Shown here one piece after another: positions 1 to 64,000 of a stretch of DNA of 64,000 nucleotides. Within the stretch, counting starts at the first letter, position 1; every line of letters starts with the position of its first letter. The stretch spans positions 1-64,000 of the forward strand of contig NZ_BOMG01000008.1 of the NCBI RefSeq assembly GCF_016862075.1, read 5' to 3'. The stretch comes from Actinoplanes couchii (lineage in GTDB: Bacteria; Actinomycetota; Actinomycetes; Mycobacteriales; Micromonosporaceae). The notes under the pieces are model-generated. The model searched no databases and was not told the DNA's origin. It saw nothing but the letters and a program-made list of their open reading frames with translations. Made by a program: the position numbers and the translations under genes.

Positions 1-1
1 C

Positions 2-136
2 GACAACGCGATCCTCGGCCCGCTGGCCGACAAGCGCCTCTCCACCATCAACCGGATGGAGACCGCGATCGGCCGCAACGCCGCCAAGCCCGACCTCAAC
101 GCCGAGACCCTGTCGGTGTGCTCGCTGAACTCCTGA
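2..136 (+). CDS. C-terminal end of an unidentified protein (5' end outside window)
   Basis: Only the last 44 codons are in the window, read in an open frame from the left edge to a TGA stop at 134-136. The visible tail is hydrophilic and mixed in charge, has a single cysteine near the end and finishes SVCSLNS. I do not recognise a family. The stop is followed at once by a strong hairpin, which fits the end of a rightward transcription unit that converges with the next gene. Confidence 0.6.
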   Translation, partial: DNAILGPLADKRLSTINRMETAIGRNAAKPDLNAETLSVCSLNS

Positions 137-159
137 TCCCCTGACGTAAGTCCCGACCC

Positions 160-187
160 GGCCCGGCTGTTTCCCGACAGCCGGGCC
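160..187. terminator. Bidirectional hairpin between convergent genes
   Basis: An 11-bp perfect stem (GGCCCGGCTGT and its complement) with a 6-nt loop lies between the gene ending at 136 and the leftward gene ending at 187, and touches the latter's stop codon. No U-tract is seen, as is common in actinomycetes. Confidence 0.7.
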
Positions 188-774
188 TACTTTTCGAACA
201 GGCCGTTCAGGCCGGAGACCGCGGCCTCCTGCTCGCGGGCCTCCAGAGCGTCACGCTCCACGATCTGCGCCTCCTCGACCAGGACCTCGGCCGCGACCGA
301 CGCCACGTGCGAACGCTCCCGCACCTGCGCCGCCTCGGCGACCGCCTCCTCGTAGGCCTGCAGCGCGTCACGCACCCGGCCGTCGTCGATCTCCACCGCC
401 GCCGGGCCGGCCGCCGACCAGATGCCGTTGAGCTGCTCGACGGACAGCTCGCCACGCCGGTACGCGGCCAGCGCCGCCCGCTGCACCAGCAGATGCGTCT
501 CGTCCGCGGTGGCCACCCGGGCCTCCCAGCGCGCCTCCAGGAAACGATCCTCGGCCCGGTCCCGCTCGCCGGCCGCCTCGGTCGCCTTGTACCAGGCGTC
601 GTCGGCCTCCCGCACCGCACGGCCCGCGGCGGCCCGCACCGCACCCGCCTCCACCAGGCGTTCATCCGGTTCGGCGGGCGCCTGCCGGGGCCGCTGCCAC
701 GCTGCCACCACCGCCACGCTGCCCAGGATCACCACGACGACGGCGGCCGCCCCGGCCATCCACGTCCAGTCCAT
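187..774 (-). CDS. Single-pass membrane protein with long alpha-helical tail
   Basis: A 195-residue protein of unknown function. The ATG at 774 is preferred over the GTG-type start 99 bases upstream, because a GGGAGGA Shine-Dalgarno lies about 9 bases before it and the protein then opens directly with a membrane anchor (about residues 5-27, rich in Ala and Val). The remainder is Ala/Glu/Arg-rich with few prolines, and is probably a long helical or coiled-coil domain. The short N-terminus before the anchor suggests the tail may be cytoplasmic, but the topology is uncertain. It is divergent from the ribbon-helix-helix gene at 956, with about 180 bases between them that must hold both promoters. 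Confidence 0.65.
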   Translation of the reverse strand: MDWTWMAGAAAVVVVILGSVAVVAAWQRPRQAPAEPDERLVEAGAVRAAAGRAVREADDAWYKATEAAGERDRAEDRFLEARWEARVATADETHLLVQRAALAAYRRGELSVEQLNGIWSAAGPAAVEIDDGRVRDALQAYEEAVAEAAQVRERSHVASVAAEVLVEEAQIVERDALEAREQEAAVSGLNGLFEK

Positions 775-955
775 CGTTGCCGGTCCTCCCTCATCGCCGT
801 CGATCCACCCGACCGTAAGGTGATCACCCGTCGGATCGCCAATCGGTGTGACCCGATCGCTCAGTGATAGCACTGTCCGATAGCCTCATGCGCCACTCAC
901 GTAACAACGGCGTGGTAGAAATCGCGCCGACGGAGATCGATCAGGGAGGGCCGGG

Positions 956-1390
956 TTGCCAGGCAGCACAGACACGATCGGTGGAACCGGCGGCGAGGGC
1001 GTCCGGGCCGGCGGCAGCGTGGTCGTCTATCTGTCCGTGAGCCTCCGCTCCCGCCTGCGGGAACGTGCCGCGAGCACCGGCCGGTCACACACCCAGCTGG
1101 TCTTCGACGCCCTCAACGCCACCCACACCCGGCTCGGTGGCCTGCTCGGCTCGTTCACCGAACAGCCCGGACCGGCCGACGGCATCTTCCTGGCCCAGCG
1201 GTCCGGCCGCCGCCGGCACACCGAGGACCGGGTGCAGGTGTCGATCCGTCCCCATCCGGCCAACCTCGCCGTCATCGATGAGCTGGCGGCACGGCACACT
1301 ACCGGCAACCGCTCCGCGCTGATCTCCGCGGCGCTCGACGAGTTCCTCCCGGCCGGCACCCCGGCACCCCTGAAAGGCGTGACCCCGTGA
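956..1390 (+). CDS. Double ribbon-helix-helix-like DNA-binding protein
   Basis: A 144-residue protein starting at TTG 956, which has a GGAGG Shine-Dalgarno 6 bases upstream. It has two segments with ribbon-helix-helix character. The first (about residues 21-55) is a strand VVVYLSVSL followed by two helices (LRERAA; HTQLVFDAL). The second (about 91-133) is a strand RVQVSIR followed by two helices (AVIDELAARH; RSALISAALDEF). RHH proteins normally dimerise to form one DNA-contacting beta ribbon, so two units in one chain would make a built-in dimer. The assignment is by eye from the strand-helix-helix pattern, not from a profile. The gene overlaps the next one by GTGA, so the two are probably translated together. 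Confidence 0.6.
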   Translation: MPGSTDTIGGTGGEGVRAGGSVVVYLSVSLRSRLRERAASTGRSHTQLVFDALNATHTRLGGLLGSFTEQPGPADGIFLAQRSGRRRHTEDRVQVSIRPHPANLAVIDELAARHTTGNRSALISAALDEFLPAGTPAPLKGVTP

Positions 1391-3579
1391 AGCAGTTCAA
1401 CGACCTGATCGCGGACTTCTGGCGGGACTATGCCGCCCTGGTCCTGCTGGCCGCGGGCCTGCTCGGGGTGGTGCTGCTGATCGCCTTCGCGATCTGGGCC
1501 AAGCGGTCGAAGAAGCCGCTGCGCCCGCTCGCCCTGGCGTTCAGCATGAACCTCGCACTGCTGCTCAACGCCGAGGGCATGTGGGTCATCGCGATCGACC
1601 AGCTGAAACTCCCGGCGATCTTCGCGGTGCTGGTCTTCGCCGTCTTCGAGATCTGCTTCCTGACCGCCACCTCACTGGCGGCCGAGCAGTACCGGCGGAC
1701 GTCGGTCTACGCCCCGGACGGGACGATCGTCACACCCGGCCACCCCGGGCCGATGCTGTGGATCGCCGCGCTCATCGCCGGGCTCTCCGGCGTCATCGTG
1801 GCCAGCAACGCGGTCACCTTCACCGAGCAGCTGCTCCGCCTCGCCGTGCCCTGCATGATCTTCCTGATGTGGTGGGCGGCCCTGACCGCCGCCGGTCAGC
1901 GCGTGCGCCGGGGCCGGTTCGCCTACAGCCCGCGCCGTCTCGCCGAGCGCTGGGGCTTCCTCATTCCGGACGACGACCCCGATCTGGTACGCATGGGCAC
2001 CGAGCGCCAGATCCGCCGCATGGTCTCCAACTACCACCGGGTCAGCGGCGGCCGTTTCCCCAAGGCCTGGTGGCGCAGCCGGCTGCTCAAGGACGCCCGC
2101 ACCGCCGGGGAACCGGTCGTCGACGACGTCATCGAGCAGCTCGCCCGCATCCAGCGGGTGATGGATCTGCTGGTCCCCGGCGCCGCCCGGATCCCGGTGC
2201 CGGCCCGCCCGGACGCGCTGCGGGCCGCCGCCACGCCCCGGCCGGACACCATCGGGGAGCCGGTCACCGGCCCGGCCCGGGAACTCGAACCGGCGACCCT
2301 GGCCACCCCGGCGGGCCCGGCGCCCGCGACGGCGAACGGCCGGCAGACGGTCGAGCCGGTGCGGTTCGTGCCGCCCGCCCCCGAGCCGGTCATGGAGGAT
2401 CCGCTCGACTCGGCGCTGACCGACGAGCAGGCCGCCGCGATGGCCGCGGTTCTCGCCCGCCAGCAGAACGCGGCGCCGCCGATCCCGCAGCCCGCGCCCC
2501 AGCCCGTCGCTCCGTCCGCACCCGTCGCTCAGCCGTCCGCGCCGGTCGTTCCGTCCGCGCCTGTCGCTCAGCCGTCCGCGCCGGTTGTTCCGTCCGCGCC
2601 GGTCGCTCAGCCGGCCGCTCAGACCGCGCCCGTCGCTCAGCCGCAGCCCGTCGCTTCGCCGGTCGCCGCGGCGCCCGCCGTTGTTCCGCCGCAGTCCAAG
2701 GCCCCGGTTCCGGCCCAGGTCGTGGTGCCGGCGCAGCGCGTCTCGGACACCGCCACGGTTCCGGTCATCCGGGTCGCCGACGCCCAGGCCGCCGGGCGTC
2801 CCGCCGCCGAGCCGCCGGCCGCTGAGCCGTCCGCCCCGCCCGCCATCCCGGCCTGGGCGTCCACCGGCACCGGCGCCCGCCCGGCCGTCAGCATCGCCGG
2901 ATCGCCCTGGTGGCGGCTGGCCGTCGACCGGCTGAGCAAGCTGGTCGCCGCGGAGATCACCCCGGAGGAGCTGCCGGAGATGAACTACCTGCGGATCAAC
3001 GAACTGGCCCGCAAACTCCACCCCCGGGTCTCCGAGCTGGGCGAGGGCGTGGTCCGGACATTCATCGGCGAGTACGTGCGGGAGCTGGACGGCGAGCACG
3101 TCGAGTCGGCCTACCCGTGGCGTGACTTCCTGCCCGCCCCGGCAGCCGCCAAGCCCGGCTCCGACGCCTGGCTGGCCGCCCTCGCCGACCTGCGCACCGC
3201 CTTGGAGGAGGAGCTCGGCGAGGGCCAGCCGATGGACCCGGACGAGCTGACCAACGTGCTCGCCCCGAGCGCGCCCCGCCTGGACGCGGCGACCGTCCGC
3301 TCGTTCATCGGCGACTACGTGCTCGCGCTGAACGGCATGTCCGCCGCCGGCGCCGGCCAGCCGTGGGCCGAACTGATGCCCCGCCCGCAGTCGGCCCGCC
3401 CGGCCAGCGACGAGGACCTGCTCGAGGTGCACGGCGCCGAGCTGTTCGAGCACCTGCGCAGCACCGGCCGCCTCAGCCGGTACAAGGTGCAGGCCGTGAC
3501 CGGCATCAAGAGCCGGGTCCAGGCCGACCGGATCAAGGCGACCATAGAGGACCGGGCTGCCGAAACCGCAAGCGCCTGA
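1387..3579 (+). CDS. Five-pass membrane protein with Pro/Ala linker, duplicated module and C-terminal HTH-like segment
   Basis: A 730-residue protein coupled to the RHH gene by a GTGA overlap. Five hydrophobic segments lie at about residues 16-38, 48-70, 76-97, 122-142 and 148-169. A basic region follows (175-265), then a Pro/Ala/Val-rich linker (265-500) containing 13-residue tandem repeats. The C-terminal third has two related modules, about 512-585 and 598-668. Both contain RTFIGEYV or RSFIGDYV, an acidic loop and PW-(R/A)-(D/E)-(F/L)-(L/M)-P. The last 50 residues (ELFEHLRSTGRLSRYKVQAV and following) look like a helix-turn-helix. Several-TM membrane proteins with DNA-binding tails occur on actinomycete integrative elements (DUF2637 type). 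The layout is similar, but I cannot confirm homology. It is followed by a strong terminator. Function unknown. Confidence 0.6.
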   Translation: MKQFNDLIADFWRDYAALVLLAAGLLGVVLLIAFAIWAKRSKKPLRPLALAFSMNLALLLNAEGMWVIAIDQLKLPAIFAVLVFAVFEICFLTATSLAAEQYRRTSVYAPDGTIVTPGHPGPMLWIAALIAGLSGVIVASNAVTFTEQLLRLAVPCMIFLMWWAALTAAGQRVRRGRFAYSPRRLAERWGFLIPDDDPDLVRMGTERQIRRMVSNYHRVSGGRFPKAWWRSRLLKDARTAGEPVVDDVIEQLARIQRVMDLLVPGAARIPVPARPDALRAAATPRPDTIGEPVTGPARELEPATLATPAGPAPATANGRQTVEPVRFVPPAPEPVMEDPLDSALTDEQAAAMAAVLARQQNAAPPIPQPAPQPVAPSAPVAQPSAPVVPSAPVAQPSAPVVPSAPVAQPAAQTAPVAQPQPVASPVAAAPAVVPPQSKAPVPAQVVVPAQRVSDTATVPVIRVADAQAAGRPAAEPPAAEPSAPPAIPAWASTGTGARPAVSIAGSPWWRLAVDRLSKLVAAEITPEELPEMNYLRINELARKLHPRVSELGEGVVRTFIGEYVRELDGEHVESAYPWRDFLPAPAAAKPGSDAWLAALADLRTALEEELGEGQPMDPDELTNVLAPSAPRLDAATVRSFIGDYVLALNGMSAAGAGQPWAELMPRPQSARPASDEDLLEVHGAELFEHLRSTGRLSRYKVQAVTGIKSRVQADRIKATIEDRAAETASA
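2505..2640 (+). repeat. In-frame 39-bp tandem repeat in the linker of the membrane protein
   Basis: The motif GTCGCTCAGCCG recurs at 2524, 2563 and 2602, a 39-bp period, with a further partial copy at 2632. The period equals 13 codons, so copy-number change keeps the frame. It encodes alternating VAQPSAP / VVPSAP units. Confidence 0.75.
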
Positions 3580-3612
3580 CCTGCCGTTCTCCATTCCACA
3601 AACCGTGTTTCA

Positions 3613-3645
3613 CGCGCCGCCCGGACCAACGGTCCGGGCGGCGCG
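3613..3645 (+). terminator. Strong hairpin terminator
   Basis: A perfect 15-bp stem (3613-3627 with 3631-3645) and a 3-nt AAC loop, followed by CTTTCGTC, lie 33 bases after the stop of the 730-residue membrane protein gene. Confidence 0.85.
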
Positions 3646-3654
3646 CTTTCGTCT

Positions 3655-3860
3655 GGCCGGGGCGGAGAGGTCGGGGACTCCACCGGGTTGGCGGAGACAA
3701 GGCAGGGACTCCACCGGATTAGGAGGAGAGAGGACAAGGCCTTCACCGGGCGGGAGCGGAAAAGCCAAGGTTTCACTGGGCCGAGGCGGAGAAGGAAAAA
3801 GCTTTCACCGGGCCAGGGCGGAGGAGGCAAGGCCTCCATCGGGCAAGGCCTCCATCGGGC
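3655..3860. repeat. Degenerate tandem array, about 31-bp period
   Basis: The marker CACCGGG or a one-base variant occurs at 3681, 3712, 3744, 3774, 3806, 3837 and 3853, with spacings of 31, 32, 30, 32, 31 and 16. Units share a purine-rich GGCGGAG...AAGGC part and a CACCGGG part. This fills most of the 302-base gap between the terminator and the methyltransferase stop. I see no convincing coding region in it. Confidence 0.7.
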
Positions 3861-3881
3861 GGGGCCGAGGAACCACGTTCC

Positions 3882-4883
3882 TCACCGGGTCGGGGCGGCG
3901 ATCCAGACCGAGCGGGCGCTGTGGACGCGGAGGCCGGGTAGGTCGCGCAGCAGTTTCGCGTCGTCGGCGAGGAGGGTGTCCAGGGCCTCGCGGTCGTCGT
4001 CGGCGAGTTGGGCCACGACGCCGGCGCGGAAGCGCCGCAGGGTGGTGACGGCGTAGCGGACCGCCAGCTCCGGCAGCGGGGCGGACAGGTCGATCACCTG
4101 CTCGCGGGCCTCCCGGACGGTGAAACCGGCGGCTATCAGGCGGGACGCCCAGTCCGAACCCTGGTGCGGCATGTGCTCGGCGCGGGCCCGGCCGGCGATC
4201 TCGTGGCAGCGGTCCTCCAGACCCGGACGGCCCAGACCGATGTCGTACGGCAGGAAGCGCGGCACCGAATCCATCTCGATCATCGTGAGCAGGCCGCCGG
4301 GGCGCAGTGTCGCGCGGATGTCGGCCAGCACCCGGTCCGGGTCCTTCATGTGGTGCATCGACGAGGACGCCCAGACCAGGTCGGCCGGTCCGGTCTCCGG
4401 CCAGCCCGCGTCGACGTCGGCCAGCAGGGGCCGGATCCGGCCCTCGACACCGTGCCGCTGCGCCGATCCGCCGAGATGACTCAGCATGTCCGCCGAGGTG
4501 TCGATGGCGGTGACGGTGGCCTCCGGGAACCGCCGGAGCAGCGCGAACGTCCCGGTCCCGGTGCCCGCGCCCAGGTCGACGACGTCGCGGACCTGGTGGT
4601 CACCGGCCAGCCCGGCCACCGTGGCGGTGAGATCGGCCAACTGCCCGGCGGTGACCTCGGCATCCAGATCGAGCATCTCCGTCATGTCGTGCGAGAACCC
4701 GTGCCCGTGCCCGCCGTGATCGGAGCCCCCGTGCCCGTGCCCCGAATGGTGACCGTGCTCGTGCCCTGAACCGTGCCCGTGCCCTGGACCGCCGTGACCG
4801 CCGTGACCGGGGCCCGCGTGACCGGCGGCGGAGCTGTGGCTGTGACTGTGGCCGTGGGCGGGGGAGTGCTGTTCGTGTGCCAT
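3882..4883 (-). CDS. Class I SAM-dependent methyltransferase with His-rich N-terminus
   Basis: A 333-residue protein. The N-terminal 65 residues contain 21 histidines in HGHSHSH / GHGHG runs, a probable metal-binding extension. The catalytic domain starts near residue 80. Motif I is VVDLGAGTGTGTF (about 101-113), followed by an acidic strand end TAIDTSADM, motif LVWASSSMHHM and the post-motif LRPGGLLTMIEMD, typical of a Rossmann methyltransferase of the small-molecule type. The substrate is unknown. The ATG at 4883 is chosen because the upstream in-frame ATGs would run into the divergent regulator's operator. No Shine-Dalgarno precedes it, so it may be leaderless. It is divergent from the XRE-cupin gene, 48 bases away, which suggests the regulator controls it. 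Confidence 0.85.
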   Translation of the reverse strand: MAHEQHSPAHGHSHSHSSAAGHAGPGHGGHGGPGHGHGSGHEHGHHSGHGHGGSDHGGHGHGFSHDMTEMLDLDAEVTAGQLADLTATVAGLAGDHQVRDVVDLGAGTGTGTFALLRRFPEATVTAIDTSADMLSHLGGSAQRHGVEGRIRPLLADVDAGWPETGPADLVWASSSMHHMKDPDRVLADIRATLRPGGLLTMIEMDSVPRFLPYDIGLGRPGLEDRCHEIAGRARAEHMPHQGSDWASRLIAAGFTVREAREQVIDLSAPLPELAVRYAVTTLRRFRAGVVAQLADDDREALDTLLADDAKLLRDLPGLRVHSARSVWIAAPTR

Positions 4884-4922
4884 GCGATCGACTGTAGGTC
4901 GGCTTTGCGTCTGGAGCATACA

Positions 4923-4943
4923 GTCTTGCGTATGACGCAAGAC
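4923..4943. promoter_or_regulatory. Perfect palindrome centred on the start codon of the XRE-cupin gene
   Basis: GTCTTGCGT (4923-4931) and ACGCAAGAC (4935-4943) are exact inverse complements separated by the ATG itself. A related half site, TTTGCGTC, lies at 4904-4911. The position overlaps the likely transcription and translation start of the regulator gene and the upstream region of the divergent methyltransferase, so it is a probable autoregulatory operator. Confidence 0.75.
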
Positions 4944-5498
4944 GCTGATGTCGACGCACTGGTCCGGGCCCGCATCCGGGGGCTCCGGCTGGCCAAGGGC
5001 TGGTCACTCGACGAGCTGGGTGCCCGCTGTTATCTGAGCCCGTCCACGCTGAGCCGGATCGAGACCGGTCACCGGCGGATCGGGCTGGACCAGCTGACCA
5101 CGATCGCCCGGGCGCTCGGCGCCAGCCTGGACGAGCTGGTCGACTCCGGGGGTGACGCGGTGGTGATCAAACCGCATCACCATCCGGAGCGCGGCATCAC
5201 GACGTGGGTGCTGACCGGGGAGGAGGGGCGCAGCGGTATGACGGTGGCCCGGATCCGGATCACCCGCCCGGCGTCCCGGCGCCCCGAGGATCTGCGGGTG
5301 CATCCGGGGAAGGACTGGTTCACGGTGCTGTCCGGCACGATCGAGCTGGTGCTCGGCGACCGGGTGGTGGTGGTCGAGGCGGGCGAGGCGGCGTCGTTCT
5401 CGACGATGGTCCCGCACGCGTTCGGCGCCCGCGGCGGCCCCGCCGAGGTGATCGCGGTCCTGACCCCCGACGGCGAACGAACCCACGTCGACGAGTGA
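4932..5498 (+). CDS. XRE-family regulator with C-terminal cupin sensor domain
   Basis: A 188-residue protein. The helix-turn-helix spans about residues 10-64 (LRLAKGWSLDELGARCYLSP, then STLSRIETGHR). A single cupin barrel covers about 95-185 (VHPGKDWFTVLSGTIELVLG and FSTMVPHAFG). Regulators of this layout bind small ligands or metals in the cupin. A short His-rich stretch, KPHHHPERG, joins the two domains. The start at 4932 is the first codon of the HTH reading and sits in the centre of a 9+3+9 palindrome with no Shine-Dalgarno, so the mRNA is probably leaderless. The longer frame back to 4773 would overlap the methyltransferase gene and lacks domain content. The gene end runs into a 31-bp tandem array. 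Confidence 0.9.
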   Translation: MTQDADVDALVRARIRGLRLAKGWSLDELGARCYLSPSTLSRIETGHRRIGLDQLTTIARALGASLDELVDSGGDAVVIKPHHHPERGITTWVLTGEEGRSGMTVARIRITRPASRRPEDLRVHPGKDWFTVLSGTIELVLGDRVVVVEAGEAASFSTMVPHAFGARGGPAEVIAVLTPDGERTHVDE

Positions 5499-5601
5499 CC
5501 CCGGCCGACGGACCGGCGCGGGCGAGTGGCCCCGGCCGGCGGTCCGGCGCGGGCGAGTGGCCCCGGCCGGCGGTCCGGTGCGGGCGAGTGGCCCCGGCCG
5601 G
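5496..5601. repeat. 31-bp tandem repeat beginning at the stop codon of the XRE-cupin gene
   Basis: Copies start at 5496, 5527 and 5558, with a partial copy at 5589. Each begins TGGCCCCGGCCGGCGGTCCG, except that the first begins TGACC and supplies the TGA stop. The second and third copies differ at one base. The rest of the gap to 5727 has one more TGACCCCGGCC fragment (near 5634) and no recognisable gene. Confidence 0.9.
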
Positions 5602-5727
5602 TGAGCGAGCTGACGTGCACGAATGACCCCGGCCTGCGGACACGCGCGCGGGGAAAGATCCCGGGGCGGGGGCCGCTCCCCGCGTACCGCAGCCGGAAGT
5701 TGATCGGGAAGGCCGGAGGCGGTGGGG

Positions 5728-6750
5728 TCAGTCGGGGACGGCGGGGGCGGTGCAGCTGGACCGCCAGATCAGGGTGGCGTCGGCCGACTCGATGTGCGGC
5801 TCGGCGCCGTCGCCGAGAGCCAGCGCCATCGCCCGCTCACCCATCTCCACCAGGGGCAGCTTGACCGTGGTGAGGGCGGGTGTCACGTCCCGCGCGATGG
5901 GCATGTCGTCGAAACCGGTCACCGAGATGTCGTCGGGGACGCGGATGCCCCGCTCCCGGAGGGTGGCCATCGCGCCGACCGCCATCGAGTCGTTCAGCGT
6001 GATGATCGCGGTCAGTTTCGGCTGGGCGTCGAGCAGCCCGGCGGTGGCGGTGGCCCCGCCGTCGCGGGTGAAGTCGGAGTAGACGATCCGGGACGCCGGC
6101 AGCGGCACGCCCAGCTCGTCGAAGGCGTGCCGGAAGCCGGTGAGCCGGTCGGTGGTGGTGGTCAGGTAGCGCGGCCCGGCGATCACCCCGACCTCGCGGT
6201 GCCCGAGCCCGAGCAGCCGCAGGCCGAGGGTGTGCGCGCCGGCCTCGTTGCCGGGCAGCACCGCGCTGCCGACCAGGCGGTGTCGGCCGATCACCGCGAC
6301 CCGGCCGCCGGCCTGCTGATACGCGCCCAGCTCACCGTTGAGCCGCTCGGTGAACTCGTCGTCGTGGTAGCCGGAGCCGGCCAGGATCAGCGCGTGCACC
6401 TGCTGGGCGCGCAGCAGGGCGACGTAGGCCAGCTCCCGCTCCGGCTCCCGGTAGCTGTTGCAGATCACCAGGAGCCGGTCGTGCGCGCCCGCCTGGCGTT
6501 GCAGCCCGCGGGTGATCTCGGCGAAGTACGGGTCGGAGACGTCGTGCACGATCACCCCGACCGCGGACTTGCGGGGCCGGGCCACGCTCTGCGCGTGCGC
6601 GTTGGGCACGTAGTGCAGCTCGCGGACGGCGGCCAGAACCCGCTCCCGCAACTGCTCGTTGACCTTTTTCGCACTGTCGTTGATGACGCGGGAAACGGTC
6701 GCCGGGGACACCCCGGCGAGCCGGGCAACATCCGCCAGGGTGACCGCCAT
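5728..6750 (-). CDS. LacI-family transcriptional regulator
   Basis: A 340-residue regulator. The N-terminal HTH reads TLADVARLAGVSPATVSRVI and is followed by the hinge region (HYVPNAHAQSVARPRK) and a periplasmic-binding-protein-like effector domain to the end (VTGFDDMPIARDVTPALTTV near residues 275-295). The effector is probably a sugar or sugar derivative, not identifiable by eye. The ATG at 6750 gives the canonical family start, and a GTG two codons upstream is an alternative. Neither has a clear Shine-Dalgarno, and the preceding gap gene ends only 9 bases away, so translation is probably coupled. It is the last gene of a GlxA-gap-LacI operon. Confidence 0.9.
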   Translation of the reverse strand: MAVTLADVARLAGVSPATVSRVINDSAKKVNEQLRERVLAAVRELHYVPNAHAQSVARPRKSAVGVIVHDVSDPYFAEITRGLQRQAGAHDRLLVICNSYREPERELAYVALLRAQQVHALILAGSGYHDDEFTERLNGELGAYQQAGGRVAVIGRHRLVGSAVLPGNEAGAHTLGLRLLGLGHREVGVIAGPRYLTTTTDRLTGFRHAFDELGVPLPASRIVYSDFTRDGGATATAGLLDAQPKLTAIITLNDSMAVGAMATLRERGIRVPDDISVTGFDDMPIARDVTPALTTVKLPLVEMGERAMALALGDGAEPHIESADATLIWRSSCTAPAVPD

Positions 6751-6759
6751 CCGCACAGG

Positions 6760-7731
6760 TTAGCGGGACAGCAACGTCAATGTGTCCACGACCCGGTTCG
6801 CGAATCCCCACTCGTTGTCGTACCAGGCCACCGCTTTGACGAGCCGCCCGTTCGCGGCGGTCAGCAGGGAATCGAAAACGGACGAGGCCGGGTCACCGGT
6901 GATGTCCGAGGAGACCAGCGGGTCGGACGAGTGGACCAGGATCCCGCGCAGCGGCCCGGACGCCGCCGCCGCGAACGCGCTGTTGATCTCCTCGACCGTC
7001 ACCTCCCGGCTGACCAGGGCGTTCAGCTCGACCAGGGAGCCGACCGGCACCGGAACCCGCACCGAGTAGCCGGTGAGCCGCCCGGCCAGGCGGGGGAGCA
7101 CCGCCCCGATCGCGGTGGCCGCGCCGGTGGTGGTGGGCGCGATGTTGATCGCGGCGTTCCGGGCCCGGCGCAGGTCACGGTGCGGGGCGTCCTGCAGGTT
7201 CTGCTCCTGCGTGTACGCGTGGATCGTGGTCATCGACCCGGCCTCGATCCCGGCCAGGTCGTCGAGGACCGACGCGACCGGGGCGAGCGCGTTGGTGGTG
7301 CAGGACGCGGTGGAGACGATCCGGTGCCGGGCCGGGTCGTAGTCGCCGTGGTTGATCCCGTACGCGATGGTGATGTCCGCGTCCTTGGCCGGCGCCGTGA
7401 CCAGCACCTTACCGGTCACGTGCGCCCCGGCCCCGCTGGTGAACCGGCCGGTGGACTCGACCGCCACGTCGATGTCCGGCCAGGGCAGCTTCGACGGGTC
7501 CGGCTCGGCGGTCACCGCGATCTTGTGACCGTTCACGATCAGGTGGTCCGGGCCCGCTTCGACGGTGCCGGGGAACCGTCCGAGGGTGCTGTCGTAGCGG
7601 AGCAGGTGGGCGAGCGTCCGGGCGTCGGCCAGGTCGTTGACGGCGGCGATCTCGAAGCCGGCGCCGCTGGACACCGACGCTCGCAGCACGCTGCGCCCGA
7701 TCCGGCCGAACCCGTTGATGGCGATTCTCAT
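6760..7731 (-). CDS. gap: Type I glyceraldehyde-3-phosphate dehydrogenase
   Basis: A 323-residue enzyme that converts glyceraldehyde 3-phosphate to 1,3-bisphosphoglycerate with NAD in glycolysis. The Rossmann start is INGFGRIGR (residues 5-13), NDLAD (32-36) suits NAD, and the catalytic SCTTN has Cys144 with His171 in TTIHAYTQ. The family signature YDNEWGFANRV is near the C-terminus. Length is slightly below the usual 330-340. It starts within the stop codon of the GlxA regulator (ATGA) and is followed 9 bases later by a LacI regulator. Gap genes usually sit with pgk and tpi, so this one is probably a second, conditionally expressed paralogue, though I cannot see the rest of the genome. Confidence 0.9.
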   Translation of the reverse strand: MRIAINGFGRIGRSVLRASVSSGAGFEIAAVNDLADARTLAHLLRYDSTLGRFPGTVEAGPDHLIVNGHKIAVTAEPDPSKLPWPDIDVAVESTGRFTSGAGAHVTGKVLVTAPAKDADITIAYGINHGDYDPARHRIVSTASCTTNALAPVASVLDDLAGIEAGSMTTIHAYTQEQNLQDAPHRDLRRARNAAINIAPTTTGAATAIGAVLPRLAGRLTGYSVRVPVPVGSLVELNALVSREVTVEEINSAFAAAASGPLRGILVHSSDPLVSSDITGDPASSVFDSLLTAANGRLVKAVAWYDNEWGFANRVVDTLTLLSR

Positions 7732-8732
7732 GCCGTCGACTCTCCGTGGATCAGCCGCAGATCAGGAGGGGGCTGAGCGCCGGTTTCCGCAAGCTTTGCG
7801 CCAAACGCCTTCCGGTACGCCGTCGGTGTCGTGCCGAGGATGCGCTGGAAGTGCACCCGCAGGTTGGCGCCGGTGCCGAGCCCGACCCGGGCGGCGATCT
7901 GGTCGACACCGAGCGGGGAGCCCTCCAGGTACCAGCGGGCCATGTCGATCCGGGCGCGCAGGAGCCACTGCATCGGGGTGTAGCCGGTGTCCTCGACGAA
8001 CCGGCGGCCGAACGTGCGGGTCGACACCCGGGCGTGCCGGGCCATCTCGGGGACACCGATCGGCTGGTTCAGCCGGCGCAGCGCCCACTCGCGGGTGGCG
8101 GCGAGCGTGTCGCCGAGGGTCTCGGGCAGGCTGCGCGGGACGACCTGGGGCTGGCCGCCGCTGCGGTACGGTGCGGCGATGATGGTCCGGGCCACCTCGT
8201 TGGAGGCCTGCACGCCGTGGTCCCGCCGGATGATGTGCAGGCAGAGGTCGATGCCGGCGGCGAGCCCCGCGGAGGTGAGGACGTTCCCCTCGTCGACGAA
8301 GAGCACGTCCGAGACGACCGAGATCTCGGGATGGAAGCGTTGCAGGTCGGCGGTCCGCAGCCAGTGCGTCGTGGCCCGCCGCCCGTCGAGCAGCCCGGCC
8401 GCGGCGAGCGCGAACGCCGCCGTGCAGATCGACACCATCCGGGCGCCGCGGGTCGCCGCCAGCCGCAGCGCGTCCAGCACCGGGGGTGCGGGCGGATCGA
8501 GATAGGTGTTGAAAGCGGTCACGATCACGGTGTCCGCCGACGACAGGAGCGACAGCCCGTGCTCGACCGTAAAGCCGAGCCCGTCCCGCCCGGGAACCTG
8601 GCCCGGGGTGACCGAACAGTGCCGCAGTTCGTACCCCAGGCCGTGCCGGGGCGCGAAGATCTGGCTGATGATCCCCACGTCCATGGGATTGGCGCCGGGT
8701 AGGACCAGGACCGCGATTCGATGTGCTCGCAC
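7728..8732 (-). CDS. GlxA-family transcriptional regulator (DJ-1/PfpI plus AraC HTH)
   Basis: A 334-residue protein. The N-terminal DJ-1/PfpI-like domain covers about residues 5-170 (IAVLVLPGANPMDVG; the nucleophile-elbow region reads VSICTAAFALAAAGLLDGRR). The AraC double HTH covers about 225-325 (MARHARVSTRTFGRRF and the second helix pair near GLGTGANLRVHFQRILGTTP). GTG 8732 is the first plausible start, with no strong Shine-Dalgarno. It is the first gene of the operon with gap and lacI, and shares a 78-base divergent promoter region with another LacI gene. The effector is unknown. Confidence 0.9.
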   Translation of the reverse strand: MRAHRIAVLVLPGANPMDVGIISQIFAPRHGLGYELRHCSVTPGQVPGRDGLGFTVEHGLSLLSSADTVIVTAFNTYLDPPAPPVLDALRLAATRGARMVSICTAAFALAAAGLLDGRRATTHWLRTADLQRFHPEISVVSDVLFVDEGNVLTSAGLAAGIDLCLHIIRRDHGVQASNEVARTIIAAPYRSGGQPQVVPRSLPETLGDTLAATREWALRRLNQPIGVPEMARHARVSTRTFGRRFVEDTGYTPMQWLLRARIDMARWYLEGSPLGVDQIAARVGLGTGANLRVHFQRILGTTPTAYRKAFGAKLAETGAQPPPDLRLIHGESTA

Positions 8733-8753
8733 ACAACAATCGTGCCCGGTGCC

Positions 8754-8767
8754 TGGAAACGCTTTAG
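8754..8767. promoter_or_regulatory. Candidate LacI/CRE-type operator between divergent regulators
   Basis: TGGAAACGCTTTAG lies in the 78-base gap between the GlxA operon and the second lacI gene. It has the AAA-CGC-TTT core typical of LacI-family sites, but the flanks are not symmetric. Either LacI protein of this locus is a candidate to bind here. Confidence 0.5.
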
Positions 8768-8810
8768 TGGCGCGTGTACCGTGGGTCGGTCGCGGAAAGG
8801 ACGGTCAGCG

Positions 8811-9821
8811 ATGAGGGAAGACCGGAACCGCTCGACCGGGCGCCCGACTTTGGAAGAGGTCGCGGCCCGGGCCGGAGTGGGCCGCGGGACCGTGTCCCGG
8901 GTGGTCAACGGGTCGGCGCAGGTCAGCCCGCGAGCGCGGCAGGCCGTGCAGGACGCCATCGACGCGCTCGGTTACGTACCGAACCGGGCCGCGCGGGCCC
9001 TCGTCACGCAGCGTACTGATTCGATCGCTCTGGTGGCGTTCGAGTCGGGAGAGCGCTTCTTCGCCGAGCCGTTCTTCGGCCGGATCGTGCAGTCGATATC
9101 GACCGTGCTGGTGGCCCGCAACCTGCAGATGGTCCTGATGATCGCGCAGGCCGCCGAGGAGCGCCGCCAGCTGGAGGGTTACCTGACCCGCCAGCACGTG
9201 GACGGCGCGCTGCTGCTGTCGTTGCACGGCGACGACCCGCTGCCCGCGGTGCTGGAGGAGCGTGGTGTGCCGACGGTGCGCGCCGGCCGTCCCTACCACC
9301 CGGAGCCGGTCAGTTTTGTCGACGCGGACAACCGGGCCGGGGCCCGCGCCGCCGTCACCTACCTCCGTGACCAGGGCCGCCGGTGCATCGCCACGATCAC
9401 CGGGCCGCTCGACATGGCGGTCGGCATCGCCCGTTTCGACGGGTACCGCGACGTGGTCGGCGACGGCCCGGCCGCCCGGGGTGACTTCGGCGAGCTGAGC
9501 GGCGCGACCGCGATGGAGTGGCTGCTGCAGCAGTACCCGCAGATCGACGCGGTGTTCTGCGCCTCGGACATGATGGCCGCCGGCGCGCTGCGCGTGCTGC
9601 GCCGGGCCGGTCGCCGGGTGCCGCAGGACGTCGCCGTGATCGGCTTCGACGACTCGGTCGTCGCCCGGCACACCGACCCGCCGCTGACCAGCGTCTATCA
9701 GCCGGTCGAGCAGATGGGCCAGGAGATGGTCCGGCTGCTGCTCACCAAGATCGACGGCGTGGAGCACACCGATTGGGAGACGGTGCTGCCCACCCGCCTG
9801 ATCTTGCGGGGCTCCGCTTAA
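8811..9821 (+). CDS. LacI-family transcriptional regulator (second)
   Basis: A 336-residue regulator with HTH TLEEVAARAGVGRGTVSRVV and hinge YVPNRAARALVTQRTDS. The sugar-binding-type domain follows, ending with the signature VAVIGFDDSVVARHTDPPLT. Start ATG 8811 has GGAAAGGA about 10 bases upstream. The open frame extends 30 codons further upstream, but that part would cover the operator and shows no domain. It is transcribed away from the GlxA-gap-LacI operon and ends before a strong hairpin. It may regulate itself and the divergent operon. The ligand is unknown. Confidence 0.9.
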   Translation: MREDRNRSTGRPTLEEVAARAGVGRGTVSRVVNGSAQVSPRARQAVQDAIDALGYVPNRAARALVTQRTDSIALVAFESGERFFAEPFFGRIVQSISTVLVARNLQMVLMIAQAAEERRQLEGYLTRQHVDGALLLSLHGDDPLPAVLEERGVPTVRAGRPYHPEPVSFVDADNRAGARAAVTYLRDQGRRCIATITGPLDMAVGIARFDGYRDVVGDGPAARGDFGELSGATAMEWLLQQYPQIDAVFCASDMMAAGALRVLRRAGRRVPQDVAVIGFDDSVVARHTDPPLTSVYQPVEQMGQEMVRLLLTKIDGVEHTDWETVLPTRLILRGSA

Positions 9822-9850
9822 AACCTTTCATTTTGTACGCCCGTCAACAG

Positions 9851-9882
9851 CCCCGCTCCGACCCCGCAAGGTCGGCGCGGGG
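9851..9882 (+). terminator. Hairpin terminator between convergent genes
   Basis: A 13-bp stem with one mismatch (9851-9863 with 9870-9882) and a 6-nt loop lies between the lacI gene and the kinase gene that ends at 9931. Confidence 0.7.
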
Positions 9883-9930
9883 CCGGGACCGACCAGCGGC
9901 CGCCGGGCCGGACGCGGTGGTCCCGCGGGA

Positions 9931-11406
9931 CTACACCACCGCTTTCAGGTCGGCGATCCGCTCCTGGAGGATGGCCGCCTGGTTCTCGGTGAGCCCACCC
10001 TCGTTGAGCCGCTGGCGGACCTTGCGCCGCAGCTGGTCGACCTGATCGCCGAGGTCGGCGTCGGATTCCGGGTCGATCAGGCGCAGCAGGTTGCGGAAGT
10101 CCAGGGCCACGTCCTGCCGGATCTCGCCCTGCTCCTCACCCCGGTCGACGGCGTTCTGCACCCGGCGCAGCGCGGTGTCGACGCTCAGCGACGCGGTGAC
10201 CGCCTGACTGGCCGACGTGACGGCGGCCGACGGGCTGGGCGACTCGGCCGGTTCCGTCGGCGACGGTCGCGGTGACAGGCTGGGCGGTGCGGGCGGGGGA
10301 GCACTCCCGGTGACGGTGGCCTCCGGCACAGCGGGTTCGGTGGTGTTGCCCGGCCCGGCCGCGAAGTCGCCCTCCCGGCTGGACGTCCCGACCGCCTGCA
10401 CCACGAAGACGAACGCGATCGCGAGCGCCACCAGGGCCGCGCCGACCCCCACCCGCTTGAGCACCGGCGAGCCCTCCCGGGCGGCGTACGGCAGCACCTT
10501 GGCGTGGCCGGTGGGTGGTCGGCCGGGCAGCGGGATGGTCAGCCGGGCCGGTGCCGACGGGATCAGCCGGGACAGCACCCGGCGGGCCTGCGCGGCGGTC
10601 GGCCGGCGGTGCGGGTCCTCGTCCAGGCAGCGCATGATCAGCTCGCGCAGCCGGCCGGGCAGCGCCTCGGGCAGCGGGGTCGGCCCGTGGGTGAGGGCGG
10701 CGGCCAGCTCCTCCCAGGTGTTCACGTCGTACGGCGGATCACCGGTGACCATCTCGAACAGCAGCACGCCCAGCCCGTACAGGTCGGTCGCGGGTTCGGC
10801 GGGTTTGCCGTCCATCCGTTCCGGCGCCGCGTAGGCCGGGGTGCCGAAGCTGGCGCCGGTCTCGTCGTCGTCCGGTTCACCGGCGGCGGCGCTGATCCCG
10901 AAGTCGAGCAGTTTCACCCCGCCCGGGCAGAGCATCACGTTGCCCGGTTTGATGTCGCGGTGCACCACCCCGGCGGCGTGCGCGGCGGCCAGCGCCTCGG
11001 CGACCGCGGTCCCGATCGACACCGCCTCGCCCCACGGCATCGGCCCGCCCAGGTCGCAGAGCCGGGCCGCGACGGTCTCGCCGGCCAGCAGCTCCATCAC
11101 CACGAACGGGGCGACCGAGCCGTCCGGGCGGACCGCCTCCCGGTAGTCGTGCACGGCAGCGATGCCCGGGTGCGACAGCCGTGCGGCCAGCCGGGCCTCG
11201 CGCCAGGCCAGGTGCGCGGCCCGGGTGTCACCGGCCGGGAGCTTGACCGCGACCGGCCGGTCCAGCAGCTCGTCGGTCGCCCGCCAGACCTGTGCCATCC
11301 CCCCGGTCTCCAACAGCGTCACCAGGCGGTATCGAGAGGCGAGCAGGACGCCCGTGTCCGGCCAAACTTCGTGCATCCCAGGACATTCACGTAGTGCGGC
11401 GGGCAT
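9931..11406 (-). CDS. Receptor-like Ser/Thr protein kinase
   Basis: A 491-residue membrane kinase. The catalytic domain (about 25-282) has Lys55 in VAVKL, HRDIKPGN with Asp151, DFG at 168-170 and APE in YAAPERM. The glycine loop reads LLETGGMAQV, so the usual first glycine is replaced. One transmembrane helix covers about 319-340. The outer part has a Pro/Ser/Thr-rich linker (to about 410) and then an Asp/Glu/Arg-rich helical domain without PASTA repeats. ATG 11406 is chosen because GGAAG lies 7 bases upstream. ATG 11376 is an alternative without a Shine-Dalgarno. It is divergent from the secreted protein at 11585. Confidence 0.9.
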   Translation of the reverse strand: MPAALRECPGMHEVWPDTGVLLASRYRLVTLLETGGMAQVWRATDELLDRPVAVKLPAGDTRAAHLAWREARLAARLSHPGIAAVHDYREAVRPDGSVAPFVVMELLAGETVAARLCDLGGPMPWGEAVSIGTAVAEALAAAHAAGVVHRDIKPGNVMLCPGGVKLLDFGISAAAGEPDDDETGASFGTPAYAAPERMDGKPAEPATDLYGLGVLLFEMVTGDPPYDVNTWEELAAALTHGPTPLPEALPGRLRELIMRCLDEDPHRRPTAAQARRVLSRLIPSAPARLTIPLPGRPPTGHAKVLPYAAREGSPVLKRVGVGAALVALAIAFVFVVQAVGTSSREGDFAAGPGNTTEPAVPEATVTGSAPPPAPPSLSPRPSPTEPAESPSPSAAVTSASQAVTASLSVDTALRRVQNAVDRGEEQGEIRQDVALDFRNLLRLIDPESDADLGDQVDQLRRKVRQRLNEGGLTENQAAILQERIADLKAVV

Positions 11407-11584
11407 GTCAACACTTCCGGGGCTTCCACGGGGCGCATCTCACCGTCGAAAGGCACAAAGTCGCGCAACCGATCCGCACCCGCAGGGCCCCCCGGTTTGA
11501 ACCCTGCGCTGGCGAATCTTAGGTCCTCCCCGAGAGAACGACCGCAACGAACCCCAGCTACGAACCCCACCAAGGAGCTCCCCG

Positions 11585-12385
11585 ATGCGCATGCGTCGCA
11601 CCGCAGTCGCCGTCGCCACCGTGGCCACCGCCCTCACCGTCTCCGTCGCCGGCGGGACCGCCGCCTACGCCCACAACGGCAACGGCAAGGATCGCAAGCC
11701 CTGCCCGACCGACTCGGTGAAGCCCAAGCCCACCGAATCGGCGAAGCCCAAGCCATCGGTGTCGGTGACGGCGACCGTGAACCCGACGGTCAGCCCCTCG
11801 GTGTCGGTCAGCCCCTCGGCGAGCCGCTCGACCGGCGCCGGCCTGATCCTGCCGTTCGTCGCCACCGGCACGATCGACGCGGTCAACCTCGCGGCCGGCA
11901 CGATCACCGTGGACACCACCGGCGGCACCAAGGAACTGATCGGCACCGACGTCACGGTGAAGGTCCCGAAGATCGCCCAGGTCGTCACGAACGGCACCAA
12001 GGTGCTCACCGACGACCTGCTCAAGGGCGTGGACAACCTGATCAAGGTGGGCACCTCGCCCAAGGACCTGAAGGTCACGGTCGGTGGTCTGCGGACCGGC
12101 GACACCTACACCGCGGGCCTGATCCAGGCCGGCATCAACCTCGGTGGCCTGAAGCCCAGCACGTCACCGACCCCGGCGCCCACCGCGACCGCCACCTCCC
12201 CGAAGCCGGGCGTCACCGTCACCGTCACCACCACCCGGACCGTCACGCCCACCCCCACCACCTCGGTCGAGCCCGGCGGCACCCCGACGACCGCCGCCCC
12301 GAACCCGACCGTGACCGTCACGGTGACCGCCACCAAGACCGTCACGCCCACCCCGACCGTCTCGATCGAGCCCGGCGGCAACTGA
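11585..12385 (+). CDS. Secreted protein with central beta-rich domain and Thr/Pro-rich tail
   Basis: A 266-residue exported protein with a strong AAGGAG Shine-Dalgarno at 11571. The signal peptide (residues 1-29) ends AAYA. A Lys/Pro/Ser linker follows. The central domain (about 95-195) has alternating polar and hydrophobic strands (TGTIDAVNLAAGTITVDTT) that resemble the DUF5666 type. The C-terminal tail carries two long TVTVT...TPTPT...EPGG units (about 210-236 and 238-265). No anchor or sortase motif is seen, so it is probably released or cell-wall associated. Function unknown. A 19-bp hairpin follows. Confidence 0.7.
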   Translation: MRMRRTAVAVATVATALTVSVAGGTAAYAHNGNGKDRKPCPTDSVKPKPTESAKPKPSVSVTATVNPTVSPSVSVSPSASRSTGAGLILPFVATGTIDAVNLAAGTITVDTTGGTKELIGTDVTVKVPKIAQVVTNGTKVLTDDLLKGVDNLIKVGTSPKDLKVTVGGLRTGDTYTAGLIQAGINLGGLKPSTSPTPAPTATATSPKPGVTVTVTTTRTVTPTPTTSVEPGGTPTTAAPNPTVTVTVTATKTVTPTPTVSIEPGGN

Positions 12386-12407
12386 GCACCAGCCGTCACC
12401 GGGACCA

Positions 12408-12463
12408 CCGCCGGCCGGTACGCCCCCACCCGCGATCACCATCCGGGGCGTACCGGCCGGCGG
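12408..12463 (+). terminator. Long hairpin terminator
   Basis: A perfect 19-bp stem (12408-12426 with 12445-12463) with an 18-nt loop, followed by TGTTCGTTAATTCTT, lies directly downstream of the secreted protein gene. Confidence 0.85.
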
Positions 12464-12531
12464 TGTTCGTTAATTCTTGCCGCGATCCGGCCGATACCTG
12501 GCGGGGAAGGCCCCACAGGACGGAGTGCGCT

Positions 12532-14025
12532 ATGACGCCGGCGCCGCATGCCAGGCTGCTGCGTGATCCCGGACTGATCGCTCTGACCGTCGCGGCGGTG
12601 CTGGTGACCGGCGCCTTCCTGTCCGGCGCCGGCACCCCGCGCACCCAGCTGGTGGCCTGCTGGACGATCGCGGTGATCCTGGACGTCCTGCAGTTCCACC
12701 TCGCCGGGCGAGTGTGCCGGATTCCCGGTCTGCCCCGGTACGCCCGCCGGTTCTGGCGGGCCATCTCGGTCGCCGGTCTGCTCTACCTGATCGGCGACGG
12801 GACGCGGCTCGTGTCGGCCCTGAGCGATCCGGGCGCCGAGACGATCGCGCTCAGCCCGCTGCAGTCGGTCACCACGATCGCCGGGATCGCGACCATCTGC
12901 GTGGCCGCGATGCGCCCGGACCGGGCCACCGGCCGCCCCCGCCGCGAGCGGGTCCGGATGACGCTGGACCTGATGATCGTCAGCAGCGCCTCGGTGGTGG
13001 TGGCCTGGGCGCTGGTCAGCCGGGCCGGCGCCGGGCCGGGCGCGTACGCGACGGCCCTGTTCGAATGCGGGGTGATGCTGTGCGCGGTGTACGCCGGGCT
13101 CCGGGCCGCCCTCACCGGTGACGCCCCGGCCGGTCTGTCCGCGGCCGTCCCGCTGATGCTGTCCACGATCGCCCTGGCCGTGGCCGACGTCGTGGTGCCA
13201 GCCGGCACCGTGGCGGATCTCGGCACCCAGGCGGCGCTGGTGCTCACTCCCTGCCTCCTGCTGTTGTTCGCGCCCCGGATCCAGGTCCTGCAGGGCCGGT
13301 CCGGCCTGAACCGGCAGTGGTCCGGGCTGCGGGGCCGGCGGTACAGCGCGCTGCCGTACACCGGCACCCTGGTCTGCGCGATCACCCTGGTGCTGGTGCT
13401 GGCCACCCGCGGGCTGGGCGTGCCGTCCTGGGGCGCCCTGGCCGGGCTGCTGGTCAACGTGGCCCTGGTGATCGCCCGGCAGCTGGTCACGCTGGCCGAG
13501 AACAACAGTCTGGTCGAGGAGATCCGGGACCGCGAACGGCGGCTCACCGAACTCCTCGACCAGGTGCGTCACCAGGCCGGGCACGACGAGCTGACCGGGC
13601 TGGCGAACCGGCGCGAGTTCACCGCGGCGATGGCCGGGCACTCCGGGGACGTCACCGTGCTCCTGATCGACCTGAACGGTTTCAAACAGATCAATGACAC
13701 GTACGGGCATGCCGCCGGTGACGCCATGCTGAGACACGTGACCGGACTGCTGCGGGAGTGCGCCGGCCCGGACGACCTGCCGGCTCGTCTGGGTGGTGAC
13801 GAGTTCGCCGTCCTGGTCGCGGGGGACACCGCGGCGGGTGAGCGGATCGCCGCCCGGCTGCGCGCCGCCCTGCTCCGGCCCGCGGAGATCGCCGGCCGCC
13901 CGGTCCGGCCGGGCGCCAGCATCGGCCTGGCCACCGGACCGGCCGCCGATCCGGACCAGCTGCTGCACGCCGCGGACCTGCGGATGTACGAGGAGAAACA
14001 ACGCAGCCGGGCTCTGACGCCATGA
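12532..14025 (+). CDS. Membrane diguanylate cyclase (GGDEF)
   Basis: A 497-residue protein. About eight hydrophobic segments fill residues 15-325, then a short coiled linker (LAENNSLVEEIRDRERRLTE) leads to a GGDEF domain (about 340-490). The active-site loop RLGGDEF has GGDEF intact at 421-425, and the DLNGFKQIND nucleotide-binding helix is present, so it should make c-di-GMP. The inhibitory RxxD site is absent (GPDD occupies the position). Start ATG 12532 has GGACGGAG upstream; the open frame further upstream crosses the secreted protein gene and is not coding. It overlaps the next gene by ATGA. Confidence 0.9.
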   Translation: MTPAPHARLLRDPGLIALTVAAVLVTGAFLSGAGTPRTQLVACWTIAVILDVLQFHLAGRVCRIPGLPRYARRFWRAISVAGLLYLIGDGTRLVSALSDPGAETIALSPLQSVTTIAGIATICVAAMRPDRATGRPRRERVRMTLDLMIVSSASVVVAWALVSRAGAGPGAYATALFECGVMLCAVYAGLRAALTGDAPAGLSAAVPLMLSTIALAVADVVVPAGTVADLGTQAALVLTPCLLLLFAPRIQVLQGRSGLNRQWSGLRGRRYSALPYTGTLVCAITLVLVLATRGLGVPSWGALAGLLVNVALVIARQLVTLAENNSLVEEIRDRERRLTELLDQVRHQAGHDELTGLANRREFTAAMAGHSGDVTVLLIDLNGFKQINDTYGHAAGDAMLRHVTGLLRECAGPDDLPARLGGDEFAVLVAGDTAAGERIAARLRAALLRPAEIAGRPVRPGASIGLATGPAADPDQLLHAADLRMYEEKQRSRALTP

Positions 14026-16313
14026 GAGGCCGGCCCGTCGCGGCGGGAGTCGTCTGCCTGCTGGGTGCCCTCTGGTACCTGAGCTGGATGATCGCGTCTC
14101 CCGGCACCGTGGCGGCCGGTTACCTGTTCATGCCGGTCAGCATGGCCTGCGCCGGCCTGGCCGTGGGCCGGATGCGCCGGGGCACCCCGCTGGTCCCGGC
14201 GGCCCGCCGGTTCTGGCTGCTGCTGGAGATCGGCTGCCACCTGCTCACCGCCGGGTACGTCGTGCTGGCGTTCGCCGCGTTCCGGGACGCCCCGGAGCTG
14301 GCCACCATGCCGGCGGCGTCGGCCGCGCTGATCGGGGCCGGCGCGCTGGTCGCGATGTGGGCGGTGGGGCAGGTGCCGCTCGGCGTGACCACCTGGCCGG
14401 AACGCGGCAAGCAGTGGCTGGACCGGGCGATCGCGTTCCTCGGCTGCACCGCCGTGCTGTGGCATCTCGGCATCGCCCCGATCCTGTGGTCGGACCATCC
14501 GTGGACCCCGGCGGCGGTGACCACCCTGGTGGCGGGCTGTCTGCTGACGGCCGGCTCGATCACCAAGGTGGCCTACGTGGCCGGTGGCCCGGTGGACCGG
14601 GCGGCGCTCCGCCTGGTCGCCTCGACCGGCCTGGCCATCGCGGTGATGCTGCTGCTCGCCGTCCTCGGCGGGCCCGGCGGGATCCTGCCCGGCACCGCGA
14701 TCTGCCTGCCGGTCTGCGGACTGCTGATCACGCTCGCCGCCCGCCGCCAGCGGGTGGCCGCGACCGGCACCCGCCCGGTCAGCGCCGGCAACGTCTGGCT
14801 GCCCTACCTGGCGGTGCTCGCGGTCGACGTGCCGGTCGTGGACGTGCTGATCCGCCCCGGGTTCTGGGCGCCCGGCGTCTGGGAGGGCCGGCTGGCGGTC
14901 TGCGCGGCGGTCGTGGTGACCGCCCTGGTGGCGCTGCGGCAGTACGTGGTGTGGCGGGAGAACACCGCCCTGCTGCGGGAGAACCGGGAGTCCGAGGCGC
15001 GGCTGCGGCACGAGGCCACCCACGACCGGTTGACCGGGCTGGCCAACCGGGCGCTGTTCCGGCAGGCCCTGGAGACCGCGCTGGCGACCGGCCCGGTGAC
15101 CGTGCTGCTGGCCGACCTGGACGAGTTCAAGACGGTCAACGAGTCGCTCGGCGACGACGCCGGGGACGGGCTGCTGGTGGCGTTCGCGCAGGTGCTCCGG
15201 GAGACGGCCGGCCCGGGCGCGGAGGTGGCCCGGCTGGCCGGCGACGAGTTCGCGGTGCTGCTGCCCGGCGGCTCCCCCGGCACGACCGGCGAGGAGGTGG
15301 CCGGGCGGATCTCGGCGGCGACCGCGATGCCGATCAGCGCGCAGCGGCTGCTGGTCCGGTTCAGCGCCGGCCTGGACACCGTGCCACGGGGCGCCGAGGT
15401 GGGTCAGGTGCTGCGCCGCGCCGACGCCGCCCTCTACGTCGCCAAGGAGCGGGGCGGGGGGAACTGGGCGCGGTACGCCGACGGCATGGAACGCCCGGTG
15501 TCGGCGCACGTACGGCTCGGCGGCGACCTGCGCCGGGCCCTCGACGACGGCGAGTTCACCCTGCTCTACCAGCCGCTGGTGGCGCTCGCCGACCGGCGGA
15601 TCGTCGGGGTGGAGGCGCTGGTCCGCTGGGAGCATCCGGAACGCGGCACGGTGCCGCCGATCGACTTCATCCCGGCGGCCGAGCGGACCGGGCTGATCGT
15701 GCCGCTGGGCCGGTGGGTGCTGCGCGAGACCTGCCGGCAGGCGGCCGCGTGGCTGGCCGAGTTCGGCCCGGACGCCCTGGACAAGGTGTCGCCGAACGTG
15801 TCGGTACGGCAGCTGCACGACCCGGACTTCGTCGCCGACGTGGCGGCGGCGCTGGCCGACACCGGACTGCCGGCCACCCGGCTGGCGCTGGAGCTGACCG
15901 AGTCGGCGGTGCTGCGCGGGCACCACGTCTCCCAGGTCCTGCACGAGATCCATGCGATGGGCGTACGCCTGGCCCTGGACGATTTCGGCACCGGCGAGTC
16001 GTCGCTGAGCCTGCTGCGGTCGTTCCCGGCGGCGATCGTCAAGCTGGACAAGTCGTTCGTCGACCACATCGAGGACGACGAGCCGGGCACCCCGGAGGCG
16101 GACGCCCGGCAGGCGGTGGCCCGCGCGGTGGTGCAGCTGGCCGGCGCTCTCGGCCTGGACACCGTGGCCGAGGGCATCGAGAACCAGGAGCAGGCCGACC
16201 GCCTGTTCAAGCTGGGTTACACCGTCGGCCAGGGTTACCACCTGGCCCGCCCGATGCCGGCCGACCGGATCACCGAGCTGCTGGCCACCCGCCACCTCGG
16301 AGCCGCCGCTTGA
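14022..16313 (+). CDS. Membrane GGDEF-EAL dual-domain c-di-GMP enzyme
   Basis: A 763-residue protein, translationally coupled to the GGDEF gene (ATGA). The membrane part covers about residues 5-310. The GGDEF domain (about 325-490) reads RLAGDEF, with first glycine changed to alanine, a change tolerated in some cyclases. It lacks an RxxD site. The EAL domain (about 505-755) keeps all expected residues: EALVRW, PNVSVRQL, LELTES, LALDDFGTGESS, VKLDKSF, VAEGIE and GQGYHLARP. It should therefore be an active phosphodiesterase, while cyclase activity is open. Having a cyclase and a phosphodiesterase in one operon suggests local c-di-GMP control. Confidence 0.9.
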   Translation: MRGRPVAAGVVCLLGALWYLSWMIASPGTVAAGYLFMPVSMACAGLAVGRMRRGTPLVPAARRFWLLLEIGCHLLTAGYVVLAFAAFRDAPELATMPAASAALIGAGALVAMWAVGQVPLGVTTWPERGKQWLDRAIAFLGCTAVLWHLGIAPILWSDHPWTPAAVTTLVAGCLLTAGSITKVAYVAGGPVDRAALRLVASTGLAIAVMLLLAVLGGPGGILPGTAICLPVCGLLITLAARRQRVAATGTRPVSAGNVWLPYLAVLAVDVPVVDVLIRPGFWAPGVWEGRLAVCAAVVVTALVALRQYVVWRENTALLRENRESEARLRHEATHDRLTGLANRALFRQALETALATGPVTVLLADLDEFKTVNESLGDDAGDGLLVAFAQVLRETAGPGAEVARLAGDEFAVLLPGGSPGTTGEEVAGRISAATAMPISAQRLLVRFSAGLDTVPRGAEVGQVLRRADAALYVAKERGGGNWARYADGMERPVSAHVRLGGDLRRALDDGEFTLLYQPLVALADRRIVGVEALVRWEHPERGTVPPIDFIPAAERTGLIVPLGRWVLRETCRQAAAWLAEFGPDALDKVSPNVSVRQLHDPDFVADVAAALADTGLPATRLALELTESAVLRGHHVSQVLHEIHAMGVRLALDDFGTGESSLSLLRSFPAAIVKLDKSFVDHIEDDEPGTPEADARQAVARAVVQLAGALGLDTVAEGIENQEQADRLFKLGYTVGQGYHLARPMPADRITELLATRHLGAAA

Positions 16314-16334
16314 GAGCCCGATATCGTACGGCCC

Positions 16335-16814
16335 ATGGAAGCCGCCGACTCTCTGTCCGAGTGGCTGGGCCGGCTCGCGTTCGAGGGCCTGTCCGAGGGG
16401 GACGCCACCGCCCGGATCACCGGCGAGATCGCCCGGTGGGCCGACTGGCAGGGCTGGCGGGTCTACCGGCGCGCGCCGAGTGTCTTCCCGCTGCCCCCGC
16501 CGCTGCGCGGCCACTCGGTGATCGACGTCGCCTGCGCCCGCCCCGGTGAGCAGCCGGTGGTGATCGAGGTGGACCGCACCGACCGGCAGCGCACCGTCGA
16601 CAAGCTGCTCGCCGAGGCCGCCGCCGGCCGGCTGGCGATCTGGGTGCGCTGGGGCGCCGGCCCGTTCCCGGCCCCGCCGCTGCCGGTGCACCTGGTCACG
16701 GTCGAGGCGGCCCGGGAGTCCGGCCGCTGGCGTACCGCGACGGCTCAGCGGCCCGCCCCGCAGCACTCGGCGAGCGGCACGGACGGGGTGGAGGCCCCGC
16801 TGTGGGAGGTGTGA
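16335..16814 (+). CDS. Uncharacterised protein with PD-(D/E)XK-like core
   Basis: A 159-residue protein of unknown function starting at ATG 16335, 21 bases after the GGDEF-EAL gene. The centre reads VIDVACA, then about 9 residues, then VVIEVDRTDRQRTVDKLLAE. This is the pattern of acidic residues on paired strands followed by a helix seen in restriction-endonuclease-like nucleases. The expected lysine of the E-X-K signature is absent (EVD), so activity is doubtful. The N-terminal third looks helical and the C-terminal 35 residues are probably disordered. No Shine-Dalgarno is evident before the ATG, so it may be read from a leaderless or polycistronic message. Confidence 0.55.
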   Translation: MEAADSLSEWLGRLAFEGLSEGDATARITGEIARWADWQGWRVYRRAPSVFPLPPPLRGHSVIDVACARPGEQPVVIEVDRTDRQRTVDKLLAEAAAGRLAIWVRWGAGPFPAPPLPVHLVTVEAARESGRWRTATAQRPAPQHSASGTDGVEAPLWEV

Positions 16815-16889
16815 ACCATGGCATTGGTCACGGATTCCACCCCTTCGAATCATTTGCCGGACGGTGGTGGATAGGTCACGCTAGGTCGC

Positions 16890-17654
16890 GTGACTTCACA
16901 CCCGGCGTCATGGTGGGCGCAGTTCCCCGAGGCCTCCGAGCGTTTCGACGCCGCCCAGCTGACCGAGGGGCTCGGCGATCTGATCAACCCGCGGATCGCC
17001 TCGCCGCTGCTGCGCCGGGAGGCCGAGCTGGCCACCTACACGGTGGTCCGGCACCTCCAGCGGCCCCAGGCGGAGGAGTTCGCCCGTCAGGCGCGGGAGT
17101 CGGCGGAGCGGCTGGTCGCCACGGTGGCCCGGTTGGAGGAGCGGTCCGGTGACGGGTTCTCCCTGGTCGAGGCGCACGCGGTGGCGCTGCTGCTGCAGGG
17201 CCGATTCGGGGACGCCGCACACGCCGCCGAGGCGTTCCTGAAGACCCAGGAGATCCTGCGTCTGTTCGTCGCCGCGCTGCGGATGGAGCGTTTCGACGTG
17301 AACCTGGCGGTGCGGATGCTGGCCGCCGGGCACCAGCCGGCCGCCGCGATGCAGTCCGGCCTGGTCGTCGGGAAGTACAGCTGGTGGCCGAGCTGGCTGA
17401 TCGGCGTGGTCACCGAGCGGGCGATGACGGGTGATCTGGACGACGAGACGGTCAGCGCCCTGGACCGGTGCGCCTACGCGGAGCTGACCCCGGCCCAGTC
17501 CCGGATCGCCCGCCGCCTGCTCGCCGGGGAGGACGCCCTGGTCGACGCGTCCGCGATCCGGCTGGAGGGCCTGGGCGAGGCGGAGGCGGCGGAGAAACTG
17601 CGCCAGGGCGACCTGACCGCGGTCGCCCTGGCGGCTCGTCTCATCCCGGTGTAG
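16890..17654 (+). CDS. Uncharacterised helical protein
   Basis: A 254-residue protein starting at GTG 16890. TAGGTC lies 11 bases upstream and no Shine-Dalgarno is seen, so it is probably leaderless. It is almost entirely alpha-helical by composition (Ala, Leu, Glu, Arg), with Trp clusters at SWWAQF and YSWWPSW. There are no signal peptide, membrane helix or catalytic signatures. The middle (AVALLLQGRFGDAAHAAEAF) resembles a TPR-type helical pair, but I cannot assign a family. It converges with the ABC transporter operon and shares its terminator. Confidence 0.6.
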   Translation: MTSHPASWWAQFPEASERFDAAQLTEGLGDLINPRIASPLLRREAELATYTVVRHLQRPQAEEFARQARESAERLVATVARLEERSGDGFSLVEAHAVALLLQGRFGDAAHAAEAFLKTQEILRLFVAALRMERFDVNLAVRMLAAGHQPAAAMQSGLVVGKYSWWPSWLIGVVTERAMTGDLDDETVSALDRCAYAELTPAQSRIARRLLAGEDALVDASAIRLEGLGEAEAAEKLRQGDLTAVALAARLIPV

Positions 17655-17674
17655 GTAGGGCCTGAGGGCCCTAC
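17655..17674. terminator. Bidirectional hairpin
   Basis: GTAGGGCC and GGCCCTAC pair across a TGAG loop. It lies directly after the stop of the rightward gene and includes the stop codon of the leftward binding-protein gene. Confidence 0.7.
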
Positions 17675-18801
17675 GCGCCGCCCTCGGTGAGGGTGACGGT
17701 GGCCGGCTGGAACGCCGATCCGGTGACGTCGACCCCGGCCGCCTTGGCCTGCTCGATCGCCTGGCTGATGTAGTCGTTGGTGAAGGCCAGTCCCTCCGGG
17801 GTCTTGGTCAGCACGGTGTCGCCGGTCTGGTTCTTGGTGGTCATCGAGATGTCCACGGTCTGCTTCCAGGCCGCGTCGTCGATCGTCCCGATCCCGGCGC
17901 CGGGGGCCGGCCAGATCAGCTTGTTGGTCTCGTTCATCTGCCACAGCTGGTGGCTCTTGCCGAGCTTGGAGCCCTTGGCGACGACCAGGTCCCGGCACTT
18001 CTCGGCGTTGTCCCGGCAGAACGCCCAGCCCTGGATGGTGGCGGTCAGGAACTTCACCGTCTGTGCCTGGTAGTTCGGGTCGCTCAGCTTCTCGGTGTTG
18101 GCCCAGACCGCGTCCTGCAGCATCGAGGAGCCTTCGGTCTTCCAGTCGATGATCGCGAAGTCGTCGGCCGTGTACAGCTGCCCGGTCGCCGGGTTCTTGG
18201 CCTCCAGCAACTGCGCGTACTCGTTGTAGCTCATCGCCTGGGCGGCGTCGATCTCCTTCTTCAGCAGCGCCTGCATGTCGAACTGCTGCTGCACCAGGGT
18301 GACGTCCTTGCTGGGGTCGAGCCCGGCCTTGGTCATCCCGGCGAACAGCTCGAACTCGTTGCCGAAGCCCCAGTTCCCGACCTTCTTGCCCTTGAGATCG
18401 GCGGCCGAACCGATGCCGCTGTCCTTCCAGGCGACCTGGTAGGTGCCGGAGCGGGCGAAGATCTGCCCGACGTCGGTGATCCCGGCGCCCTGCTCCCGGG
18501 ACGCGAGCGCCTTCGGCACCCAGGCCACCGCGTAGTCGGCCTTGCCGGTGGCCAGCACGGTCTGCGGGACGATGTCGACGCCGCCTTCGAGCAGTTCGAC
18601 GTCGAGGCCCTGCTGCTGGTAGAAGCCCTGGTCGACGGCGGCGATGTAGCCGGCGAACTGGGCCTGGAAGAACCACTGCAGCTGGAGCTTGATCGGGGTG
18701 AGCGCGCCACTGGCGCCCGGGGCGGGGGTGGTGGGGGTATCGGCGGTACCGCAGGCGCCCAGGGCGAGCACCGACGCGAGAAGGATGCGGGAGAACTTCA
18801 A
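17671..18801 (-). CDS. ABC transporter substrate-binding lipoprotein, NMT1/THI5-like
   Basis: A 376-residue lipoprotein that captures substrate outside the membrane for the adjoining permeases and ATPase. The signal peptide ends in a lipobox LGAC with Cys17. The mature part opens with KLQLQWFFQAQFAGYIAAVD and QGFYQQQGLDVELLEGG, characteristic of the family that binds thiamine-type pyrimidines and related small molecules. The start is TTG 18801, with AAGGGG about 8 bases before it. It is the last gene of the leftward operon, 12 bases after permease 2. Given the catabolic enzymes upstream, the ligand may be a pyrimidine, hydantoin or ureido compound; this is inferred from context. Confidence 0.9.
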   Translation of the reverse strand: MKFSRILLASVLALGACGTADTPTTPAPGASGALTPIKLQLQWFFQAQFAGYIAAVDQGFYQQQGLDVELLEGGVDIVPQTVLATGKADYAVAWVPKALASREQGAGITDVGQIFARSGTYQVAWKDSGIGSAADLKGKKVGNWGFGNEFELFAGMTKAGLDPSKDVTLVQQQFDMQALLKKEIDAAQAMSYNEYAQLLEAKNPATGQLYTADDFAIIDWKTEGSSMLQDAVWANTEKLSDPNYQAQTVKFLTATIQGWAFCRDNAEKCRDLVVAKGSKLGKSHQLWQMNETNKLIWPAPGAGIGTIDDAAWKQTVDISMTTKNQTGDTVLTKTPEGLAFTNDYISQAIEQAKAAGVDVTGSAFQPATVTLTEGGA

Positions 18802-18813
18802 GACGCGAACCCC

Positions 18814-19569
18814 TTAGCTGAGAAGCCGTTGTTTCCAGGGCATGGCCACACGTTCGAGCAGGAGTGTGACCAGGTAGAAGGTGAGTCCGAGGAGGCAGGC
18901 GCCGGCCACGAAGGCCCAGGCACGGGGGTAGGCGGTGAACGCCGCGGCGGAGGTGATCCGCGCGCCGAGCCCGTCCTGCAGCCCGCCGAAGTACTCGGCG
19001 ACGACCGCGGCGATGACGGCCAGCGACGACGCCTGCCGCAGGCCGGTGAAGAGGTGGGGGAGCGCGCCGGGCAGCCGCACCTTGGCCGCGAACGTCCAGC
19101 CGCTCGCCGCGTAGGTGCGCATCAGCTCCTGATGGACCGGGTTCACCTCGCGCAGCCCGCGCAGCAGGTTGAGGAAGACCGGGAAGAACACCACGATGCC
19201 GGTGACCAGACGGCGGGGGAGGCTGCTGGTCGACTCGAACATGTTGTTGAGGATCGGGGCGAGCGCGATGATCGGCAGCGCGTTGATCACCGCCGCGAAC
19301 GGGATCGACACCTCGCCGAGCAGTCGCGACCGGCTGGCGGCGAGCGCGGCCAGGACCGCCAGCAGCGTGCCGCCGATCAGGCCGACCAGGGCGTTCGTGC
19401 CGCTGGCCAGGGCCGCGTCCCAGATGTTGCCGCGCTGCTCCAGGATCTGCGCCCCGATCGCCGACGGTGCGGGAAGGATGAAGGGCGCGACCCGCCCCAG
19501 GGTCACGAAGACTTCCCACAGGACAAGAGCCATCACACCGAAGATCACCGGCGGCAGTACGCGTCTCAT
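18814..19569 (-). CDS. ABC transporter permease 2
   Basis: A 251-residue integral membrane protein of the BPD_transp_1 / SsuC-TauC type. It has about six hydrophobic segments, and the cytoplasmic coupling loop is around EVNPVHQELMRTYAASGWTF and KVRLPGALPHLFTGLRQ, the EAA-like motif that contacts the ATPase. It starts within the ATPase stop codon (ATGA at 19566-19569), so the two are coupled. It pairs with permease 1 (20321-21163) as a heterodimer, by inference from their shared operon. Confidence 0.9.
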   Translation of the reverse strand: MRRVLPPVIFGVMALVLWEVFVTLGRVAPFILPAPSAIGAQILEQRGNIWDAALASGTNALVGLIGGTLLAVLAALAASRSRLLGEVSIPFAAVINALPIIALAPILNNMFESTSSLPRRLVTGIVVFFPVFLNLLRGLREVNPVHQELMRTYAASGWTFAAKVRLPGALPHLFTGLRQASSLAVIAAVVAEYFGGLQDGLGARITSAAAFTAYPRAWAFVAGACLLGLTFYLVTLLLERVAMPWKQRLLS

Positions 19570-20324
19570 GACCGCAGCGCCTGTCGTACCTCAGTGATCT
19601 TCTCGAAGTAGACCGGAGCCTGCCGTCCCACCTCGTCCCGGGAGGGGAGTTTGACCTCGATGGAGGCGGTGATCCGGCCCGGCCGGGCGGACATGACCAC
19701 CACCCGGTCGGAGAGGAAGACCGCCTCGGAGATCGAGTGGGTGACGAAGACGACGCTGCTGCCGGTGGTGGCGCAGATCCCGAGCAGCTCCGACTGCAGG
19801 CGTTCGCGGGTCATCTCGTCCAGGGCCCCGAACGGTTCGTCCATCAACAACAGCGGCGGCTGTACGGCCAGGGCACGGGCGATCGCCACCCGCTGTTGCA
19901 TGCCACCGGAGAGCTGACCGGGGTAGTGCCCGGCGAAGTCGGCGAGCCCGACCAGCTCCAGCATCTGTTCGGCCTTGCTCCTCCGCTCGGCCTTGGACAC
20001 CCCGCGCAGTTCCAGGGGCAGTTCCACGTTGCGGCACACGGTCCGCCACTCGAAGAGCCCGGCCTGCTGGAACGCGATGCCGTACTCCTGATCGCGGCGG
20101 GCCTGCGCGGCCGGCTTGCCCGCGACGGTGACGCTCCCGGTGGTCGGCTCGATCAGATCGGCGATCAGCCGCAGCAGAGTGCTCTTGCCACACCCCGACG
20201 GCCCGATCAGGGAGACGAACTCCCCGTCACCGACCGTGAGGTCCACGTCCGACAGAGCGAGAACCTCGTCCGACCGGCCCTGGTTGAAGATCTTGGTCAG
20301 GCCTTCGACGGAAACCGCGGTCAC
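19566..20324 (-). CDS. ABC transporter ATP-binding protein
   Basis: A 252-residue ATPase with Walker A GPSGCGKST, Q-loop IAFQQAGLFEW, signature LSGGMQQRVA, Walker B LLLMDEPFGALD and H-loop VFVTHS. It belongs to the nitrate/sulfonate/taurine-like group used by NMT1/THI5 systems. The GTG start at 20324 overlaps the permease 1 stop (GTGA). The longer open frame that continues upstream runs across the permease gene and is not a fusion. It energises uptake through the two permeases on either side. Confidence 0.93.
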   Translation of the reverse strand: MTAVSVEGLTKIFNQGRSDEVLALSDVDLTVGDGEFVSLIGPSGCGKSTLLRLIADLIEPTTGSVTVAGKPAAQARRDQEYGIAFQQAGLFEWRTVCRNVELPLELRGVSKAERRSKAEQMLELVGLADFAGHYPGQLSGGMQQRVAIARALAVQPPLLLMDEPFGALDEMTRERLQSELLGICATTGSSVVFVTHSISEAVFLSDRVVVMSARPGRITASIEVKLPSRDEVGRQAPVYFEKITEVRQALRS

Positions 20325-21163
20325 AGGGTCACCACCTCCACATGGCGCCGGTGCCGCATCAACGGCAGTTCGAGAAGGGCGACGAGACCGGCGACGAGCA
20401 GGCCGAGCACCGCCGCGCCGAGCATCGCCGTGTAGACCTTGGCGGGATCCGAGGTGGCCTCCCGGGAGTACTCGATGATCAGCCGGCCGATGCCGCCGCG
20501 GGTGCCGGTGGAGATCTCGCCGACCACCGCGCCGACCACCGCCGCCGCCCCGGCCAGCCGCAGCGCCGGGAAGAGGTAGGGCAGCGCCGCCGGGAACCGC
20601 AGTTTCACCAGCGTCCGCCACCATCCGGCGGCGTAGCTGCGCATCAGCTCGGCGCCGGCGGCGGACGGCGACTGCAGTCCGCGCAGCATGCCCACCGCGA
20701 CCGGGAAGAAGGCCAGGTAGGCGGCGATCACCGAGACGGTCGCCCAGGCCGGCATCAGGGTGCCACCCCAGCCCGCGATCAGCGGCGCGAGCGCGACCAG
20801 GGGGACGGTCTGGGAGAGGATGACGTACGGCAGCAGGCCCCGCTCGATGATCTGGAACCGTTGCATCATCGCGGCGAGCAGCAGGCCGATCAGCGCCCCG
20901 GCCAGGAACCCGGCCGCGGTGATGCCGAGCGTGAACAGGCAGGCCTCGGCGACCACCAGCCACACCGGCCGGCCACCGGTCATCTCCGGATCGGCCAGCC
21001 GCTGCAGAACCGTCCACAGGTGCGGCATGGAGAGGTCGTCGGCGCGCGGGAGCACCCGCACGCCGAACAGCACCGTCCCCTCCGGATCGCCGACCGCCTT
21101 GTAGCCTTCCCAGACCAGCGCGGCGGCGACCAGCCCGGCGATCACCGAGAGGACGCGCCTCAC
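20321..21163 (-). CDS. ABC transporter permease 1
   Basis: A 280-residue membrane protein with an N-terminal helix and about five more hydrophobic segments. The EAA-like loop reads GAELMRSYAAGWWRTLVKLR. It starts at GTG 21163, overlapping the stop of the flavoenzyme gene (GTGA). The N-terminal outer loop between the first two helices is longer than in permease 2 (about residues 25-60). The conserved order enzyme-permease-ATPase-permease-binding protein, with no gaps, indicates one transcript and one function. Confidence 0.9.
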   Translation of the reverse strand: MRRVLSVIAGLVAAALVWEGYKAVGDPEGTVLFGVRVLPRADDLSMPHLWTVLQRLADPEMTGGRPVWLVVAEACLFTLGITAAGFLAGALIGLLLAAMMQRFQIIERGLLPYVILSQTVPLVALAPLIAGWGGTLMPAWATVSVIAAYLAFFPVAVGMLRGLQSPSAAGAELMRSYAAGWWRTLVKLRFPAALPYLFPALRLAGAAAVVGAVVGEISTGTRGGIGRLIIEYSREATSDPAKVYTAMLGAAVLGLLVAGLVALLELPLMRHRRHVEVVTL

Positions 21164-22155
21164 GTGAACGCCGGGATGACGTGCCGCCCGTACGCGGCGA
21201 GGGTCTCGTCCTTGGCGTCGTGCTGGAGGTAGACCGCGAACTGGTCGACACCCAGATCCTTCAGCTCGGCCAGCTTCTTGGTGTGCGCCTCGACCGGGCC
21301 GAGGACACAGAACCGGTCGACGATCTCGTCCGGTACGAACGCGGTGTGACTGTTGCCGGCCCGTCCGTGCTCCGCGTAGTCGTACCCCTCGCGGGCTTTG
21401 ATGTAGTCGGTGAGCGCCTGCGGGAGCGCTCCGGAAGACCCGTAGCGCGCCACGATGTCCGCGACGTGGTTGCCGACCATGCCACCGAACCACCGGGTCT
21501 GCTCCCGCTGGTGCTCGATGTCGTCGCCGACGTAGGCCGGGGCCGCCACACAGAACTTGATGGCGTCCGGATCCCGTCCCGCCTTGGCCGCTGCCGTCCG
21601 GACCGCTTTGATCATCCACTCGGCGATGTCCGGGTCGGCGAGCTGCAGGATGAAGCCGTCGCCGACCTCGCCGGTGATCGCCAGCGCCTTCGGGCCGTAC
21701 GCGGCGACCCAGACCTCCAAACGGCTGTCCGCGGCCCAGGCGAGTTGCAGCTCCTGACCACGCACGGTGACCTTTTCGCCGTTACCCAGACCCTTGATCG
21801 CCAGTACGCTCTCCCGCAGCTGCCCGAGGGTCTGCGGGGTGAGCCCGAGGACCCGCAGCGCCGAGTCACCACGCCCGATCCCGCAGACCGTACGGTTGCC
21901 GTACATCTCGTTGAGGGTCGCGAAGGTCGACGCGGTGACCGTCCAGTCCCGGGTGCCCGGGTTGGTCACCATCGGCCCGACCACGATCCGTTCGGTGGCG
22001 CCGAGGATCGCCGAGTAGACGACGAACGGCTCCTGCCAGAGCACGTGCGAGTCGAACGTCCAGAAGTGGCTGAAGCCGGCCGCCTCGGCCTTCTTCGCCC
22101 ACTCGACGATCTCGAGGGCCGGTGGGTCGTTCTGTAACACCACTCCGATGTCCAC
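21160..22155 (-). CDS. LLM-class flavin-dependent oxidoreductase (F420 or FMN)
   Basis: A 331-residue luciferase-like TIM-barrel enzyme. The N-terminus (MDIGVVLQNDPPALEIVEWA, then KKAEAAGFSHFWTFDSH) and the middle (TVCGIGRGDSALRVLGL) are typical of the F420-dependent branch, although FMN use cannot be excluded from sequence alone. It starts at GTG 22155 with GGAGGA upstream, 11 bases after dihydropyrimidinase. I recall that a named LLM subgroup occurs beside hydantoinase-type genes, but could not check this. In this operon it occupies the place where a dihydropyrimidine dehydrogenase would be expected, so it may reduce or oxygenate the ring before hydrolysis. Confidence 0.88.
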   Translation of the reverse strand: MDIGVVLQNDPPALEIVEWAKKAEAAGFSHFWTFDSHVLWQEPFVVYSAILGATERIVVGPMVTNPGTRDWTVTASTFATLNEMYGNRTVCGIGRGDSALRVLGLTPQTLGQLRESVLAIKGLGNGEKVTVRGQELQLAWAADSRLEVWVAAYGPKALAITGEVGDGFILQLADPDIAEWMIKAVRTAAAKAGRDPDAIKFCVAAPAYVGDDIEHQREQTRWFGGMVGNHVADIVARYGSSGALPQALTDYIKAREGYDYAEHGRAGNSHTAFVPDEIVDRFCVLGPVEAHTKKLAELKDLGVDQFAVYLQHDAKDETLAAYGRHVIPAFT

Positions 22156-22166
22156 GTCGGTCCTCC

Positions 22167-23570
22167 TCAGATCAGGTAGTCGCTGAGGCCGCGTTTGACG
22201 TACTGACCGCGCCCGGCCCGCCCGAGGTACTCGCCGCCGGACGCGATCACCTCGCCGCGGGAGAGGACCGTGTCGACCCTTCCGTCGATCTCCCAGCCCT
22301 CCCAGGCCGAGTGGTCCATGTTCATGTGATGGGTCTCGGCGCTGATCCGGGTCCGCCCGGCCGGGTCGTAGATCACCACGTCGGCGTCCGAGCCGGGCGC
22401 GATGATGCCCTTCTTCGGGAAGAGGCCGAACATCCGCGCCGGGGTGGTCGCGATCGTCTCCACCCAGCGGCTCAGCGACAGCTTCCCGTCGACGACACCC
22501 TGATAGAGCAGGTCCACCCGGTGCTCGACGGAACCTATCCCGTTCGGGATCTTGGAGAAGTCGCCGAGGCCCAGTTCCTTCTGGTCCTTGAAGCAGAACG
22601 GGCAGTGGTCGGTCGACACCACCGACAGGTCATTGGTGCGCAGCCCTTGCCACAGGTCGGCCCGGTGCGTCTCGTGCTTACTGCGCAGCGGCGTCGAGCA
22701 GACCCATTTGGCGCCCTCGAACCCCGGCGCGCCGAGCTGGTCCTCCAGGGTCAGGTAGAGGTACTGCGGGCACGTCTCGGCGAAGACGTTCTTCCCCAGG
22801 TCACGGGCGTTTTTCACCTGGTCGAGCGCTTTCGAGGCCGAAAGGTGCACGATGTAGAGCGGACAGTCCGCGGCCACCGACGCGAGCCAGATCGCCCGGC
22901 TGGTGGCTTCCGCCTCCAACTCCTGCGGCCGGGTCAGCCCGTGGTGGATCGGATCCGTCTCGCCGCGTTCCAGGGCCTGCCTGACCAGCACGTCGATGGC
23001 AGGGCCGTTCTCCGCGTGCATCATGATCATGGCGCCGTTGTCGCGGGCCTTCTGCATCGCCCGCAGGATCTGCCCGTCGTCGGAGTAGAAGACGCCCGGG
23101 TACGCCATGAACAGCTTGAAACTGCTGATGCCCTCGCTGGCGACCAGGTGGTCCATGGCCTTGAGGGACTCGTCGTCGACCCCACCCATGATCATGTGGA
23201 AGGCGTAGTCGATGTGGCAGTTGCCCTCGGCCTTGCCGTGCCAGGCGGCCAGCCCGTCCTGGATCACCTCGCCGGTCCGCTGCACCGCGAAGTCGATGAT
23301 CGTGGTGGTGCCGCCGATCGCTGCCGCCTTGGTGCCGGTGTCGAAGGTGTCGCTGGCGTGCGTGCCGCCGAACGGCAGCTCCATGTGGGTGTGCGCGTCC
23401 ACGGCGCCCGGGATGACGAGTTTCCCGGAGGCGTCGATCGTCTCCTCGACCTCGGGAGCCCGGCCCGGCGCGTACAGCGCGGCGATCGTCTCGCCGTCGA
23501 TCAGCACGTCCGCCAGGATCGCCCCGGTCGGCCCGACGACGGTCCCGCCCTTGATCAGCTTGATGCTCAC
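22167..23570 (-). CDS. Dihydropyrimidinase / D-hydantoinase
   Basis: A 467-residue cyclic amidohydrolase that opens dihydropyrimidine or hydantoin rings to N-carbamoyl acids. Metal-site residues are visible: DAHTHMELPF, the carboxylated-lysine site in SSFKLFMAYPG, MMHAENG, YIVHLSAS and the catalytic Asp in STDHCPF. Length fits the family. The GTG start at 23570 overlaps the stop of the upstream amidohydrolase (GTGA). The next step, removal of the carbamoyl group, is provided by the gene before it. Substrate choice between pyrimidines and hydantoins cannot be read directly. Confidence 0.94.
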   Translation of the reverse strand: MSIKLIKGGTVVGPTGAILADVLIDGETIAALYAPGRAPEVEETIDASGKLVIPGAVDAHTHMELPFGGTHASDTFDTGTKAAAIGGTTTIIDFAVQRTGEVIQDGLAAWHGKAEGNCHIDYAFHMIMGGVDDESLKAMDHLVASEGISSFKLFMAYPGVFYSDDGQILRAMQKARDNGAMIMMHAENGPAIDVLVRQALERGETDPIHHGLTRPQELEAEATSRAIWLASVAADCPLYIVHLSASKALDQVKNARDLGKNVFAETCPQYLYLTLEDQLGAPGFEGAKWVCSTPLRSKHETHRADLWQGLRTNDLSVVSTDHCPFCFKDQKELGLGDFSKIPNGIGSVEHRVDLLYQGVVDGKLSLSRWVETIATTPARMFGLFPKKGIIAPGSDADVVIYDPAGRTRISAETHHMNMDHSAWEGWEIDGRVDTVLSRGEVIASGGEYLGRAGRGQYVKRGLSDYLI

Positions 23571-24409
23571 GGGGCCACCAGCCCGTCGTACGAGTCCGGC
23601 CGGCGGTCCCGGTAGAACTGCCACCGGTCCCGGACCGTGGTCAGCAGGTTCAGGTCGAGATCGCGGACGATCAGCTCGGGGTTGTGGGTGTCGGCCACCT
23701 CGCCGACGAACTTGCCCTCCGGGTCGACGAAGTAGGTCTGCCCGTAGAAGTCGTTGTCACCCAGATCCTCGACGCCGACCCGGTTGATCGCGCCGATGAA
23801 GTACTCGTTGGCGACCGCGCTGGCCGGCTGCTCCAGCTGCCACAGGTACGACGACAGGCCCCGGCTGGTGGCCGACGGGTTGAACACGATCTGCGCGCCG
23901 TTCAGGCCCAGCGCCCGCCAGCCCTCCGGGAAGTGCCTGTCGTAACAGATGTAGACGCCGACCTTGCCGACCGCGGTGTCGAAAACCGGATATCCCAGGT
24001 TTCCGGGCCGGAAGTAGAACTTCTCCCAGAACCCCTTCACCTGCGGGATGTGGTTCTTGCGGTATTTACCGAGGTATCTACCGTCGGCGTCGACCACGGC
24101 GGCGGTGTTGTAGAGGACTCCCGGCTGCTCCTGCTCGTACATCGGCAGGACCATGACCATGCCCAACTCGGCGGCGAGCGCCTGGAAACGCTCGGTCGTC
24201 GGGCCCGGGATCGATTCGGCGTACTCGTAGAACGCGGCGTCCTGGACCTGGCAGAAGTACGGCCCGTAGAAGAGTTCCTGGAAGCAGATCACCTTCGCGC
24301 CCTGTGCGGCGGCCTCACGAGCGTAATCCTCGTGTGCCTTGATCATCGATTCCTTGTCGCCCGTCCAGGTGGTCTGGACGAGGGCGGCGCGGACGACTCC
24401 GGTCGTCAT
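23567..24409 (-). CDS. Nitrilase-superfamily amidohydrolase, probable beta-ureidopropionase
   Basis: A 280-residue enzyme with the Glu-Lys-Cys triad: Glu in CFQELFYGPYF, Lys in KYRKNHIPQ and Cys in YICYDRHFPEG. The motif FNPSATS and overall length match N-carbamoyl-beta-alanine or N-carbamoylputrescine hydrolases. Together with the coupled dihydropyrimidinase, the first assignment is more likely, releasing a beta-amino acid, CO2 and ammonia. ATG 24409 has GAGGGG upstream and is the first gene of the seven-gene leftward operon. The divergent regulator starts 191 bases away. Confidence 0.9.
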   Translation of the reverse strand: MTTGVVRAALVQTTWTGDKESMIKAHEDYAREAAAQGAKVICFQELFYGPYFCQVQDAAFYEYAESIPGPTTERFQALAAELGMVMVLPMYEQEQPGVLYNTAAVVDADGRYLGKYRKNHIPQVKGFWEKFYFRPGNLGYPVFDTAVGKVGVYICYDRHFPEGWRALGLNGAQIVFNPSATSRGLSSYLWQLEQPASAVANEYFIGAINRVGVEDLGDNDFYGQTYFVDPEGKFVGEVADTHNPELIVRDLDLNLLTTVRDRWQFYRDRRPDSYDGLVAP

Positions 24410-24437
24410 GGCGGCCCCTCTCTTTTGATCAATTCAT

Positions 24438-24450
24438 GCACGCGCAGTGC
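24438..24450. promoter_or_regulatory. Short inverted repeat upstream of the catabolic operon
   Basis: GCAC-GCGCA-GTGC lies 29 bases upstream of the amidohydrolase start, in the promoter region of the leftward operon. It is a candidate operator, but short and GC-rich enough to arise by chance. Confidence 0.3.
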
Positions 24451-24567
24451 GCCTCGAAGCGCCTGTGATCGTGTGTTTACTCCTCGTCATAGGTCCTGCG
24501 CCAGGTCTTGCTTGTCGATGCCGGATGCCGTAGGACACTAACGACACACATTGAGGCGAACAATTGC

Positions 24568-24580
24568 CCGTACGTTACGG
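24568..24580. promoter_or_regulatory. Inverted repeat upstream of the MocR gene
   Basis: CCGTA-CGT-TACGG lies about 20 bases before the MocR start, in a relatively AT-rich stretch. It is a candidate MocR or autoregulatory site. Confidence 0.45.
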
Positions 24581-24600
24581 AATGTTTCGGAGACGATAAT

Positions 24601-25977
24601 TTGCTGACCCTGATCACCGGGGCGGTTCAGGACAGAAGCGCCCGGGGAATCGCGGCCGCGGTGAGCCGGCTCATCACGTCCGGCCACCTGCCCGCCGGTG
24701 TCCGGCTGCCCACCGTCCGGGTGGTCGCGACCGGGCTCGGGGTCAGCCCGACCACGGTCAGCGAGGCCTGGCGCAACCTGATCCTGGCCGGGGCCATCCA
24801 GACCCGCGGCCGGTCCGGCACCTTCGTGTCCGGGCCGCTGCCACCCCGGGCCCGGCTGCGGTACGCCCAGCTCAGCGGCGCCCGGCTGAACCTGCCCCGG
24901 GACCTGTCGACCGGCGTGCCCGACCCGCTGCTGCTGCCCGACCTGAGCGGCGCGTTACGGCGGATCGGGGACGGCAGGTGGTCCGGCAGCTACCTCGACG
25001 TGCCGGTGCTGCCCGAACTGGACACCCTGCTGCGCGAGCGGTGGCCGTACCCGCCGGAACGCCTGACCGTGGTGGACGGCGCGATGGACGCCCTGGACCG
25101 GGTGGCCGGGGCGGTGCTGCGCTACGGCGACCACGTGCTCGTCGAGAACCCCGCCTTCCCGCCCCTGCTCGACCTGCTCCAGGCCGTCGGCGCCACCGTG
25201 ATCGGCGTGCCGATGGACTCCGCCGGCCTCGTCCCGGACGCCCTGCGGCAGGCGATCCGCGACTACCGCGCGGTCGCCCTCTTCCTTCAGCCCCGTGCCC
25301 ACAACCCCACCGGTACCAGCACCGACGCCGCCCGCGCGGCGTTGTTGGCGAACGTCCTCCTGGAGGCGCCGCATCTGCTGATCGTCGAGGACGACCACGC
25401 CGGAGACATCGCCACCGCGCCGGTGGTCAGCCTCGGGCGCTACCTGCCGGAGCGGACCGTACGGGTGGCCGGGTTCTCCAAGAGCCACGGGCCCGACCTG
25501 CGGCTGGCCGCCGTCGGTGGTCCGGCCCACGTGATCGACGCGCTGGCCGACCGGCGGCTGCTCGGGCCCGGCTGGTCCAGCCGCCTGCTCCAGGGGGTGC
25601 TCGTCGACCTGCTCACCGACCCGGCGGCCGTCTCGCGGGTGACGGCGGCCCGGTCGGCGTACGCCGAACGCCGCTCCTCGCTCCTGAAAGCCCTGCATGC
25701 TCGCGGTGTGACAGCCACCGCCGCGGACGGGATCAACCTCTGGATGGAGGTCCCGGACCAGCAGAACGCCATGGTCGCGCTGGCCGCCCACGGCGTCGCG
25801 GCGGCGCCCGGAGCCCCGTTCTGCGTGACCCCGCTGGACAGCGACCACCTGCGGATCACCGTGGGCCTGGTCGCCGACGGCTACGACGACCTGGCCGACG
25901 TGCTCGCGGCGGCCACCTTCCCGACCACCCGCGGCAGCGGCCGGCGTGGGCTCGCCCACCCGCCCGGCTGGCGGTAA
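24601..25977 (+). CDS. MocR-type regulator (GntR HTH plus aminotransferase-like domain)
   Basis: A 458-residue regulator. A winged HTH of the GntR type (about residues 15-75; VSRLITSGHLPAGVRLPTVR, then GVSPTTVSEAWRNLILAGAI) is fused to a class I aminotransferase fold that binds pyridoxal phosphate as a sensor. GFSKSHGPDLRLAAVG holds the expected PLP lysine region and HNPTGTSTD the fold signature. TTG 24601 is chosen because GGAG lies 8 bases upstream and the HTH follows directly; frames further upstream have no domain. It probably controls both the divergent catabolic operon and the downstream aminotransferase, in line with the family habit of regulating amino-acid or pyrimidine catabolism. 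Confidence 0.88.
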   Translation: MLTLITGAVQDRSARGIAAAVSRLITSGHLPAGVRLPTVRVVATGLGVSPTTVSEAWRNLILAGAIQTRGRSGTFVSGPLPPRARLRYAQLSGARLNLPRDLSTGVPDPLLLPDLSGALRRIGDGRWSGSYLDVPVLPELDTLLRERWPYPPERLTVVDGAMDALDRVAGAVLRYGDHVLVENPAFPPLLDLLQAVGATVIGVPMDSAGLVPDALRQAIRDYRAVALFLQPRAHNPTGTSTDAARAALLANVLLEAPHLLIVEDDHAGDIATAPVVSLGRYLPERTVRVAGFSKSHGPDLRLAAVGGPAHVIDALADRRLLGPGWSSRLLQGVLVDLLTDPAAVSRVTAARSAYAERRSSLLKALHARGVTATAADGINLWMEVPDQQNAMVALAAHGVAAAPGAPFCVTPLDSDHLRITVGLVADGYDDLADVLAAATFPTTRGSGRRGLAHPPGWR

Positions 25978-25999
25978 GCACCTGTTGAAAGGAACCACC

Positions 26000-27295
26000 A
26001 TGAGCCTGCTCGACCGGCACCGCGCGGTGATGCCGAGCTGGATGCCCGTCTACTACGGCGAGGACGCGCTGGAGATCGTCTCCGGCAGCGGGCGGCGGGT
26101 CACCGACGCCACCGGGCGCTCCTACCTGGACTTCTTCGGCGGGGTGCTGACCAACATGGTCGGCTACGACGTCGCCGAGATCAGCGACGCGGTCCGCGGC
26201 CAGGTCGACACCGGTGTGGCGCACACCTCGACCCTCTACCTGATCCGGCAGCAGGTCGAGCTGGCCGAGAAGATCGCCCGGGTCTCCGGCATCCCGGACG
26301 CCCGGGTCTTCTTCACCAACTCGGGCACCGAGGCCAACGAGACCGCCCTGCTGATGGCCACCAACGTGCGCCTGTCCAACCAGATCCTGGCGATCAAGAA
26401 CAGCTACCACGGCCGGTCGTTCGGCACCATGGCGATCACCGGGCACCGCAGCTGGTCGTCCAGCTCGCTCAACCCGTTCTCGGTGAACTGGCTGGCCTCC
26501 GCGGACCGGCTGCGCGGGCGGATGGCCGGGCTGAGCGACGCCGACCTGATCGACGCGGCCGTCGACGACCTGCGCGAGGTCCTCACCACGGTCACCGCCG
26601 GCGACGTGGCGGCGCTGATCGCCGAGCCGATCCAGGGTGTCGGCGGGTTCGTGCACGGGCCGGACGGGCTGCTCGGGGCGTACCGCAAGGTGCTCGACGA
26701 GAGTGGCATCCTGCTGATCGCCGACGAGGTGCAGACCGGCTGGGGGCGGACCGGTGACCACTTCTGGGGCTACCAGGCGCACGACGTCGTCCCGGACCTG
26801 ATCACCTTCGCCAAGGGCATCGGCAACGGATACGCCCTCGGCGGCGTGGTCGGCCGGGCCGGGGTGATGAACGCGGTCCCGGCGATCAGCTTCTCCACGT
26901 TCGGCGGCAACCCGATCAGCGCGGCGGCCGGCAACGCGGTCCTCGACTACGTGCTCAGCCACGATCTGCAGGCCAACGCCAAGCGGGTGGGCACGATCCT
27001 GCTCGACGGGCTGCGCGCGCTGGACACCTCGATCGTGGCCGCGGTGCGGGGCCGGGGCCTGATGATCGGTCTCGAGTTCGTCCGGCCGGGAACCAAAGAT
27101 CCAGATCCGGCCGCGACGGTACGGGTTTTCGACCTCTGCCGCGAGAACGGTCTCCTGGTGGGCAAGGGCGGACTGCACGGCAACGTGATCAGAATCGGTC
27201 CGGCGCTCACGCTGACCGAGGAGGAAGCGGGCGAGGGGCTGCGAATCCTGCGGGAAGCCGTCGCGATGGCCGAGGCGGAGATTCGTACCGTATAA
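26000..27295 (+). CDS. Class III PLP-dependent aminotransferase (beta-alanine / AGXT2-like)
   Basis: A 431-residue omega-aminotransferase with NSGTEANETALL (cofactor phosphate site), SYHGRSFGTM, the DEVQTGWGRTG strand and PLP Lys in TFAKGIGNGY. The C-terminal RIGPALTL is also typical. The ATG at 26000 has AAAGGA 7 bases upstream and follows the MocR gene by 22 bases, so they form one operon. In the pathway context it would convert beta-alanine or 3-aminoisobutyrate to the semialdehyde. A use with other omega-amino acids is possible. No semialdehyde dehydrogenase gene is in the window. Confidence 0.9.
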   Translation: MSLLDRHRAVMPSWMPVYYGEDALEIVSGSGRRVTDATGRSYLDFFGGVLTNMVGYDVAEISDAVRGQVDTGVAHTSTLYLIRQQVELAEKIARVSGIPDARVFFTNSGTEANETALLMATNVRLSNQILAIKNSYHGRSFGTMAITGHRSWSSSSLNPFSVNWLASADRLRGRMAGLSDADLIDAAVDDLREVLTTVTAGDVAALIAEPIQGVGGFVHGPDGLLGAYRKVLDESGILLIADEVQTGWGRTGDHFWGYQAHDVVPDLITFAKGIGNGYALGGVVGRAGVMNAVPAISFSTFGGNPISAAAGNAVLDYVLSHDLQANAKRVGTILLDGLRALDTSIVAAVRGRGLMIGLEFVRPGTKDPDPAATVRVFDLCRENGLLVGKGGLHGNVIRIGPALTLTEEEAGEGLRILREAVAMAEAEIRTV

Positions 27296-27487
27296 GCAGT
27301 TTGTACGTTTTCTAGGTGGCGCATAGCTAAAAAAAAGTTCATTTAGAGGTGGTTGACGTCAACGCTGTGTGATCGATTGACTGCGCAGCGTTGAAAAATG
27401 GAAAACGGGAGGTTAACGGAAGCGGAAGCTTGTACATGTCCCGTTTCTGCTCTGGCAGTGCGCCCGTAACTCGGTCACGATCACGTC
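27296..27487. promoter_or_regulatory. AT-rich intergenic region with several palindromes before the Pit gene
   Basis: This 192-base gap is the most AT-rich stretch of the neighbourhood, with an A8 run near 27330. It holds a perfect 12-bp palindrome GTTGACGTCAAC (27352-27363), a 7-bp inverted repeat AACGCTG/CAGCGTT (27361-27392) and an 8-bp inverted repeat AAACGGGA/TCCCGTTT (27403-27446). The last may terminate the aminotransferase transcript, and the first two look like regulator sites for the phosphate transporter. I do not see clean repeated PhoP boxes. Confidence 0.5.
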
Positions 27488-28732
27488 GTGACAGAAACAT
27501 CCGTGATCTTGGCGCTGGTGGTCATCACGGCCCTGGCCTTCGATTTCACCAACGGGTTCCATGACACCGCCAACGCGATGGCCACCTCCATCGCGACGAA
27601 GGCGCTCAGACCGAAAACGGCTGTGGCCCTGTCGGGTGCCCTGAACCTCGTCGGCGCCTTCCTCTCGGTCGAGGTCGCGCTGACCGTCACCAACGCCGTC
27701 GTGAAGATCCAGGACAAGAGCGGCGCCCCGAAGGCGGAACTCCTCGCCGACGGCGGCAGCACCCTGTTGCTGATCATCCTGGCCGGCCTGGTCGGTGGCA
27801 TCGTCTGGAACCTGCTGACCTGGCTGCTCGGGTTGCCGTCGAGTTCCTCGCACGCCCTCTTCGGCGGCCTCGTCGGCGCCACCCTCGCCGGTCTCGGCAT
27901 CGCGGGCGTCAACTGGAACGGCGACGGCTCCAAACTCGACGGCGTCGTCGGCAAGGTCCTCCTGCCCGCCGTCATCTCACCCGTGATCGCCGGTGCGGTC
28001 GCCGCCCTCGGCACCTGGGTCATCTTCAAGATCACCACCGGGGTCGCGGCCCGCTTCACCGAGCAGGGCTTCCGCTGGGGCCAGATCGGCAGCGCCTCCC
28101 TGGTCTCCCTCGCGCACGGCACCAACGACGCGCAGAAGACCATGGGTGTCATCACGCTCGCCCTCATCGCCAGCGGCCACTGGAGCGACCTGGAGAACAT
28201 CCCGCTCTGGGTCAAGGTCTCCGCCGCCTTCGCCATCGCGGCCGGCACCTACCTCGGCGGCTGGCGGATCATCCGCACCCTCGGCAAGGGCATCACCGAC
28301 ATCAACCCGCCGCAGGGCACCGCCGCCCAGTCCGGCGCCGCCGCCGTCATCCTGGCGTCCAGCCACCTCGGTTTCGCGCTCTCCACCACGCACGTCGCCA
28401 CCGGCTCGGTCATCGGCTCCGGCCTGGGCCGCCCCGGCGCCAAGGTCCGCTGGGCGGTCGCCGGCCGGATGGCCCTGGCCTGGCTGATCACCCTGCCGTC
28501 GGCGGCTCTGATCGGCGCGCTGATGTTCTGGGTCGGCGACGCGGTCGGCGGCACGGCCGGCGCCCTGGTCGTCTTCACCCTGCTGTGCATCGCCTCGGTG
28601 GCCATGTACCTGCGCTCCCGCACCGGCAAGGTCGACCACGAGAACGTCAACGACGACTGGGACGGCGACTCCCCGTCCACCACCGGCACCCCGGCCACCA
28701 CGTCGTCCGTCCCCGCCGTCGCGGCGAACTGA
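27488..28732 (+). CDS. pit: Pit-family inorganic phosphate transporter
   Basis: A 414-residue low-affinity phosphate (metal-phosphate)/proton symporter with the two inverted signature repeats: GFHDTANAMATSIAT near residue 23 and AHGTNDAQKTMG near 215. About ten hydrophobic segments are seen, and the acidic, Ser/Thr-rich C-terminal tail (from about 380) is cytoplasmic or disordered. It starts at GTG 27488, right after a region rich in palindromes. A small two-helix membrane protein gene follows 14 bases later. A secreted glycerophosphodiesterase gene lies downstream on the other strand, which also relates to phosphate supply. Confidence 0.93.
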   Translation: MTETSVILALVVITALAFDFTNGFHDTANAMATSIATKALRPKTAVALSGALNLVGAFLSVEVALTVTNAVVKIQDKSGAPKAELLADGGSTLLLIILAGLVGGIVWNLLTWLLGLPSSSSHALFGGLVGATLAGLGIAGVNWNGDGSKLDGVVGKVLLPAVISPVIAGAVAALGTWVIFKITTGVAARFTEQGFRWGQIGSASLVSLAHGTNDAQKTMGVITLALIASGHWSDLENIPLWVKVSAAFAIAAGTYLGGWRIIRTLGKGITDINPPQGTAAQSGAAAVILASSHLGFALSTTHVATGSVIGSGLGRPGAKVRWAVAGRMALAWLITLPSAALIGALMFWVGDAVGGTAGALVVFTLLCIASVAMYLRSRTGKVDHENVNDDWDGDSPSTTGTPATTSSVPAVAAN

Positions 28733-28746
28733 AAGGCGAGCCCCTC

Positions 28747-29055
28747 ATGCACAACCTCGGATTCGCCCTCGACGGCGCCTGGCAGGTCCTGATCGCCGGC
28801 CTGGCCCTGGGAGCCGGCCTGCCGATCCTGTTCGCCCTCGGCATCCGCTCCCTGGCCTGGGGCGCCGGAGCCGCAACGGTCACCACACCGACGTCGGCTC
28901 CGGCCGGCCGCCGCCCGCTGGGCACGGCCCTCGGGTACGCCCTCTTCGCCGTCGTGATCATCGGCGTACTCCTGGGCCTGACCTTCATCGTCTCCAGCGG
29001 TTTCGGCTACAAGCTCGACTTCTCCCACATCTACCCGACCCTGGTCGCCAAGTGA
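28747..29055 (+). CDS. Small two-helix membrane protein, Pit partner
   Basis: A 102-residue protein with hydrophobic helices at about 12-38 and 62-84, a Thr/Ala/Pro linker between them and a short polar C-terminus. ATG 28747 follows the pit stop by 14 bases, with AAGGCGAG as the likely Shine-Dalgarno. No family signature is recognised. Operon position implies a role with the phosphate transporter, for example as a stabilising subunit. The longer open frame starting at 28585 is an overlap with pit and not used. Confidence 0.7.
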   Translation: MHNLGFALDGAWQVLIAGLALGAGLPILFALGIRSLAWGAGAATVTTPTSAPAGRRPLGTALGYALFAVVIIGVLLGLTFIVSSGFGYKLDFSHIYPTLVAK

Positions 29056-29079
29056 CCTGACCCAGGTCTCCCGCTGCAC

Positions 29080-29122
29080 ACGGTGCGGGCCCGGCACACC
29101 ATGTGTGCCGGGCCCGCACCGT
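29080..29122 (+). terminator. Very stable hairpin terminator of the pit operon
   Basis: A perfect 20-bp stem (29080-29099 with 29103-29122) and a 3-nt CAT loop. Confidence 0.9.
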
Positions 29123-29159
29123 TCAGTGCCACCACAGCTCTGCCTGGTCGGTGAGCCCG

Positions 29160-29460
29160 GCGTTCGCCCGCCGCCCTCACGTGCACTTGGCCCACGAGGC
29201 CAACCTCTGCCCGCGGCCCTCGTGCGTGCCCACCTTTTGCCCGCGGCCCTAGCGTGAGCCAGGGCCGGGGGCCCACCTTCTTGCTCACCGCTCTCGCGTG
29301 AGCCCTGGCCGTGTGCGCACCTTTTTGCCCTCGGCCCTCGGCCCTCGCGTGAGCCAGGGCCGGGGGCTCACCGGGCTCACCTTCTTGCCCGCTGCCCTCG
29401 CGTGAGCCCGGGCCGTGTGCTCACCTTTTCGCCCTCGGCCCGCTGCCCGCCGCCCGCCGC
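29160..29460. repeat. Degenerate tandem repeats, 44-53-bp spacing
   Basis: GTGAGCC followed by a GGGCCG/GGCCG and CACCTTnTTGCCC element recurs at 29254, 29298, 29349 and 29402, with weaker copies before 29254. Together with the terminator this fills the 465-base gap between the pit operon and the glycerophosphodiesterase stop. I see no gene here. Confidence 0.65.
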
Positions 29461-29520
29461 TCGTGCGTTTCAGGCCGTGGACTCAACCCCTTTGTCCGTT
29501 TTTTGGGATTTATAGGTTTA

Positions 29521-30684
29521 TCAGACGAGAGAGCGGGCGAGGACTCCCACGTCGGGGTTGTCGGTGAAGAGGCCGTCGATGCCGGTGCGGAGGAACGTCA
29601 CCTGCTCGTCGATCGCCTTGCCGTAGGCCGCCACGTCGGTGCCGACACGCAGCTCGGTGGGCAGGAACGAGTTCTCCGCCCGGAACGTGTAGGGGATCAC
29701 CTGCAGGCCGGCCGCGTGCGCGTCCCGCACCAGCGACGTCGGTGAACCGAGGGTGCCGTCGGCGTTCCGCGGGATGATCTGGCTCTTGTCGGGGCCGAGG
29801 CCGTCCACGTACTGCGAAAGCTCTTTGAGGCCCTTGGGGGTCAGGTAGTCGGCGTAGCTGCGCGGGTCCTCGAACGGCGACCCGGCCGCGCTGCTCAGGA
29901 ACACCAGCGGCACCTCGACCCGGTGCTCGTCGGCGAGGATCCGCAGGTTCACCGCCTCGAACGACTGCAGGAACACCTTGGCGCCCCGCCGGTCCAGGCC
30001 GTTCCGTCGCAAGACCCGGACCAGGGGCTTCTCAAGTTCAAGACCGAGGCGCCGGAAGTACGTGGGGTGCTTGGTCTCCGGGAAGACGCCCAGATCCCGG
30101 TCCAGTTCCTTGGAAAGACGCTTACGCAGGTCCAGAACCTCCTGGAAGGTCGGTACCTCGAACCGCCCGTCGTACAGGGTGTTCCGCTGCCGTACCGCCG
30201 GGATCCGCTCGATCGCCCGCAGCGTCTTCAGTTCGGCCAGGGTGAAATCGTGGGTGAACCAGCCGGTGACGCTCACCCCGTCCAGCGAAACCGTCCGTTT
30301 CCGGTCGGCGAACTCGGGCCGCGACGCCACATCGGTGGTGCCGCCGATCTCCGGCTCGTGCCGGCAGACCAGCACCCCGTCCTTGGTGATGACCAGGTCC
30401 GGCTCCATGTAGTCGGCGCCCATCCGGGCCGCCAGCTCGTACGACGCGAGTGTGTGCTCCGGCCGGTACCCGGACGCGCCCCGGTGCCCGACGACGAGCG
30501 CCTTGCTCTTCCCGTGCCCTTTCTGTGCCGCGGCGCCGGTAGCGCCGTTCGCACTGGCAGCGCTGTCCGCACCGGTCCCGTTCGGCCCGGTCGCGGCATG
30601 GGCGGGCGCGACGGCGGCCCCGGCCAGAGCCGGAGCGGCGGCGGCGACAGCCCCGATACGCAGCACCTGACGGCGATCTGCCAC
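29521..30684 (-). CDS. glpQ: Secreted glycerophosphodiester phosphodiesterase
   Basis: A 387-residue exported enzyme that splits glycerophosphodiesters to glycerol 3-phosphate and an alcohol. GTG 30684 is chosen because GGAGG lies 5 bases upstream and gives an N-terminus with a twin-arginine-like signal (ADRRQVLRIGAVAAAAPALA, ending AHA). The catalytic domain has HRGASGYRPEHT (active-site His/Arg and metal Glu), MEPDLVITKDG with the second His in VCRHEPEIG, and FPETKHP. The C-terminal GLFTDNPDVG is typical. With the nearby phosphate transporter it suggests a phosphate-scavenging role. The upstream region carries a 47-bp tandem array. Confidence 0.92.
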   Translation of the reverse strand: MADRRQVLRIGAVAAAAPALAGAAVAPAHAATGPNGTGADSAASANGATGAAAQKGHGKSKALVVGHRGASGYRPEHTLASYELAARMGADYMEPDLVITKDGVLVCRHEPEIGGTTDVASRPEFADRKRTVSLDGVSVTGWFTHDFTLAELKTLRAIERIPAVRQRNTLYDGRFEVPTFQEVLDLRKRLSKELDRDLGVFPETKHPTYFRRLGLELEKPLVRVLRRNGLDRRGAKVFLQSFEAVNLRILADEHRVEVPLVFLSSAAGSPFEDPRSYADYLTPKGLKELSQYVDGLGPDKSQIIPRNADGTLGSPTSLVRDAHAAGLQVIPYTFRAENSFLPTELRVGTDVAAYGKAIDEQVTFLRTGIDGLFTDNPDVGVLARSLV

Positions 30685-30834
30685 GGTGTCCTCCACGGTT
30701 CCCACAGGCCGGCGTCCGTCACCGGCGATCCGCTCAGAATCAACGCGACCGATCCATCCCCCAGACGACCATCGCATGGCATCCACGCAAACGCCGGGTC
30801 AATGGTCGTTCCCGGACATCCAGCCCACGCCCCC

Positions 30835-31069
30835 GCGTTTCACCCGCACCGCCACGCAGCGTCCCGGCCCCTCCCGCTCCCGCGTTTCACCTGCACCGCC
30901 ACGCAGTGTCCTGGCTCTTTCCGCTGCGGCGTTTCACTCTCGCCACCGCGTAGCGTCCCGGCTTTTCCCGCTGCGGCGTTTCACTCTCGCCACCGCGTAG
31001 CGTCCCGGCCCTTTCCGGTGCCGTGGTTCACCTCCACCGCTACCAACCTCCAAGCCCTTCTGTCCGGCC
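30835..31069. repeat. 47-bp tandem array, five copies
   Basis: Units beginning GCGTTTCAC start at 30835, 30882, 30929 and 30976, and a degenerate one (GTGGTTCAC) at 31023, always 47 bases apart. Copies three and four are nearly identical. Shared elements are CACCGC, GTCCCGGC and TTCC-CGCT. It lies 150-385 bases upstream of the glycerophosphodiesterase start. Confidence 0.93.
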
Positions 31070-31447
31070 CGGGGCGTGGTCGCCGTGATCGTAAGCTCGG
31101 CCCGGATGACGCTCGCCCACCGGCTTCCCGGTGCCGCGCTTCATCCCCGTCGCTACACAACCTCCAGGCCTGGTCATGTCCGCAGCTCCGAGCCCCGCGA
31201 TTCGCCATCACCCCATCCACACCGCATGGCGTGGGACGTCGGCGGGCGGCGTCCTGCTCGTCCTGCCGTCGATCCTTCCGACTTGCCGCCGATCCGCTCG
31301 TCCTGCCGCCGATCCGTTCGATCTGCCGCCGACCCTCTTGCGACCTGCTTGCCCTGCCTCTTGGCCGTGGTCTCCCGTTCCACCGGCTGCGCAGGCCCAC
31401 ATGTCCGCCGATCCGGGCTGAGGCCAGCGCTGAGATCTGCGCTGAGG
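31070..31447. other. Non-coding gap with short pyrimidine-rich repeats
   Basis: This stretch contains repeated TGCCGCCGATCCG(C/T)TCGTC-like elements near 31260-31330 and scattered remnants of the upstream array. No open frame here has a credible start, composition or homology. It probably holds only the promoter-distal flank of the upstream gene and repeats. Confidence 0.5.
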
Positions 31448-34400
31448 TCAGCGTGTGAGGACTTCGCTCAGGCGGCGAGCTTCGCGAACCAGGCGGGAGG
31501 AACCCCGGCGGGCGGCGGTCTCCGCCAGCCCGGCGATTTTGTCGGTTTCGCCAGGCCCGGCGATCTCGGCGCTGCTGTCGAAGGATCCGGCTACCAGAGT
31601 GGCCAGTTCGACAAGATCGGGAAGACCGCGCGGACCCGTGGCCAGCAACGGTGGCAGCGCGGTCCGCACAACGGTCCAGACCGCAGCCGAAGCTCCCGCC
31701 TGATGGGCCTCGGTGAGTGCCGGGACGACCCGGAGAAGTTTGACCGTACCGTCGGCCGCCAGGTCGCCGAGCGCGATCCCGATCTGTTCGGCAAATGGCT
31801 CGCTCCCAGCTGCCAGCAGCAGAAACGCGTCGACCGCTGCCACCCGCCCGGAGTGCCCGCGTGCGCCGAGCCCGTAGGCGAGTGCGAGCCCCATAGCCGG
31901 CCCGACCGGCCCGGAGGCCTCGGCGAGAACAGGCAGCAGAGCCCCGTCCAGCCCGTCGTCTCCGGAGAGAACGGCCAGTTCCGGCAGCATCCAGGCAGCC
32001 GCCACCTCACGATGATGCGGCAGCACCATGGCAAGAATCCGCCCACTGTCCCCCGAGAACCAGTAGCCGTCCTGGTAGAGCCCCGATGACCGGACAAGAG
32101 TGGACACCGCCAGCCCCAGCCTCCCACTCCCGACCCGCTCGGACAGCAGAGTCCTCGACCGGCTCCCGACCCGCTCGGAGAACAGAGTCTCCGAACCACT
32201 CCCGGCCCGCTCGGAGAGCAGAATCCCCGAACCACTCCCGGCCCGCTCGGAGAGCAGAGTCCCCGAATCACCGAGGGCAGGTCGAAGGCTGGTGACCGGT
32301 TTGGAGGGTGGTGGCGGGCCGGCGTACGCAGGTTGAAGGCCGGCCTCGGCTCCGTCGGACGATGGGCCGGCGTGGGTCGCTCGGCTGTCGGGAATGCCCG
32401 GACTGGAGAGTCGCGGTGCCGAGTCCGTGCCGGTGGGGTGAGAACCAGCCGTAGATCTATCGGCGGAATCAGACGTCGAGGTGCCCGGGGCAGAGCGAAG
32501 GTCGGCTATCGGGCGGACGCAGTTCGCGGGCCCAACGTCGCTCGCGGTTCCAACGTCGCTCGCGGTTCCAGGTCCGCCCGCGGTTCCAAGGTCGCTCGCG
32601 GTTCCAAGGTCGCTCGCGGTTCCAAGTCCGCCTGAGGTTTCAAGGTTGCCCGGGGGTCCGAGTCCGCCTGAGGTTCCAAGGTTGCCCGGGGGTCCGAGTC
32701 CGTGCGTGGGGCTGAGGCCGTTTGCGAGGCTGAGGCTGTGTGCGGGGCGCAAGTCGACCACAGCCCGGCGAGCGATCACCTCTCCAACGCTGTCGGTGGT
32801 GGTCTGGTCGTGACGAGTACTGATCGGTGCCGGTAGGCCGCCGGCCGCCAGCCAGTCCGCGAGGCGTCTGCCCGATGGGGAACTCAAGGTCTCGGCCCTG
32901 GCACGGACTTCTGGGCCGGTGGTCGGGGTGACCCGGAGCAGTGCCTGTTCGAAATCGATGGCCGGTGGATCCCAGCCGTCGGCCTCGGCCCGGGCCAGCC
33001 GCGTGATCAGGACGTCGGCGTCGATGGCGCCGGTGACATGGGTAGGTGTGGCCAGCAGGAAGGGGAGCGGATCGCGGGACGGCCCGACCGGGGAATCGGT
33101 GCCGGAAGAGGCCGGGGAGGTGGTGCCCGAGGAGGCCGGGGAGGTGGCGCCCGAAGAGGGTGGGGAGTTGGTGCCGGACGAGGGCGACAACCTCACGGCC
33201 AGTTCAGCGATCCGCAGGGTGAGCACGACTTCCGGACCGGTGAAGACGGCACGATCCAGGACGTCACGGGTGGATGCCTTGGCGACCGAGAGCAGAAACC
33301 GCCGGATCGCCGGGCGTGGCTGGTGGCCGATGACGGTACGGATCGTCTCGCCCAGGAAGGCGAGCCGCCCACCGTCCCGATCGGCGAACGCGGAATCGTA
33401 CCGGTGCATCACCGGTTTCAGGGCCGTGGCCAAGGTCTCGCGCTCGCCCGCCGCGTGCAGCCGGACCAGAGCGTCCAGGACCCGTTCCCACCCGATCGCA
33501 CTCTCGGCCGTCACCAGAGCGACCACTTCCTCAGCCAGTTCGGCAGCGCTCCCGATGCCCGGCGGCATGAGCGAGACCCCAGCCACCTGTGGACCGCCGG
33601 CCCCTTCAACGGCGATGGCGGACCCGTCCACAGGGACAGCAAAACCGCCAGCGCCCGGAACGCCGCGAGAGGAAGGCGCAGCGGAGGAAGGCACGGCGGA
33701 GGAAAGCGCGAGGGTGGCGCGTGCGGGCCCCATGACGGAGGCCGGCCCAGAGGCAATGGCAGACATGGCGACGGAGGCGGACTCGGTGGTGAAAGCAGCC
33801 ACGACCGCCCCGGAGGAGTGCGCCGGAACAGGACCAGCGAGAGCCGAAACCGACGGGGGAGTGATGAGGAGCGCCCCCGCCCGAGGCCGCAGGACGTCAG
33901 CAAGAGCGGTGGCCGCCACCGCGAGGTCGGCCAGAACCCCGGGATCGAGGTCGTTCAGATGGCGCAGAACCAGCGTGAGCGCCTGCTCCTGCATGTCAAG
34001 GGCCGGATGCCCGAACGCCACCGCAGCCGTGGCGGCGATCTCCCCGACCCGGGAAGGCTCCCGCCGGGCGACCCGGCCCAACCAGGTGAGCTGCGCCTTG
34101 ACCAGCCCTTTCTCCGGCCGCAGCAGGGTTTCAGCGCTGACCGGGAGCAGCACCTCCACCGCCAGTAGCCCGGCCTCGTCGGCAACCCGCAGGGAGCGTT
34201 GCGCCAAACCCGCGACAACCGGCGGGGCGGAGACGAGCAGACGGCCGTAGTCGGCCGCATGCCCGCTGATCTCGGCCGGACCAGGAGCGATCCGGTCGTG
34301 CAGAGCCAGGAACGGCCGGAGATGCCCGGGCCGGTCACCGCGCACGAGCCGATCCAGGGTCCTGCCGAGGAGCCACTCCCGATCGATCCGCCCGTCGACG

Positions 34401-34996
34401 ACCAGCGCCAGCAGACTCTCCGCGACGCGTGGGTCGGTGAGTGACGCGCCGACCCCGTCGATCTCGAAGGCGGCCGGCAGCAGCAGGTCCAGATGGGGCA
34501 CCGCGGCCAGGTCGCGGTCCTTGTGGAAGGCCGCACCGACCCAGGAGCGGACGACACCGAGGGTGACCGGTGGCTCGGCGGGGTCCTCGGCGAGCAGGGT
34601 GGTCAGGAACTCCCACTCCCGGGGCCGAACCCCCTCGGCCGGGAGCTTGGTGGCGAGGCGGACCCCGAGGTCGGCGGTCCAGGTCAGCCGCCGGGCGCGG
34701 GCGATCGCCACGAAGTCGGTGATCGGTATGCCGTTCCAGTTCGCCATGTCGCGATGCCGGAGCAGGACGGCGGCGCGGGCCGCGGACGGGGCACAGGCGA
34801 TCACCGCGAGGGCGTGGATGCGCGTGAAGTGGCGGCCGCGGCGCCACCACACGTCGTGCTCCGACCGGATGCGCGCGGTCAGCTCGCTGAAGGCCGCGAG
34901 GCGCTCGGCGTCGCTCGCGGCGAGCAGCAGGGCGGTGGCCGCCCCACTGTCGCCGTCGAGCACGCACCGGTCGATCCCGGCCCAGTCGAAGGACAT
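31448..34996 (-). CDS. Large uncharacterised protein with internal repeat arrays (DUF6493-like)
   Basis: A 1182-residue protein with no signal peptide or membrane helix. It starts at ATG 34996 without a clear Shine-Dalgarno. The N-terminal part (1-380) is helical and repeats Leu/Ala/Arg patterns of the HEAT type (HRDMANWNGIPITDFVAIAR). Overall it resembles actinobacterial DUF6493 proteins, but this is from memory of the layout only. Between about 390 and 480, and again from about 750 to 980, are low-complexity insertions. The second holds a 6-residue array (GTASDL and variants) and a 12-residue array (LSERAGSGSGIL and variants). The C-terminus (985-1182) returns to helical sequence. Function unknown. 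The next gene upstream is glycyl-tRNA synthetase. Confidence 0.65.
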   Translation of the reverse strand: MSFDWAGIDRCVLDGDSGAATALLLAASDAERLAAFSELTARIRSEHDVWWRRGRHFTRIHALAVIACAPSAARAAVLLRHRDMANWNGIPITDFVAIARARRLTWTADLGVRLATKLPAEGVRPREWEFLTTLLAEDPAEPPVTLGVVRSWVGAAFHKDRDLAAVPHLDLLLPAAFEIDGVGASLTDPRVAESLLALVVDGRIDREWLLGRTLDRLVRGDRPGHLRPFLALHDRIAPGPAEISGHAADYGRLLVSAPPVVAGLAQRSLRVADEAGLLAVEVLLPVSAETLLRPEKGLVKAQLTWLGRVARREPSRVGEIAATAAVAFGHPALDMQEQALTLVLRHLNDLDPGVLADLAVAATALADVLRPRAGALLITPPSVSALAGPVPAHSSGAVVAAFTTESASVAMSAIASGPASVMGPARATLALSSAVPSSAAPSSRGVPGAGGFAVPVDGSAIAVEGAGGPQVAGVSLMPPGIGSAAELAEEVVALVTAESAIGWERVLDALVRLHAAGERETLATALKPVMHRYDSAFADRDGGRLAFLGETIRTVIGHQPRPAIRRFLLSVAKASTRDVLDRAVFTGPEVVLTLRIAELAVRLSPSSGTNSPPSSGATSPASSGTTSPASSGTDSPVGPSRDPLPFLLATPTHVTGAIDADVLITRLARAEADGWDPPAIDFEQALLRVTPTTGPEVRARAETLSSPSGRRLADWLAAGGLPAPISTRHDQTTTDSVGEVIARRAVVDLRPAHSLSLANGLSPTHGLGPPGNLGTSGGLGPPGNLETSGGLGTASDLGTASDLGTAGGPGTASDVGTASDVGPANCVRPIADLRSAPGTSTSDSADRSTAGSHPTGTDSAPRLSSPGIPDSRATHAGPSSDGAEAGLQPAYAGPPPPSKPVTSLRPALGDSGTLLSERAGSGSGILLSERAGSGSETLFSERVGSRSRTLLSERVGSGRLGLAVSTLVRSSGLYQDGYWFSGDSGRILAMVLPHHREVAAAWMLPELAVLSGDDGLDGALLPVLAEASGPVGPAMGLALAYGLGARGHSGRVAAVDAFLLLAAGSEPFAEQIGIALGDLAADGTVKLLRVVPALTEAHQAGASAAVWTVVRTALPPLLATGPRGLPDLVELATLVAGSFDSSAEIAGPGETDKIAGLAETAARRGSSRLVREARRLSEVLTR
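32124..32267 (-). repeat. In-frame 36-bp tandem array
   Basis: Four copies start at 32124, 32160, 32196 and 32232. Each contains CCGCTCGGA and encodes one 12-residue LSERxGSxSxxL unit of the 1182-residue protein. The last two copies are nearly identical, which suggests recent expansion. Confidence 0.9.
32525..32710 (-). repeat. In-frame 18-bp tandem array
   Basis: Units of 18 bases, such as AACGTCGCTCGCGGTTCC, are repeated, grading into two longer GGTTGCCCGGGGGTCCGAGT copies near 32643 and 32688. They encode GTASD(L/V) and GPPGNL-GTSGGL units in the 1182-residue protein. Confidence 0.85.
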
Positions 34997-35027
34997 GACC
35001 GAACCCTAGAGCCGGGGTACGACATTT

Positions 35028-37982
35028 CTAGAGCCGCAGGTGATCCCAGTCGAGGAGGCCGTCGCCGAGGTCGCGGACGGTGGCGAGCAGGCCCAGGCGG
35101 GCGGCCCGCAACGCCGGGTCGTCGGCCATCACGAACACCTCGTCGAAGAAGGTGCCGACCGGGCCGACCAGGCCCTGGGTCGCGGCGACGAACGACGACA
35201 CGTCGGTGAAGGCGGGCACCGCGACGACGGCCTCGTGCAGCGCCAGTTCGGCGGGTTCCTTGAGCAGCGCCGGATCGTACCCGGCGGGCGTCCCGGCCGG
35301 CACGATCCGGCGGGACCGCTGGACGGCCGCGGCCACGGCCAGGAAGCCCGGGTCGGTGACCGCGGTGGCGAGCTGTCCGAGCAGCACGTCGGTCTGTGCG
35401 GGACGCGCGAAGTGCGGCAACACCGCCCGTACCCGGTCAATCGGATTTTGATCTTCGGTGAGGACCTGCTCCAGGCGCTTGGCGAGGAACTCACCGGCCG
35501 CCGTGAGCACCTCGTCGGAGACCGGCACCGGCTGGGCCGCGGCCGCCATCCGCAGGCCCTCGACCAGGGAGAAGTCGGCCAGCGCCGGGGTGGCGCGGTG
35601 CACCGCGAGCAGGCCGAGCACGGCACGCCGGACCGCGAAGGGGTCGCTGGAGCCGGTGGGCAGGCCGACCGTGGCCGCCAGGCCGACGACCAGGTCGAGC
35701 CGGTCGGCCAGCGACAGCAGCGCACCGGGCACCGACGCGGGCAGCACGTCACCGGTGTTGCGCGGCAACTCCGCCTCGTAGACGGCCTGCGCCACCGGCC
35801 GGTCCTCCCCGGCGTGCAGAGCATAGTCGCGCGCCATCACGCCGGCCAAACTGGTCATCTCCGTGACGAGCTGCGATCCGAGGTCGAATTTCAGCAGCTC
35901 AGCGGCCTTCTTTAGAACAGGTGAACCAAAACCGACGCGCTCGGCGATAGAGAGAGCAAGGGACGAGATCCGGTCGGCCCGGTCGGCCATCGAGCCGAGT
36001 CTGTCAGTGAAGGTGAGGCGATTCAGGTGGGCTTTCATCTCGGCGATCGGCGTCGCGAGATCCGCACGGTAGAAGAAGGCCGCGTCCTCGTAACGCGCCC
36101 GCAGCACCGCCTCGTTGCCGCCCCGCACGAGCTCCACGTCGACCGGCCCGTTGGCCACCGTGACGAACATCGGCAGCAATGCCCCGTCCGCGTCCCGCAC
36201 CGGCAGATAACGCTGGTGTTTGCGCATCACCGTGGTGAGCACCGCGTCCGGCAGCGACAGATAGCTCTCGTCGAAGGTGCCGAGCAGCGGCAGCGGCTGT
36301 TCCACCAGGTCGGTGATCTGGTCGATGAGCGCGGCCTCGCCCTTGACGTCGATCTTCCCGTCCGGATAGACGAGGTCCTGCGCACCGATCACGATCAGTT
36401 CCCGCCGGTCCTCGTGGTCGGCGACGATGCCGTTGACACCGAGCGTCTCGAGGAAGGTCTCGGCCGAGTCGACGTCGATGTGCGGCGGCACGGCGGTGCG
36501 CAGCAGTCGGGTGCGCCGCCCGGCGGCCAGGGTGGAGACCGCCACCGGCACCACGTCATCGCCCCAGAGCGCGGTCAGCCAGCGGACCGGCCGGCTGAAA
36601 GCCAGCTTCGGGTCGTTCCAGCGCATGTTCTTGGCGGCCCGCAGACCGGTGACGACCTGCGCGAGCACGGCGGCGAGCACGGTGGGTGCCGCGCGACCGG
36701 GTTCGTGCTTCTTGACCACCACTGTCGGTACGGTGTTCACCTCCTCGACCGTGACCTCCGCGATCGTCACCCCCTGCCCGCGGACGAAGCCTTCGAGGGC
36801 CTTGGTCGGAGCGCCGTCGGCGCCGTAAGCGGCCTGTGCCTTGGGGCCCTTGACCGTGCGCACGTGATCGTCCTCACGGGCGGCGACGGCCGCGACCACG
36901 GCGATGATCCGCCGTGGGGTGCCGAAGACACGAACCTCGCCGTGCTCCAGCCGGGTGCCCGCGAGTCCTTCGGAGAGCAGTCGCTTCACCTGCTCACGGG
37001 CCGACCGCAGCTCGGCCGGCGGCAGTTCCTCGGTGCCGATCTCGAAGACCAGGGTGCGCGCGCCGTCGGCGGTCTGCACGGCGGCGGCCGGCCGGGCGGC
37101 GTCGGGCGGGGCGACCGTGCCGAGCGGCAGGCCCAGCTCGGTGCGGCGGTCCACCCAGAGCTTGGCGACCTCTCCGGCGAGCCGCCGCATCCGGGCGAAC
37201 TCGGCGGCCCGCTCGGAGGTGGAGACGGCGCCCCGGGAGTCGAGCACGTTGAAGGCCTGCGAGCACTTGAGCACATAGGAGTGGGCGGGCACCGGCAGCC
37301 CCGCGTCGACCATCCGCTGGGCCTCACCGGCGTAAAGCTCCAGCAGCCGCCGGTTGGCCTCGATGTCGGCGTCGTCGAGGTAATAGCGCGACATCTCGTA
37401 TTCGGACTGGCCGAAGACCTCGCCGTAACTGACGCCGGGGGCGTACTCGATCTCCTTGAAGTGGGTCTTCTCCTGCAGCGCCATGATGATGCGCTCGATG
37501 CCGTACGTGATCTCCACGCTGACCGGGTCGAGGTTGAGCCCGCCGACCTGCTGGAAATAGGTGAACTGGGTGATCTCCAGCCCGTCCAGCCAGACCTCCC
37601 AGCCCAGGCCCCAGGCGCCGACCGCGGGGGCGGCCCAGTTGTCCTCGACGAAACGCACGTCGTGCGCGGTCACGTCGATGCCGATGGCGGCGAGGCTGCC
37701 GAGGTAAAGCTCCTGCGGATTGCCCGGGTCGGGCTTGAGGATCACCTGGAGCTGGGTGTGGGTCTGCAGCCGGTTCGGGTTCTCGCCGTAACGGGAGTCG
37801 TCGGGCCGCACGGACGGCTCGGGGTAAACGACACGCCACGGTTCCGGCCCGAGCACCCGCAGGAGAGTCGCCGGGTTGAGCGTTCCGGCACCGACCTCGG
37901 TGTTCATCGGCTGAACGACCAGGCACCCCTGATCTGTCCAATACGTGGTCAACCGGGCCAGTGCGTCCTGCATGGTGAGCAT
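35028..37982 (-). CDS. glyS: Glycyl-tRNA synthetase, fused alpha and beta subunits
   Basis: A 984-residue aminoacyl-tRNA synthetase. Residues 1-290 are the alpha-type catalytic part (TYWTDQGCLVVQPMNTEVGA, EPSVRPDDSRYGENPNR, FTYFQQVGGLNLDPVSVEI). A short Pro/Ala linker follows, and from about 315 the beta-type part begins (VFEIGTEELPPAEL) with HD-like and anticodon-binding regions to the end. Separate alpha and beta genes are usual in many bacteria, while many actinobacteria use an unrelated alpha2 enzyme, so the fused form is notable. ATG 37982 has no Shine-Dalgarno but TAGACT lies 9 bases upstream, so it is probably leaderless. ATG 37973 is an alternative. It is divergent from an acyl-CoA dehydrogenase gene 45 bases away. 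Confidence 0.93.
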   Translation of the reverse strand: MLTMQDALARLTTYWTDQGCLVVQPMNTEVGAGTLNPATLLRVLGPEPWRVVYPEPSVRPDDSRYGENPNRLQTHTQLQVILKPDPGNPQELYLGSLAAIGIDVTAHDVRFVEDNWAAPAVGAWGLGWEVWLDGLEITQFTYFQQVGGLNLDPVSVEITYGIERIIMALQEKTHFKEIEYAPGVSYGEVFGQSEYEMSRYYLDDADIEANRRLLELYAGEAQRMVDAGLPVPAHSYVLKCSQAFNVLDSRGAVSTSERAAEFARMRRLAGEVAKLWVDRRTELGLPLGTVAPPDAARPAAAVQTADGARTLVFEIGTEELPPAELRSAREQVKRLLSEGLAGTRLEHGEVRVFGTPRRIIAVVAAVAAREDDHVRTVKGPKAQAAYGADGAPTKALEGFVRGQGVTIAEVTVEEVNTVPTVVVKKHEPGRAAPTVLAAVLAQVVTGLRAAKNMRWNDPKLAFSRPVRWLTALWGDDVVPVAVSTLAAGRRTRLLRTAVPPHIDVDSAETFLETLGVNGIVADHEDRRELIVIGAQDLVYPDGKIDVKGEAALIDQITDLVEQPLPLLGTFDESYLSLPDAVLTTVMRKHQRYLPVRDADGALLPMFVTVANGPVDVELVRGGNEAVLRARYEDAAFFYRADLATPIAEMKAHLNRLTFTDRLGSMADRADRISSLALSIAERVGFGSPVLKKAAELLKFDLGSQLVTEMTSLAGVMARDYALHAGEDRPVAQAVYEAELPRNTGDVLPASVPGALLSLADRLDLVVGLAATVGLPTGSSDPFAVRRAVLGLLAVHRATPALADFSLVEGLRMAAAAQPVPVSDEVLTAAGEFLAKRLEQVLTEDQNPIDRVRAVLPHFARPAQTDVLLGQLATAVTDPGFLAVAAAVQRSRRIVPAGTPAGYDPALLKEPAELALHEAVVAVPAFTDVSSFVAATQGLVGPVGTFFDEVFVMADDPALRAARLGLLATVRDLGDGLLDWDHLRL

Positions 37983-37990
37983 GGGACCGA

Positions 37991-38020
37991 AGTCTAGGTG
38001 CGCCCGCACGGGGGTAGGTA
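37991..38020. promoter_or_regulatory. Divergent leaderless promoters
   Basis: On the minus strand TAGACT (37991-37996) lies 8 bases before the glyS ATG. On the plus strand TAGGTA (38015-38020) lies 7 bases before the acyl-CoA dehydrogenase ATG. Both have the spacing of a -10 box that starts transcription at the start codon. -35 elements are not clear. Confidence 0.55.
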
Positions 38021-38027
38021 CGCAAAT

Positions 38028-39170
38028 ATGCTCGCCGGAGACCTTTACACCTTCCAGGACCTCCTAACGGATGAGGAGACCGCCACCGTCAAACGGGTGC
38101 GCGAGTTCCTCTCCACCGAGGTGACACCGATCGCCAACGACTACTGGGCGCGAGCCGAGTTCCCGCACCACCTGATCAAGCGGTTCGCCGGGCTGGGTCT
38201 GGCCGGGACGAAACGGTCCTCCCTGCTCGACGGCTGGCTGGCGCTGGAGATGGGGCACGCGGACGCGTCGATGGCCACGTTCTACGGGGTGCACGCCGGT
38301 CTGGCGATGGGCAGCATCCAGGAGTGCGGTTCCGCCGAGCAGCGGGAGCGCTGGCTGCCGTCGATGGCGTCGTTCGAGAAGATCGGGGCGTTCGCGCTGA
38401 CCGAGCCGACCGGCGGCTCCGACGTGGCCGCCGGCCTGCGGACGGTGGCGCGGCGCGAGGGCGACACCTGGGTGCTGAACGGGCGTAAGCGCTGGATCGG
38501 CAACGCGACCTTCGCCGACCTGATCGTGGTCTGGGCCCGGGACGAGGCGGACGACCAGGTCAAGGGTTTCGTGGTGCAGCAGGACACCCCCGGGTTCACC
38601 GCCACCAAGATCGACAACAAGATCGCTCTGCGGATCGTGCAGAACGCCGACATCGAACTGGCCGGGGTGCGGGTTCCGGAGGCCGACCGGCTCCAGGAGG
38701 CCCACTCGTTCAAGGACACCGCGCGGGTGCTGCAGCAGACCCGGGCGGGCGTGGCCTGGCAGTCGGTCGGCGTGATGCTCGCGGCGTACGAGATCGCCCT
38801 CGCCTATGCCGGGGAGCGCAAGCAGTTCGGTCGCCCGATCGCGAAGTTCCAGCTGGTGCAGGATCTGCTGGTCCGGATGGTCGGCAACGTGACCGCCTCG
38901 ATGGGCATGTGCGTGCGCCTGGCCCAGCTGCAGGACGCCGGAATCTACAAGGACGAGCACTCGGCGCTGGCCAAGGCGTACTGCACGACCCGCATGCGAG
39001 AGGTGGTCGGCTGGGCCCGTGAGCTGCTGGCCGGCAACGGCATCGTGCTGGAGTACGACATCGGCCGGTTCGTCGCTGACGCGGAGGCGCTGTACTCGTA
39101 CGAGGGCACCCGTGAGATCAACTCGCTGATCGTCGGCCGTGCCATCACCGGTCACGGAGCCTTCGTCTGA
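38028..39170 (+). CDS. Acyl-CoA dehydrogenase, glutaryl-CoA-dehydrogenase-like
   Basis: A 380-residue flavoenzyme. The FAD-binding strand AFALTEPTGGSDVAA, the WIGNATFADLIVVWAR segment and the helical C-domain (AYAGERKQFGRPIAKFQLVQ) are typical. The catalytic base is Glu in LYSYEGTREINSLIVGRAIT, the position and wording used by glutaryl-CoA dehydrogenases and plant short-chain acyl-CoA oxidases. The true substrate is not readable from sequence. ATG 38028 is probably leaderless. Downstream a hairpin is shared with the convergent secreted protein gene. Confidence 0.9.
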   Translation: MLAGDLYTFQDLLTDEETATVKRVREFLSTEVTPIANDYWARAEFPHHLIKRFAGLGLAGTKRSSLLDGWLALEMGHADASMATFYGVHAGLAMGSIQECGSAEQRERWLPSMASFEKIGAFALTEPTGGSDVAAGLRTVARREGDTWVLNGRKRWIGNATFADLIVVWARDEADDQVKGFVVQQDTPGFTATKIDNKIALRIVQNADIELAGVRVPEADRLQEAHSFKDTARVLQQTRAGVAWQSVGVMLAAYEIALAYAGERKQFGRPIAKFQLVQDLLVRMVGNVTASMGMCVRLAQLQDAGIYKDEHSALAKAYCTTRMREVVGWARELLAGNGIVLEYDIGRFVADAEALYSYEGTREINSLIVGRAITGHGAFV

Positions 39171-39182
39171 GCCCGGCGCCCG

Positions 39183-39215
39183 TGGTCGCGGACCGGACGC
39201 ACCGGCCCGCGACCA
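39183..39215. terminator. Bidirectional hairpin
   Basis: A 14-bp stem with one mismatch (39183-39196 with 39202-39215) and a 5-nt loop separates the convergent acyl-CoA dehydrogenase and secreted protein genes. Confidence 0.75.
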
Positions 39216-39227
39216 GCGGGAGAACGG

Positions 39228-40061
39228 TCAGAGGTATACCTTGCGGACGATCCGCTGGGTGGCGGTGAACGACAGGTTGCACTGGGTCAGCTCACCCGCC
39301 GGGGCGGGGGCGCTGGTCCACTCGAAGTAGAAGCGGCCCCGGGTAAGGCCGGGGTTCAGGTCGAACTCGGCCGGCCCCTGGCCCTCCGGGAAGTCACGCC
39401 AGCCGGGATCACCGGGCTTGAAGGCGTTCTGCTGGCTGTCGGCGAACCCGATCCGGCCACCGGACTTCGGCTGGAGACACTCCCGCGACAGCGTGACGTG
39501 GATGGGCGCCGCGTCGACGAACTGCTCCGGCCCGACCGTCTTGCACGCGGGCAGGCAGGACATCTTGCCGGCCGTCCAGGAGTAGAGCTTCTGATCGGTC
39601 GCGCGATGCGTGTAGACGCTCAGGTACTCGGTGGCGTTCGCGACGATCGCCAGTTTCCGGTTCCGGTACTCGGCGATGTAGTCACCGGAGACGGTGGCCT
39701 TGGTGGACCACCGGAACCGGCCGGAGTTGCTCGCGGTGGCCGACCCCGCGAACTTCCGGGGGCCCTTCTGTCCGCGTACGAAATAGAAATCGACCCGGCC
39801 GGCATTGCCGCTGTCCCGGTCGATGATCCCGGCGACACCGGTGAACACCACGGTCGCGCCCGGGGTGGTCTCCTTCGGCGCGGCGGTGAACTCGATGTCG
39901 GCCTGCGGCTCCGGCTCCGGTTCCGGCACGTCCGCCGCTGCTCCGGGCTCCTCCGAGACGGCAGGCGGGGGCGGCGGGTCCGGGGCCGCCCATGCCGGGG
40001 TCGCACCGGCCATCGAAACGGCCAGTGTGGTGCCGGCGACGAGCCAGCGAGATACGCCCAC
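39228..40061 (-). CDS. Secreted protein with Ig-like beta domain
   Basis: A 277-residue exported protein. GTG 40061 is chosen because GGAGGA lies 5 bases upstream and the protein then opens with a signal peptide (VSRWLVAGTTLAVSMAGATP, ending AWA). A Pro/Glu-rich spacer (about 28-55) is followed by a beta-rich domain (about 56-140: TPGATVVFTGVAG, FRWSTKATVSGDYIAEYR) of the type found in cell-surface polymer-binding proteins. The C-terminal half has four cysteines, two in CLPAC, that probably form disulfides. The family is not recognised. Export and adhesion-like layout suggest an envelope role. Confidence 0.65.
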   Translation of the reverse strand: MGVSRWLVAGTTLAVSMAGATPAWAAPDPPPPPAVSEEPGAAADVPEPEPEPQADIEFTAAPKETTPGATVVFTGVAGIIDRDSGNAGRVDFYFVRGQKGPRKFAGSATASNSGRFRWSTKATVSGDYIAEYRNRKLAIVANATEYLSVYTHRATDQKLYSWTAGKMSCLPACKTVGPEQFVDAAPIHVTLSRECLQPKSGGRIGFADSQQNAFKPGDPGWRDFPEGQGPAEFDLNPGLTRGRFYFEWTSAPAPAGELTQCNLSFTATQRIVRKVYL

Positions 40062-40159
40062 CTTGTCCTCCCGTGGGGTAGTTTCATGATCTTTCAACCG
40101 GAAACTACCAGGGTGGAATAGGCCTTAAGTCACTTATGACGGGTTCACTGCGGGCCGGG

Positions 40160-41683
40160 TCACCCCTCGGCCACGCACACCCCGCCACCAGCGCGTTTGG
40201 CCTGGTACATGCACGCGTCGGCGGCCCGGATCAGCTGCGTCACCTCGGTCCCGTGCTCGGGGAACAGCGAGGCCCCGATGCTGGCGCCGATGCGTACCGG
40301 CTCGCCCTCGATGTCGAACGGCTCCCGCAGCCGCTCGCAGATCCGCTTGCCGACGATGTTCGCCGTGCTCTCGTCCGGATCACCGGTCAGCAGCACCGCG
40401 AACTCGTCACCGCCGAGCCGTGCCACCAGGTCCGGGCGGCGCACCACACCCTGCAGGCGCTTGGCGACCAACTGCAGCAGCACGTCACCGGCATGGTGCC
40501 CGATGGTGTCGTTGACCTGCTTGAACCCGTTCAGGTCGAGCAGCAACAGAGCCACCCGGGTACCGGTGCCGGCGGCGATCTCCACCGCGGTCCCGGCCCG
40601 GTCCAGCAGCATCTTCCGGTTCGGCAGCCCGGTCAGCGAGTCGTGGTTCGCCTGGCGGGTCAGCTCGCTCATGTGCGCCGCCGCGGCCTCCCGCATCCGG
40701 GCGCTGTCCATGATCAGGGTGCCCTCGAAGGCGAGTTGCTGCGCGAAGATCCGGTCCTGGGCGCTCCAGTCCCGGGCGCCGCTGGAGTCACCGCACATCA
40801 CCATGCCGACCGGGCCCTGTGCGGACATCAGCGGCATCGCGATGAACGACTGGAAACCGATCGATTGGACGAAACCACCGGCCCGCACCTTCGTCGAGCC
40901 GGCGTCGGCGACCAGCAGCGGCTCACCCTTCCCGGCGGCGTTGCGCCACACCGGCGACTCGTCGGCCGGCTGCCCCAGCAGATTCACGGCCACCGACCGC
41001 AGCACCTCGTCGGGGAAACCCACCCCGTGCACGTACCGGATCAGGCCGTCCGCGTCGATCAGGTGCAACGCCGCGTGCTCGGTGCGGAACGCGGCCGCGC
41101 ACGAACGGGCCAGCAGCTCCGCGGCCGCCTCCACGTCGCCGGCGTTCATGCCCTGCTCGAACATGTCCCGGATGGTGGAGCTGCTGTGCGCGACGAACTG
41201 CCGCTGCCGTTCCGCCGCCAGCCCCTGCAGGGTGGTCGCGAAGTGCAGGGCCATCGTCGAGATCGTGTCGAGCTGCAGCTCCTCCAGAGCCGGGGCGGTC
41301 AGCAGCAGCACACCGACGGTCTGCCCGCCGATACGCAACCGGATCGCCATCTGCTCGCCGGAGACCACCGGTTTGCCGCCGGCCGGGGCACGGAACACCT
41401 TGCCGGCGACCATCTGGTCCCGTCGGCCCGGCTCGCCGACCTGGGCACTGACCGTCATCATGCCGGTCTCCGAGTCCAGCTCGAAGACGGTCGCGGCGGT
41501 CAGCCCGGCGATCGCCCGCAGATGCGGGGCCGTCAGGTCCAGGACGTGTTGCGCCGAGGGGGTGTCCCGGGTCATGAACGCCACCAGTTCGGCGAGCATC
41601 AGCCCATGCCGGTCCGGTGTCACGAACTCGCCGCCGGCGCCCGCGACGGGACCGGCGGTGTGCATCTCGCTGCCCACGCTCAT
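40160..41683 (-). CDS. GAF-domain diguanylate cyclase
   Basis: A 507-residue soluble protein with two GAF-like sensor domains (about residues 35-165 and 180-325; the second includes HLIDADGLIRYVHGVGFPDE and IAMPLMSAQGPVGMVMCGD). The C-terminal GGDEF domain (about 345-505) has ANHDSLTGLPNRKMLLDRAG, DLNGFKQVND and an intact RLGGDEF. RRPD occupies the inhibitory RxxD position, so product inhibition is likely. ATG 41683 (MSVGSEM) lacks a Shine-Dalgarno. It has no membrane helix, in contrast to the GGDEF pair at 12.5-16.3 kb. It is divergent from the HAD phosphatase gene. Confidence 0.92.
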   Translation of the reverse strand: MSVGSEMHTAGPVAGAGGEFVTPDRHGLMLAELVAFMTRDTPSAQHVLDLTAPHLRAIAGLTAATVFELDSETGMMTVSAQVGEPGRRDQMVAGKVFRAPAGGKPVVSGEQMAIRLRIGGQTVGVLLLTAPALEELQLDTISTMALHFATTLQGLAAERQRQFVAHSSSTIRDMFEQGMNAGDVEAAAELLARSCAAAFRTEHAALHLIDADGLIRYVHGVGFPDEVLRSVAVNLLGQPADESPVWRNAAGKGEPLLVADAGSTKVRAGGFVQSIGFQSFIAMPLMSAQGPVGMVMCGDSSGARDWSAQDRIFAQQLAFEGTLIMDSARMREAAAAHMSELTRQANHDSLTGLPNRKMLLDRAGTAVEIAAGTGTRVALLLLDLNGFKQVNDTIGHHAGDVLLQLVAKRLQGVVRRPDLVARLGGDEFAVLLTGDPDESTANIVGKRICERLREPFDIEGEPVRIGASIGASLFPEHGTEVTQLIRAADACMYQAKRAGGGVCVAEG

Positions 41684-41811
41684 GGCAGTAGGGTCGGCAT
41701 TCGCGGGCCACGGTTGAGAAGCCGAGCGCATGCCACAGGTCGCAATACGGGTGCGGTTCCGGGTCCGGGCCCGATCTGGCCCCGTCGGCCGCGGCACGAT
41801 TGAATCGGCGG

Positions 41812-42474
41812 ATGGGGATCAAAGCACTCATCTTCGACTTCGACGGCCTGCTCATGGACACCGAGACCACCCTGCTGGACAGCTGGCGGCAACTGTGGCG
41901 GTGGCACGGGCTGACCCTCGACGAGACCCGGTTCTTCGCCGACCACGGCGGCAACATCAGCGAGGCGCGGTACGCGGAACTGGCCGCCGCGGTGGGCCCC
42001 GCCTTCGACCGCACGGCCGGGGACACGCGGCGAACCGCGTACCGCGACGAACTGCACCGGACACTCGGCCTGGCCCCCGGCATCGCCACCTGGCTCGCCG
42101 AAGCCGAAGACGCGGGCCTGCGCCTCGCGGTGGCCAGCAGCTCCGCCCGGATCTGGCTCACCACGAACCTGGAACGGACCGGTGACCTGCCACGCTTCGA
42201 GGTCCTGGCCGGCGGTGACGAGGTGGCCGCCCCCAAACCGGACCCGGCGGTCTACCTGCTGGCCCTGCAGCGCCTGGGTCTGCAGCCGTCGGAGGCGCTC
42301 GCGTTCGAGGACACCCCGCACGGGGTCACGGCCGCCACCCGGGCCGGCCTCCGGTGCGTGGCGATCCCCAACGCTCACACCGACCCGTCCCGCTTCCCCC
42401 ACGCCACGTTGCTGCTGCCCACAGCCACGGCGGCTGCCTTGCCCGACGTCCTGACCCAGATCAACACCTGGTGA
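41812..42474 (+). CDS. HAD-superfamily hydrolase (beta-phosphoglucomutase-like)
   Basis: A 220-residue phosphatase or mutase of the HAD IA group. Motif I is DFDGLLMDTE (nucleophile Asp at residue 8), motif II VASSSA, motif III lysine in APKPDPAVYL and motif IV FEDTPHGV. A cap domain occupies about 17-85. The substrate is probably a sugar phosphate or similar. ATG 41812 is preferred over the TTG four codons upstream. Neither has a strong Shine-Dalgarno. Confidence 0.9.
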   Translation: MGIKALIFDFDGLLMDTETTLLDSWRQLWRWHGLTLDETRFFADHGGNISEARYAELAAAVGPAFDRTAGDTRRTAYRDELHRTLGLAPGIATWLAEAEDAGLRLAVASSSARIWLTTNLERTGDLPRFEVLAGGDEVAAPKPDPAVYLLALQRLGLQPSEALAFEDTPHGVTAATRAGLRCVAIPNAHTDPSRFPHATLLLPTATAAALPDVLTQINTW

Positions 42475-42681
42475 CCCCTCTCCGTCGTACGGCACCGAGA
42501 AGTCGAGTCCGCCCCGACCTGGCGCCCGTCCCGCTTCGGCTTCGGCTCCGAAGTTACGCCGATCGTGCCGGGCCGGGCGCGGCCCTGTGGATAAGTCGCC
42601 GCTGTGGACAACCAGCGGCCTACCACCGAGAAGCGCCTAACGTCGTGAGCAACCGGCAACCGCCGAGCGGCAACGGTTGAA

Positions 42682-42835
42682 GACCGCGGGAGGAGGAGGG
42701 GCGCCTGAAAAGGGCTGGGCGGTGCGAAAGGGATGGGGGCTGCCCGGAGCGGATGGGGACGCGGCCGGGGAGGGGTGGAGGACTGCGCGAGGAGGAGGGG
42801 TGGCTGAAAAGGGCTGGGCGGCGCGGAAGGGATGG
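42682..42835. repeat. Duplicated 55-bp purine-rich unit, about 99 bp apart
   Basis: A unit with GAGGAGGAGGGG, GGCTGAAAAGGGCTGGGCGG (or CCTG variant) and AAGGGATGG occurs at 42682-42736 and 42781-42835. It is part of the 1.1-kb gap between the HAD gene and the cellulase. I see no credible gene in this gap. Confidence 0.75.
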
Positions 42836-42989
42836 AACCGCGAATCGGTGAGATCGCGAGGGGGCCGGACCGGGCGAAGGGATGAGACCGCGCGGAGGGA
42901 CGAGACCTCGGGGAAGGGGCGACCGGGCTGGTGCCGGCATCCGTGACCGGCGAGCCCGCGGCGGTGGCGTGGGTTGACGTCGCAGTGAG

Positions 42990-43375
42990 GTCGCGATGGC
43001 TCGTGGCGGCGTGGGCTCAGGCCGTGTTGGCGGTGGTGGCTCGTGGGTTGAGGCTGTATTGGCGGTGGTGGCTCGGGGTTGAGGCCGTATTGGCGTGGTG
43101 GCTCGTGGGCTCAGGCCGCGATGGCTCGTGGTGGCGTGGGCTCAGGCCGTTCAGGCCGTGTTGGCTTATGGGGTGAGGCCGTGGTGGCTTGTGTGGCCTG
43201 GGTTCAGGCCGCGGTTGCTCGTGGTGCCATGGGCTGTGGCCGTGGTGGCCGTGGTGGCCGGGGTGGCCGGGGTGGCGTGGGCTCAGGCCGTGACGGCCGT
43301 GACGGCCGTCACGGCCGTGGGGGCCGTGACGTCCGTGGGGCCGTGGGGGCCGTGGGGTGCTGGACGCCCGGTGAG
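42990..43375. repeat. Degenerate GT/GC-rich tandem array, about 31-bp period
   Basis: The marker (C/G)AGGC(C/T)G recurs at about 43018, 43051, 43081, 43112, 43143, 43175 and 43205, usually 30-33 bases apart, embedded in GTGGTGGCTCGTGGGCT units. It ends in short GACGGCCGTG runs near 43290-43330. The open frames across it are low-complexity Trp/Arg/Gly text without a start signal. Confidence 0.7.
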
Positions 43376-43453
43376 TGGGGCTGGCGTGCTGGAAAGCGAC
43401 CCCTCCCGGCGGCGTGAACTCTCAGTTGCCTTGCTGTTTCTGAATGATTGCGC

Positions 43454-43467
43454 TGGGAGCGCTCCCA
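43454..43467. promoter_or_regulatory. CebR operator
   Basis: TGGGAGCGCTCCCA is the perfect 14-bp palindrome known as the CebR binding site of actinomycete cellulase genes. It lies 126 bases upstream of the cellulase ATG. Cello-oligosaccharides would relieve repression. No cebR gene is in the window. Confidence 0.92.
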
Positions 43468-43592
43468 TGCGAAGCTGTCCACATCGGCCAACGATCCCCA
43501 CCGATGTGTTGGTCGGTCGAGCCCGGCGTGCTCCCACGTCGAACCCGTTCCCCGGCGTGCTCCCACGCCGTCCCCGTCTCGAGGAGTTCTCT

Positions 43593-45347
43593 ATGAGACC
43601 CATCCCCACCCGCGCCAGGGCGTTCACCGCCGCTGCCGCCGTCGGTGTCGTCGCCGCCTCGGGGGCCGTCGCCGTCGCCACCAGTGCCAGCGCCGCGGCC
43701 GGTTGTCGCGTCGACTACTCGGTCAACCAGTGGAGCAGCGGTTTCACCGGCAACGTGACGGTCACCAACCTCGGTGACGCGATCACCAACGGCTGGACGC
43801 TCACCTGGGCCTGGCCCAGCGGTCAGACGGTCACCCAGGGCTGGAGCGCCACGATCACCCAGTCGGGGGCGAACGTCACCGCGGTCGGCCCGTCCTGGTC
43901 GGCCTCTCTGCCCACCAGCGGCACCGCCACCTTCGGCTTCAACGCCAACTACCCGGGGACGAACACGGCTCCGACGTCGTTCTCGCTGAACGGCACGGTC
44001 TGCAACGGCTCGACCGGCGGCTCGCCGTCGCCGAGCACGAGCACGTCGCCGAGCACCTCACCGTCGCCGGGCACGAGCAACCCGCCGCCCGGCAACAAGG
44101 TCGACAACCCGTACGCCGGAGCCCGGGGTTATGTGAACCCGGAGTGGAAGGCCAAGGCGGAGTCGGTCTCCGGTGGCAGCCGGGTCTCGAACAACCCGAC
44201 CGCGGTCTGGATCGACCGGATCGCCGCGATCGAGGGCACCGACGGCAGCAGCTCGAACGGTTCGATGGGTGTGCGGGACCACCTGGACCGGGCGCTGACG
44301 CAGGGCGCCGGCTACATCCAGTTCGTCATCTACAACCTGCCCGGCCGGGACTGCGCGGCGCTGGCCTCCAACGGTGAGCTCGGCCCGTCCGAACTGCCGC
44401 GGTACAAGACCGCGTACATCGACCCGATCGCCGCGATCCAGGCCGACCCGAAGTACGCGGCGCTGCGGATCATCAACATCGTCGAGATCGACTCGCTGCC
44501 GAACCTGGTCACCAACGTGGGCAGCGCTCCCGGCGCCACGGCGGCCTGCGACACGATGAAGGCGAACGGCGGCTACGTCCAGGGCATCGGTTACGCCCTG
44601 AACAAGCTGGGCGCGCTCGCCAACACCTACAACTACGTGGACGCCGCCCACCACGGCTGGATCGGCTGGGACTCGAACTTCGCCCCGACCGCCGACATCA
44701 TGCTGCAGGCCGCCCAGGCGTCCGGCAACGTGAAGAACGTGCACGGCTTCATCACCAACACGGCCAACTACTCGGCGCTGCGCGAGACCTTCTTCACCGT
44801 CGGTACGAACGTCGGTGGCACCTCGGTGCGGCAGTCCAAGTGGGTCGACTGGAACCAGTACGTGGACGAGCTGAGCTTCGCCCAGGCGTTCCGGACGAAG
44901 CTGGTCTCGATCGGTTTCGACTCGGGCATCGGCATGCTGATCGACACCTCCCGCAACGGCTGGGGCGGTTCGGCCCGGCCGACCGCGGCGAGCACCAGCA
45001 CGAACGTGGACACCTTCGTCAACGAGTCCCGCATCGACCGCCGGATCCACGCCGGCAACTGGTGCAACCAGTCCGGCGCCGGCCTGGGCGAGCGCCCGAC
45101 CGCGGCCCCGGCCGCCGGTATCGACGCCTACGTCTGGGTGAAGCCGCCGGGTGAGTCGGACGGCTCCAGCACCCTCATCCCGAACGACGAGGGCAAGGGC
45201 TTCGACCGGATGTGCGACCCGACTTACACCGGTAACGCCCGTAACGGCAACAGCATGTCGGGCGCGCTGGCCGGCGCCCCGATCTCCGGCGCCTGGTTCG
45301 CCGCCCAGTTCTCGCAGCTGATGGCGAACGCCTACCCGGCCCTGTAA
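43593..45347 (+). CDS. Secreted cellulase: CBM2 plus glycoside hydrolase family 6
   Basis: A 584-residue extracellular enzyme with GAGGAG Shine-Dalgarno at 43581. The signal peptide ends near residue 36 (SASAAA). The CBM2 module (about 37-137: CRVDYSVNQWSSGFTGNVTV, WTLTWAWPSGQTVTQGW) binds crystalline cellulose. A Ser/Pro/Thr linker (about 138-168) joins the GH6 domain (about 169-584) with YNLPGRDCAALASNGE, IVEIDSLPNLVTN, DAAHHGWIGW and LIDTSRNGWGG. The long loops and length suit a cellobiohydrolase more than an endoglucanase. The upstream CebR palindrome predicts induction by cellobiose-type sugars. Confidence 0.95.
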   Translation: MRPIPTRARAFTAAAAVGVVAASGAVAVATSASAAAGCRVDYSVNQWSSGFTGNVTVTNLGDAITNGWTLTWAWPSGQTVTQGWSATITQSGANVTAVGPSWSASLPTSGTATFGFNANYPGTNTAPTSFSLNGTVCNGSTGGSPSPSTSTSPSTSPSPGTSNPPPGNKVDNPYAGARGYVNPEWKAKAESVSGGSRVSNNPTAVWIDRIAAIEGTDGSSSNGSMGVRDHLDRALTQGAGYIQFVIYNLPGRDCAALASNGELGPSELPRYKTAYIDPIAAIQADPKYAALRIINIVEIDSLPNLVTNVGSAPGATAACDTMKANGGYVQGIGYALNKLGALANTYNYVDAAHHGWIGWDSNFAPTADIMLQAAQASGNVKNVHGFITNTANYSALRETFFTVGTNVGGTSVRQSKWVDWNQYVDELSFAQAFRTKLVSIGFDSGIGMLIDTSRNGWGGSARPTAASTSTNVDTFVNESRIDRRIHAGNWCNQSGAGLGERPTAAPAAGIDAYVWVKPPGESDGSSTLIPNDEGKGFDRMCDPTYTGNARNGNSMSGALAGAPISGAWFAAQFSQLMANAYPAL

Positions 45348-45365
45348 GGCATCAACAAGCGACAA

Positions 45366-45400
45366 ACCGGCCGGTGCCCTCACCAGGGGTGCCGGCCGGT
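45366..45400 (+). terminator. Hairpin terminator of the cellulase gene
   Basis: A 14-bp stem with two G-U pairs (45366-45379 with 45387-45400) lies 19 bases after the stop codon. Confidence 0.75.
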
Positions 45401-45420
45401 CCGTCATGTCCGAACGGCTA

Positions 45421-45442
45421 TTGCAATGCGACTGCATTGCAA
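45421..45442. promoter_or_regulatory. Perfect 9-bp inverted repeat upstream of the membrane PH-like gene
   Basis: TTGCAATGC-GACT-GCATTGCAA lies 16 bases before the ATG at 45458. The core ATGC-GACT-GCAT recurs in nearly the same form at 47566. It is a strong candidate operator for a dimeric repressor. No adjacent regulator gene is seen. Confidence 0.8.
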
Positions 45443-45457
45443 CCTACCGTACTAGGC

Positions 45458-46066
45458 ATGTGGAGACTGCTGAAGTTCGTGGCCGTCTACGAGCTGCGGC
45501 TCTGGGCGGCGCTGTTCCGCTGGATCGCCCGCCGTCCGGTGCCGGTCGCGGCGGGCACGACTCGTCACCCGTACATCGGCGCGGTGAAGATGATTTTGAT
45601 CTGTCTGATCGTCGTCTCCGCGATCGAGATCCCGATCCTGGAGCTGATGATCCCCTGGCGGCCGGTGGCGAACGCGGCGCTGTTCCTCGGCGTCTACGGC
45701 CTGATCTGGATGATCGGACTGGCCGCCACCATGGTCGTGCACCCGCACCTGGTCGGCCCGGCCGGGCTGCGCGTCCGCAACGGCATCAGCCTGGACCTGC
45801 CGCTGGACTGGGCGTCGATCGACACGATCGAGGTGCGGCGCCGCTCGATGCCGCCGGGCGGTCAGACCCAGCTCGAGGACGGCGTGCTGTCTCTCGGCAT
45901 GGCAAGTCAGACCTCGATCGACGTACGCCTGACCGCCCCGCTGGTCCTGCCGGTCCGCAAGACGAAGGGCGAGCCGGTGAGCACCGTGCGATTCCACGCC
46001 GACGACCCGGAGGCCCTGGTCGCGGCGGCCCGGGAATATCAGGAGTCGGCGGTGAAGAACCGGTAG
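45458..46066 (+). CDS. Membrane protein with PH-like cytoplasmic domain
   Basis: A 202-residue protein with two hydrophobic segments (about residues 44-66 and 72-97). A beta-rich C-terminal domain follows (about 100-200; GPAGLRVRNGISLDLPLDWA, DGVLSLGMASQTSIDVRL, VSTVRFHADDPEALVAAARE). It looks like the bacterial PH-domain group, and probably faces the cytoplasm. ATG 45458 has no Shine-Dalgarno and follows a perfect inverted repeat by 15 bases, so the operator likely blocks its promoter. The 3' end overlaps the convergent DUF3455 gene by 28 bases. Function unknown. Confidence 0.7.
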   Translation: MWRLLKFVAVYELRLWAALFRWIARRPVPVAAGTTRHPYIGAVKMILICLIVVSAIEIPILELMIPWRPVANAALFLGVYGLIWMIGLAATMVVHPHLVGPAGLRVRNGISLDLPLDWASIDTIEVRRRSMPPGGQTQLEDGVLSLGMASQTSIDVRLTAPLVLPVRKTKGEPVSTVRFHADDPEALVAAAREYQESAVKNR

Positions 46067-46644
46067 ACCGCCCGGTACGGCACCGCGACGGTCCCGTCCC
46101 CGGCGCACGGCCCGGACGCCAGCCCGCCGGCCGTGTCCAGCCGCTGGACGTAGGTGACCCGGCCGAACAGTCCGCCGCCGCGCGTGGACTTCGCGGTGAT
46201 CCGCAGCTGCGGGATGCTGTCCCGGTGCCCGGACGGGGCCCGGACCACCGACGCCGGGTCGCCCTCCAGCAGGGATCCGTCCTGGTCCGACTGCCAGCTC
46301 GGCCCCCGGAAGTGCAGGACCGAGACCTTCTTCACCGGGCGCATGGTGACCCCGGTGAGTGAGGCGGCCGGTTCGAGCGGGGCCCACGCGCCGGACCGGC
46401 ATGCGTAGACCTGGACACCCCGGGCCTTGAGGACCGCGTGCACCCGGTGGCCGGGTGGGGGCTCCAGTTCGGGTGGCACCCGGGGATCCGCGCCGTAGTT
46501 GTCGGCCTGGGTGGTCGCCGGCCGTTCCGGCGCCGGGACACGGTCGGTCCCGGCGAACGAGACACCCGCCGGTACGCCGACGGACACCAGCGCGAGCCCG
46601 CCGACCGCTACGGCGACCTTGATGTCTTTCCTGGCAAGGGCCAC
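46039..46644 (-). CDS. Secreted DUF3455-like protein
   Basis: A 201-residue exported protein. GTG 46644 has GGGGAGGA 4 bases upstream. The signal peptide (about 1-31) ends VSFAG. The mature part has the DUF3455 wording: VYACRSGAWAPLEP, LHFRGPSWQSDQDGSLLEG, PQLRITAKSTRGGGLFGRVT and YVQRLDTAGG. The family is extracellular and of unknown activity, known from bacteria and fungi. The two cysteines (CRSG and GPCAG) could form a disulfide. Its stop overlaps the end of the convergent membrane gene. Confidence 0.85.
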   Translation of the reverse strand: MALARKDIKVAVAVGGLALVSVGVPAGVSFAGTDRVPAPERPATTQADNYGADPRVPPELEPPPGHRVHAVLKARGVQVYACRSGAWAPLEPAASLTGVTMRPVKKVSVLHFRGPSWQSDQDGSLLEGDPASVVRAPSGHRDSIPQLRITAKSTRGGGLFGRVTYVQRLDTAGGLASGPCAGDGTVAVPYRAVYRFFTADS

Positions 46645-46732
46645 GGAGTCCTCCCCTATGGACGGTGCCGCTGCGCTCTCACGCTAACGGCCACCGGCCC
46701 CGGACAGGCCCGTTGTCAGGTGAAATCACCCG

Positions 46733-47548
46733 CTAGCGGTAGTTACCCGACGAGGAGTAGAAACCGGTCGGCGCGGCCCGGTCGGCCATCTGCGTCCGGC
46801 GGGCCCGCGAGCGCAACCGGATCAGCAGCATCACGCCGAGGAAGACGCAGATCCCGCCGACGATCAGGCCCGGCCCGAGCAGCGACGACTGGTTGGCGAT
46901 GAGCGCGGCGTCGGCGTTGTTGCCGCCGGTGTCCGCGGTCCGCTCCTGTTCGATCGGCGCGGCGGGCTGGTCGCTCTCCTCCTCCACCGGTGCCTCCTCG
47001 GACTCGGAGGGCTCCGGCGACGGGGAGGGGGAGCGCTCCTCCTCCTCTTCCTCTTCCTCGCCCTCGACCGAGGCGTTCGCGCCGGCCGAGGAGAGGAGGG
47101 TGTTCTGCTCGTCGAAGGCGCGCACCTCGAACTGCACGTCACCGCCGGCCGGGCCCTCGAACCCGACCTGCCAGCGGCCGGTCACCGTCCGCCCCCGGCA
47201 GGAGGTGCCCGGGTCCAGGTCGTTGTCGACGAAGGTCGTCGTGGTGCCCTCGGTCCGGTCGGTGGTCGCGAACGGCCCGTCCTCCTCGACCCGGGTGACC
47301 CGGTACTGCCCGGCGTCGATCCGGGAGCGCATCAGCAGCACGAAACGCACCTTGCGGCAACGCCGGTTGTCCGAGGTGACCACCGCCGTCAGCGTCTCCG
47401 CCGACCGGCCGGCCGTGAAGTCGCCCGGCGCGCTCACCCGCACGCTGAATCCACGTTCGTCAGCCGAGGCCGGCGTCGCGAACGGCACCGCACTCACCAC
47501 GGCGCCGGCGACTACCGCGCCCGTGAGCGCGGCGATCCGGTATCGCAT
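46733..47548 (-). CDS. Type I membrane surface protein with acidic stalk
   Basis: A 271-residue protein. ATG 47548 follows AAGGGGGA. The signal peptide (1-29) ends PASA. The outer domain (about 30-155) is beta-rich with two cysteines (RRCRKVRF and TSCRGRTV). A stalk (about 156-205) holds a run of eight glutamates and Ser/Pro/Glu repeats. The C-terminal helix (about 222-247) is followed by a basic tail with RSRARRTQ, so the topology is outer domain plus single anchor. No sortase LPxTG motif is present. Its leader carries the ATGC-N4-GCAT palindrome at 47566. Confidence 0.75.
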   Translation of the reverse strand: MRYRIAALTGAVVAGAVVSAVPFATPASADERGFSVRVSAPGDFTAGRSAETLTAVVTSDNRRCRKVRFVLLMRSRIDAGQYRVTRVEEDGPFATTDRTEGTTTTFVDNDLDPGTSCRGRTVTGRWQVGFEGPAGGDVQFEVRAFDEQNTLLSSAGANASVEGEEEEEEEERSPSPSPEPSESEEAPVEEESDQPAAPIEQERTADTGGNNADAALIANQSSLLGPGLIVGGICVFLGVMLLIRLRSRARRTQMADRAAPTGFYSSSGNYR

Positions 47549-47565
47549 GACGATCCCCCTTCTAC

Positions 47566-47577
47566 ATGCGTCTGCAT
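47566..47577. promoter_or_regulatory. Second ATGC-N4-GCAT palindrome
   Basis: ATGC-GTCT-GCAT lies 18 bases upstream of the surface protein's start codon. The core and the flanking GCATT match the larger palindrome at 45421-45442, with one spacer base changed (GACT to GTCT). Confidence 0.6.
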
Positions 47578-47940
47578 TACTTAGTTCGCCTACGGAGCGC
47601 GAATGGTTCACTCAGTGGCCTGGGTCACACCCGGAAAGGCGACCTGAGTCACTCCTGGCAATCTCGTTAATTTTTCCTTAACTGAACAACCGTTCGGGCA
47701 TTACCGCAGCTCAGCCGCCCTGCGCGGAGGGTGATCAAGCAATTACGCAAAAAGTTCGGACGGTGTTCATCCGATCCCGGGTCCGGCACGTAATCCGGGG
47801 AGGACACGGACCGCGGCACGCAGGGGAAGTACCGCCGGGGGCCCGGGTCCAGCGCAGAGCTTGAGCGCGGGGCGTTCCCCACGGACGCCGGCGTCCCACC
47901 GCCCACGGGACGTGACCGCACCAAGGAAAACGAGGAGTCC
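47578..47940. other. Divergent intergenic region upstream of the cytochrome gene
   Basis: These 363 bases separate the leftward surface protein and the rightward cytochrome operon. They hold an AT-rich patch with an interrupted palindrome GTTAA-N7-TTAAC (47666-47682) and a 3-copy TCACAC/TCACTC-like element near 47610-47655. GAGGAG, the cytochrome gene's Shine-Dalgarno, is at 47930. No gene is seen. Confidence 0.55.
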
Positions 47941-49677
47941 ATGGCCCGCTCGAAGAACAACAAGGCAGCCCCCACCCGGGCGGCGGTAGACGTCGGATCA
48001 ACCGGTGTCCGTACGGTCCCCAAAGGTGCGGTAGCCGTACTCATCATCTGCATCGTGGCCGCCGTCTGGGCCGTGGCGATGATGACCGGCCCGGGTCGCG
48101 TCGGCTATTACATCCTTTTCGAGTACCTGAAGTACTACATGGGCGTCGTCGCCCTGGTGTCGCTGTCCATCACGATCATGATCGGGCTGGTCGCCACCGA
48201 CCGACTGGTACTCGGCATCCGTCAGCGCGTACTGCTCCAGTCCGCGCACCGCACCACCGGTGTCATCGCGGTCGGCGGTCTGTTCGTCCACGTCTGGACG
48301 AAGGTCACCGACGGCCTGGTCGGTATCATCGACGTCTTCATCCCGTTCCTGGTGAACGGCTGGATCGGCATGGGCACCATCTCCGGATGGGTGATGGTCC
48401 TGGTGATGTGGTCCGGCCTGGCCCGCGCCAAGTTCATCGGCCGCGGCAAGCCGTGGATGTGGCGTGGTCTGCACGCCGTCTCCTACCTGATCTGGCCGAT
48501 CGCCCTGCTGCACGGTCTCGGTGCCGGCCGCCCCGCCGCCACCTGGGTCATCGTCAGCTACATCCTCTGCGTGGTCGGCGTCATCATCGGCCTCGCCGTC
48601 CGGCTCTCGGTCAGCCTCAACCGGCGCAAGGACTTCGCCTCACCGGCAGGTGTCGGCGCGGTCCGGTCGAACGAGACCGGCACCCTGGTCCCCACCGCCA
48701 CGGCGCCGATCCGCCGCCCGGGTGGCGCCGCCGGCCGCCGGGCCGAGCCCGCTCCCGACCTGCTGGCCCCGGCCGGTGGCGGCGGCGGGCAGGTCACCCA
48801 GTCCTGGAGCATGGACGCTCCGCCGGCACCCCCGGTCCCGCCGCCCGCCCCACCCGCCCCGGAACCGCTTCCCGAGCCGGTCGCCGTGGTCGAGGAGGAG
48901 CCCCGTGGCCGTCGCCAGCCCGAGCTGGAGGCGCCCGCCCCGCGTCAGCGCCGGGCCGCCGAGGACGACGAGCGGTACGAGACCCAGACCCGGATGTCGC
49001 GCCGGGACGTCGAGGACGACCGCTACCGGTACGACGACGAGCCCGCCCCGCGGTCCCGTGGCGGTCGTTCCCCGGAGCGGTACGACGAGCCCGCCCCGCG
49101 TGGCCGCCGCTACGAGGACGACGAGCCGCCCACCCGGTCGCGCCGTCGTGACGACCTGGAGTCCACCAGCACCCGGATGCGCCGCGACGACCTCGAGTCG
49201 ACGAGCACCCGGATGCGCCGGGACGACCTCGAGTCCCCGAGCGGCCGGATGCGCCGTTACGAGGAGGAGGAGCCGACCGGCGCCCGGATGCGCCGCGACG
49301 ACCTGGAGTCCCCGAGTGGCCGGATGCGCCGGTACGAGGAGGACGACGCCCCGCGGTCGCGCCGCCGGGAGCCGGAGCCGGAGTACGAGGCCCGTCCGAG
49401 CCGCCGCCGTGCCGAGGACTACGACGACGCCCCCCGGGGCGCCCGGTCCGCGCGGTACGAGGAGCCCCGGTACGAGGAGCCGCCGCCGCGGCGGCCCAGC
49501 CGTAGCGAGTTCGTCGACTTCGCCGACGCCCCGGCCGACGACAGCCCGACCCTGGTCGACACCGGTTCACGGCGGTCCCGCCGCGGCGAGCCGGAGGAGG
49601 GCGGCCGTGGCGGTCGCCGTGGCCGGGACGACGCCGACGACGGGTACTTCTCCCAGCTGCGTGGTGACCGGAATTGA
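47941..49677 (+). CDS. Ferric-reductase-like membrane cytochrome with long charged tail
   Basis: A 578-residue protein. Six hydrophobic segments lie between residues 28 and 224. Four histidines are placed for two b hemes: His103 and His117, and His178 and His191 (H-X13-H and H-X12-H), the pattern of ferric-reductase-type transmembrane cytochromes. The second half (about 230-578) is disordered: a Pro/Ala stretch, then Arg/Asp/Glu-rich sequence with five 12-13-residue RMRRDDLES-type repeats. No FAD or NAD domain is on this chain, but the next, overlapping gene has an FMN/NADH-type module, so the two could form one electron-transfer pair. Function inferred. Confidence 0.75.
   Translation: MARSKNNKAAPTRAAVDVGSTGVRTVPKGAVAVLIICIVAAVWAVAMMTGPGRVGYYILFEYLKYYMGVVALVSLSITIMIGLVATDRLVLGIRQRVLLQSAHRTTGVIAVGGLFVHVWTKVTDGLVGIIDVFIPFLVNGWIGMGTISGWVMVLVMWSGLARAKFIGRGKPWMWRGLHAVSYLIWPIALLHGLGAGRPAATWVIVSYILCVVGVIIGLAVRLSVSLNRRKDFASPAGVGAVRSNETGTLVPTATAPIRRPGGAAGRRAEPAPDLLAPAGGGGGQVTQSWSMDAPPAPPVPPPAPPAPEPLPEPVAVVEEEPRGRRQPELEAPAPRQRRAAEDDERYETQTRMSRRDVEDDRYRYDDEPAPRSRGGRSPERYDEPAPRGRRYEDDEPPTRSRRRDDLESTSTRMRRDDLESTSTRMRRDDLESPSGRMRRYEEEEPTGARMRRDDLESPSGRMRRYEEDDAPRSRRREPEPEYEARPSRRRAEDYDDAPRGARSARYEEPRYEEPPPRRPSRSEFVDFADAPADDSPTLVDTGSRRSRRGEPEEGGRGGRRGRDDADDGYFSQLRGDRN
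49150..49356 (+). repeat. In-frame 36-39-bp tandem array in the cytochrome tail
   Basis: CGGATGCGCC recurs at 49174, 49210, 49246, 49285 and 49321 (36, 36, 39, 36 bases). The units encode RMRRDDLES(T/P)S and RMRRYEEE segments. Confidence 0.9.
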
Positions 49678-51149
49678 GCGCGGAACAGGTTCCCCCGGTC
49701 ACCGCGGTCGGGACACCACGCATCACCGCCGGATTCGACGAGTACGGCCGTCTCGACCTGATCGCGCACCAGGAGGTGCACGGCGGGTTCGCGGCCCTCT
49801 CCTCGGGTGAGCTGATCGGTCTCGCCGACCGGATCGAGCTGCGCGGCCGTGGCGGCGCCGGCTTCCCGTTCGCCCGCAAGGTGCGCGCGGTGGTCGACTC
49901 CTGCCGCCGGCAGGAGCTCCCGCCGGTGATCGTCGTCAACGCCACCGAGGGCGAGCCGCCGTCGTGGAAGGACAAGGCCGTCCTCACCCGCGGCCCGCAC
50001 CTGATCCTGGACGGCGCGGCCCTGGCCGCCGCCGCCCTGGACGCCGAGGAGATCGTCATCGGTGTCGCCGACGACGGTGTCGGCCAGGAGTCCCTGGCGG
50101 CGGCGCTGGCCGAGCGCAAGATGCCCGCGCCGACCCGGATCGTCGTGGTGCCCCACCGGTTCATCTCCGGTGAGGGTGGCGCGCTGGTCCGCGGTATCAA
50201 CGGCGAGGCGCACATCCCGCCCGGCCGCAAGGTCCGGTCCAGCGAGAACGGCGTGATGGGCCTGCCCACCCTGCTGTCGAACGCGGAGACGTACTCGCAG
50301 CTGGCGATCGCGGCCCGGCTCGGGCCGTGGGAGTACAACGCGGTCGGCATGCCCGAGGAGCCCGGCACGGTGATGCTCACCGTCGGTGGCTCCGCGACCG
50401 CGCCGGCCGTGGTCGAGGCGCCCAGCGGCACCCCGCTCATGGAGGTGCTGGAGATGTGCGGCGCCGACGTCGGCCCGGGACTGCTGGTCGGTGGCTACCA
50501 CGGCAAGTGGGTCACCGCCGAGCAGGCGAAGACCATCAAGATCTCCCGTAAGGGGTTCGCGAAGGTCGGCGGCACCCTGGGCGCCGGCATGCTCATCCCG
50601 ATCGGCTCGAAGACGTGCCCGATCGGTGAGGTCGCCCAGGTCGTGCAGTACCTGGCCGGCGAGTCGGCCGGTCAGTGCGGCCCGTGCCGCATCGGCCTGC
50701 CCGACCTGGCCCGCGCGGTGACCCTGGTGGCGCTCGGCGGCAACGCGGTCAAGGAGGTGCGGCAGGCGGCCGGTCTGGTCAAGGGCCGTGGCGCGTGCTC
50801 GCACCCGGACGGCACCGGCCGGTTCGCGCTGTCCGCGCTGGAGGTGTTCAAGGCCGACGTCGAGGCGCACGCCAACGGCGAAGGCTGCGGCAAGTCGGTC
50901 CGCGGCATCCTGCCGCTGCCGTACACGGCCGAGAAGGGCGCCCGCAAGCTGGCCCTGGACTGGTCGCGCTGCGACGGGCACGGGCTCTGCTCGGCGGTGG
51001 CCCCGGAGATCATCCGGCTGGACCACAACGGGTTCCCCGCGTTCCCGCAGACCCCGCTGCCGCCGTGGCTCGAGGACGGCGCGCGCAAGGCGGTCAACGT
51101 CTGCCCGGCCCTGGCCCTGCGCCTGACCGAGCCGACCCCGGCGAAATGA
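49674..51149 (+). CDS. NuoF-like FMN/NADH oxidoreductase with C-terminal ferredoxin
   Basis: A 491-residue protein that starts at TTG 49674, overlapping the cytochrome stop (TTGA). It has the FMN/NADH-binding segment of complex I subunit F (ELRGRGGAGFPFARK, NATEGEPPSWKDK), an SLBB-like part and the 4Fe-4S region. That region reads ESAGQCGPCRIG: the first cysteine of the usual SCGxCxPC is Ala332, while Cys335, Cys338 and a later Cys375 remain. The C-terminal 70 residues form a single-cluster ferredoxin (CDGHGLCSAVAPEIIRLDHN, then VNVCPALAL), 3Fe-4S-like with three cysteines. It may pass electrons from NADH to the cytochrome. Confidence 0.85.
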   Translation: MSAEQVPPVTAVGTPRITAGFDEYGRLDLIAHQEVHGGFAALSSGELIGLADRIELRGRGGAGFPFARKVRAVVDSCRRQELPPVIVVNATEGEPPSWKDKAVLTRGPHLILDGAALAAAALDAEEIVIGVADDGVGQESLAAALAERKMPAPTRIVVVPHRFISGEGGALVRGINGEAHIPPGRKVRSSENGVMGLPTLLSNAETYSQLAIAARLGPWEYNAVGMPEEPGTVMLTVGGSATAPAVVEAPSGTPLMEVLEMCGADVGPGLLVGGYHGKWVTAEQAKTIKISRKGFAKVGGTLGAGMLIPIGSKTCPIGEVAQVVQYLAGESAGQCGPCRIGLPDLARAVTLVALGGNAVKEVRQAAGLVKGRGACSHPDGTGRFALSALEVFKADVEAHANGEGCGKSVRGILPLPYTAEKGARKLALDWSRCDGHGLCSAVAPEIIRLDHNGFPAFPQTPLPPWLEDGARKAVNVCPALALRLTEPTPAK

Positions 51150-51158
51150 CGGAGTGAC

Positions 51159-51758
51159 ATGAGGAAACGCGACTCGGTACGCGTACCAAAGCTGGCCCTG
51201 ATGGCACTGACGACCGCCCTCGCGGCCGCAGCCTGTGGCACCACACCTGTCGCGTCTTCCTCGCCTCCGGAGGTGGCGGCGGCCGGCACGTCCCCGGCCG
51301 TCGCCGCCTCCGGGAGCACCGCCTCCGCGAGCGCAGCCCCGGTGCAGAAGACCGTGCCGAAGAACCTCACCTTCAGCGGGACCACCCTGGAGGGGGCGAA
51401 GTTCGACGCCGCGAGTCTGGCCGGCAAACCGGCGATCCTCTGGTTCTGGGCGCCCTGGTGCGCCACCTGTGCCAGTGAGGCCCAGTCGATCGGCGACCTC
51501 AAGGACGAGTACGGCGACCGTCTGCAGATCCTCGGCATCGCCGGGATGGGCAAGAACGCCGAGATGAAGCGGTTCGTCGCCGACTTCGAGCTGCAGGGCG
51601 TGCCGCACCTGAACGACGCGCCCGGCAAGCTGTGGAAACGGTTCGGGATCGTGCAGCAGAGCTGGTATGTGTTCCTGGACGAGAACGGCAAGGAGACCTA
51701 CAAGGGGTACCTGGACGACCTCCAGCTGACCCAGCGGGTTCAGGCCATCACGGCGTGA
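51159..51758 (+). CDS. Thioredoxin-like (TlpA/DsbE) lipoprotein
   Basis: A 199-residue exported lipoprotein. The signal sequence ends LAAAACG with Cys26 as lipid site. After a Ser/Ala/Pro spacer, the thioredoxin fold (about 70-199) has WFWAPWCATCASE, a CxxC redox motif, and GVPHLNDAPG with the cis-Pro region. ATG 51159 follows a CGGAG Shine-Dalgarno and starts 9 bases after the NuoF-like gene. This suggests it receives electrons on the outer face from the cytochrome. Target proteins are unknown. Its 3' end overlaps the convergent lipoprotein gene by 19 bases. Confidence 0.88.
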   Translation: MRKRDSVRVPKLALMALTTALAAAACGTTPVASSSPPEVAAAGTSPAVAASGSTASASAAPVQKTVPKNLTFSGTTLEGAKFDAASLAGKPAILWFWAPWCATCASEAQSIGDLKDEYGDRLQILGIAGMGKNAEMKRFVADFELQGVPHLNDAPGKLWKRFGIVQQSWYVFLDENGKETYKGYLDDLQLTQRVQAITA

Positions 51759-52399
51759 TCGGCCAGCTCGGCGAGGGTGGCGAAACGCTCGCCCTCGACC
51801 CGGGCGCCGGTCCTCTCGCCGTCGTCGCGCGCGGTGGCCGCGTCCACGTGGCCGGCGCCCTGGACGAAGACGCCGCACTGCGGGTGGACGGTGCGGTACA
51901 GGCGTACGTCAGCAGTGGTGTCGATCTTGGGGGTACCCGGCTTGCGGGCCGGCGGCGGCTCACCCTGCCAGCGCAGCAGCCAGACACCCCGGCCGGCCGG
52001 TGACGCGTTCATCTCCGCGGCGATCCGCTCCACCGCCGCCGGTTCGAAGTGCGGGCCGAACTCGACCCCGACCGGCAGTGCCGGCCGCAGCTCCCCGCGC
52101 AGCACCCGGACCGGGGCGAGCGTCACGATCACGCTGCTCATGCCACCGATCTCACGACCCGTCCGGACTCCGGTGACGTCGGCCTCGATCACCGCGGTGG
52201 TCTCGGCGTAGGCGGCTTTCAGACTGGCGGGCGGCGCCTTGAGATCCATCGCCGGGCCGGGCCGGACCGCCTCGAAGAAGCTGGTCTCGACGGCCTCCCC
52301 CGGCGAGGGCGCGGAAGTCGAGGGCGCTGAAGAAGAGGCGCAGGCGGACAGCAGAACAGCGGCCACCGCGAGGGTGGCCGCTGCGACTGGAGGCTTCAT
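51740..52399 (-). CDS. Lipoprotein of unknown function
   Basis: A 219-residue lipoprotein (signal ends VLLSAC; the Cys is about residue 21). ATG 52399 is used because it begins the signal peptide; the longer frame upstream is shadow. The mature domain has beta-rich segments (VIVTLAPVRVLRGELRPALP) and GRGVWLLRWQGEPPP, like a family of actinobacterial envelope proteins, unnamed here. A second cysteine (PQCGVF) lies in the C-terminal half. The gene faces the thioredoxin-like lipoprotein, tail to tail. Confidence 0.65.
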   Translation of the reverse strand: MKPPVAAATLAVAAVLLSACASSSAPSTSAPSPGEAVETSFFEAVRPGPAMDLKAPPASLKAAYAETTAVIEADVTGVRTGREIGGMSSVIVTLAPVRVLRGELRPALPVGVEFGPHFEPAAVERIAAEMNASPAGRGVWLLRWQGEPPPARKPGTPKIDTTADVRLYRTVHPQCGVFVQGAGHVDAATARDDGERTGARVEGERFATLAELADHAVMA

Positions 52400-52434
52400 G
52401 GCCGGTAGGACGCGCCCGGCCCGCGCGTGGTTCC

Positions 52435-52656
52435 TCAGTAGGCGTTCTTCTCGTTCGGCATCAGGAACCAGAGGATCGGGTAGACCAGGATCTGGCTGCC
52501 CGGGATGAGGAAGAGGATCAGCACGAACAGCAGTCGTGCGATCCACGGGTCGAGGCCGAACCGGCGGCCCAGGCCGGCGCAGACGCCGGCGATCATCCGG
52601 CCCTGCAGAGGGCGGACCAGGCCCTGGCGAGCGAGAGAGTCGTGCACGGCGTTCAT
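52435..52656 (-). CDS. PspC-domain protein
   Basis: A 73-residue protein matching the PspC domain: QGRMIAGVCAGLGRRFGLDP and WIARLLFVLILFLIPGSQIL. One amphipathic and one transmembrane helix are expected. PspC proteins sense envelope stress. ATG 52656 (AGGGA upstream) fits the small actinobacterial form; the longer frame from 52764 adds only non-domain residues. It is divergent from the kinase gene, with 175 bases between. Confidence 0.88.
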   Translation of the reverse strand: MNAVHDSLARQGLVRPLQGRMIAGVCAGLGRRFGLDPWIARLLFVLILFLIPGSQILVYPILWFLMPNEKNAY

Positions 52657-52831
52657 TCGGTGATCCCTGCCTTCACTAGGTGTGAACTGATGACTCCATG
52701 GTGTCCTCCGGACGGGTGCTTGCGCATCGGGTCTCCCCCCGATCTCCGACTCGGGGATCTCCATGAGACCGCCTGCCCGGGTAGAGACAGCGCCCTATAA
52801 AGTGCGAGCGGCACGCTTCGGGGGGACGGGA

Positions 52832-54622
52832 ATGGGCGACGGCACACTGCCGGGTGAGCGGACGCAACCGCTGCGCCCACGGGATCCTCGTGCCCTCGGC
52901 GACTACGAGCTGGTCGGCCGCCTGGGCGAGGGCGGGATGGGCACGGTCTTCCTCGGGCGCACCGCCGGTGGGGTGCTGGTCGCGGTCAAGGTGGTGCGCG
53001 CCGATCTGGCCCACGACGACGAGTTCCGCCGCCGGTTCCGCAGCGAGGTCAACCGGGCCCGGCAGGTCCCGCCGTTCTGCACCGCCGAGGTGCTGGACGC
53101 CGACCCCGACCACGAGCAGCCCTACCTCGTGGTGGAGTTCGTGGACGGCCCCACCCTGGCCGAGGTGGTCGAGCAGCGCGGCCCGCTGACCAGCGCCAAC
53201 CTGCACGGCGTGGCGATCGGGGTGGCCACCGCGCTGACCGCGATCCACGGCGCCGGGGTGATCCACCGCGACCTGAAACCGCGCAACGTGCTGCTGGCGC
53301 CGGGCAGCCCCAAGGTGATCGACTTCGGGATCGCCCGGGCCATGGAGGCGACCAGCGCCAACACCCGCACCGACCAGATGGTCGGCACGGTGGCGTACAT
53401 GGCGCCCGAGCGGTTCGGGTCCGAGGAGGACACCCCGATCACCCCGGCCGCCGACGTGTTCGCCTGGGGCACCGTGGTGGCGTACGCGGGGACCGGCCAG
53501 ACCCCGTTCCACGCCGACTCGCCGCCCGCCCTGGCGGCCCGCATCCTGACCCAGCCGCCCCGGCTGGACGGCCTCAGTGGACCGCTGCGCGACCTGGTCG
53601 GGCACGCCCTGGAGAAGGAGCCGGAGAACCGGCCCAGTTCCCGGGAGCTGCTCGATCTGCTGGTGTCCGGGTCCGGCCGGCCGTCCGCGACCGCCGCCGC
53701 CTTCGCCGACCAGCCCGACCTGCGCGCGGCCGCGGTCGAGGCGCAGGCCGTCACCGGGGTCACCGGCCCGCCGACCGCCGGCACCACCGCCGTGCCGACC
53801 CTGAGCATCCCGCCCGGCCTGGTCGGCTACGACGAGAACTCGATCGTCACGGTGCCGATCTCGGCGCCGCCCGGTGGCCCGCTGCCGCTGCCCGGCCCGC
53901 CGCCCCCGGAACCGGCCCGGCGCTGGGCGCTGCCCGCCGCGGTCGGTTTCCTGATCCTGGCGATCATCGCCGGCGCGGTGATGCTGGCGCTGTCGGTCCG
54001 CGACCGGGACGGACAGTCCGAGCAGGCCGCCGACCCGACCCTGATCGTCGCGCCGTCGGTGCCCGCGGTCGCGCCGTGGATCAAGGACGCGCTGCGGCAG
54101 CAGGAGTACTGGAAACCCAGCGACCAGGCCGGCGAGGGGGAGTGCCACTTCGACGCCGCCCAGGGGCTGGTCGCCCGGCGGGCCACCGAGGGCACCTTCA
54201 AGTGCAAGGGCCCGTCCGACCAGCTCCCCGCCGATCTGCGGATCGACGTGACGGTGCGGCTGAACACGCCGGACAGCTGCGCGACCGTCTGGTTCCGCAA
54301 CGAGGGCAACACCGGCTATCAGCTCCGGGTCTGCGAGCGGAACCTGTACCTGGGGGTGCACCGGTCCCGGGATGTCACGGTCAAGCGGACGTTCCCCCTG
54401 ACCAGCGGCCCGATCGAGATCGCCGTGGCCACCCGGATCGCGCTCGTGGCCAAGGGTGACGTGGTGCAGATCCTCCGGGACGGCGTCCCGGTCGGCGAGG
54501 CGCCGCTCGACGAGGCCGGCATCACGGTCGGCCGGGTGGTGCTCGGCATCTACAACGAGCGCGATCCGGCGCCCGGGCCGTACGAGGTCGCCTTCAGCGA
54601 CCTCGACATCTGGAAGTTGTGA
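52832..54622 (+). CDS. Receptor-like Ser/Thr protein kinase (second)
   Basis: A 596-residue kinase. The catalytic domain (about 25-275) has LGEGGMGTVF, VAVKVV, IHRDLKPRNV with the catalytic Asp, DFGIAR and MAPERFG. After a Pro/Gly-rich region (275-370) a transmembrane helix (about 370-393) leads to an outer domain (about 400-596) with Cys pairs (GECHFD/TFKCKG and DSCATV/LRVCER). The outer domain is beta-sandwich-like (YQLRVCERNLYLGVHRSRDV). ATG 52832 follows a GGGGGGACGGG Shine-Dalgarno-like stretch. A bidirectional hairpin follows the gene. Confidence 0.92.
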   Translation: MGDGTLPGERTQPLRPRDPRALGDYELVGRLGEGGMGTVFLGRTAGGVLVAVKVVRADLAHDDEFRRRFRSEVNRARQVPPFCTAEVLDADPDHEQPYLVVEFVDGPTLAEVVEQRGPLTSANLHGVAIGVATALTAIHGAGVIHRDLKPRNVLLAPGSPKVIDFGIARAMEATSANTRTDQMVGTVAYMAPERFGSEEDTPITPAADVFAWGTVVAYAGTGQTPFHADSPPALAARILTQPPRLDGLSGPLRDLVGHALEKEPENRPSSRELLDLLVSGSGRPSATAAAFADQPDLRAAAVEAQAVTGVTGPPTAGTTAVPTLSIPPGLVGYDENSIVTVPISAPPGGPLPLPGPPPPEPARRWALPAAVGFLILAIIAGAVMLALSVRDRDGQSEQAADPTLIVAPSVPAVAPWIKDALRQQEYWKPSDQAGEGECHFDAAQGLVARRATEGTFKCKGPSDQLPADLRIDVTVRLNTPDSCATVWFRNEGNTGYQLRVCERNLYLGVHRSRDVTVKRTFPLTSGPIEIAVATRIALVAKGDVVQILRDGVPVGEAPLDEAGITVGRVVLGIYNERDPAPGPYEVAFSDLDIWKL

Positions 54623-54627
54623 CCCGC

Positions 54628-54664
54628 GCGGTCAGCCGGAGCCTCCGGGGCCCCGGCTGACCGC
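54628..54664. terminator. Bidirectional hairpin
   Basis: A perfect 12-bp stem, GCGGTCAGCCGG (54628-54639) with its complement at 54653-54664, lies between the convergent kinase and Tex genes. Confidence 0.8.
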
Positions 54665-54670
54665 CCGCTT

Positions 54671-57079
54671 TCAGTCCTTGGCGAGGCCGGCCCGGCGCAG
54701 CGCGTCGGCCATCGCGTTGTTGCCGATGCTGCCCGGGGCGCCGCCGCCGCGCTGGCCGCCGCCCTGGCGGGGCTGACCGCCACGCTGGCCGCCCTGGCCG
54801 CCCCGGCGGTCACCCTGCCCACCCCGCTGGCCTCCGCCGCCGCCCTGGCCGCGCTGAGCGCCCTGGCCGCGGTCGTCGCGCGGCGGGCGGCCCTTGGGCG
54901 CCTCGTCGCTGAGCCGCATGGTCAGCGAGATCCGCTTGCGGACCGGGTCGACCTCCAGGACGCGGACCTTCACCACGTCGCCGGACTTGACCACCTCGCG
55001 CGGGTCCTGGACGAACTTGTCGGACAGCGCCGACACGTGCACCAGGCCGTCCTGGTGCACGCCGATGTCGACGAACGCGCCGAACGCGGCCACGTTGGTG
55101 ACCTGGCCCTCCAGCACCATGCCGGGCTGCAGGTCGGCGATCTTCTCGACGCCCTCGGCGAAGGTGGCGGTGGTGAACGCCGGCCGCGGGTCACGGCCCG
55201 GCTTCTCCAGCTCCTTCAGGATGTCGGTGATGGTCGGCAGGCCGACCGCCTCGGTGACGAACTTGTCCGGGCGGATGCCCTTGAGCAGCGGGCTGTTGCC
55301 GATCAGCGTCGACACGTCCGAGCCGGCGTCCGCGGCGATCGTGCGGACCAGCGGGTACGACTCCGGGTGCACGCTGGAGAAGTCCAGGGGGTCCTCGCCG
55401 TCGCGGATCCGCAGGAAGCCCGCGCACTGCTCGAACGCCTTCGGCCCGAGCCGGGCCACCTTCTTGATCTCGGTACGGCTCTTGAACGGACCGTTCTCGT
55501 CCCGGTGCAGCACGATGTTCTCAGCCAGGCCGGCGGTGATGCCGGAGACCCGGGTCAGCAGCGGCGCGGAGGCGGTGTTGATGTCCACGCCGACGCCGTT
55601 CACACAGTCCTCGACCACCGCGTCCAGCGAGCGGGCCAGCTTCACCTCGGACAGGTCGTGCTGGTACTGGCCGACACCGATCGACTTCGGGTCGATCTTC
55701 ACCAGCTCGGCGAGCGGGTCCTGCAGGCGCCGGGCGATCGACACCGCGCCGCGCAGCGAGACGTCCATGCCGGGCAGTTCCTGCGACGCGTACGCCGACG
55801 CCGAGTAGACCGACGCGCCCGCCTCGGAGACGACCACCTTGGTCAGCTTGGCGTCCGGGTGCCGCTTGATCAGCTCGGTGGCCAGCTTGTCGGTCTCCCG
55901 CGAGGCGGTGCCGTTGCCGATCGCGATCAGCTCGACGTTGTGCTTCGACGCCAGCGCGGCCAGCTTGTGGATCGACTCGTCCCACTTGTTCTGCGGCACG
56001 TGCGGGTAGATCACGGCGGTGTCGACGCACTTGCCGGTCGCGTCGACCACGGCGACCTTCACACCGGTACGGAAACCCGGGTCCAGGCCCATCGTGGCGC
56101 GGGTGCCGGCCGGGGCGGCCAGCAGCAGGTCCCGCAGGTTCGCCGCGAAGACCCGCACCGCCTCGTCCTCGGCCGCCTCGCGCAGCCGCACCCGCAGGTC
56201 GGCGCCGAGGTGGATCAGGACCCGGGTGCGCCAGGCCCAACGGACCGTGTCGACCAGCCACTTGTCGGCCGGGCGGCCGTGGTCGGTGACCCCGTTGCGC
56301 CCGGCGATGCGGCCCTCGAAGTAGCCCTCGTCCTCCTCCGGGTGCGGTTCCATGGTGAGGTCGAGGACGTCCTCCTTCTCGCCGCGCAGCATCGCCAGGA
56401 TGCGGTGCGAAGGGAGCTTGCCGTACGGCTCGGCGAAGTCGAAGTAGTCGGAGAACTTGGCGCCGTCGGTCTGCTTGCCGTCACGGACCTTCGCCACCAG
56501 GCGGCCCCGGGTCCACATCTGCTCGCGCAGCTCACCGATCAGGTCGGCGTCCTCGGCGAACCGTTCGATCAGGATGGCGCGGGCCCCGTCCAGGGCGGCC
56601 TGCGGGTCGGCGACACCCTTGTCGGCGTCGACGAACGCGGCGGCGGCCGCCTTAGGGTCCACGGTCGGGTCGCTGAGCAGGCCATCGGCGAGCGGCTCCA
56701 GACCGGCCTCGCGGGCGATCATCGCCTTGGTGCGGCGCTTCGGCTTGTACGGCAGGTAGATGTCCTCCAGGCGGGCCTTGGTGTCGGCCTCGAGGATCTG
56801 CCGCTCGAGCGCGTCGTCGAGCTTGCCCTGGGAGCGGATCGACTCCAGCACCGCGGCGCGGCGGTCCTCCAGCTCCCGCAGATAACCCAGCCGCTCCTCG
56901 AGGGTGCGCAGCTGGGCGTCGTCGAGTGTGCCGGTCACCTCCTTCCGGTATCGGGCGATGAACGGCACCGTCGCCCCACCGTCGAGCAGCTCGACCGTGG
57001 CGGTGACCTGCCCTTCCCGTACCCCGAGCTCCGAGGCGATGCGCTGATGGATAGCTGTCGTCACGTCGACGATTGTCAC
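54671..57079 (-). CDS. tex: Tex-family RNA-binding transcription factor
   Basis: An 802-residue protein. The N-terminal helical part (1-190; [20 protein letters not shown]) is followed by a YqgF-like domain (about 325-450; [36 protein letters not shown]), HhH repeats (about 490-570; [20 protein letters not shown]) and an S1 RNA-binding domain (about 650-722; [20 protein letters not shown]). The C-terminus (from about 735) is an extra Gly/Gln/Arg-rich tail with GGQRGGQ repeats, which is not universal in the family and may bind RNA. GTG 57079 is used; GTG 57064 is an alternative. Confidence 0.93.
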
Positions 57080-57443
57080 CGACGCCGCCCCGGCTTGTCG
57101 CGCCGCCCCGGACTGTCACCCGCCCGCGATCATGAACCGCACGTCGCGGCGTCCCTCTCGCGGGGGATGCCCGGATCGCTCATGAACCGCCCAGGGCGGC
57201 CCGTCCGTACCCCGATGTCGCGAATGTCACTGTGGCTTCCCGGTCCGGATCAACGACCTTTTTTGCTGCCGTACGGCGGGGAAAGGCTCGAAGATCGGCC
57301 CTTCGGAGGGGCCGGCTGAGCTGTGACCTGCGCGATCATCCGGCTACCGGGGGTGTGTGGCCGTCCGGGGTATCAAACGGAAGCCGCGACACTTGGTAGG
57401 AGGTACTAGAGACAACGGAATTGGCCTTTGGCACTCTTGCAGC
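57080..57443. other. Intergenic region between tex and the PP2C gene
   Basis: These 364 bases separate divergent genes. TCATGAACCGC occurs twice, near 57131 and 57179. A small hairpin, GGCCC-TTCGGA-GGGCC, lies near 57298-57314. TAGGAGGTACTAG (57396-57408) may contain a -10-like TACTAG for the phosphatase. No gene is seen. Confidence 0.5.
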
Positions 57444-58163
57444 ATGACGCTTGCTGTCCGGGCGGTCGCCGCCACTGATCAGGGCCTGGTCCGGTCCAAC
57501 AACGAAGACGCGGTCTTCGTCGGTAATCGACTCTTCGTGGTGGCGGACGGCATGGGCGGGCTCCCCGCCGGTGAGCTGGCGAGCGACATGGTCGTGCAGA
57601 CCCTCAGCTCCGTCGACACCGCGCCCGACAACGGCGAGCCCCTGCAGGACCTGATCTCCGCCCTGGAGACGGCGAACCAGCGGATCGAGGCGTCGGTGGC
57701 CGAGGACGACGCCCGCGACGGCATGGGCACCACGGTGACGGCCCTGCTGCTGTCCGGTGATCGCCTGGCCGTGCTGAACGTCGGCGACTCCCGCTGCTAT
57801 CTGCTCCGCGACGGCGAGTTCCAGCAGCTCACCCGGGACGACACGTATGTGCAGGCGCTCGTCGACCAGGGCGTCCTGACCCGCGACGACGCCCGCCGCC
57901 ACCCGCAGCGCGCCCTGGTGACCCAGGCCGTCCAGGGCGGGCCGTACCGCCCGGCCGGCCGCACCATCCCGGCTCGCGTCGGCGACCGTTTCCTGCAGTG
58001 CAGCGACGGCCTCTCCGACTACGTCGAGGACACCGTGATCGCCCAGACCCTGCGCGAGGTCGCCGACCGCAAGGAGTGCGCCGCGGCCCTGGTCAACCGA
58101 ACCCTCGAAAACGGAGCCCCCGACAACGTGACGGTCATCGTCTCCGACATCGTCGACGCCTGA
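57444..58163 (+). CDS. PP2C-type Ser/Thr protein phosphatase
   Basis: A 239-residue soluble phosphatase with metal-binding and family motifs in order: SNNEDAVF, VADGMGG, GMGTTVTALL, NVGDSRCYLLRDG, QCSDGLSDYV and DNVTVIV. It reverses Ser/Thr phosphorylation and is a plausible partner of the two receptor-like kinases of this window. It lacks the transmembrane and outer domain of the cell-division-cluster PstP. ATG 57444 has no clear Shine-Dalgarno; the frame extending upstream to 57357 has no domain content. Confidence 0.93.
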   Translation: MTLAVRAVAATDQGLVRSNNEDAVFVGNRLFVVADGMGGLPAGELASDMVVQTLSSVDTAPDNGEPLQDLISALETANQRIEASVAEDDARDGMGTTVTALLLSGDRLAVLNVGDSRCYLLRDGEFQQLTRDDTYVQALVDQGVLTRDDARRHPQRALVTQAVQGGPYRPAGRTIPARVGDRFLQCSDGLSDYVEDTVIAQTLREVADRKECAAALVNRTLENGAPDNVTVIVSDIVDA

Positions 58164-58245
58164 CCGGCCCTCGCCGGGAGCCCGGTCCGGCGGTGGCCGC
58201 CTGACCGGCCCCGATCAGCGCCCACGATCAGCGAACGTGTGCGCC

Positions 58246-58271
58246 CGCCCGGCTCCACGTCCGGCCGGGCG
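58246..58271 (+). terminator. Hairpin downstream of the PP2C gene
   Basis: CGCCCGGC and GCCGGGCG form an 8-bp stem around a 10-nt loop, 83 bases after the stop. Moderate strength. Confidence 0.5.
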
Positions 58272-58418
58272 TCACGGTCCGGCCCGTATGCGCGCGCATT
58301 GGTGTCATCGGCCCGGCGTGAGCAGACGATGAGTCATCGTGTGCTCCCGTGGGCCTGACCGGCGACGAACCGGAACGGGCGCCTCCAACCCCCGGCCACG
58401 TCGGCCCCCGGCCGCGGT

Positions 58419-58568
58419 TCACGCTTCGGTGTCGCGTGGAATCGGATCGTCGTCGGCCCGCTGTTCGCCGAGGAGGCGCTCGACGGCTTCCACCACGGCG
58501 GCGGACGGGTCCCCGTGACGCTGAAGGTAGGCGGCGACGTCATCGGGGACATCGATGATGAAATCCAT
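58419..58568 (-). CDS. Small 49-residue protein, antitoxin-like
   Basis: A 49-residue protein (ATG 58568, GAAGG about 7 bases upstream) with MDFIIDVPDDVAAYLQRHGD followed by SAAVVEAVERLLGE. The strand-turn-helix layout is like short RHH or Phd-type antitoxins, but also like other small actinobacterial proteins. No toxin gene is adjacent on this strand. It is divergent from the GNAT gene, 75 bases away. The open frame that continues upstream to 59015 is antisense to the GNAT gene and is not used. Confidence 0.55.
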   Translation of the reverse strand: MDFIIDVPDDVAAYLQRHGDPSAAVVEAVERLLGEQRADDDPIPRDTEA

Positions 58569-58631
58569 GACGACACCTTCGCCTACTCCGAAGGCGGTGG
58601 GGAGCTGTCGTCGTCCGAACGGGGGAGCGCC

Positions 58632-58637
58632 TATTCT
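58632..58637 (+). promoter_or_regulatory. -10 element of a leaderless GNAT transcript
   Basis: TATTCT lies 6 bases before the GTG start at 58644, the spacing for transcription starting at the start codon. Confidence 0.55.
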
Positions 58638-58643
58638 CAGCGC

Positions 58644-59186
58644 GTGCTGATGACTACCGAGCGATTGATTCTGCGGCGGTTCCGGGCGTCGGACGCGCCG
58701 ATGCTGGCGGCCTATCGATCGATTCCTGAGGTGGCTCGGTATCAACCTTGGGCGGTGCCTTATCCGGTGGAGAAGGCGGACGGCGCCGTCAAGGCCTATG
58801 CCGAAGGGTCGCCGACGGCGGCGGGGTGGTTTCAATACGCCGTCGAGCACACGGCTGACCAGCGCCTCATCGGGGACGTGGGGGTGCGGATCCACGACAA
58901 CCTGAAACAGGGGGAGATCGGGTTCACCTTCGACCCGGCGTACCAGCGCAAGGGTTTCGCCTTTGAGGCCGTGACCGCCGTGCTGGACCGGCTCCTCCTC
59001 AAACAGGGCCTGCACAAGGTGACCGGGGAGTGTGACGCCCGGAACGTGCGGTCGGCGGGGCTGATGGAGCGGCTCGGGTTCCAGCGGGAGGGGCTGCTGC
59101 GGCAGCAGACCTTCATCAAGGGGGAGTGGACCGACGACCTGCTGTACGGTCTGCTGGCCACCGAATGGCGACCAGCAGACCGATAG
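58644..59186 (+). CDS. GNAT-family N-acetyltransferase
   Basis: A 180-residue acetyltransferase of the RimJ/RimL-like group (TERLILRRFRASDAPMLAAY, then GEIGFTFDPAYQRKGFAFEA with the acetyl-CoA pyrophosphate loop, and NVRSAGLMERLGFQREGLLR). GTG 58644 is preferred because the -10-like TATTCT sits 6 bases upstream; ATG 58650 is also possible. Its stop lies 3 bases before the convergent glgB stop. The substrate may be a protein N-terminus or a small amine, and is not readable. Confidence 0.9.
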   Translation: MLMTTERLILRRFRASDAPMLAAYRSIPEVARYQPWAVPYPVEKADGAVKAYAEGSPTAAGWFQYAVEHTADQRLIGDVGVRIHDNLKQGEIGFTFDPAYQRKGFAFEAVTAVLDRLLLKQGLHKVTGECDARNVRSAGLMERLGFQREGLLRQQTFIKGEWTDDLLYGLLATEWRPADR

Positions 59187-59189
59187 CGA

Positions 59190-61370
59190 TCAGGACGCGG
59201 TGTAGCGCAGCCAGACCGTGCCGAGCGGGGGGATCCGCAGCGACACCGAGGCGTCGAAACCGTGCCAGGGCAGGTGCTCGGCCTCGACACCGCCGAGGTT
59301 GCCGACGCCGGAGCCGCCGTACAGCTCGCTGTCGGTGTTGACCACCTCGTCCCAGCGGCCGGCCCGGGGCAGACCGATCCGGTAGCCCTCGTGCGGGACG
59401 GCGGCGAAGTTGACCACGCAGGCCAGCGCGTCGCCGTTCGGGGCGAACCGGACGAACGAGAACGTGTTGTGCTGCGAGTCCTCGCTGGTGATCCACCGGA
59501 ACCCGGACGGCGTGGTGTCCTGCGTCCACAGCGCCGGGGTGTCCCGGTAGACCCGGTTCAGGTCACCGACCAGGCCCTTGACACCACCGAACTGCGGATC
59601 CCTCAGCAGGTCCCAGTCCAGGCCGCGTTCCTCGCTCCACTCCCGCAGGTCGCCCATCTCGGCGCCCATGAACAGCAGCTGCTTGCCGGTGAACGCCCAC
59701 ATGAAGCCGAGCAGCGCCCGGGTGTTGGCGAGTTTCTGCCACAGGTCGCCGGGCATCTTGCCGGTCAGCGAGCCCTTGCCGTGGACGACCTCGTCGTGGC
59801 TGATCGGCAGCGTGTAGTTCTCGCTCCACGCGTAGACCGTCGCGAAGGTCATCTGGTGGTGGTGCCACTGCCGGTGGACGGGCTCGTGCTCCATGTACGA
59901 CAGGGTGTCGTTCATCCAGCCCATGTTCCATTTGAAGCCGAACCCGAGACCGCCGAGGTGGGTGGGGCGGGTGACGCCGGGCCACGCGGTGGACTCCTCG
60001 GCGATCGTCATCACGCCGGGGTGGTTCTTGTAGACGGTCGCGTTCATCTCCTGCAGGAAGCTGATCGCGTCCAGGTTCTCCCGGCCGCCGTACTGGTTCG
60101 GGGTCCACTCGCCGTCCTTGCGCGAGTAGTCCAGGTACAGCATCGACGCGACCGCGTCCACCCGCAGACCGTCGGCGTGGAACTCCTCGCACCAGTACAG
60201 CGCGTTGGCGACCAGGAAGTTGCGGACCTCACGGCGGCCGAAGTCGAAGACGTACGTGCCCCAGTCGGGGTGTTCGCCACGCCGCCAGTCGCCGTGCTCG
60301 TAGAGCGGGCTGCCGTCGAATCGGGCCAGGCCCCACTCGTCCTTCGGGAAGTGTGCGGGCACCCAGTCCAGGATCACGCCGATGCCGGCCTGGTGCAGCT
60401 TGTCGACCAGGTACCGGAACTCGTCGGGGGTGCCGAACCGGGACGTCGGCGCGTAGTAGCCGGTGACCTGGTAACCCCACGACCCGCCGAACGGGTGCTC
60501 CATCACCGGCATCAGCTCGACGTGCGTGAAGCCGGTCTCGACGACGTAGTCGACCAGCTGCTCGGCCAGCTCGACGTACGACAGGCCGGGCCGCCACGAG
60601 CCCAGGTGCACCTCGTACGCGCTGATCGGCTCCTGATGCCACGACTTGGCGGCCCGCTCGCGCATCCACTGCTCGTCGGCCCACTCGTACTCGGACTGGA
60701 ACACCACCGACGCGGTGGCCGGCGGCACCTCGGTGTGCTGCGCGAGGGGGTCGGCGTGCTCGCGCCACGTACCGTCCCGGCCGAGGATCTTGAACTTGTA
60801 CCGGGTGCCGACGTGCGCGGCCGGGATGTACAGCTCCCACACGCCGCTGGAGCCCAGCGACCGCATCGGCCAGCCGTCGTGCGGCCCCCAGCCGGCGAAG
60901 TCACCGACCACCTGCACGCCGCGCGCGCCGGGCGCCCACACCGCGAACGCGACGCCGGTGCCGTGCGGACGGGCGCCGAGCACCCGCCACAGCTTCTCGT
61001 GCCGGCCCTCGCCGATCAGGTGCAGGTCGAGCTCACCGAGTGTGGGGGTGTGCCGGTACGGGTCGTCGTGGGTCGTCCCGTCGACGTCGAGCCGGTAGTC
61101 GAGCACGGTGCCGGGCAGTTCGGCGGCGAAGATGCCGGCGTCGTGCACCTTCGTCATCGGGTGACGCTCACCGTCGTGCTCGACGGTCACCTCGGTGGCG
61201 TCCTTGCGCAGGGTCCGGATGACGGTGCGCCCGTCGTGCGGGTGGGCGCCGAGGACGGCGTGCGGATCGTGGGTGTCCCCGGCGATCACACCGTCCATCA
61301 GGCGTTTGTCGGCGGCGAGTGGGGCGGTGGTCTGACCGATCATGGTTTTGCGGTGCCCTCCGGGGTTCAT
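59190..61370 (-). CDS. glgB: 1,4-alpha-glucan branching enzyme
   Basis: A 726-residue GH13 enzyme that makes alpha-1,6 branches. An N-terminal domain (about 20-110) and CBM48-like domain (about 125-215; [20 protein letters not shown]) precede the barrel. Catalytic segments are [19 protein letters not shown] (nucleophile Asp), [11 protein letters not shown] (acid/base Glu) and [14 protein letters not shown] (third Asp). ATG 61370 overlaps the maltokinase stop (ATGA); ATG 61343 is an alternative with GGAGGG further upstream. It is third in the treS-mak-glgB operon of the GlgE-type alpha-glucan pathway. Confidence 0.95.
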
Positions 61371-62671
61371 CCGACGAGCCTGGCGATGGACCGCAGGGGG
61401 ATCCGCAGCCAGCCGGGCCGATGTCGGGCTTCATAGGCGGCCTCGTAGACCGCCTTGTCCAGCTCGTACGCGGCCAGCAGCGCACCGCGGTCCCGCGGGT
61501 CGGTGCCGGCCGCGCTGGTGTATCCGTCGCAGAACGCCGCCTGGTTGCGGTCCACCCATTCCCGGGCGCGCGCCGCCAGGTGCTCGTCGTCGTCGGAGTC
61601 GACGAGCAGTTGGTAGGCGGCGTACTCGTAGGACCGCAGCACTCCGGCGATGTCCCGCAGGGGTGAGTCGGGCAGCCGGCGCTCGTCCAGCGGCTGGCCG
61701 GGCTCACCCTCGAAGTCGATCAGCAGCCAGCTCTCCGGGGTGCGCAGCACCTGGCCCAGGTGCAGGTCGCCGTGGATGCGCTGGACGTCGACCTGCTCGC
61801 CGGTGAGGGCGGTGAACCGTTCGGTGATCGCCGGGACGTACTGCTGCAGCTCGGGCACCGCGTTGGCGGCGGTCCGCAACCGGGCCAGCACCGCGTCCAG
61901 CGGGAACGGCGCCGGGCCGCCGCCGAGTTGCTCGGCCAGCGTCAGGTGCACCGACGCGACCGCCTCGCCGAGCCGGTACGACTCGCCCTGGAAGTCGCCG
62001 CCCACCTCGTCCGCGCCGTAGGCGGCGTCGGCGAACAGGTCCCGGGCCGAGGCGGTGGCCATCGCCCAGCCCTCGGCCGAGTTCACCGCGTATTCGGTGA
62101 CCATGCCCAGGGAGAAGTCGTCGGCCGCCCGGTACGACCCGAACAGCCGGGCCACGTGCGGGTTCCCGGCCCGGCCGAGCACCCGGTTCAGTTCGATGTC
62201 CGGGTTGATGCCGCTGGTCACCCGCCGGAACATCTTGAAGATCGCGGCCTCGTCGAAGATCACACTGGTGTTGGACTGCTCCGCGTCGAACACCCGCGGC
62301 CAGGCCTCCAGCGGCAGCGTGACGTCCGGTTCCTTCTCGAACGCGATGTCACCGGTCAGCTCGGAGCGGTCGAAGAGGGTCAGCAGGTAGCGGGCCGCCG
62401 CCGGGTCGTAGACCGCGTCGTAGCCGGTCCGGCCGTCGTCGGTGGTGCCGATGGTGGCCACCGCGCTGTACTCGGCCATCGGGCCGTCACCCCAGCCCAC
62501 CACGATCTGGTAGCGCTCGGAACTGCCGTCGGTGTACTCCACGTCGACGAGGACCAGCTCCAGGTCCTCGCCCAGCGGGGTCGCGGACGCCTGTTTGACC
62601 GAGGACAGGACCCGGCTGCGCCCGGCGTACCAGCGCTGTTTCGGTAACCACTCGGCGTACGGCAGCGTCAT
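61367..62671 (-). CDS. mak: Maltokinase
   Basis: A 434-residue kinase that makes maltose 1-phosphate, the donor for GlgE. The N-terminal cap domain opens [18 protein letters not shown]. The C-terminal kinase part has [12 protein letters not shown] (catalytic Asp) and [17 protein letters not shown], typical of the actinobacterial Mak/Pep2 group. ATG 62671 follows GAGGAG and overlaps the treS stop (ATGA). In mycobacteria and others this protein forms a complex with TreS. The longer frame upstream lies inside treS and is not real. The glgE gene itself is not in the window. Confidence 0.94.
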
Positions 62672-63999
62672 TGCTTCTCCTCGGACCCGCACAGTTGGAA
62701 CCAGTAGAAACCGTGCCCCGGAAGGGTCAGAAGGTACGGCAGCTGCCCGATCCGGGGGAAGTTCACGTGCCCGGTCAACTCCACCGGGGTGTACCCGTTC
62801 CAGTGCTGCAGATTCAGCTCGATCGGCTGCGGGAAGCGCGACAGGTTGTTCACGCAGAGCACCACGTCGTCGCCGATCTCGCGCAGGAAGGCGAGCACCG
62901 ACGGGTTGGAGCCGCCCAGTTCCCGGAACGTGCCGGTGGCGAACGCCTCGTGCCGCCGCCGGACCGCGAGCATGGTCCGGGTCCAGTTCAGCAACGAGGT
63001 GGCGCTGTCGCGCTGGGCCTCCACGTTGACCGCCTGGTAGCCGTACACCGGGTCCTGGTTGACCGGCAGGTAGAGCCGCCCGGGCGTGGCCGTGGAGAAA
63101 CCGGCGTTGCGGTCCGGGGTCCACTGCATCGGGGTGCGCACCCCGTCGCGGTCACCGAGCCAGATGTTGTCGCCCATCCCGATCTCGTCGCCGTAGTAGA
63201 GCACCGGCGAACCGGGCAGCGACAGCAGCAGGGCGGTGAACAGCTCGATCTGGTTGCGGTCGTTCTCCAGCAGCGGGGCGAGCCGGCGGCGGATGCCGAC
63301 GTTCGCCTTCATCCGCGGGTCCTTGGCGTACTCCGAGTACATGTAGTCGCGCTCTTCGTCGGTCACCATCTCGAGCGTCAGCTCGTCGTGGTTGCGCAGG
63401 AAGATGCCCCACTGGGTGTTCTCCGGGATCGGTGGCGTCTGGGCCAGGATCTCCGAGATCGGGAAACGCGACTCCCGCCGTACGGCCATGAAGATCCGTG
63501 GCATCAGCGGGAAGTGGAACGCCATGTGGCACTCGTCGCCGCCGGAGCGGGCGTCACCGAAGTACTCCACCACGTCGGCCGGCCACTGGTTCGCCTCGGC
63601 CAGCAGCACCCGGCCGGGGAACTCGTCGTCGATCACCTTGCGGCAGTGCTTGAGGAACGCGTGCGTCTGCGGGAGGTTCTCGCAGTTGGTGCCCTCCTCC
63701 TCGAAGAGGTACGGCACCGCGTCCAGCCGGAACCCGTCGATGCCCAGGTCGAGCCAGAACCGCAGCACGTCCAGCATCGCCTCCTGCACCTTCGGGTTCT
63801 CGTAGTTGAGATCCGGCTGGTGCGAGAAGAACCGGTGCCAGTAGAACTGCCGCCGCACCGGGTCGAACGTCCAGTTCGACTCCTCGGTGTCGACGAAGAT
63901 GATCCGCGCGTCCTGGTACTTCTCGCTGGTGTCGTTCCAGACGTAGAAGTCGCCGTACGGGCCCTCCGGGTCGTGCCGGGACGCCTGGAACCACGGGTG
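62668..63999 (-). CDS. treS: Trehalose synthase, C-terminal 443 residues (5' end outside window)
   Basis: The visible part runs from the right edge ([20 protein letters not shown]) to the TGA at 62668. GH13 segments include [20 protein letters not shown] (nucleophile Asp), [20 protein letters not shown] (acid/base Glu) and [15 protein letters not shown] (third Asp). This is the wording of TreS, which interconverts trehalose and maltose. The protein here lacks a fused maltokinase domain; the kinase is encoded by the next gene. The frame stays open to the edge, and an internal ATG at 63858 is not the true start. Confidence 0.95.
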
Positions 64000-64000
64000 C

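Follow-up and report, generated by a model that had tools for sequence, protein, structure and literature searches.

According to the accessible text of an eLife 2021 study (PMC8238504), clusters that join an MsrQ-like protein to a NuoF-like protein occur broadly in Actinobacteria; 31 such clusters were described in silico, found as flavinylation (ApbE/FMN-binding) clusters, and NAD(P)H-fed electron transfer was proposed for them. Within the literature surveyed, MsrQ-like plus NuoF-like clusters were described only there. The three-gene set analyzed here was unnamed in the titles and abstract openings of the surveyed literature, which covered few subscription journals. A preliminary description of the set had stated that no function was described for it; this needs amending, as the kind of system is described in silico in PMC8238504, but it holds for the acceptor and the physiology, which the accessible text of that study does not describe.

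The genes lie in a window of 64 kb, by which we mean the whole stretch of DNA that was analyzed, and comprise a membrane cytochrome (CYT), a NuoF-like protein (NUOF) and a thioredoxin-fold protein (TRX). Their features are as follows.

47941..49677, + strand: CYT, membrane cytochrome, 578 aa, open reading frame; residues 1-240 are modeled as six helices, with two likely heme sites (alignment and AlphaFold2 model)
48247-48249, + strand: CYT His103, predicted heme-site residue
48289-48291, + strand: CYT His117, predicted heme-site residue
48472-48474, + strand: CYT His178, predicted heme-site residue
48511-48513, + strand: CYT His191, predicted heme-site residue
48661..49677, + strand: C-terminal tail of CYT (same gene), charged and repetitive
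49150-49331, + strand: 36-bp DNA repeats within the CYT tail
about 49627-49674, + strand: end peptide of CYT, with ...GYFSQLRG...
49674..51149, + strand: NUOF, NuoF-like protein, 491 aa, TTG start
50955..51122, + strand: ferredoxin domain of NUOF (Pfam Fer4_15, residues 428-483)
51159..51758, + strand: TRX, predicted lipoprotein with a thioredoxin fold, 199 aa, DsbE/DsbF-type

The start of NUOF overlaps the stop of CYT by 4 nt, and TRX begins 9 nt past the NUOF stop; all three frames are open across 47941-51758, which bears out the closely packed or overlapping genes of the preliminary description. A scan for promoters and terminators found no promoter-like site; of terminator-like sites it found two, where 1.0 was expected, and both lie on the minus strand.

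Conservation and make-up of the CYT-NUOF pair

We regard CYT and NUOF as a unit because they stood side by side in 42/42 core loci and in 79 of the 80 named loci, the exception being a cut contig. A single-copy CYT homologue was present in all 60 genomes of the genus that were searched, so its occurrence goes beyond chance. Records of the pair also came from Micromonospora, Streptosporangiaceae and Actinomadura, and the module is common to many soil actinobacteria. Gene counts per locus were taken from tblastn and profile searches because the gene caller missed genes (TRX, for example, in several loci). The named loci were grouped by hand, and oddly overlapping matches at L165, L212, L223 and L226 were kept as scored in the neighbour search.

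No Pfam or NCBIfam model matched the CYT of the window up to E 1. AlphaFold2 modeled its residues 1-240 as six long helices (mean pLDDT 88.9, pTM 0.78), and the four predicted heme-site histidines were invariant in 42/42 core and 12/12 aligned paralogous proteins; all four are among the 22 invariant columns across 45 aligned CYT members. As judged from sequence, CYT appears to be distantly related to the Ferric_reduct/MsrQ-like family: the Pfam model Ferric_reduct (PF01794) matched 15 of the 45 members at E <= 0.01 (best 5e-5) and 11/11 paralogues, and profile-profile comparison joined the core and paralogue groups with probability 99.9 (E 3.7e-35). STEAP4, NOX5 and SpNOX ranked first when the CYT model was submitted to Foldseek, with weak scores (E 0.033-0.1, none <= 0.001). 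Against SpNOX, the VIA Z of 13.6 (rmsd 3.1, 148 aligned) was near the stated helical-bundle background, and rows for cytochromes b6f and b561 lay within 1 of it. The CYT profile found nothing among PDB sequences up to E 10, and DUF4405 gave no match to CYT in the Pfam scan. The charged, repetitive tail of about 330 residues, with its 36-bp DNA repeats, was absent from the preliminary description; many core members have a long tail, and the end peptide motif recurred in 78/121 core proteins.

NUOF matched Complex1_51K (E 1e-26), NADH_4Fe-4S (PF10589, the NuoF-like marker of the eLife 2021 clusters; E 1.7e-14) and Fer4_15 (E 3.3e-12). Its model aligned with the NuoF of complex I (6hl4_D) at Z 44.5 over 387 residues, with an rmsd of 2.1. 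The residues that we take to form the FMN site are kept (G58/60/61, K69, N89, E92, E94, K99, D100 and N203), and Cys315, 335, 338, 375 and 405 are invariant, as are Cys433, 439 and 477 of the ferredoxin domain. At positions that we take to be N3 ligands and the NADH pocket, NUOF departs from the NuoF encoded in the same genome: Ala332 (40/45, never Cys) replaces the first N3-type Cys (C360), and Ala72 (44/45), Phe163 (44/45), Gly/Ser168 (45/45) and Arg188 (39/45) stand in place of F86, Y188, E193 and F213. Neither a four-Cys N3 cluster nor the complex I NADH pocket was found in NUOF among the 45 members compared. NADH as the donor is unproven because the nucleotide pocket is unlike that of complex I; the case for NADPH draws on work reportedly done on Glu183 of NuoF. 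Since a true NuoF sits apart in the same genome (C84), we ruled out NUOF as a plain complex I paralogue.

Several claims of the preliminary description thus hold for this pair. The six transmembrane segments and two His pairs of CYT were recovered in the model and alignments, the NuoF-ferredoxin fusion was confirmed by the three Pfam matches, and the proposed set of trans-membrane electron carriers is a conserved pair with the needed parts. Of the NADH/FMN input, the FMN site stands and the NADH pocket does not.

An ApbE profile matched in 11/13 paralogous loci (L132-L144) versus 0/121 core loci (of which 3 are shorter than 10 kb), and CYT-NUOF is therefore an ApbE-free variant; the profile matched nothing in the window either. 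No FMN-binding domain was matched by Pfam among 12 window proteins scanned, and a strict FMN-attachment motif had no match, ApbE-linked loci included. One paralogous locus, L132 (G000:C82), belongs to the window's own genome; its CYT-like protein lies outside the 12 aligned and, in the frame that was read, lacks the fourth His.

CYT might also exchange electrons with menaquinone, which would make CYT-NUOF either a small NAD(P)H:quinone oxidoreductase or a reductase fed by quinol; section 10 of PMC8238504, in its accessible text, presents MsrQ as a subunit that binds quinone. However, with both His pairs complete and its partners facing outward, CYT would fit export better, and we consider quinone exchange improbable.

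Thioredoxin and CcdA proteins beside the pair

TRX matched AhpC-TSA and Redoxin in Pfam and has the active site WCATC (Cys101-A-T-Cys104); CATC was kept in 11/12 aligned TRX proteins, with CAMC in L145. The signal-peptide Cys26 was kept in 12/12. Because lipobox position -3 is Ala, TRX is likely but not certainly a lipoprotein, so that of the proposed outer-face CxxC lipoprotein the CxxC is secure and the lipid anchor only likely. The closest PDB sequences were DsbF (3ios, E 2.8e-30) and then MPT53/DsbE (1lu4, E 9.1e-24).

A CcdA-like gene directly followed TRX in 30/60 genus genomes, and 39 of the 44 strong CcdA-type matches (E <= 3.1e-43) adjoined a TRX. In the genome of the window, a CcdA of the TRX-linked type lies at C114 and a second CcdA at C85, where the neighbouring gene looks TlpA-like by eye. 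TRX was linked to CYT in 51/60 genus genomes, 12 of which had no strong TRX-type CcdA match. Nineteen of the 60 lacked such a match overall (13 with TRX and 6 without, the latter being the 6/60 with no strong TRX match), and DsbD_TM was matched in 19/19 of these; at most 53 and 5 candidates per genome were scored in two of the genome searches, in which absences are thus not strict. Strong rows extended to E 3.1e-43 for CcdA and E 7.8e-30 for TRX; weaker rows, at about 30% identity, were taken as other thioredoxins or CcdA proteins and left out.

These counts bear on the chain put forward in the preliminary description, in which the outer heme of CYT would reduce the TRX disulfide and so supply reducing power on the outer side of the membrane in place of DsbD/CcdA. 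The linkage of TRX to CYT favors it, and a CYT-to-TRX path is possible in the 12/60 genomes because they keep a linked TRX without TRX-type CcdA. As a general case, a chain without CcdA is unsupported by the counts of CcdA both beside TRX and elsewhere, including C114 and C85 in the window's own genome, and DsbD_TM was matched in each of the 19 genus genomes without a strong TRX-type CcdA match. The pair is also kept without TRX in many loci, and to our knowledge direct transfer from heme b to a disulfide has little precedent. The supply of reducing power through TRX is further at odds with its nearest solved relatives: M. tuberculosis DsbF and DsbE are reported as oxidants in the accessible text of PMC3853704, where their membrane partner is thought to be DsbD or Rv2877c, and the accessible text of PMC3792642 lists DsbE and Rv2877c as a single operon. 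We therefore judge the heme-to-TRX chain unlikely. A narrower form, confined to the 12/60 CcdA-less lineages, would have an MsrQ-like cytochrome replace CcdA and reduce a DsbF-type disulfide directly from heme. The module, its NuoF altered and possibly using NADPH, would drive DUF4142, DUF1996 or Lipoprotein_15 proteins elsewhere, with this route as one of its plugs. This narrower form we hold to be a long shot.

In the window, TRX most likely acts as an accessory thiol protein that a CcdA-type protein serves, and not as the obligatory end of a heme chain. It could be that TRX and CcdA tend thiols of CYT-NUOF, or of a partner, during assembly and outside the electron chain, a role compatible with the reading that we prefer below. 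TRX and CcdA form a pair of their own, as the 39/44 adjoining matches indicate, and both are optional to CYT-NUOF. Against such a role, no conserved extracytoplasmic Cys was identified in CYT (Cys210, kept in 93%, sits in the last helix), and CcdA occurred without a detected TRX in 2 of the 23 CcdA-bearing named loci (L161 and L163). On balance, an assembly role is rather doubtful.

Exchangeable neighbours and the proposed electron path

The preliminary description made TRX the constant end of the chain. CYT and NUOF did stay together across actinomycetes, but TRX was not found beside them in any of the 32 named loci outside Micromonosporaceae, where DUF4142 or DUF1996 proteins often take its place. 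Overall, TRX was present in 31/80 named loci, DUF4142 in 22/80 and DUF1996 in 22/80, the latter two names being based on Pfam scans of examples, and TRX together with either of the others in 0/80. Loci of Streptosporangiaceae and Actinomadura contained DUF4142, DUF1996 and sometimes Lipoprotein_15 proteins. None of TRX, CcdA, DUF4142, DUF1996 or Lipoprotein_15 was found in 23/80 named loci (16/80 being under 15 kb), and an acceptor encoded next door is thus no rule.

The 23 loci without any of the five types would suit an outer heme that passes electrons to a small acceptor, such as ferric or cupric ion or oxygen, as in STEAP proteins, ferric reductases and NOX, with no dedicated protein acceptor. 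The first-ranked solved folds, STEAP4, NOX5 and SpNOX, point the same way at their weak E values, and some MsrQ-like clusters are tied to iron uptake in the accessible text of PMC8238504. However, secreted or membrane thiol-redox neighbours recur in 57/80 loci, and the Pfam scan found no metal transporter among nine further window genes. We consider a small acceptor possible, though not the probable answer.

We favor, at a probability of roughly 60%, the reading that CYT-NUOF is an MsrQ-like electron-export module whose acceptor is exchanged between lineages, with TRX as a CcdA-served accessory. FMN on NUOF would take electrons from a reduced donor in the cytosol (NADPH or NADH). The NUOF iron-sulfur cluster and then the fused ferredoxin domain would relay them to a predicted inner heme (His103/His178), from which they would reach an outer heme (His117/His191) and finally an extracytoplasmic acceptor; the N and C ends of CYT would both lie inside. 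The acceptor part would swap by lineage, being a DsbE/DsbF-type TRX in Micromonosporaceae, often with a CcdA-like partner and in putative contact with the module. In Streptosporangiaceae and Actinomadura it would be a DUF4142 or DUF1996 protein and at times one of the Lipoprotein_15 family.

If the neighbours are acceptors, DUF4142, DUF1996 and Lipoprotein_15, families without known function, become testable redox partners. A cytochrome-fed thioredoxin is a plausible story from a single window and shifts once neighbours are counted: the TRX beside CYT-NUOF is probably an accessory whose own partner is of a known type, and no proof of a new reducing pathway.

Comparison with known systems

TRX resembles mycobacterial DsbE and DsbF, whose proposed partner is Rv2877c or DsbD, in sequence and in its pairing with a CcdA-like membrane protein. 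Unlike those pairs, the TRX-CcdA pair stands behind CYT-NUOF, and in the window's genome the CcdA lies elsewhere. NUOF has the fold and FMN site of complex I NuoF, whereas it lacks the first N3 Cys and has a changed pocket, an extra Cys405 and a ferredoxin tail.

By its model, CYT resembles MsrQ, STEAP, NOX and the ferric reductases (PF01794) in its six helices and four central His for two putative hemes; it differs in having a separate NuoF-type protein as donor and in falling below the Pfam threshold. DUF4405 cytochromes, in the accessible text of an mSystems 2024 study (PMC11334425), are look-alikes with six helices, four central His and two hemes. The paralogous loci L132-L144 encode a CYT-like protein, adjoined by a NUOF-like gene in 10/13, and share the four-His set (12/12), the Ala-for-Cys change and the extra Cys405 (10/10); mostly, they have no long tail and their ferredoxin part is a separate reading frame. 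In the eLife 2021 clusters, too, a NuoF-like donor accompanies a six-helix bis-heme protein. In contrast to them, the CYT-NUOF subfamily is free of ApbE, has ferredoxin fused to NUOF, other outer neighbours and, in many members, a long CYT tail; it forms a branch of the MsrQ-like/NuoF electron-export systems that is free of ApbE.

Gene set and the conserved pair

The preliminary description placed three closely packed ORFs at 47941-51758, and these were found as stated: ORF reading gave a 4-nt overlap between the cytochrome gene (CYT) and the NuoF-like gene (NUOF), and a 9-nt gap between NUOF and the thioredoxin-like gene (TRX). They lie on contig C8 of an 11.46-Mb genome and are listed here with the neighbours identified by Pfam:

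43608-45344, +, GH6 cellulase with CBM2
46039-46644, -, DUF3455 protein
47941-49677, +, CYT, 578 aa
49674-51149, +, NUOF, 491 aa
51159-51758, +, TRX, 199 aa
52438-52764, -, PspC protein
52763-54619, +, Ser/Thr protein kinase
57357-58160, +, PP2C phosphatase

Pfam domains were Complex1_51K, NADH_4Fe-4S and Fer4_15 in NUOF, and AhpC-TSA/Redoxin in TRX; window CYT, searched alone against family models, gave zero matches. The closest NUOF relatives among the named matches listed were from Actinoplanes species (90-94% identity), which makes Actinoplanes the most likely host genus. The protein encoded at 46736-47611 (-) looks secreted, with a hydrophobic stretch at its C-terminus, and gave no match in a Pfam scan; its gene is part of a cluster upstream of CYT common to nine loci.

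NUOF adjoined CYT in 42/42 core loci, which are of the window type and were selected by CYT match. When 80 loci from named records were located via NUOF (the best 80 of 569 confirmed stretches, overlapping in part with the genomes of the other loci), CYT was immediately upstream in 79; the sole exception among these best 80 of 569 was L213, where the contig starts right before NUOF. A NUOF-like gene also adjoined CYT in 10 of 13 paralogous loci. The conserved unit is the CYT-NUOF pair. TRX, the third gene of the proposed system, is an optional companion found directly downstream of NUOF in 31 of the best 80 of 569.

CYT homologues were present in 60/60 genus genomes, one per genome (E <= 1e-40). 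At E <= 0.001, matches occurred in 65/121 genomes sampled from the family and 95/296 from the class, counts that also take in distant paralogues. The NUOF profile matched at least 16/296 genomes of the phylum sample at E <= 1e-80 and at least 8/296 at E <= 1e-180, both lower bounds with five candidates scored per genome.

Companions of the pair

Among the best 80 of 569 loci, a CcdA-like gene was present in 23, together with TRX in 21; L161 and L163 had CcdA with no TRX detected. All TRX- or CcdA-bearing loci in this best 80 of 569 fell within the 48 sorted as Micromonosporaceae, and neither gene lay beside the pair in any of the other 32. These 32 (of the best 80 of 569) instead carried DUF4142 (21), DUF1996 (20) and Lipoprotein_15 (2), in loci of Actinomadura and of what we take to be Streptosporangiaceae; assignments were by Pfam on example proteins and otherwise by profiles made from the loci studied. 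TRX co-occurred with DUF4142 or DUF1996 in 0/80, and 23/80 had none of the five neighbour types (best 80 of 569). The window's genome has two DUF1996 matches, both away from the pair (contigs C64 and C63). A DUF305-type protein, a further candidate partner, is encoded immediately behind NUOF in L116 (Pfam), L117 and L195 (profile); the latter two are apparently one contig.

Comparison within the genus did not, in general, bear out the suggestion that TRX is reduced without DsbD/CcdA. CYT-linked TRX occurred in 51/60 genomes; CcdA was also linked in 30, elsewhere next to a TRX paralogue in 5, elsewhere and alone in 4 (including the window's genome), and absent as the TRX-linked type in 12. TRX was elsewhere or on a different contig in 3/60, and 6/60 had neither a strong TRX match nor TRX-type CcdA. 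Among the 60, TRX occurs without the TRX-linked CcdA type, which was found in no TRX-less genome. All 19 genomes lacking a strong TRX-type CcdA (13 with TRX, 6 without) had a DsbD_TM match. The window's genome encodes two such proteins: one, on C114, matches PF02683 and is 43% identical to the CcdA behind TRX in L099 (itself without a match in a Pfam scan), and the other adjoins a gene judged TlpA-like on visual inspection.

The nearest PDB sequence to TRX was M. tuberculosis DsbF (3ios), followed by MPT53/DsbE (1lu4). PMC3853704 describes DsbF and DsbE as oxidants that failed to reduce insulin in its assay, with Rv2874 or Rv2877c as the supposed membrane partner; DsbE and Rv2877c are given as one operon in PMC3792642, resembling the TRX-CcdA gene pattern of our loci.

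Features of CYT and NUOF

CYT His103, 117, 178 and 191 were invariant in 42/42 core and 12/12 aligned paralogous sequences, the latter leaving out L132, the paralogue from the window's genome. The structure model has six long helices, with His103/117 on one and His178/191 on another; because the pairs occupy separate helices, two hemes could stack across the membrane. Foldseek top rows were STEAP4, NOX5 and SpNOX, with weak E-values. PF01794 matched 11/11 paralogues and, weakly, 15/45 core members, and the two groups matched each other at E 3.7e-35; judged by sequence, CYT is tied to the Ferric_reduct/MsrQ-like family through a chain of intermediate matches.

Behind the membrane part is a charged tail of ~333 residues, whose DNA contains 36-bp repeats; in the other core proteins the tail length ranges from 9 to 505. 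The motif [YF][WFLY]xx[LMI][RK] occurred within the final 30 residues of 78/121 core proteins, where its frequency elsewhere in them would predict ~0.0004 per protein, a descriptive comparison given that the motif was chosen post hoc from CYT ends; the 43/121 lacking it were mostly non-Micromonosporaceae. One reading is that this end is a docking peptide for NUOF. An end peptide of the D..YWxxLRGE type, at window 49627-49674 and in the tails of L092-L227, sits on an otherwise variable tail; some Planotetraspora loci have the related form PDEQFWAELK.

The NUOF model aligned with complex I NuoF at Z ~44 across 387-399 residues. Set against the complex I NuoF of the same genome (C84), and with residue functions as known for complex I, NUOF retains the FMN-site residues, and has Ala at the first N3 cysteine in 40/45 sequences (Ser or Thr in the remainder) and an additional invariant Cys405. 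Where that NuoF has Phe86, Glu193 and Phe213, NUOF carries Ala, Gly/Ser and, in most sequences, Arg, changes that may point to a preference for NADPH. Three Cys are invariant in the ferredoxin domain, a pattern reminiscent of [3Fe-4S] ferredoxins from P450 systems.

Relation to MsrQ-like systems

The genome also carries a paralogous system with ApbE (L132, contig C82), next to a gene for a putative sulfite-oxidase-like molybdenum protein on the opposite strand. There the ApbE, CYT-like, NUOF-like and ferredoxin genes (6248-9435, -) converge on the molybdenum-protein gene (4333-6267, +); with that protein identified by eye, the arrangement looks like an MsrPQ-like setting. The L132 CYT paralogue was missed in the search that gave the 12 aligned paralogues, and lacks the fourth His in the frame aligned. 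At ~7698-8387 (-) its frame is seemingly broken ahead of that His, perhaps through an error in the assembly or because the gene is decaying.

According to PMC8238504, MsrQ-like systems are widely conserved in Actinobacteria, with a NuoF-like protein in 31 clusters, identified via ApbE/FMN-binding genes; a follow-up paper models MsrQ and other four-His cytochromes, NuoF being unmentioned in the text available (PMC11334425). By profile search, ApbE was present in 11/13 paralogous loci and in 0/121 core loci, with none in the 64-kb window, separating the two types cleanly. The window system therefore fits the published outline but misses its defining feature. The observation in the preliminary description holds, and its interpretation, a chain from NADH through FeS and heme to a disulfide, was half right: the module is an ApbE-free variant of an already described kind, an MsrQ-like cytochrome with a NuoF-like protein.
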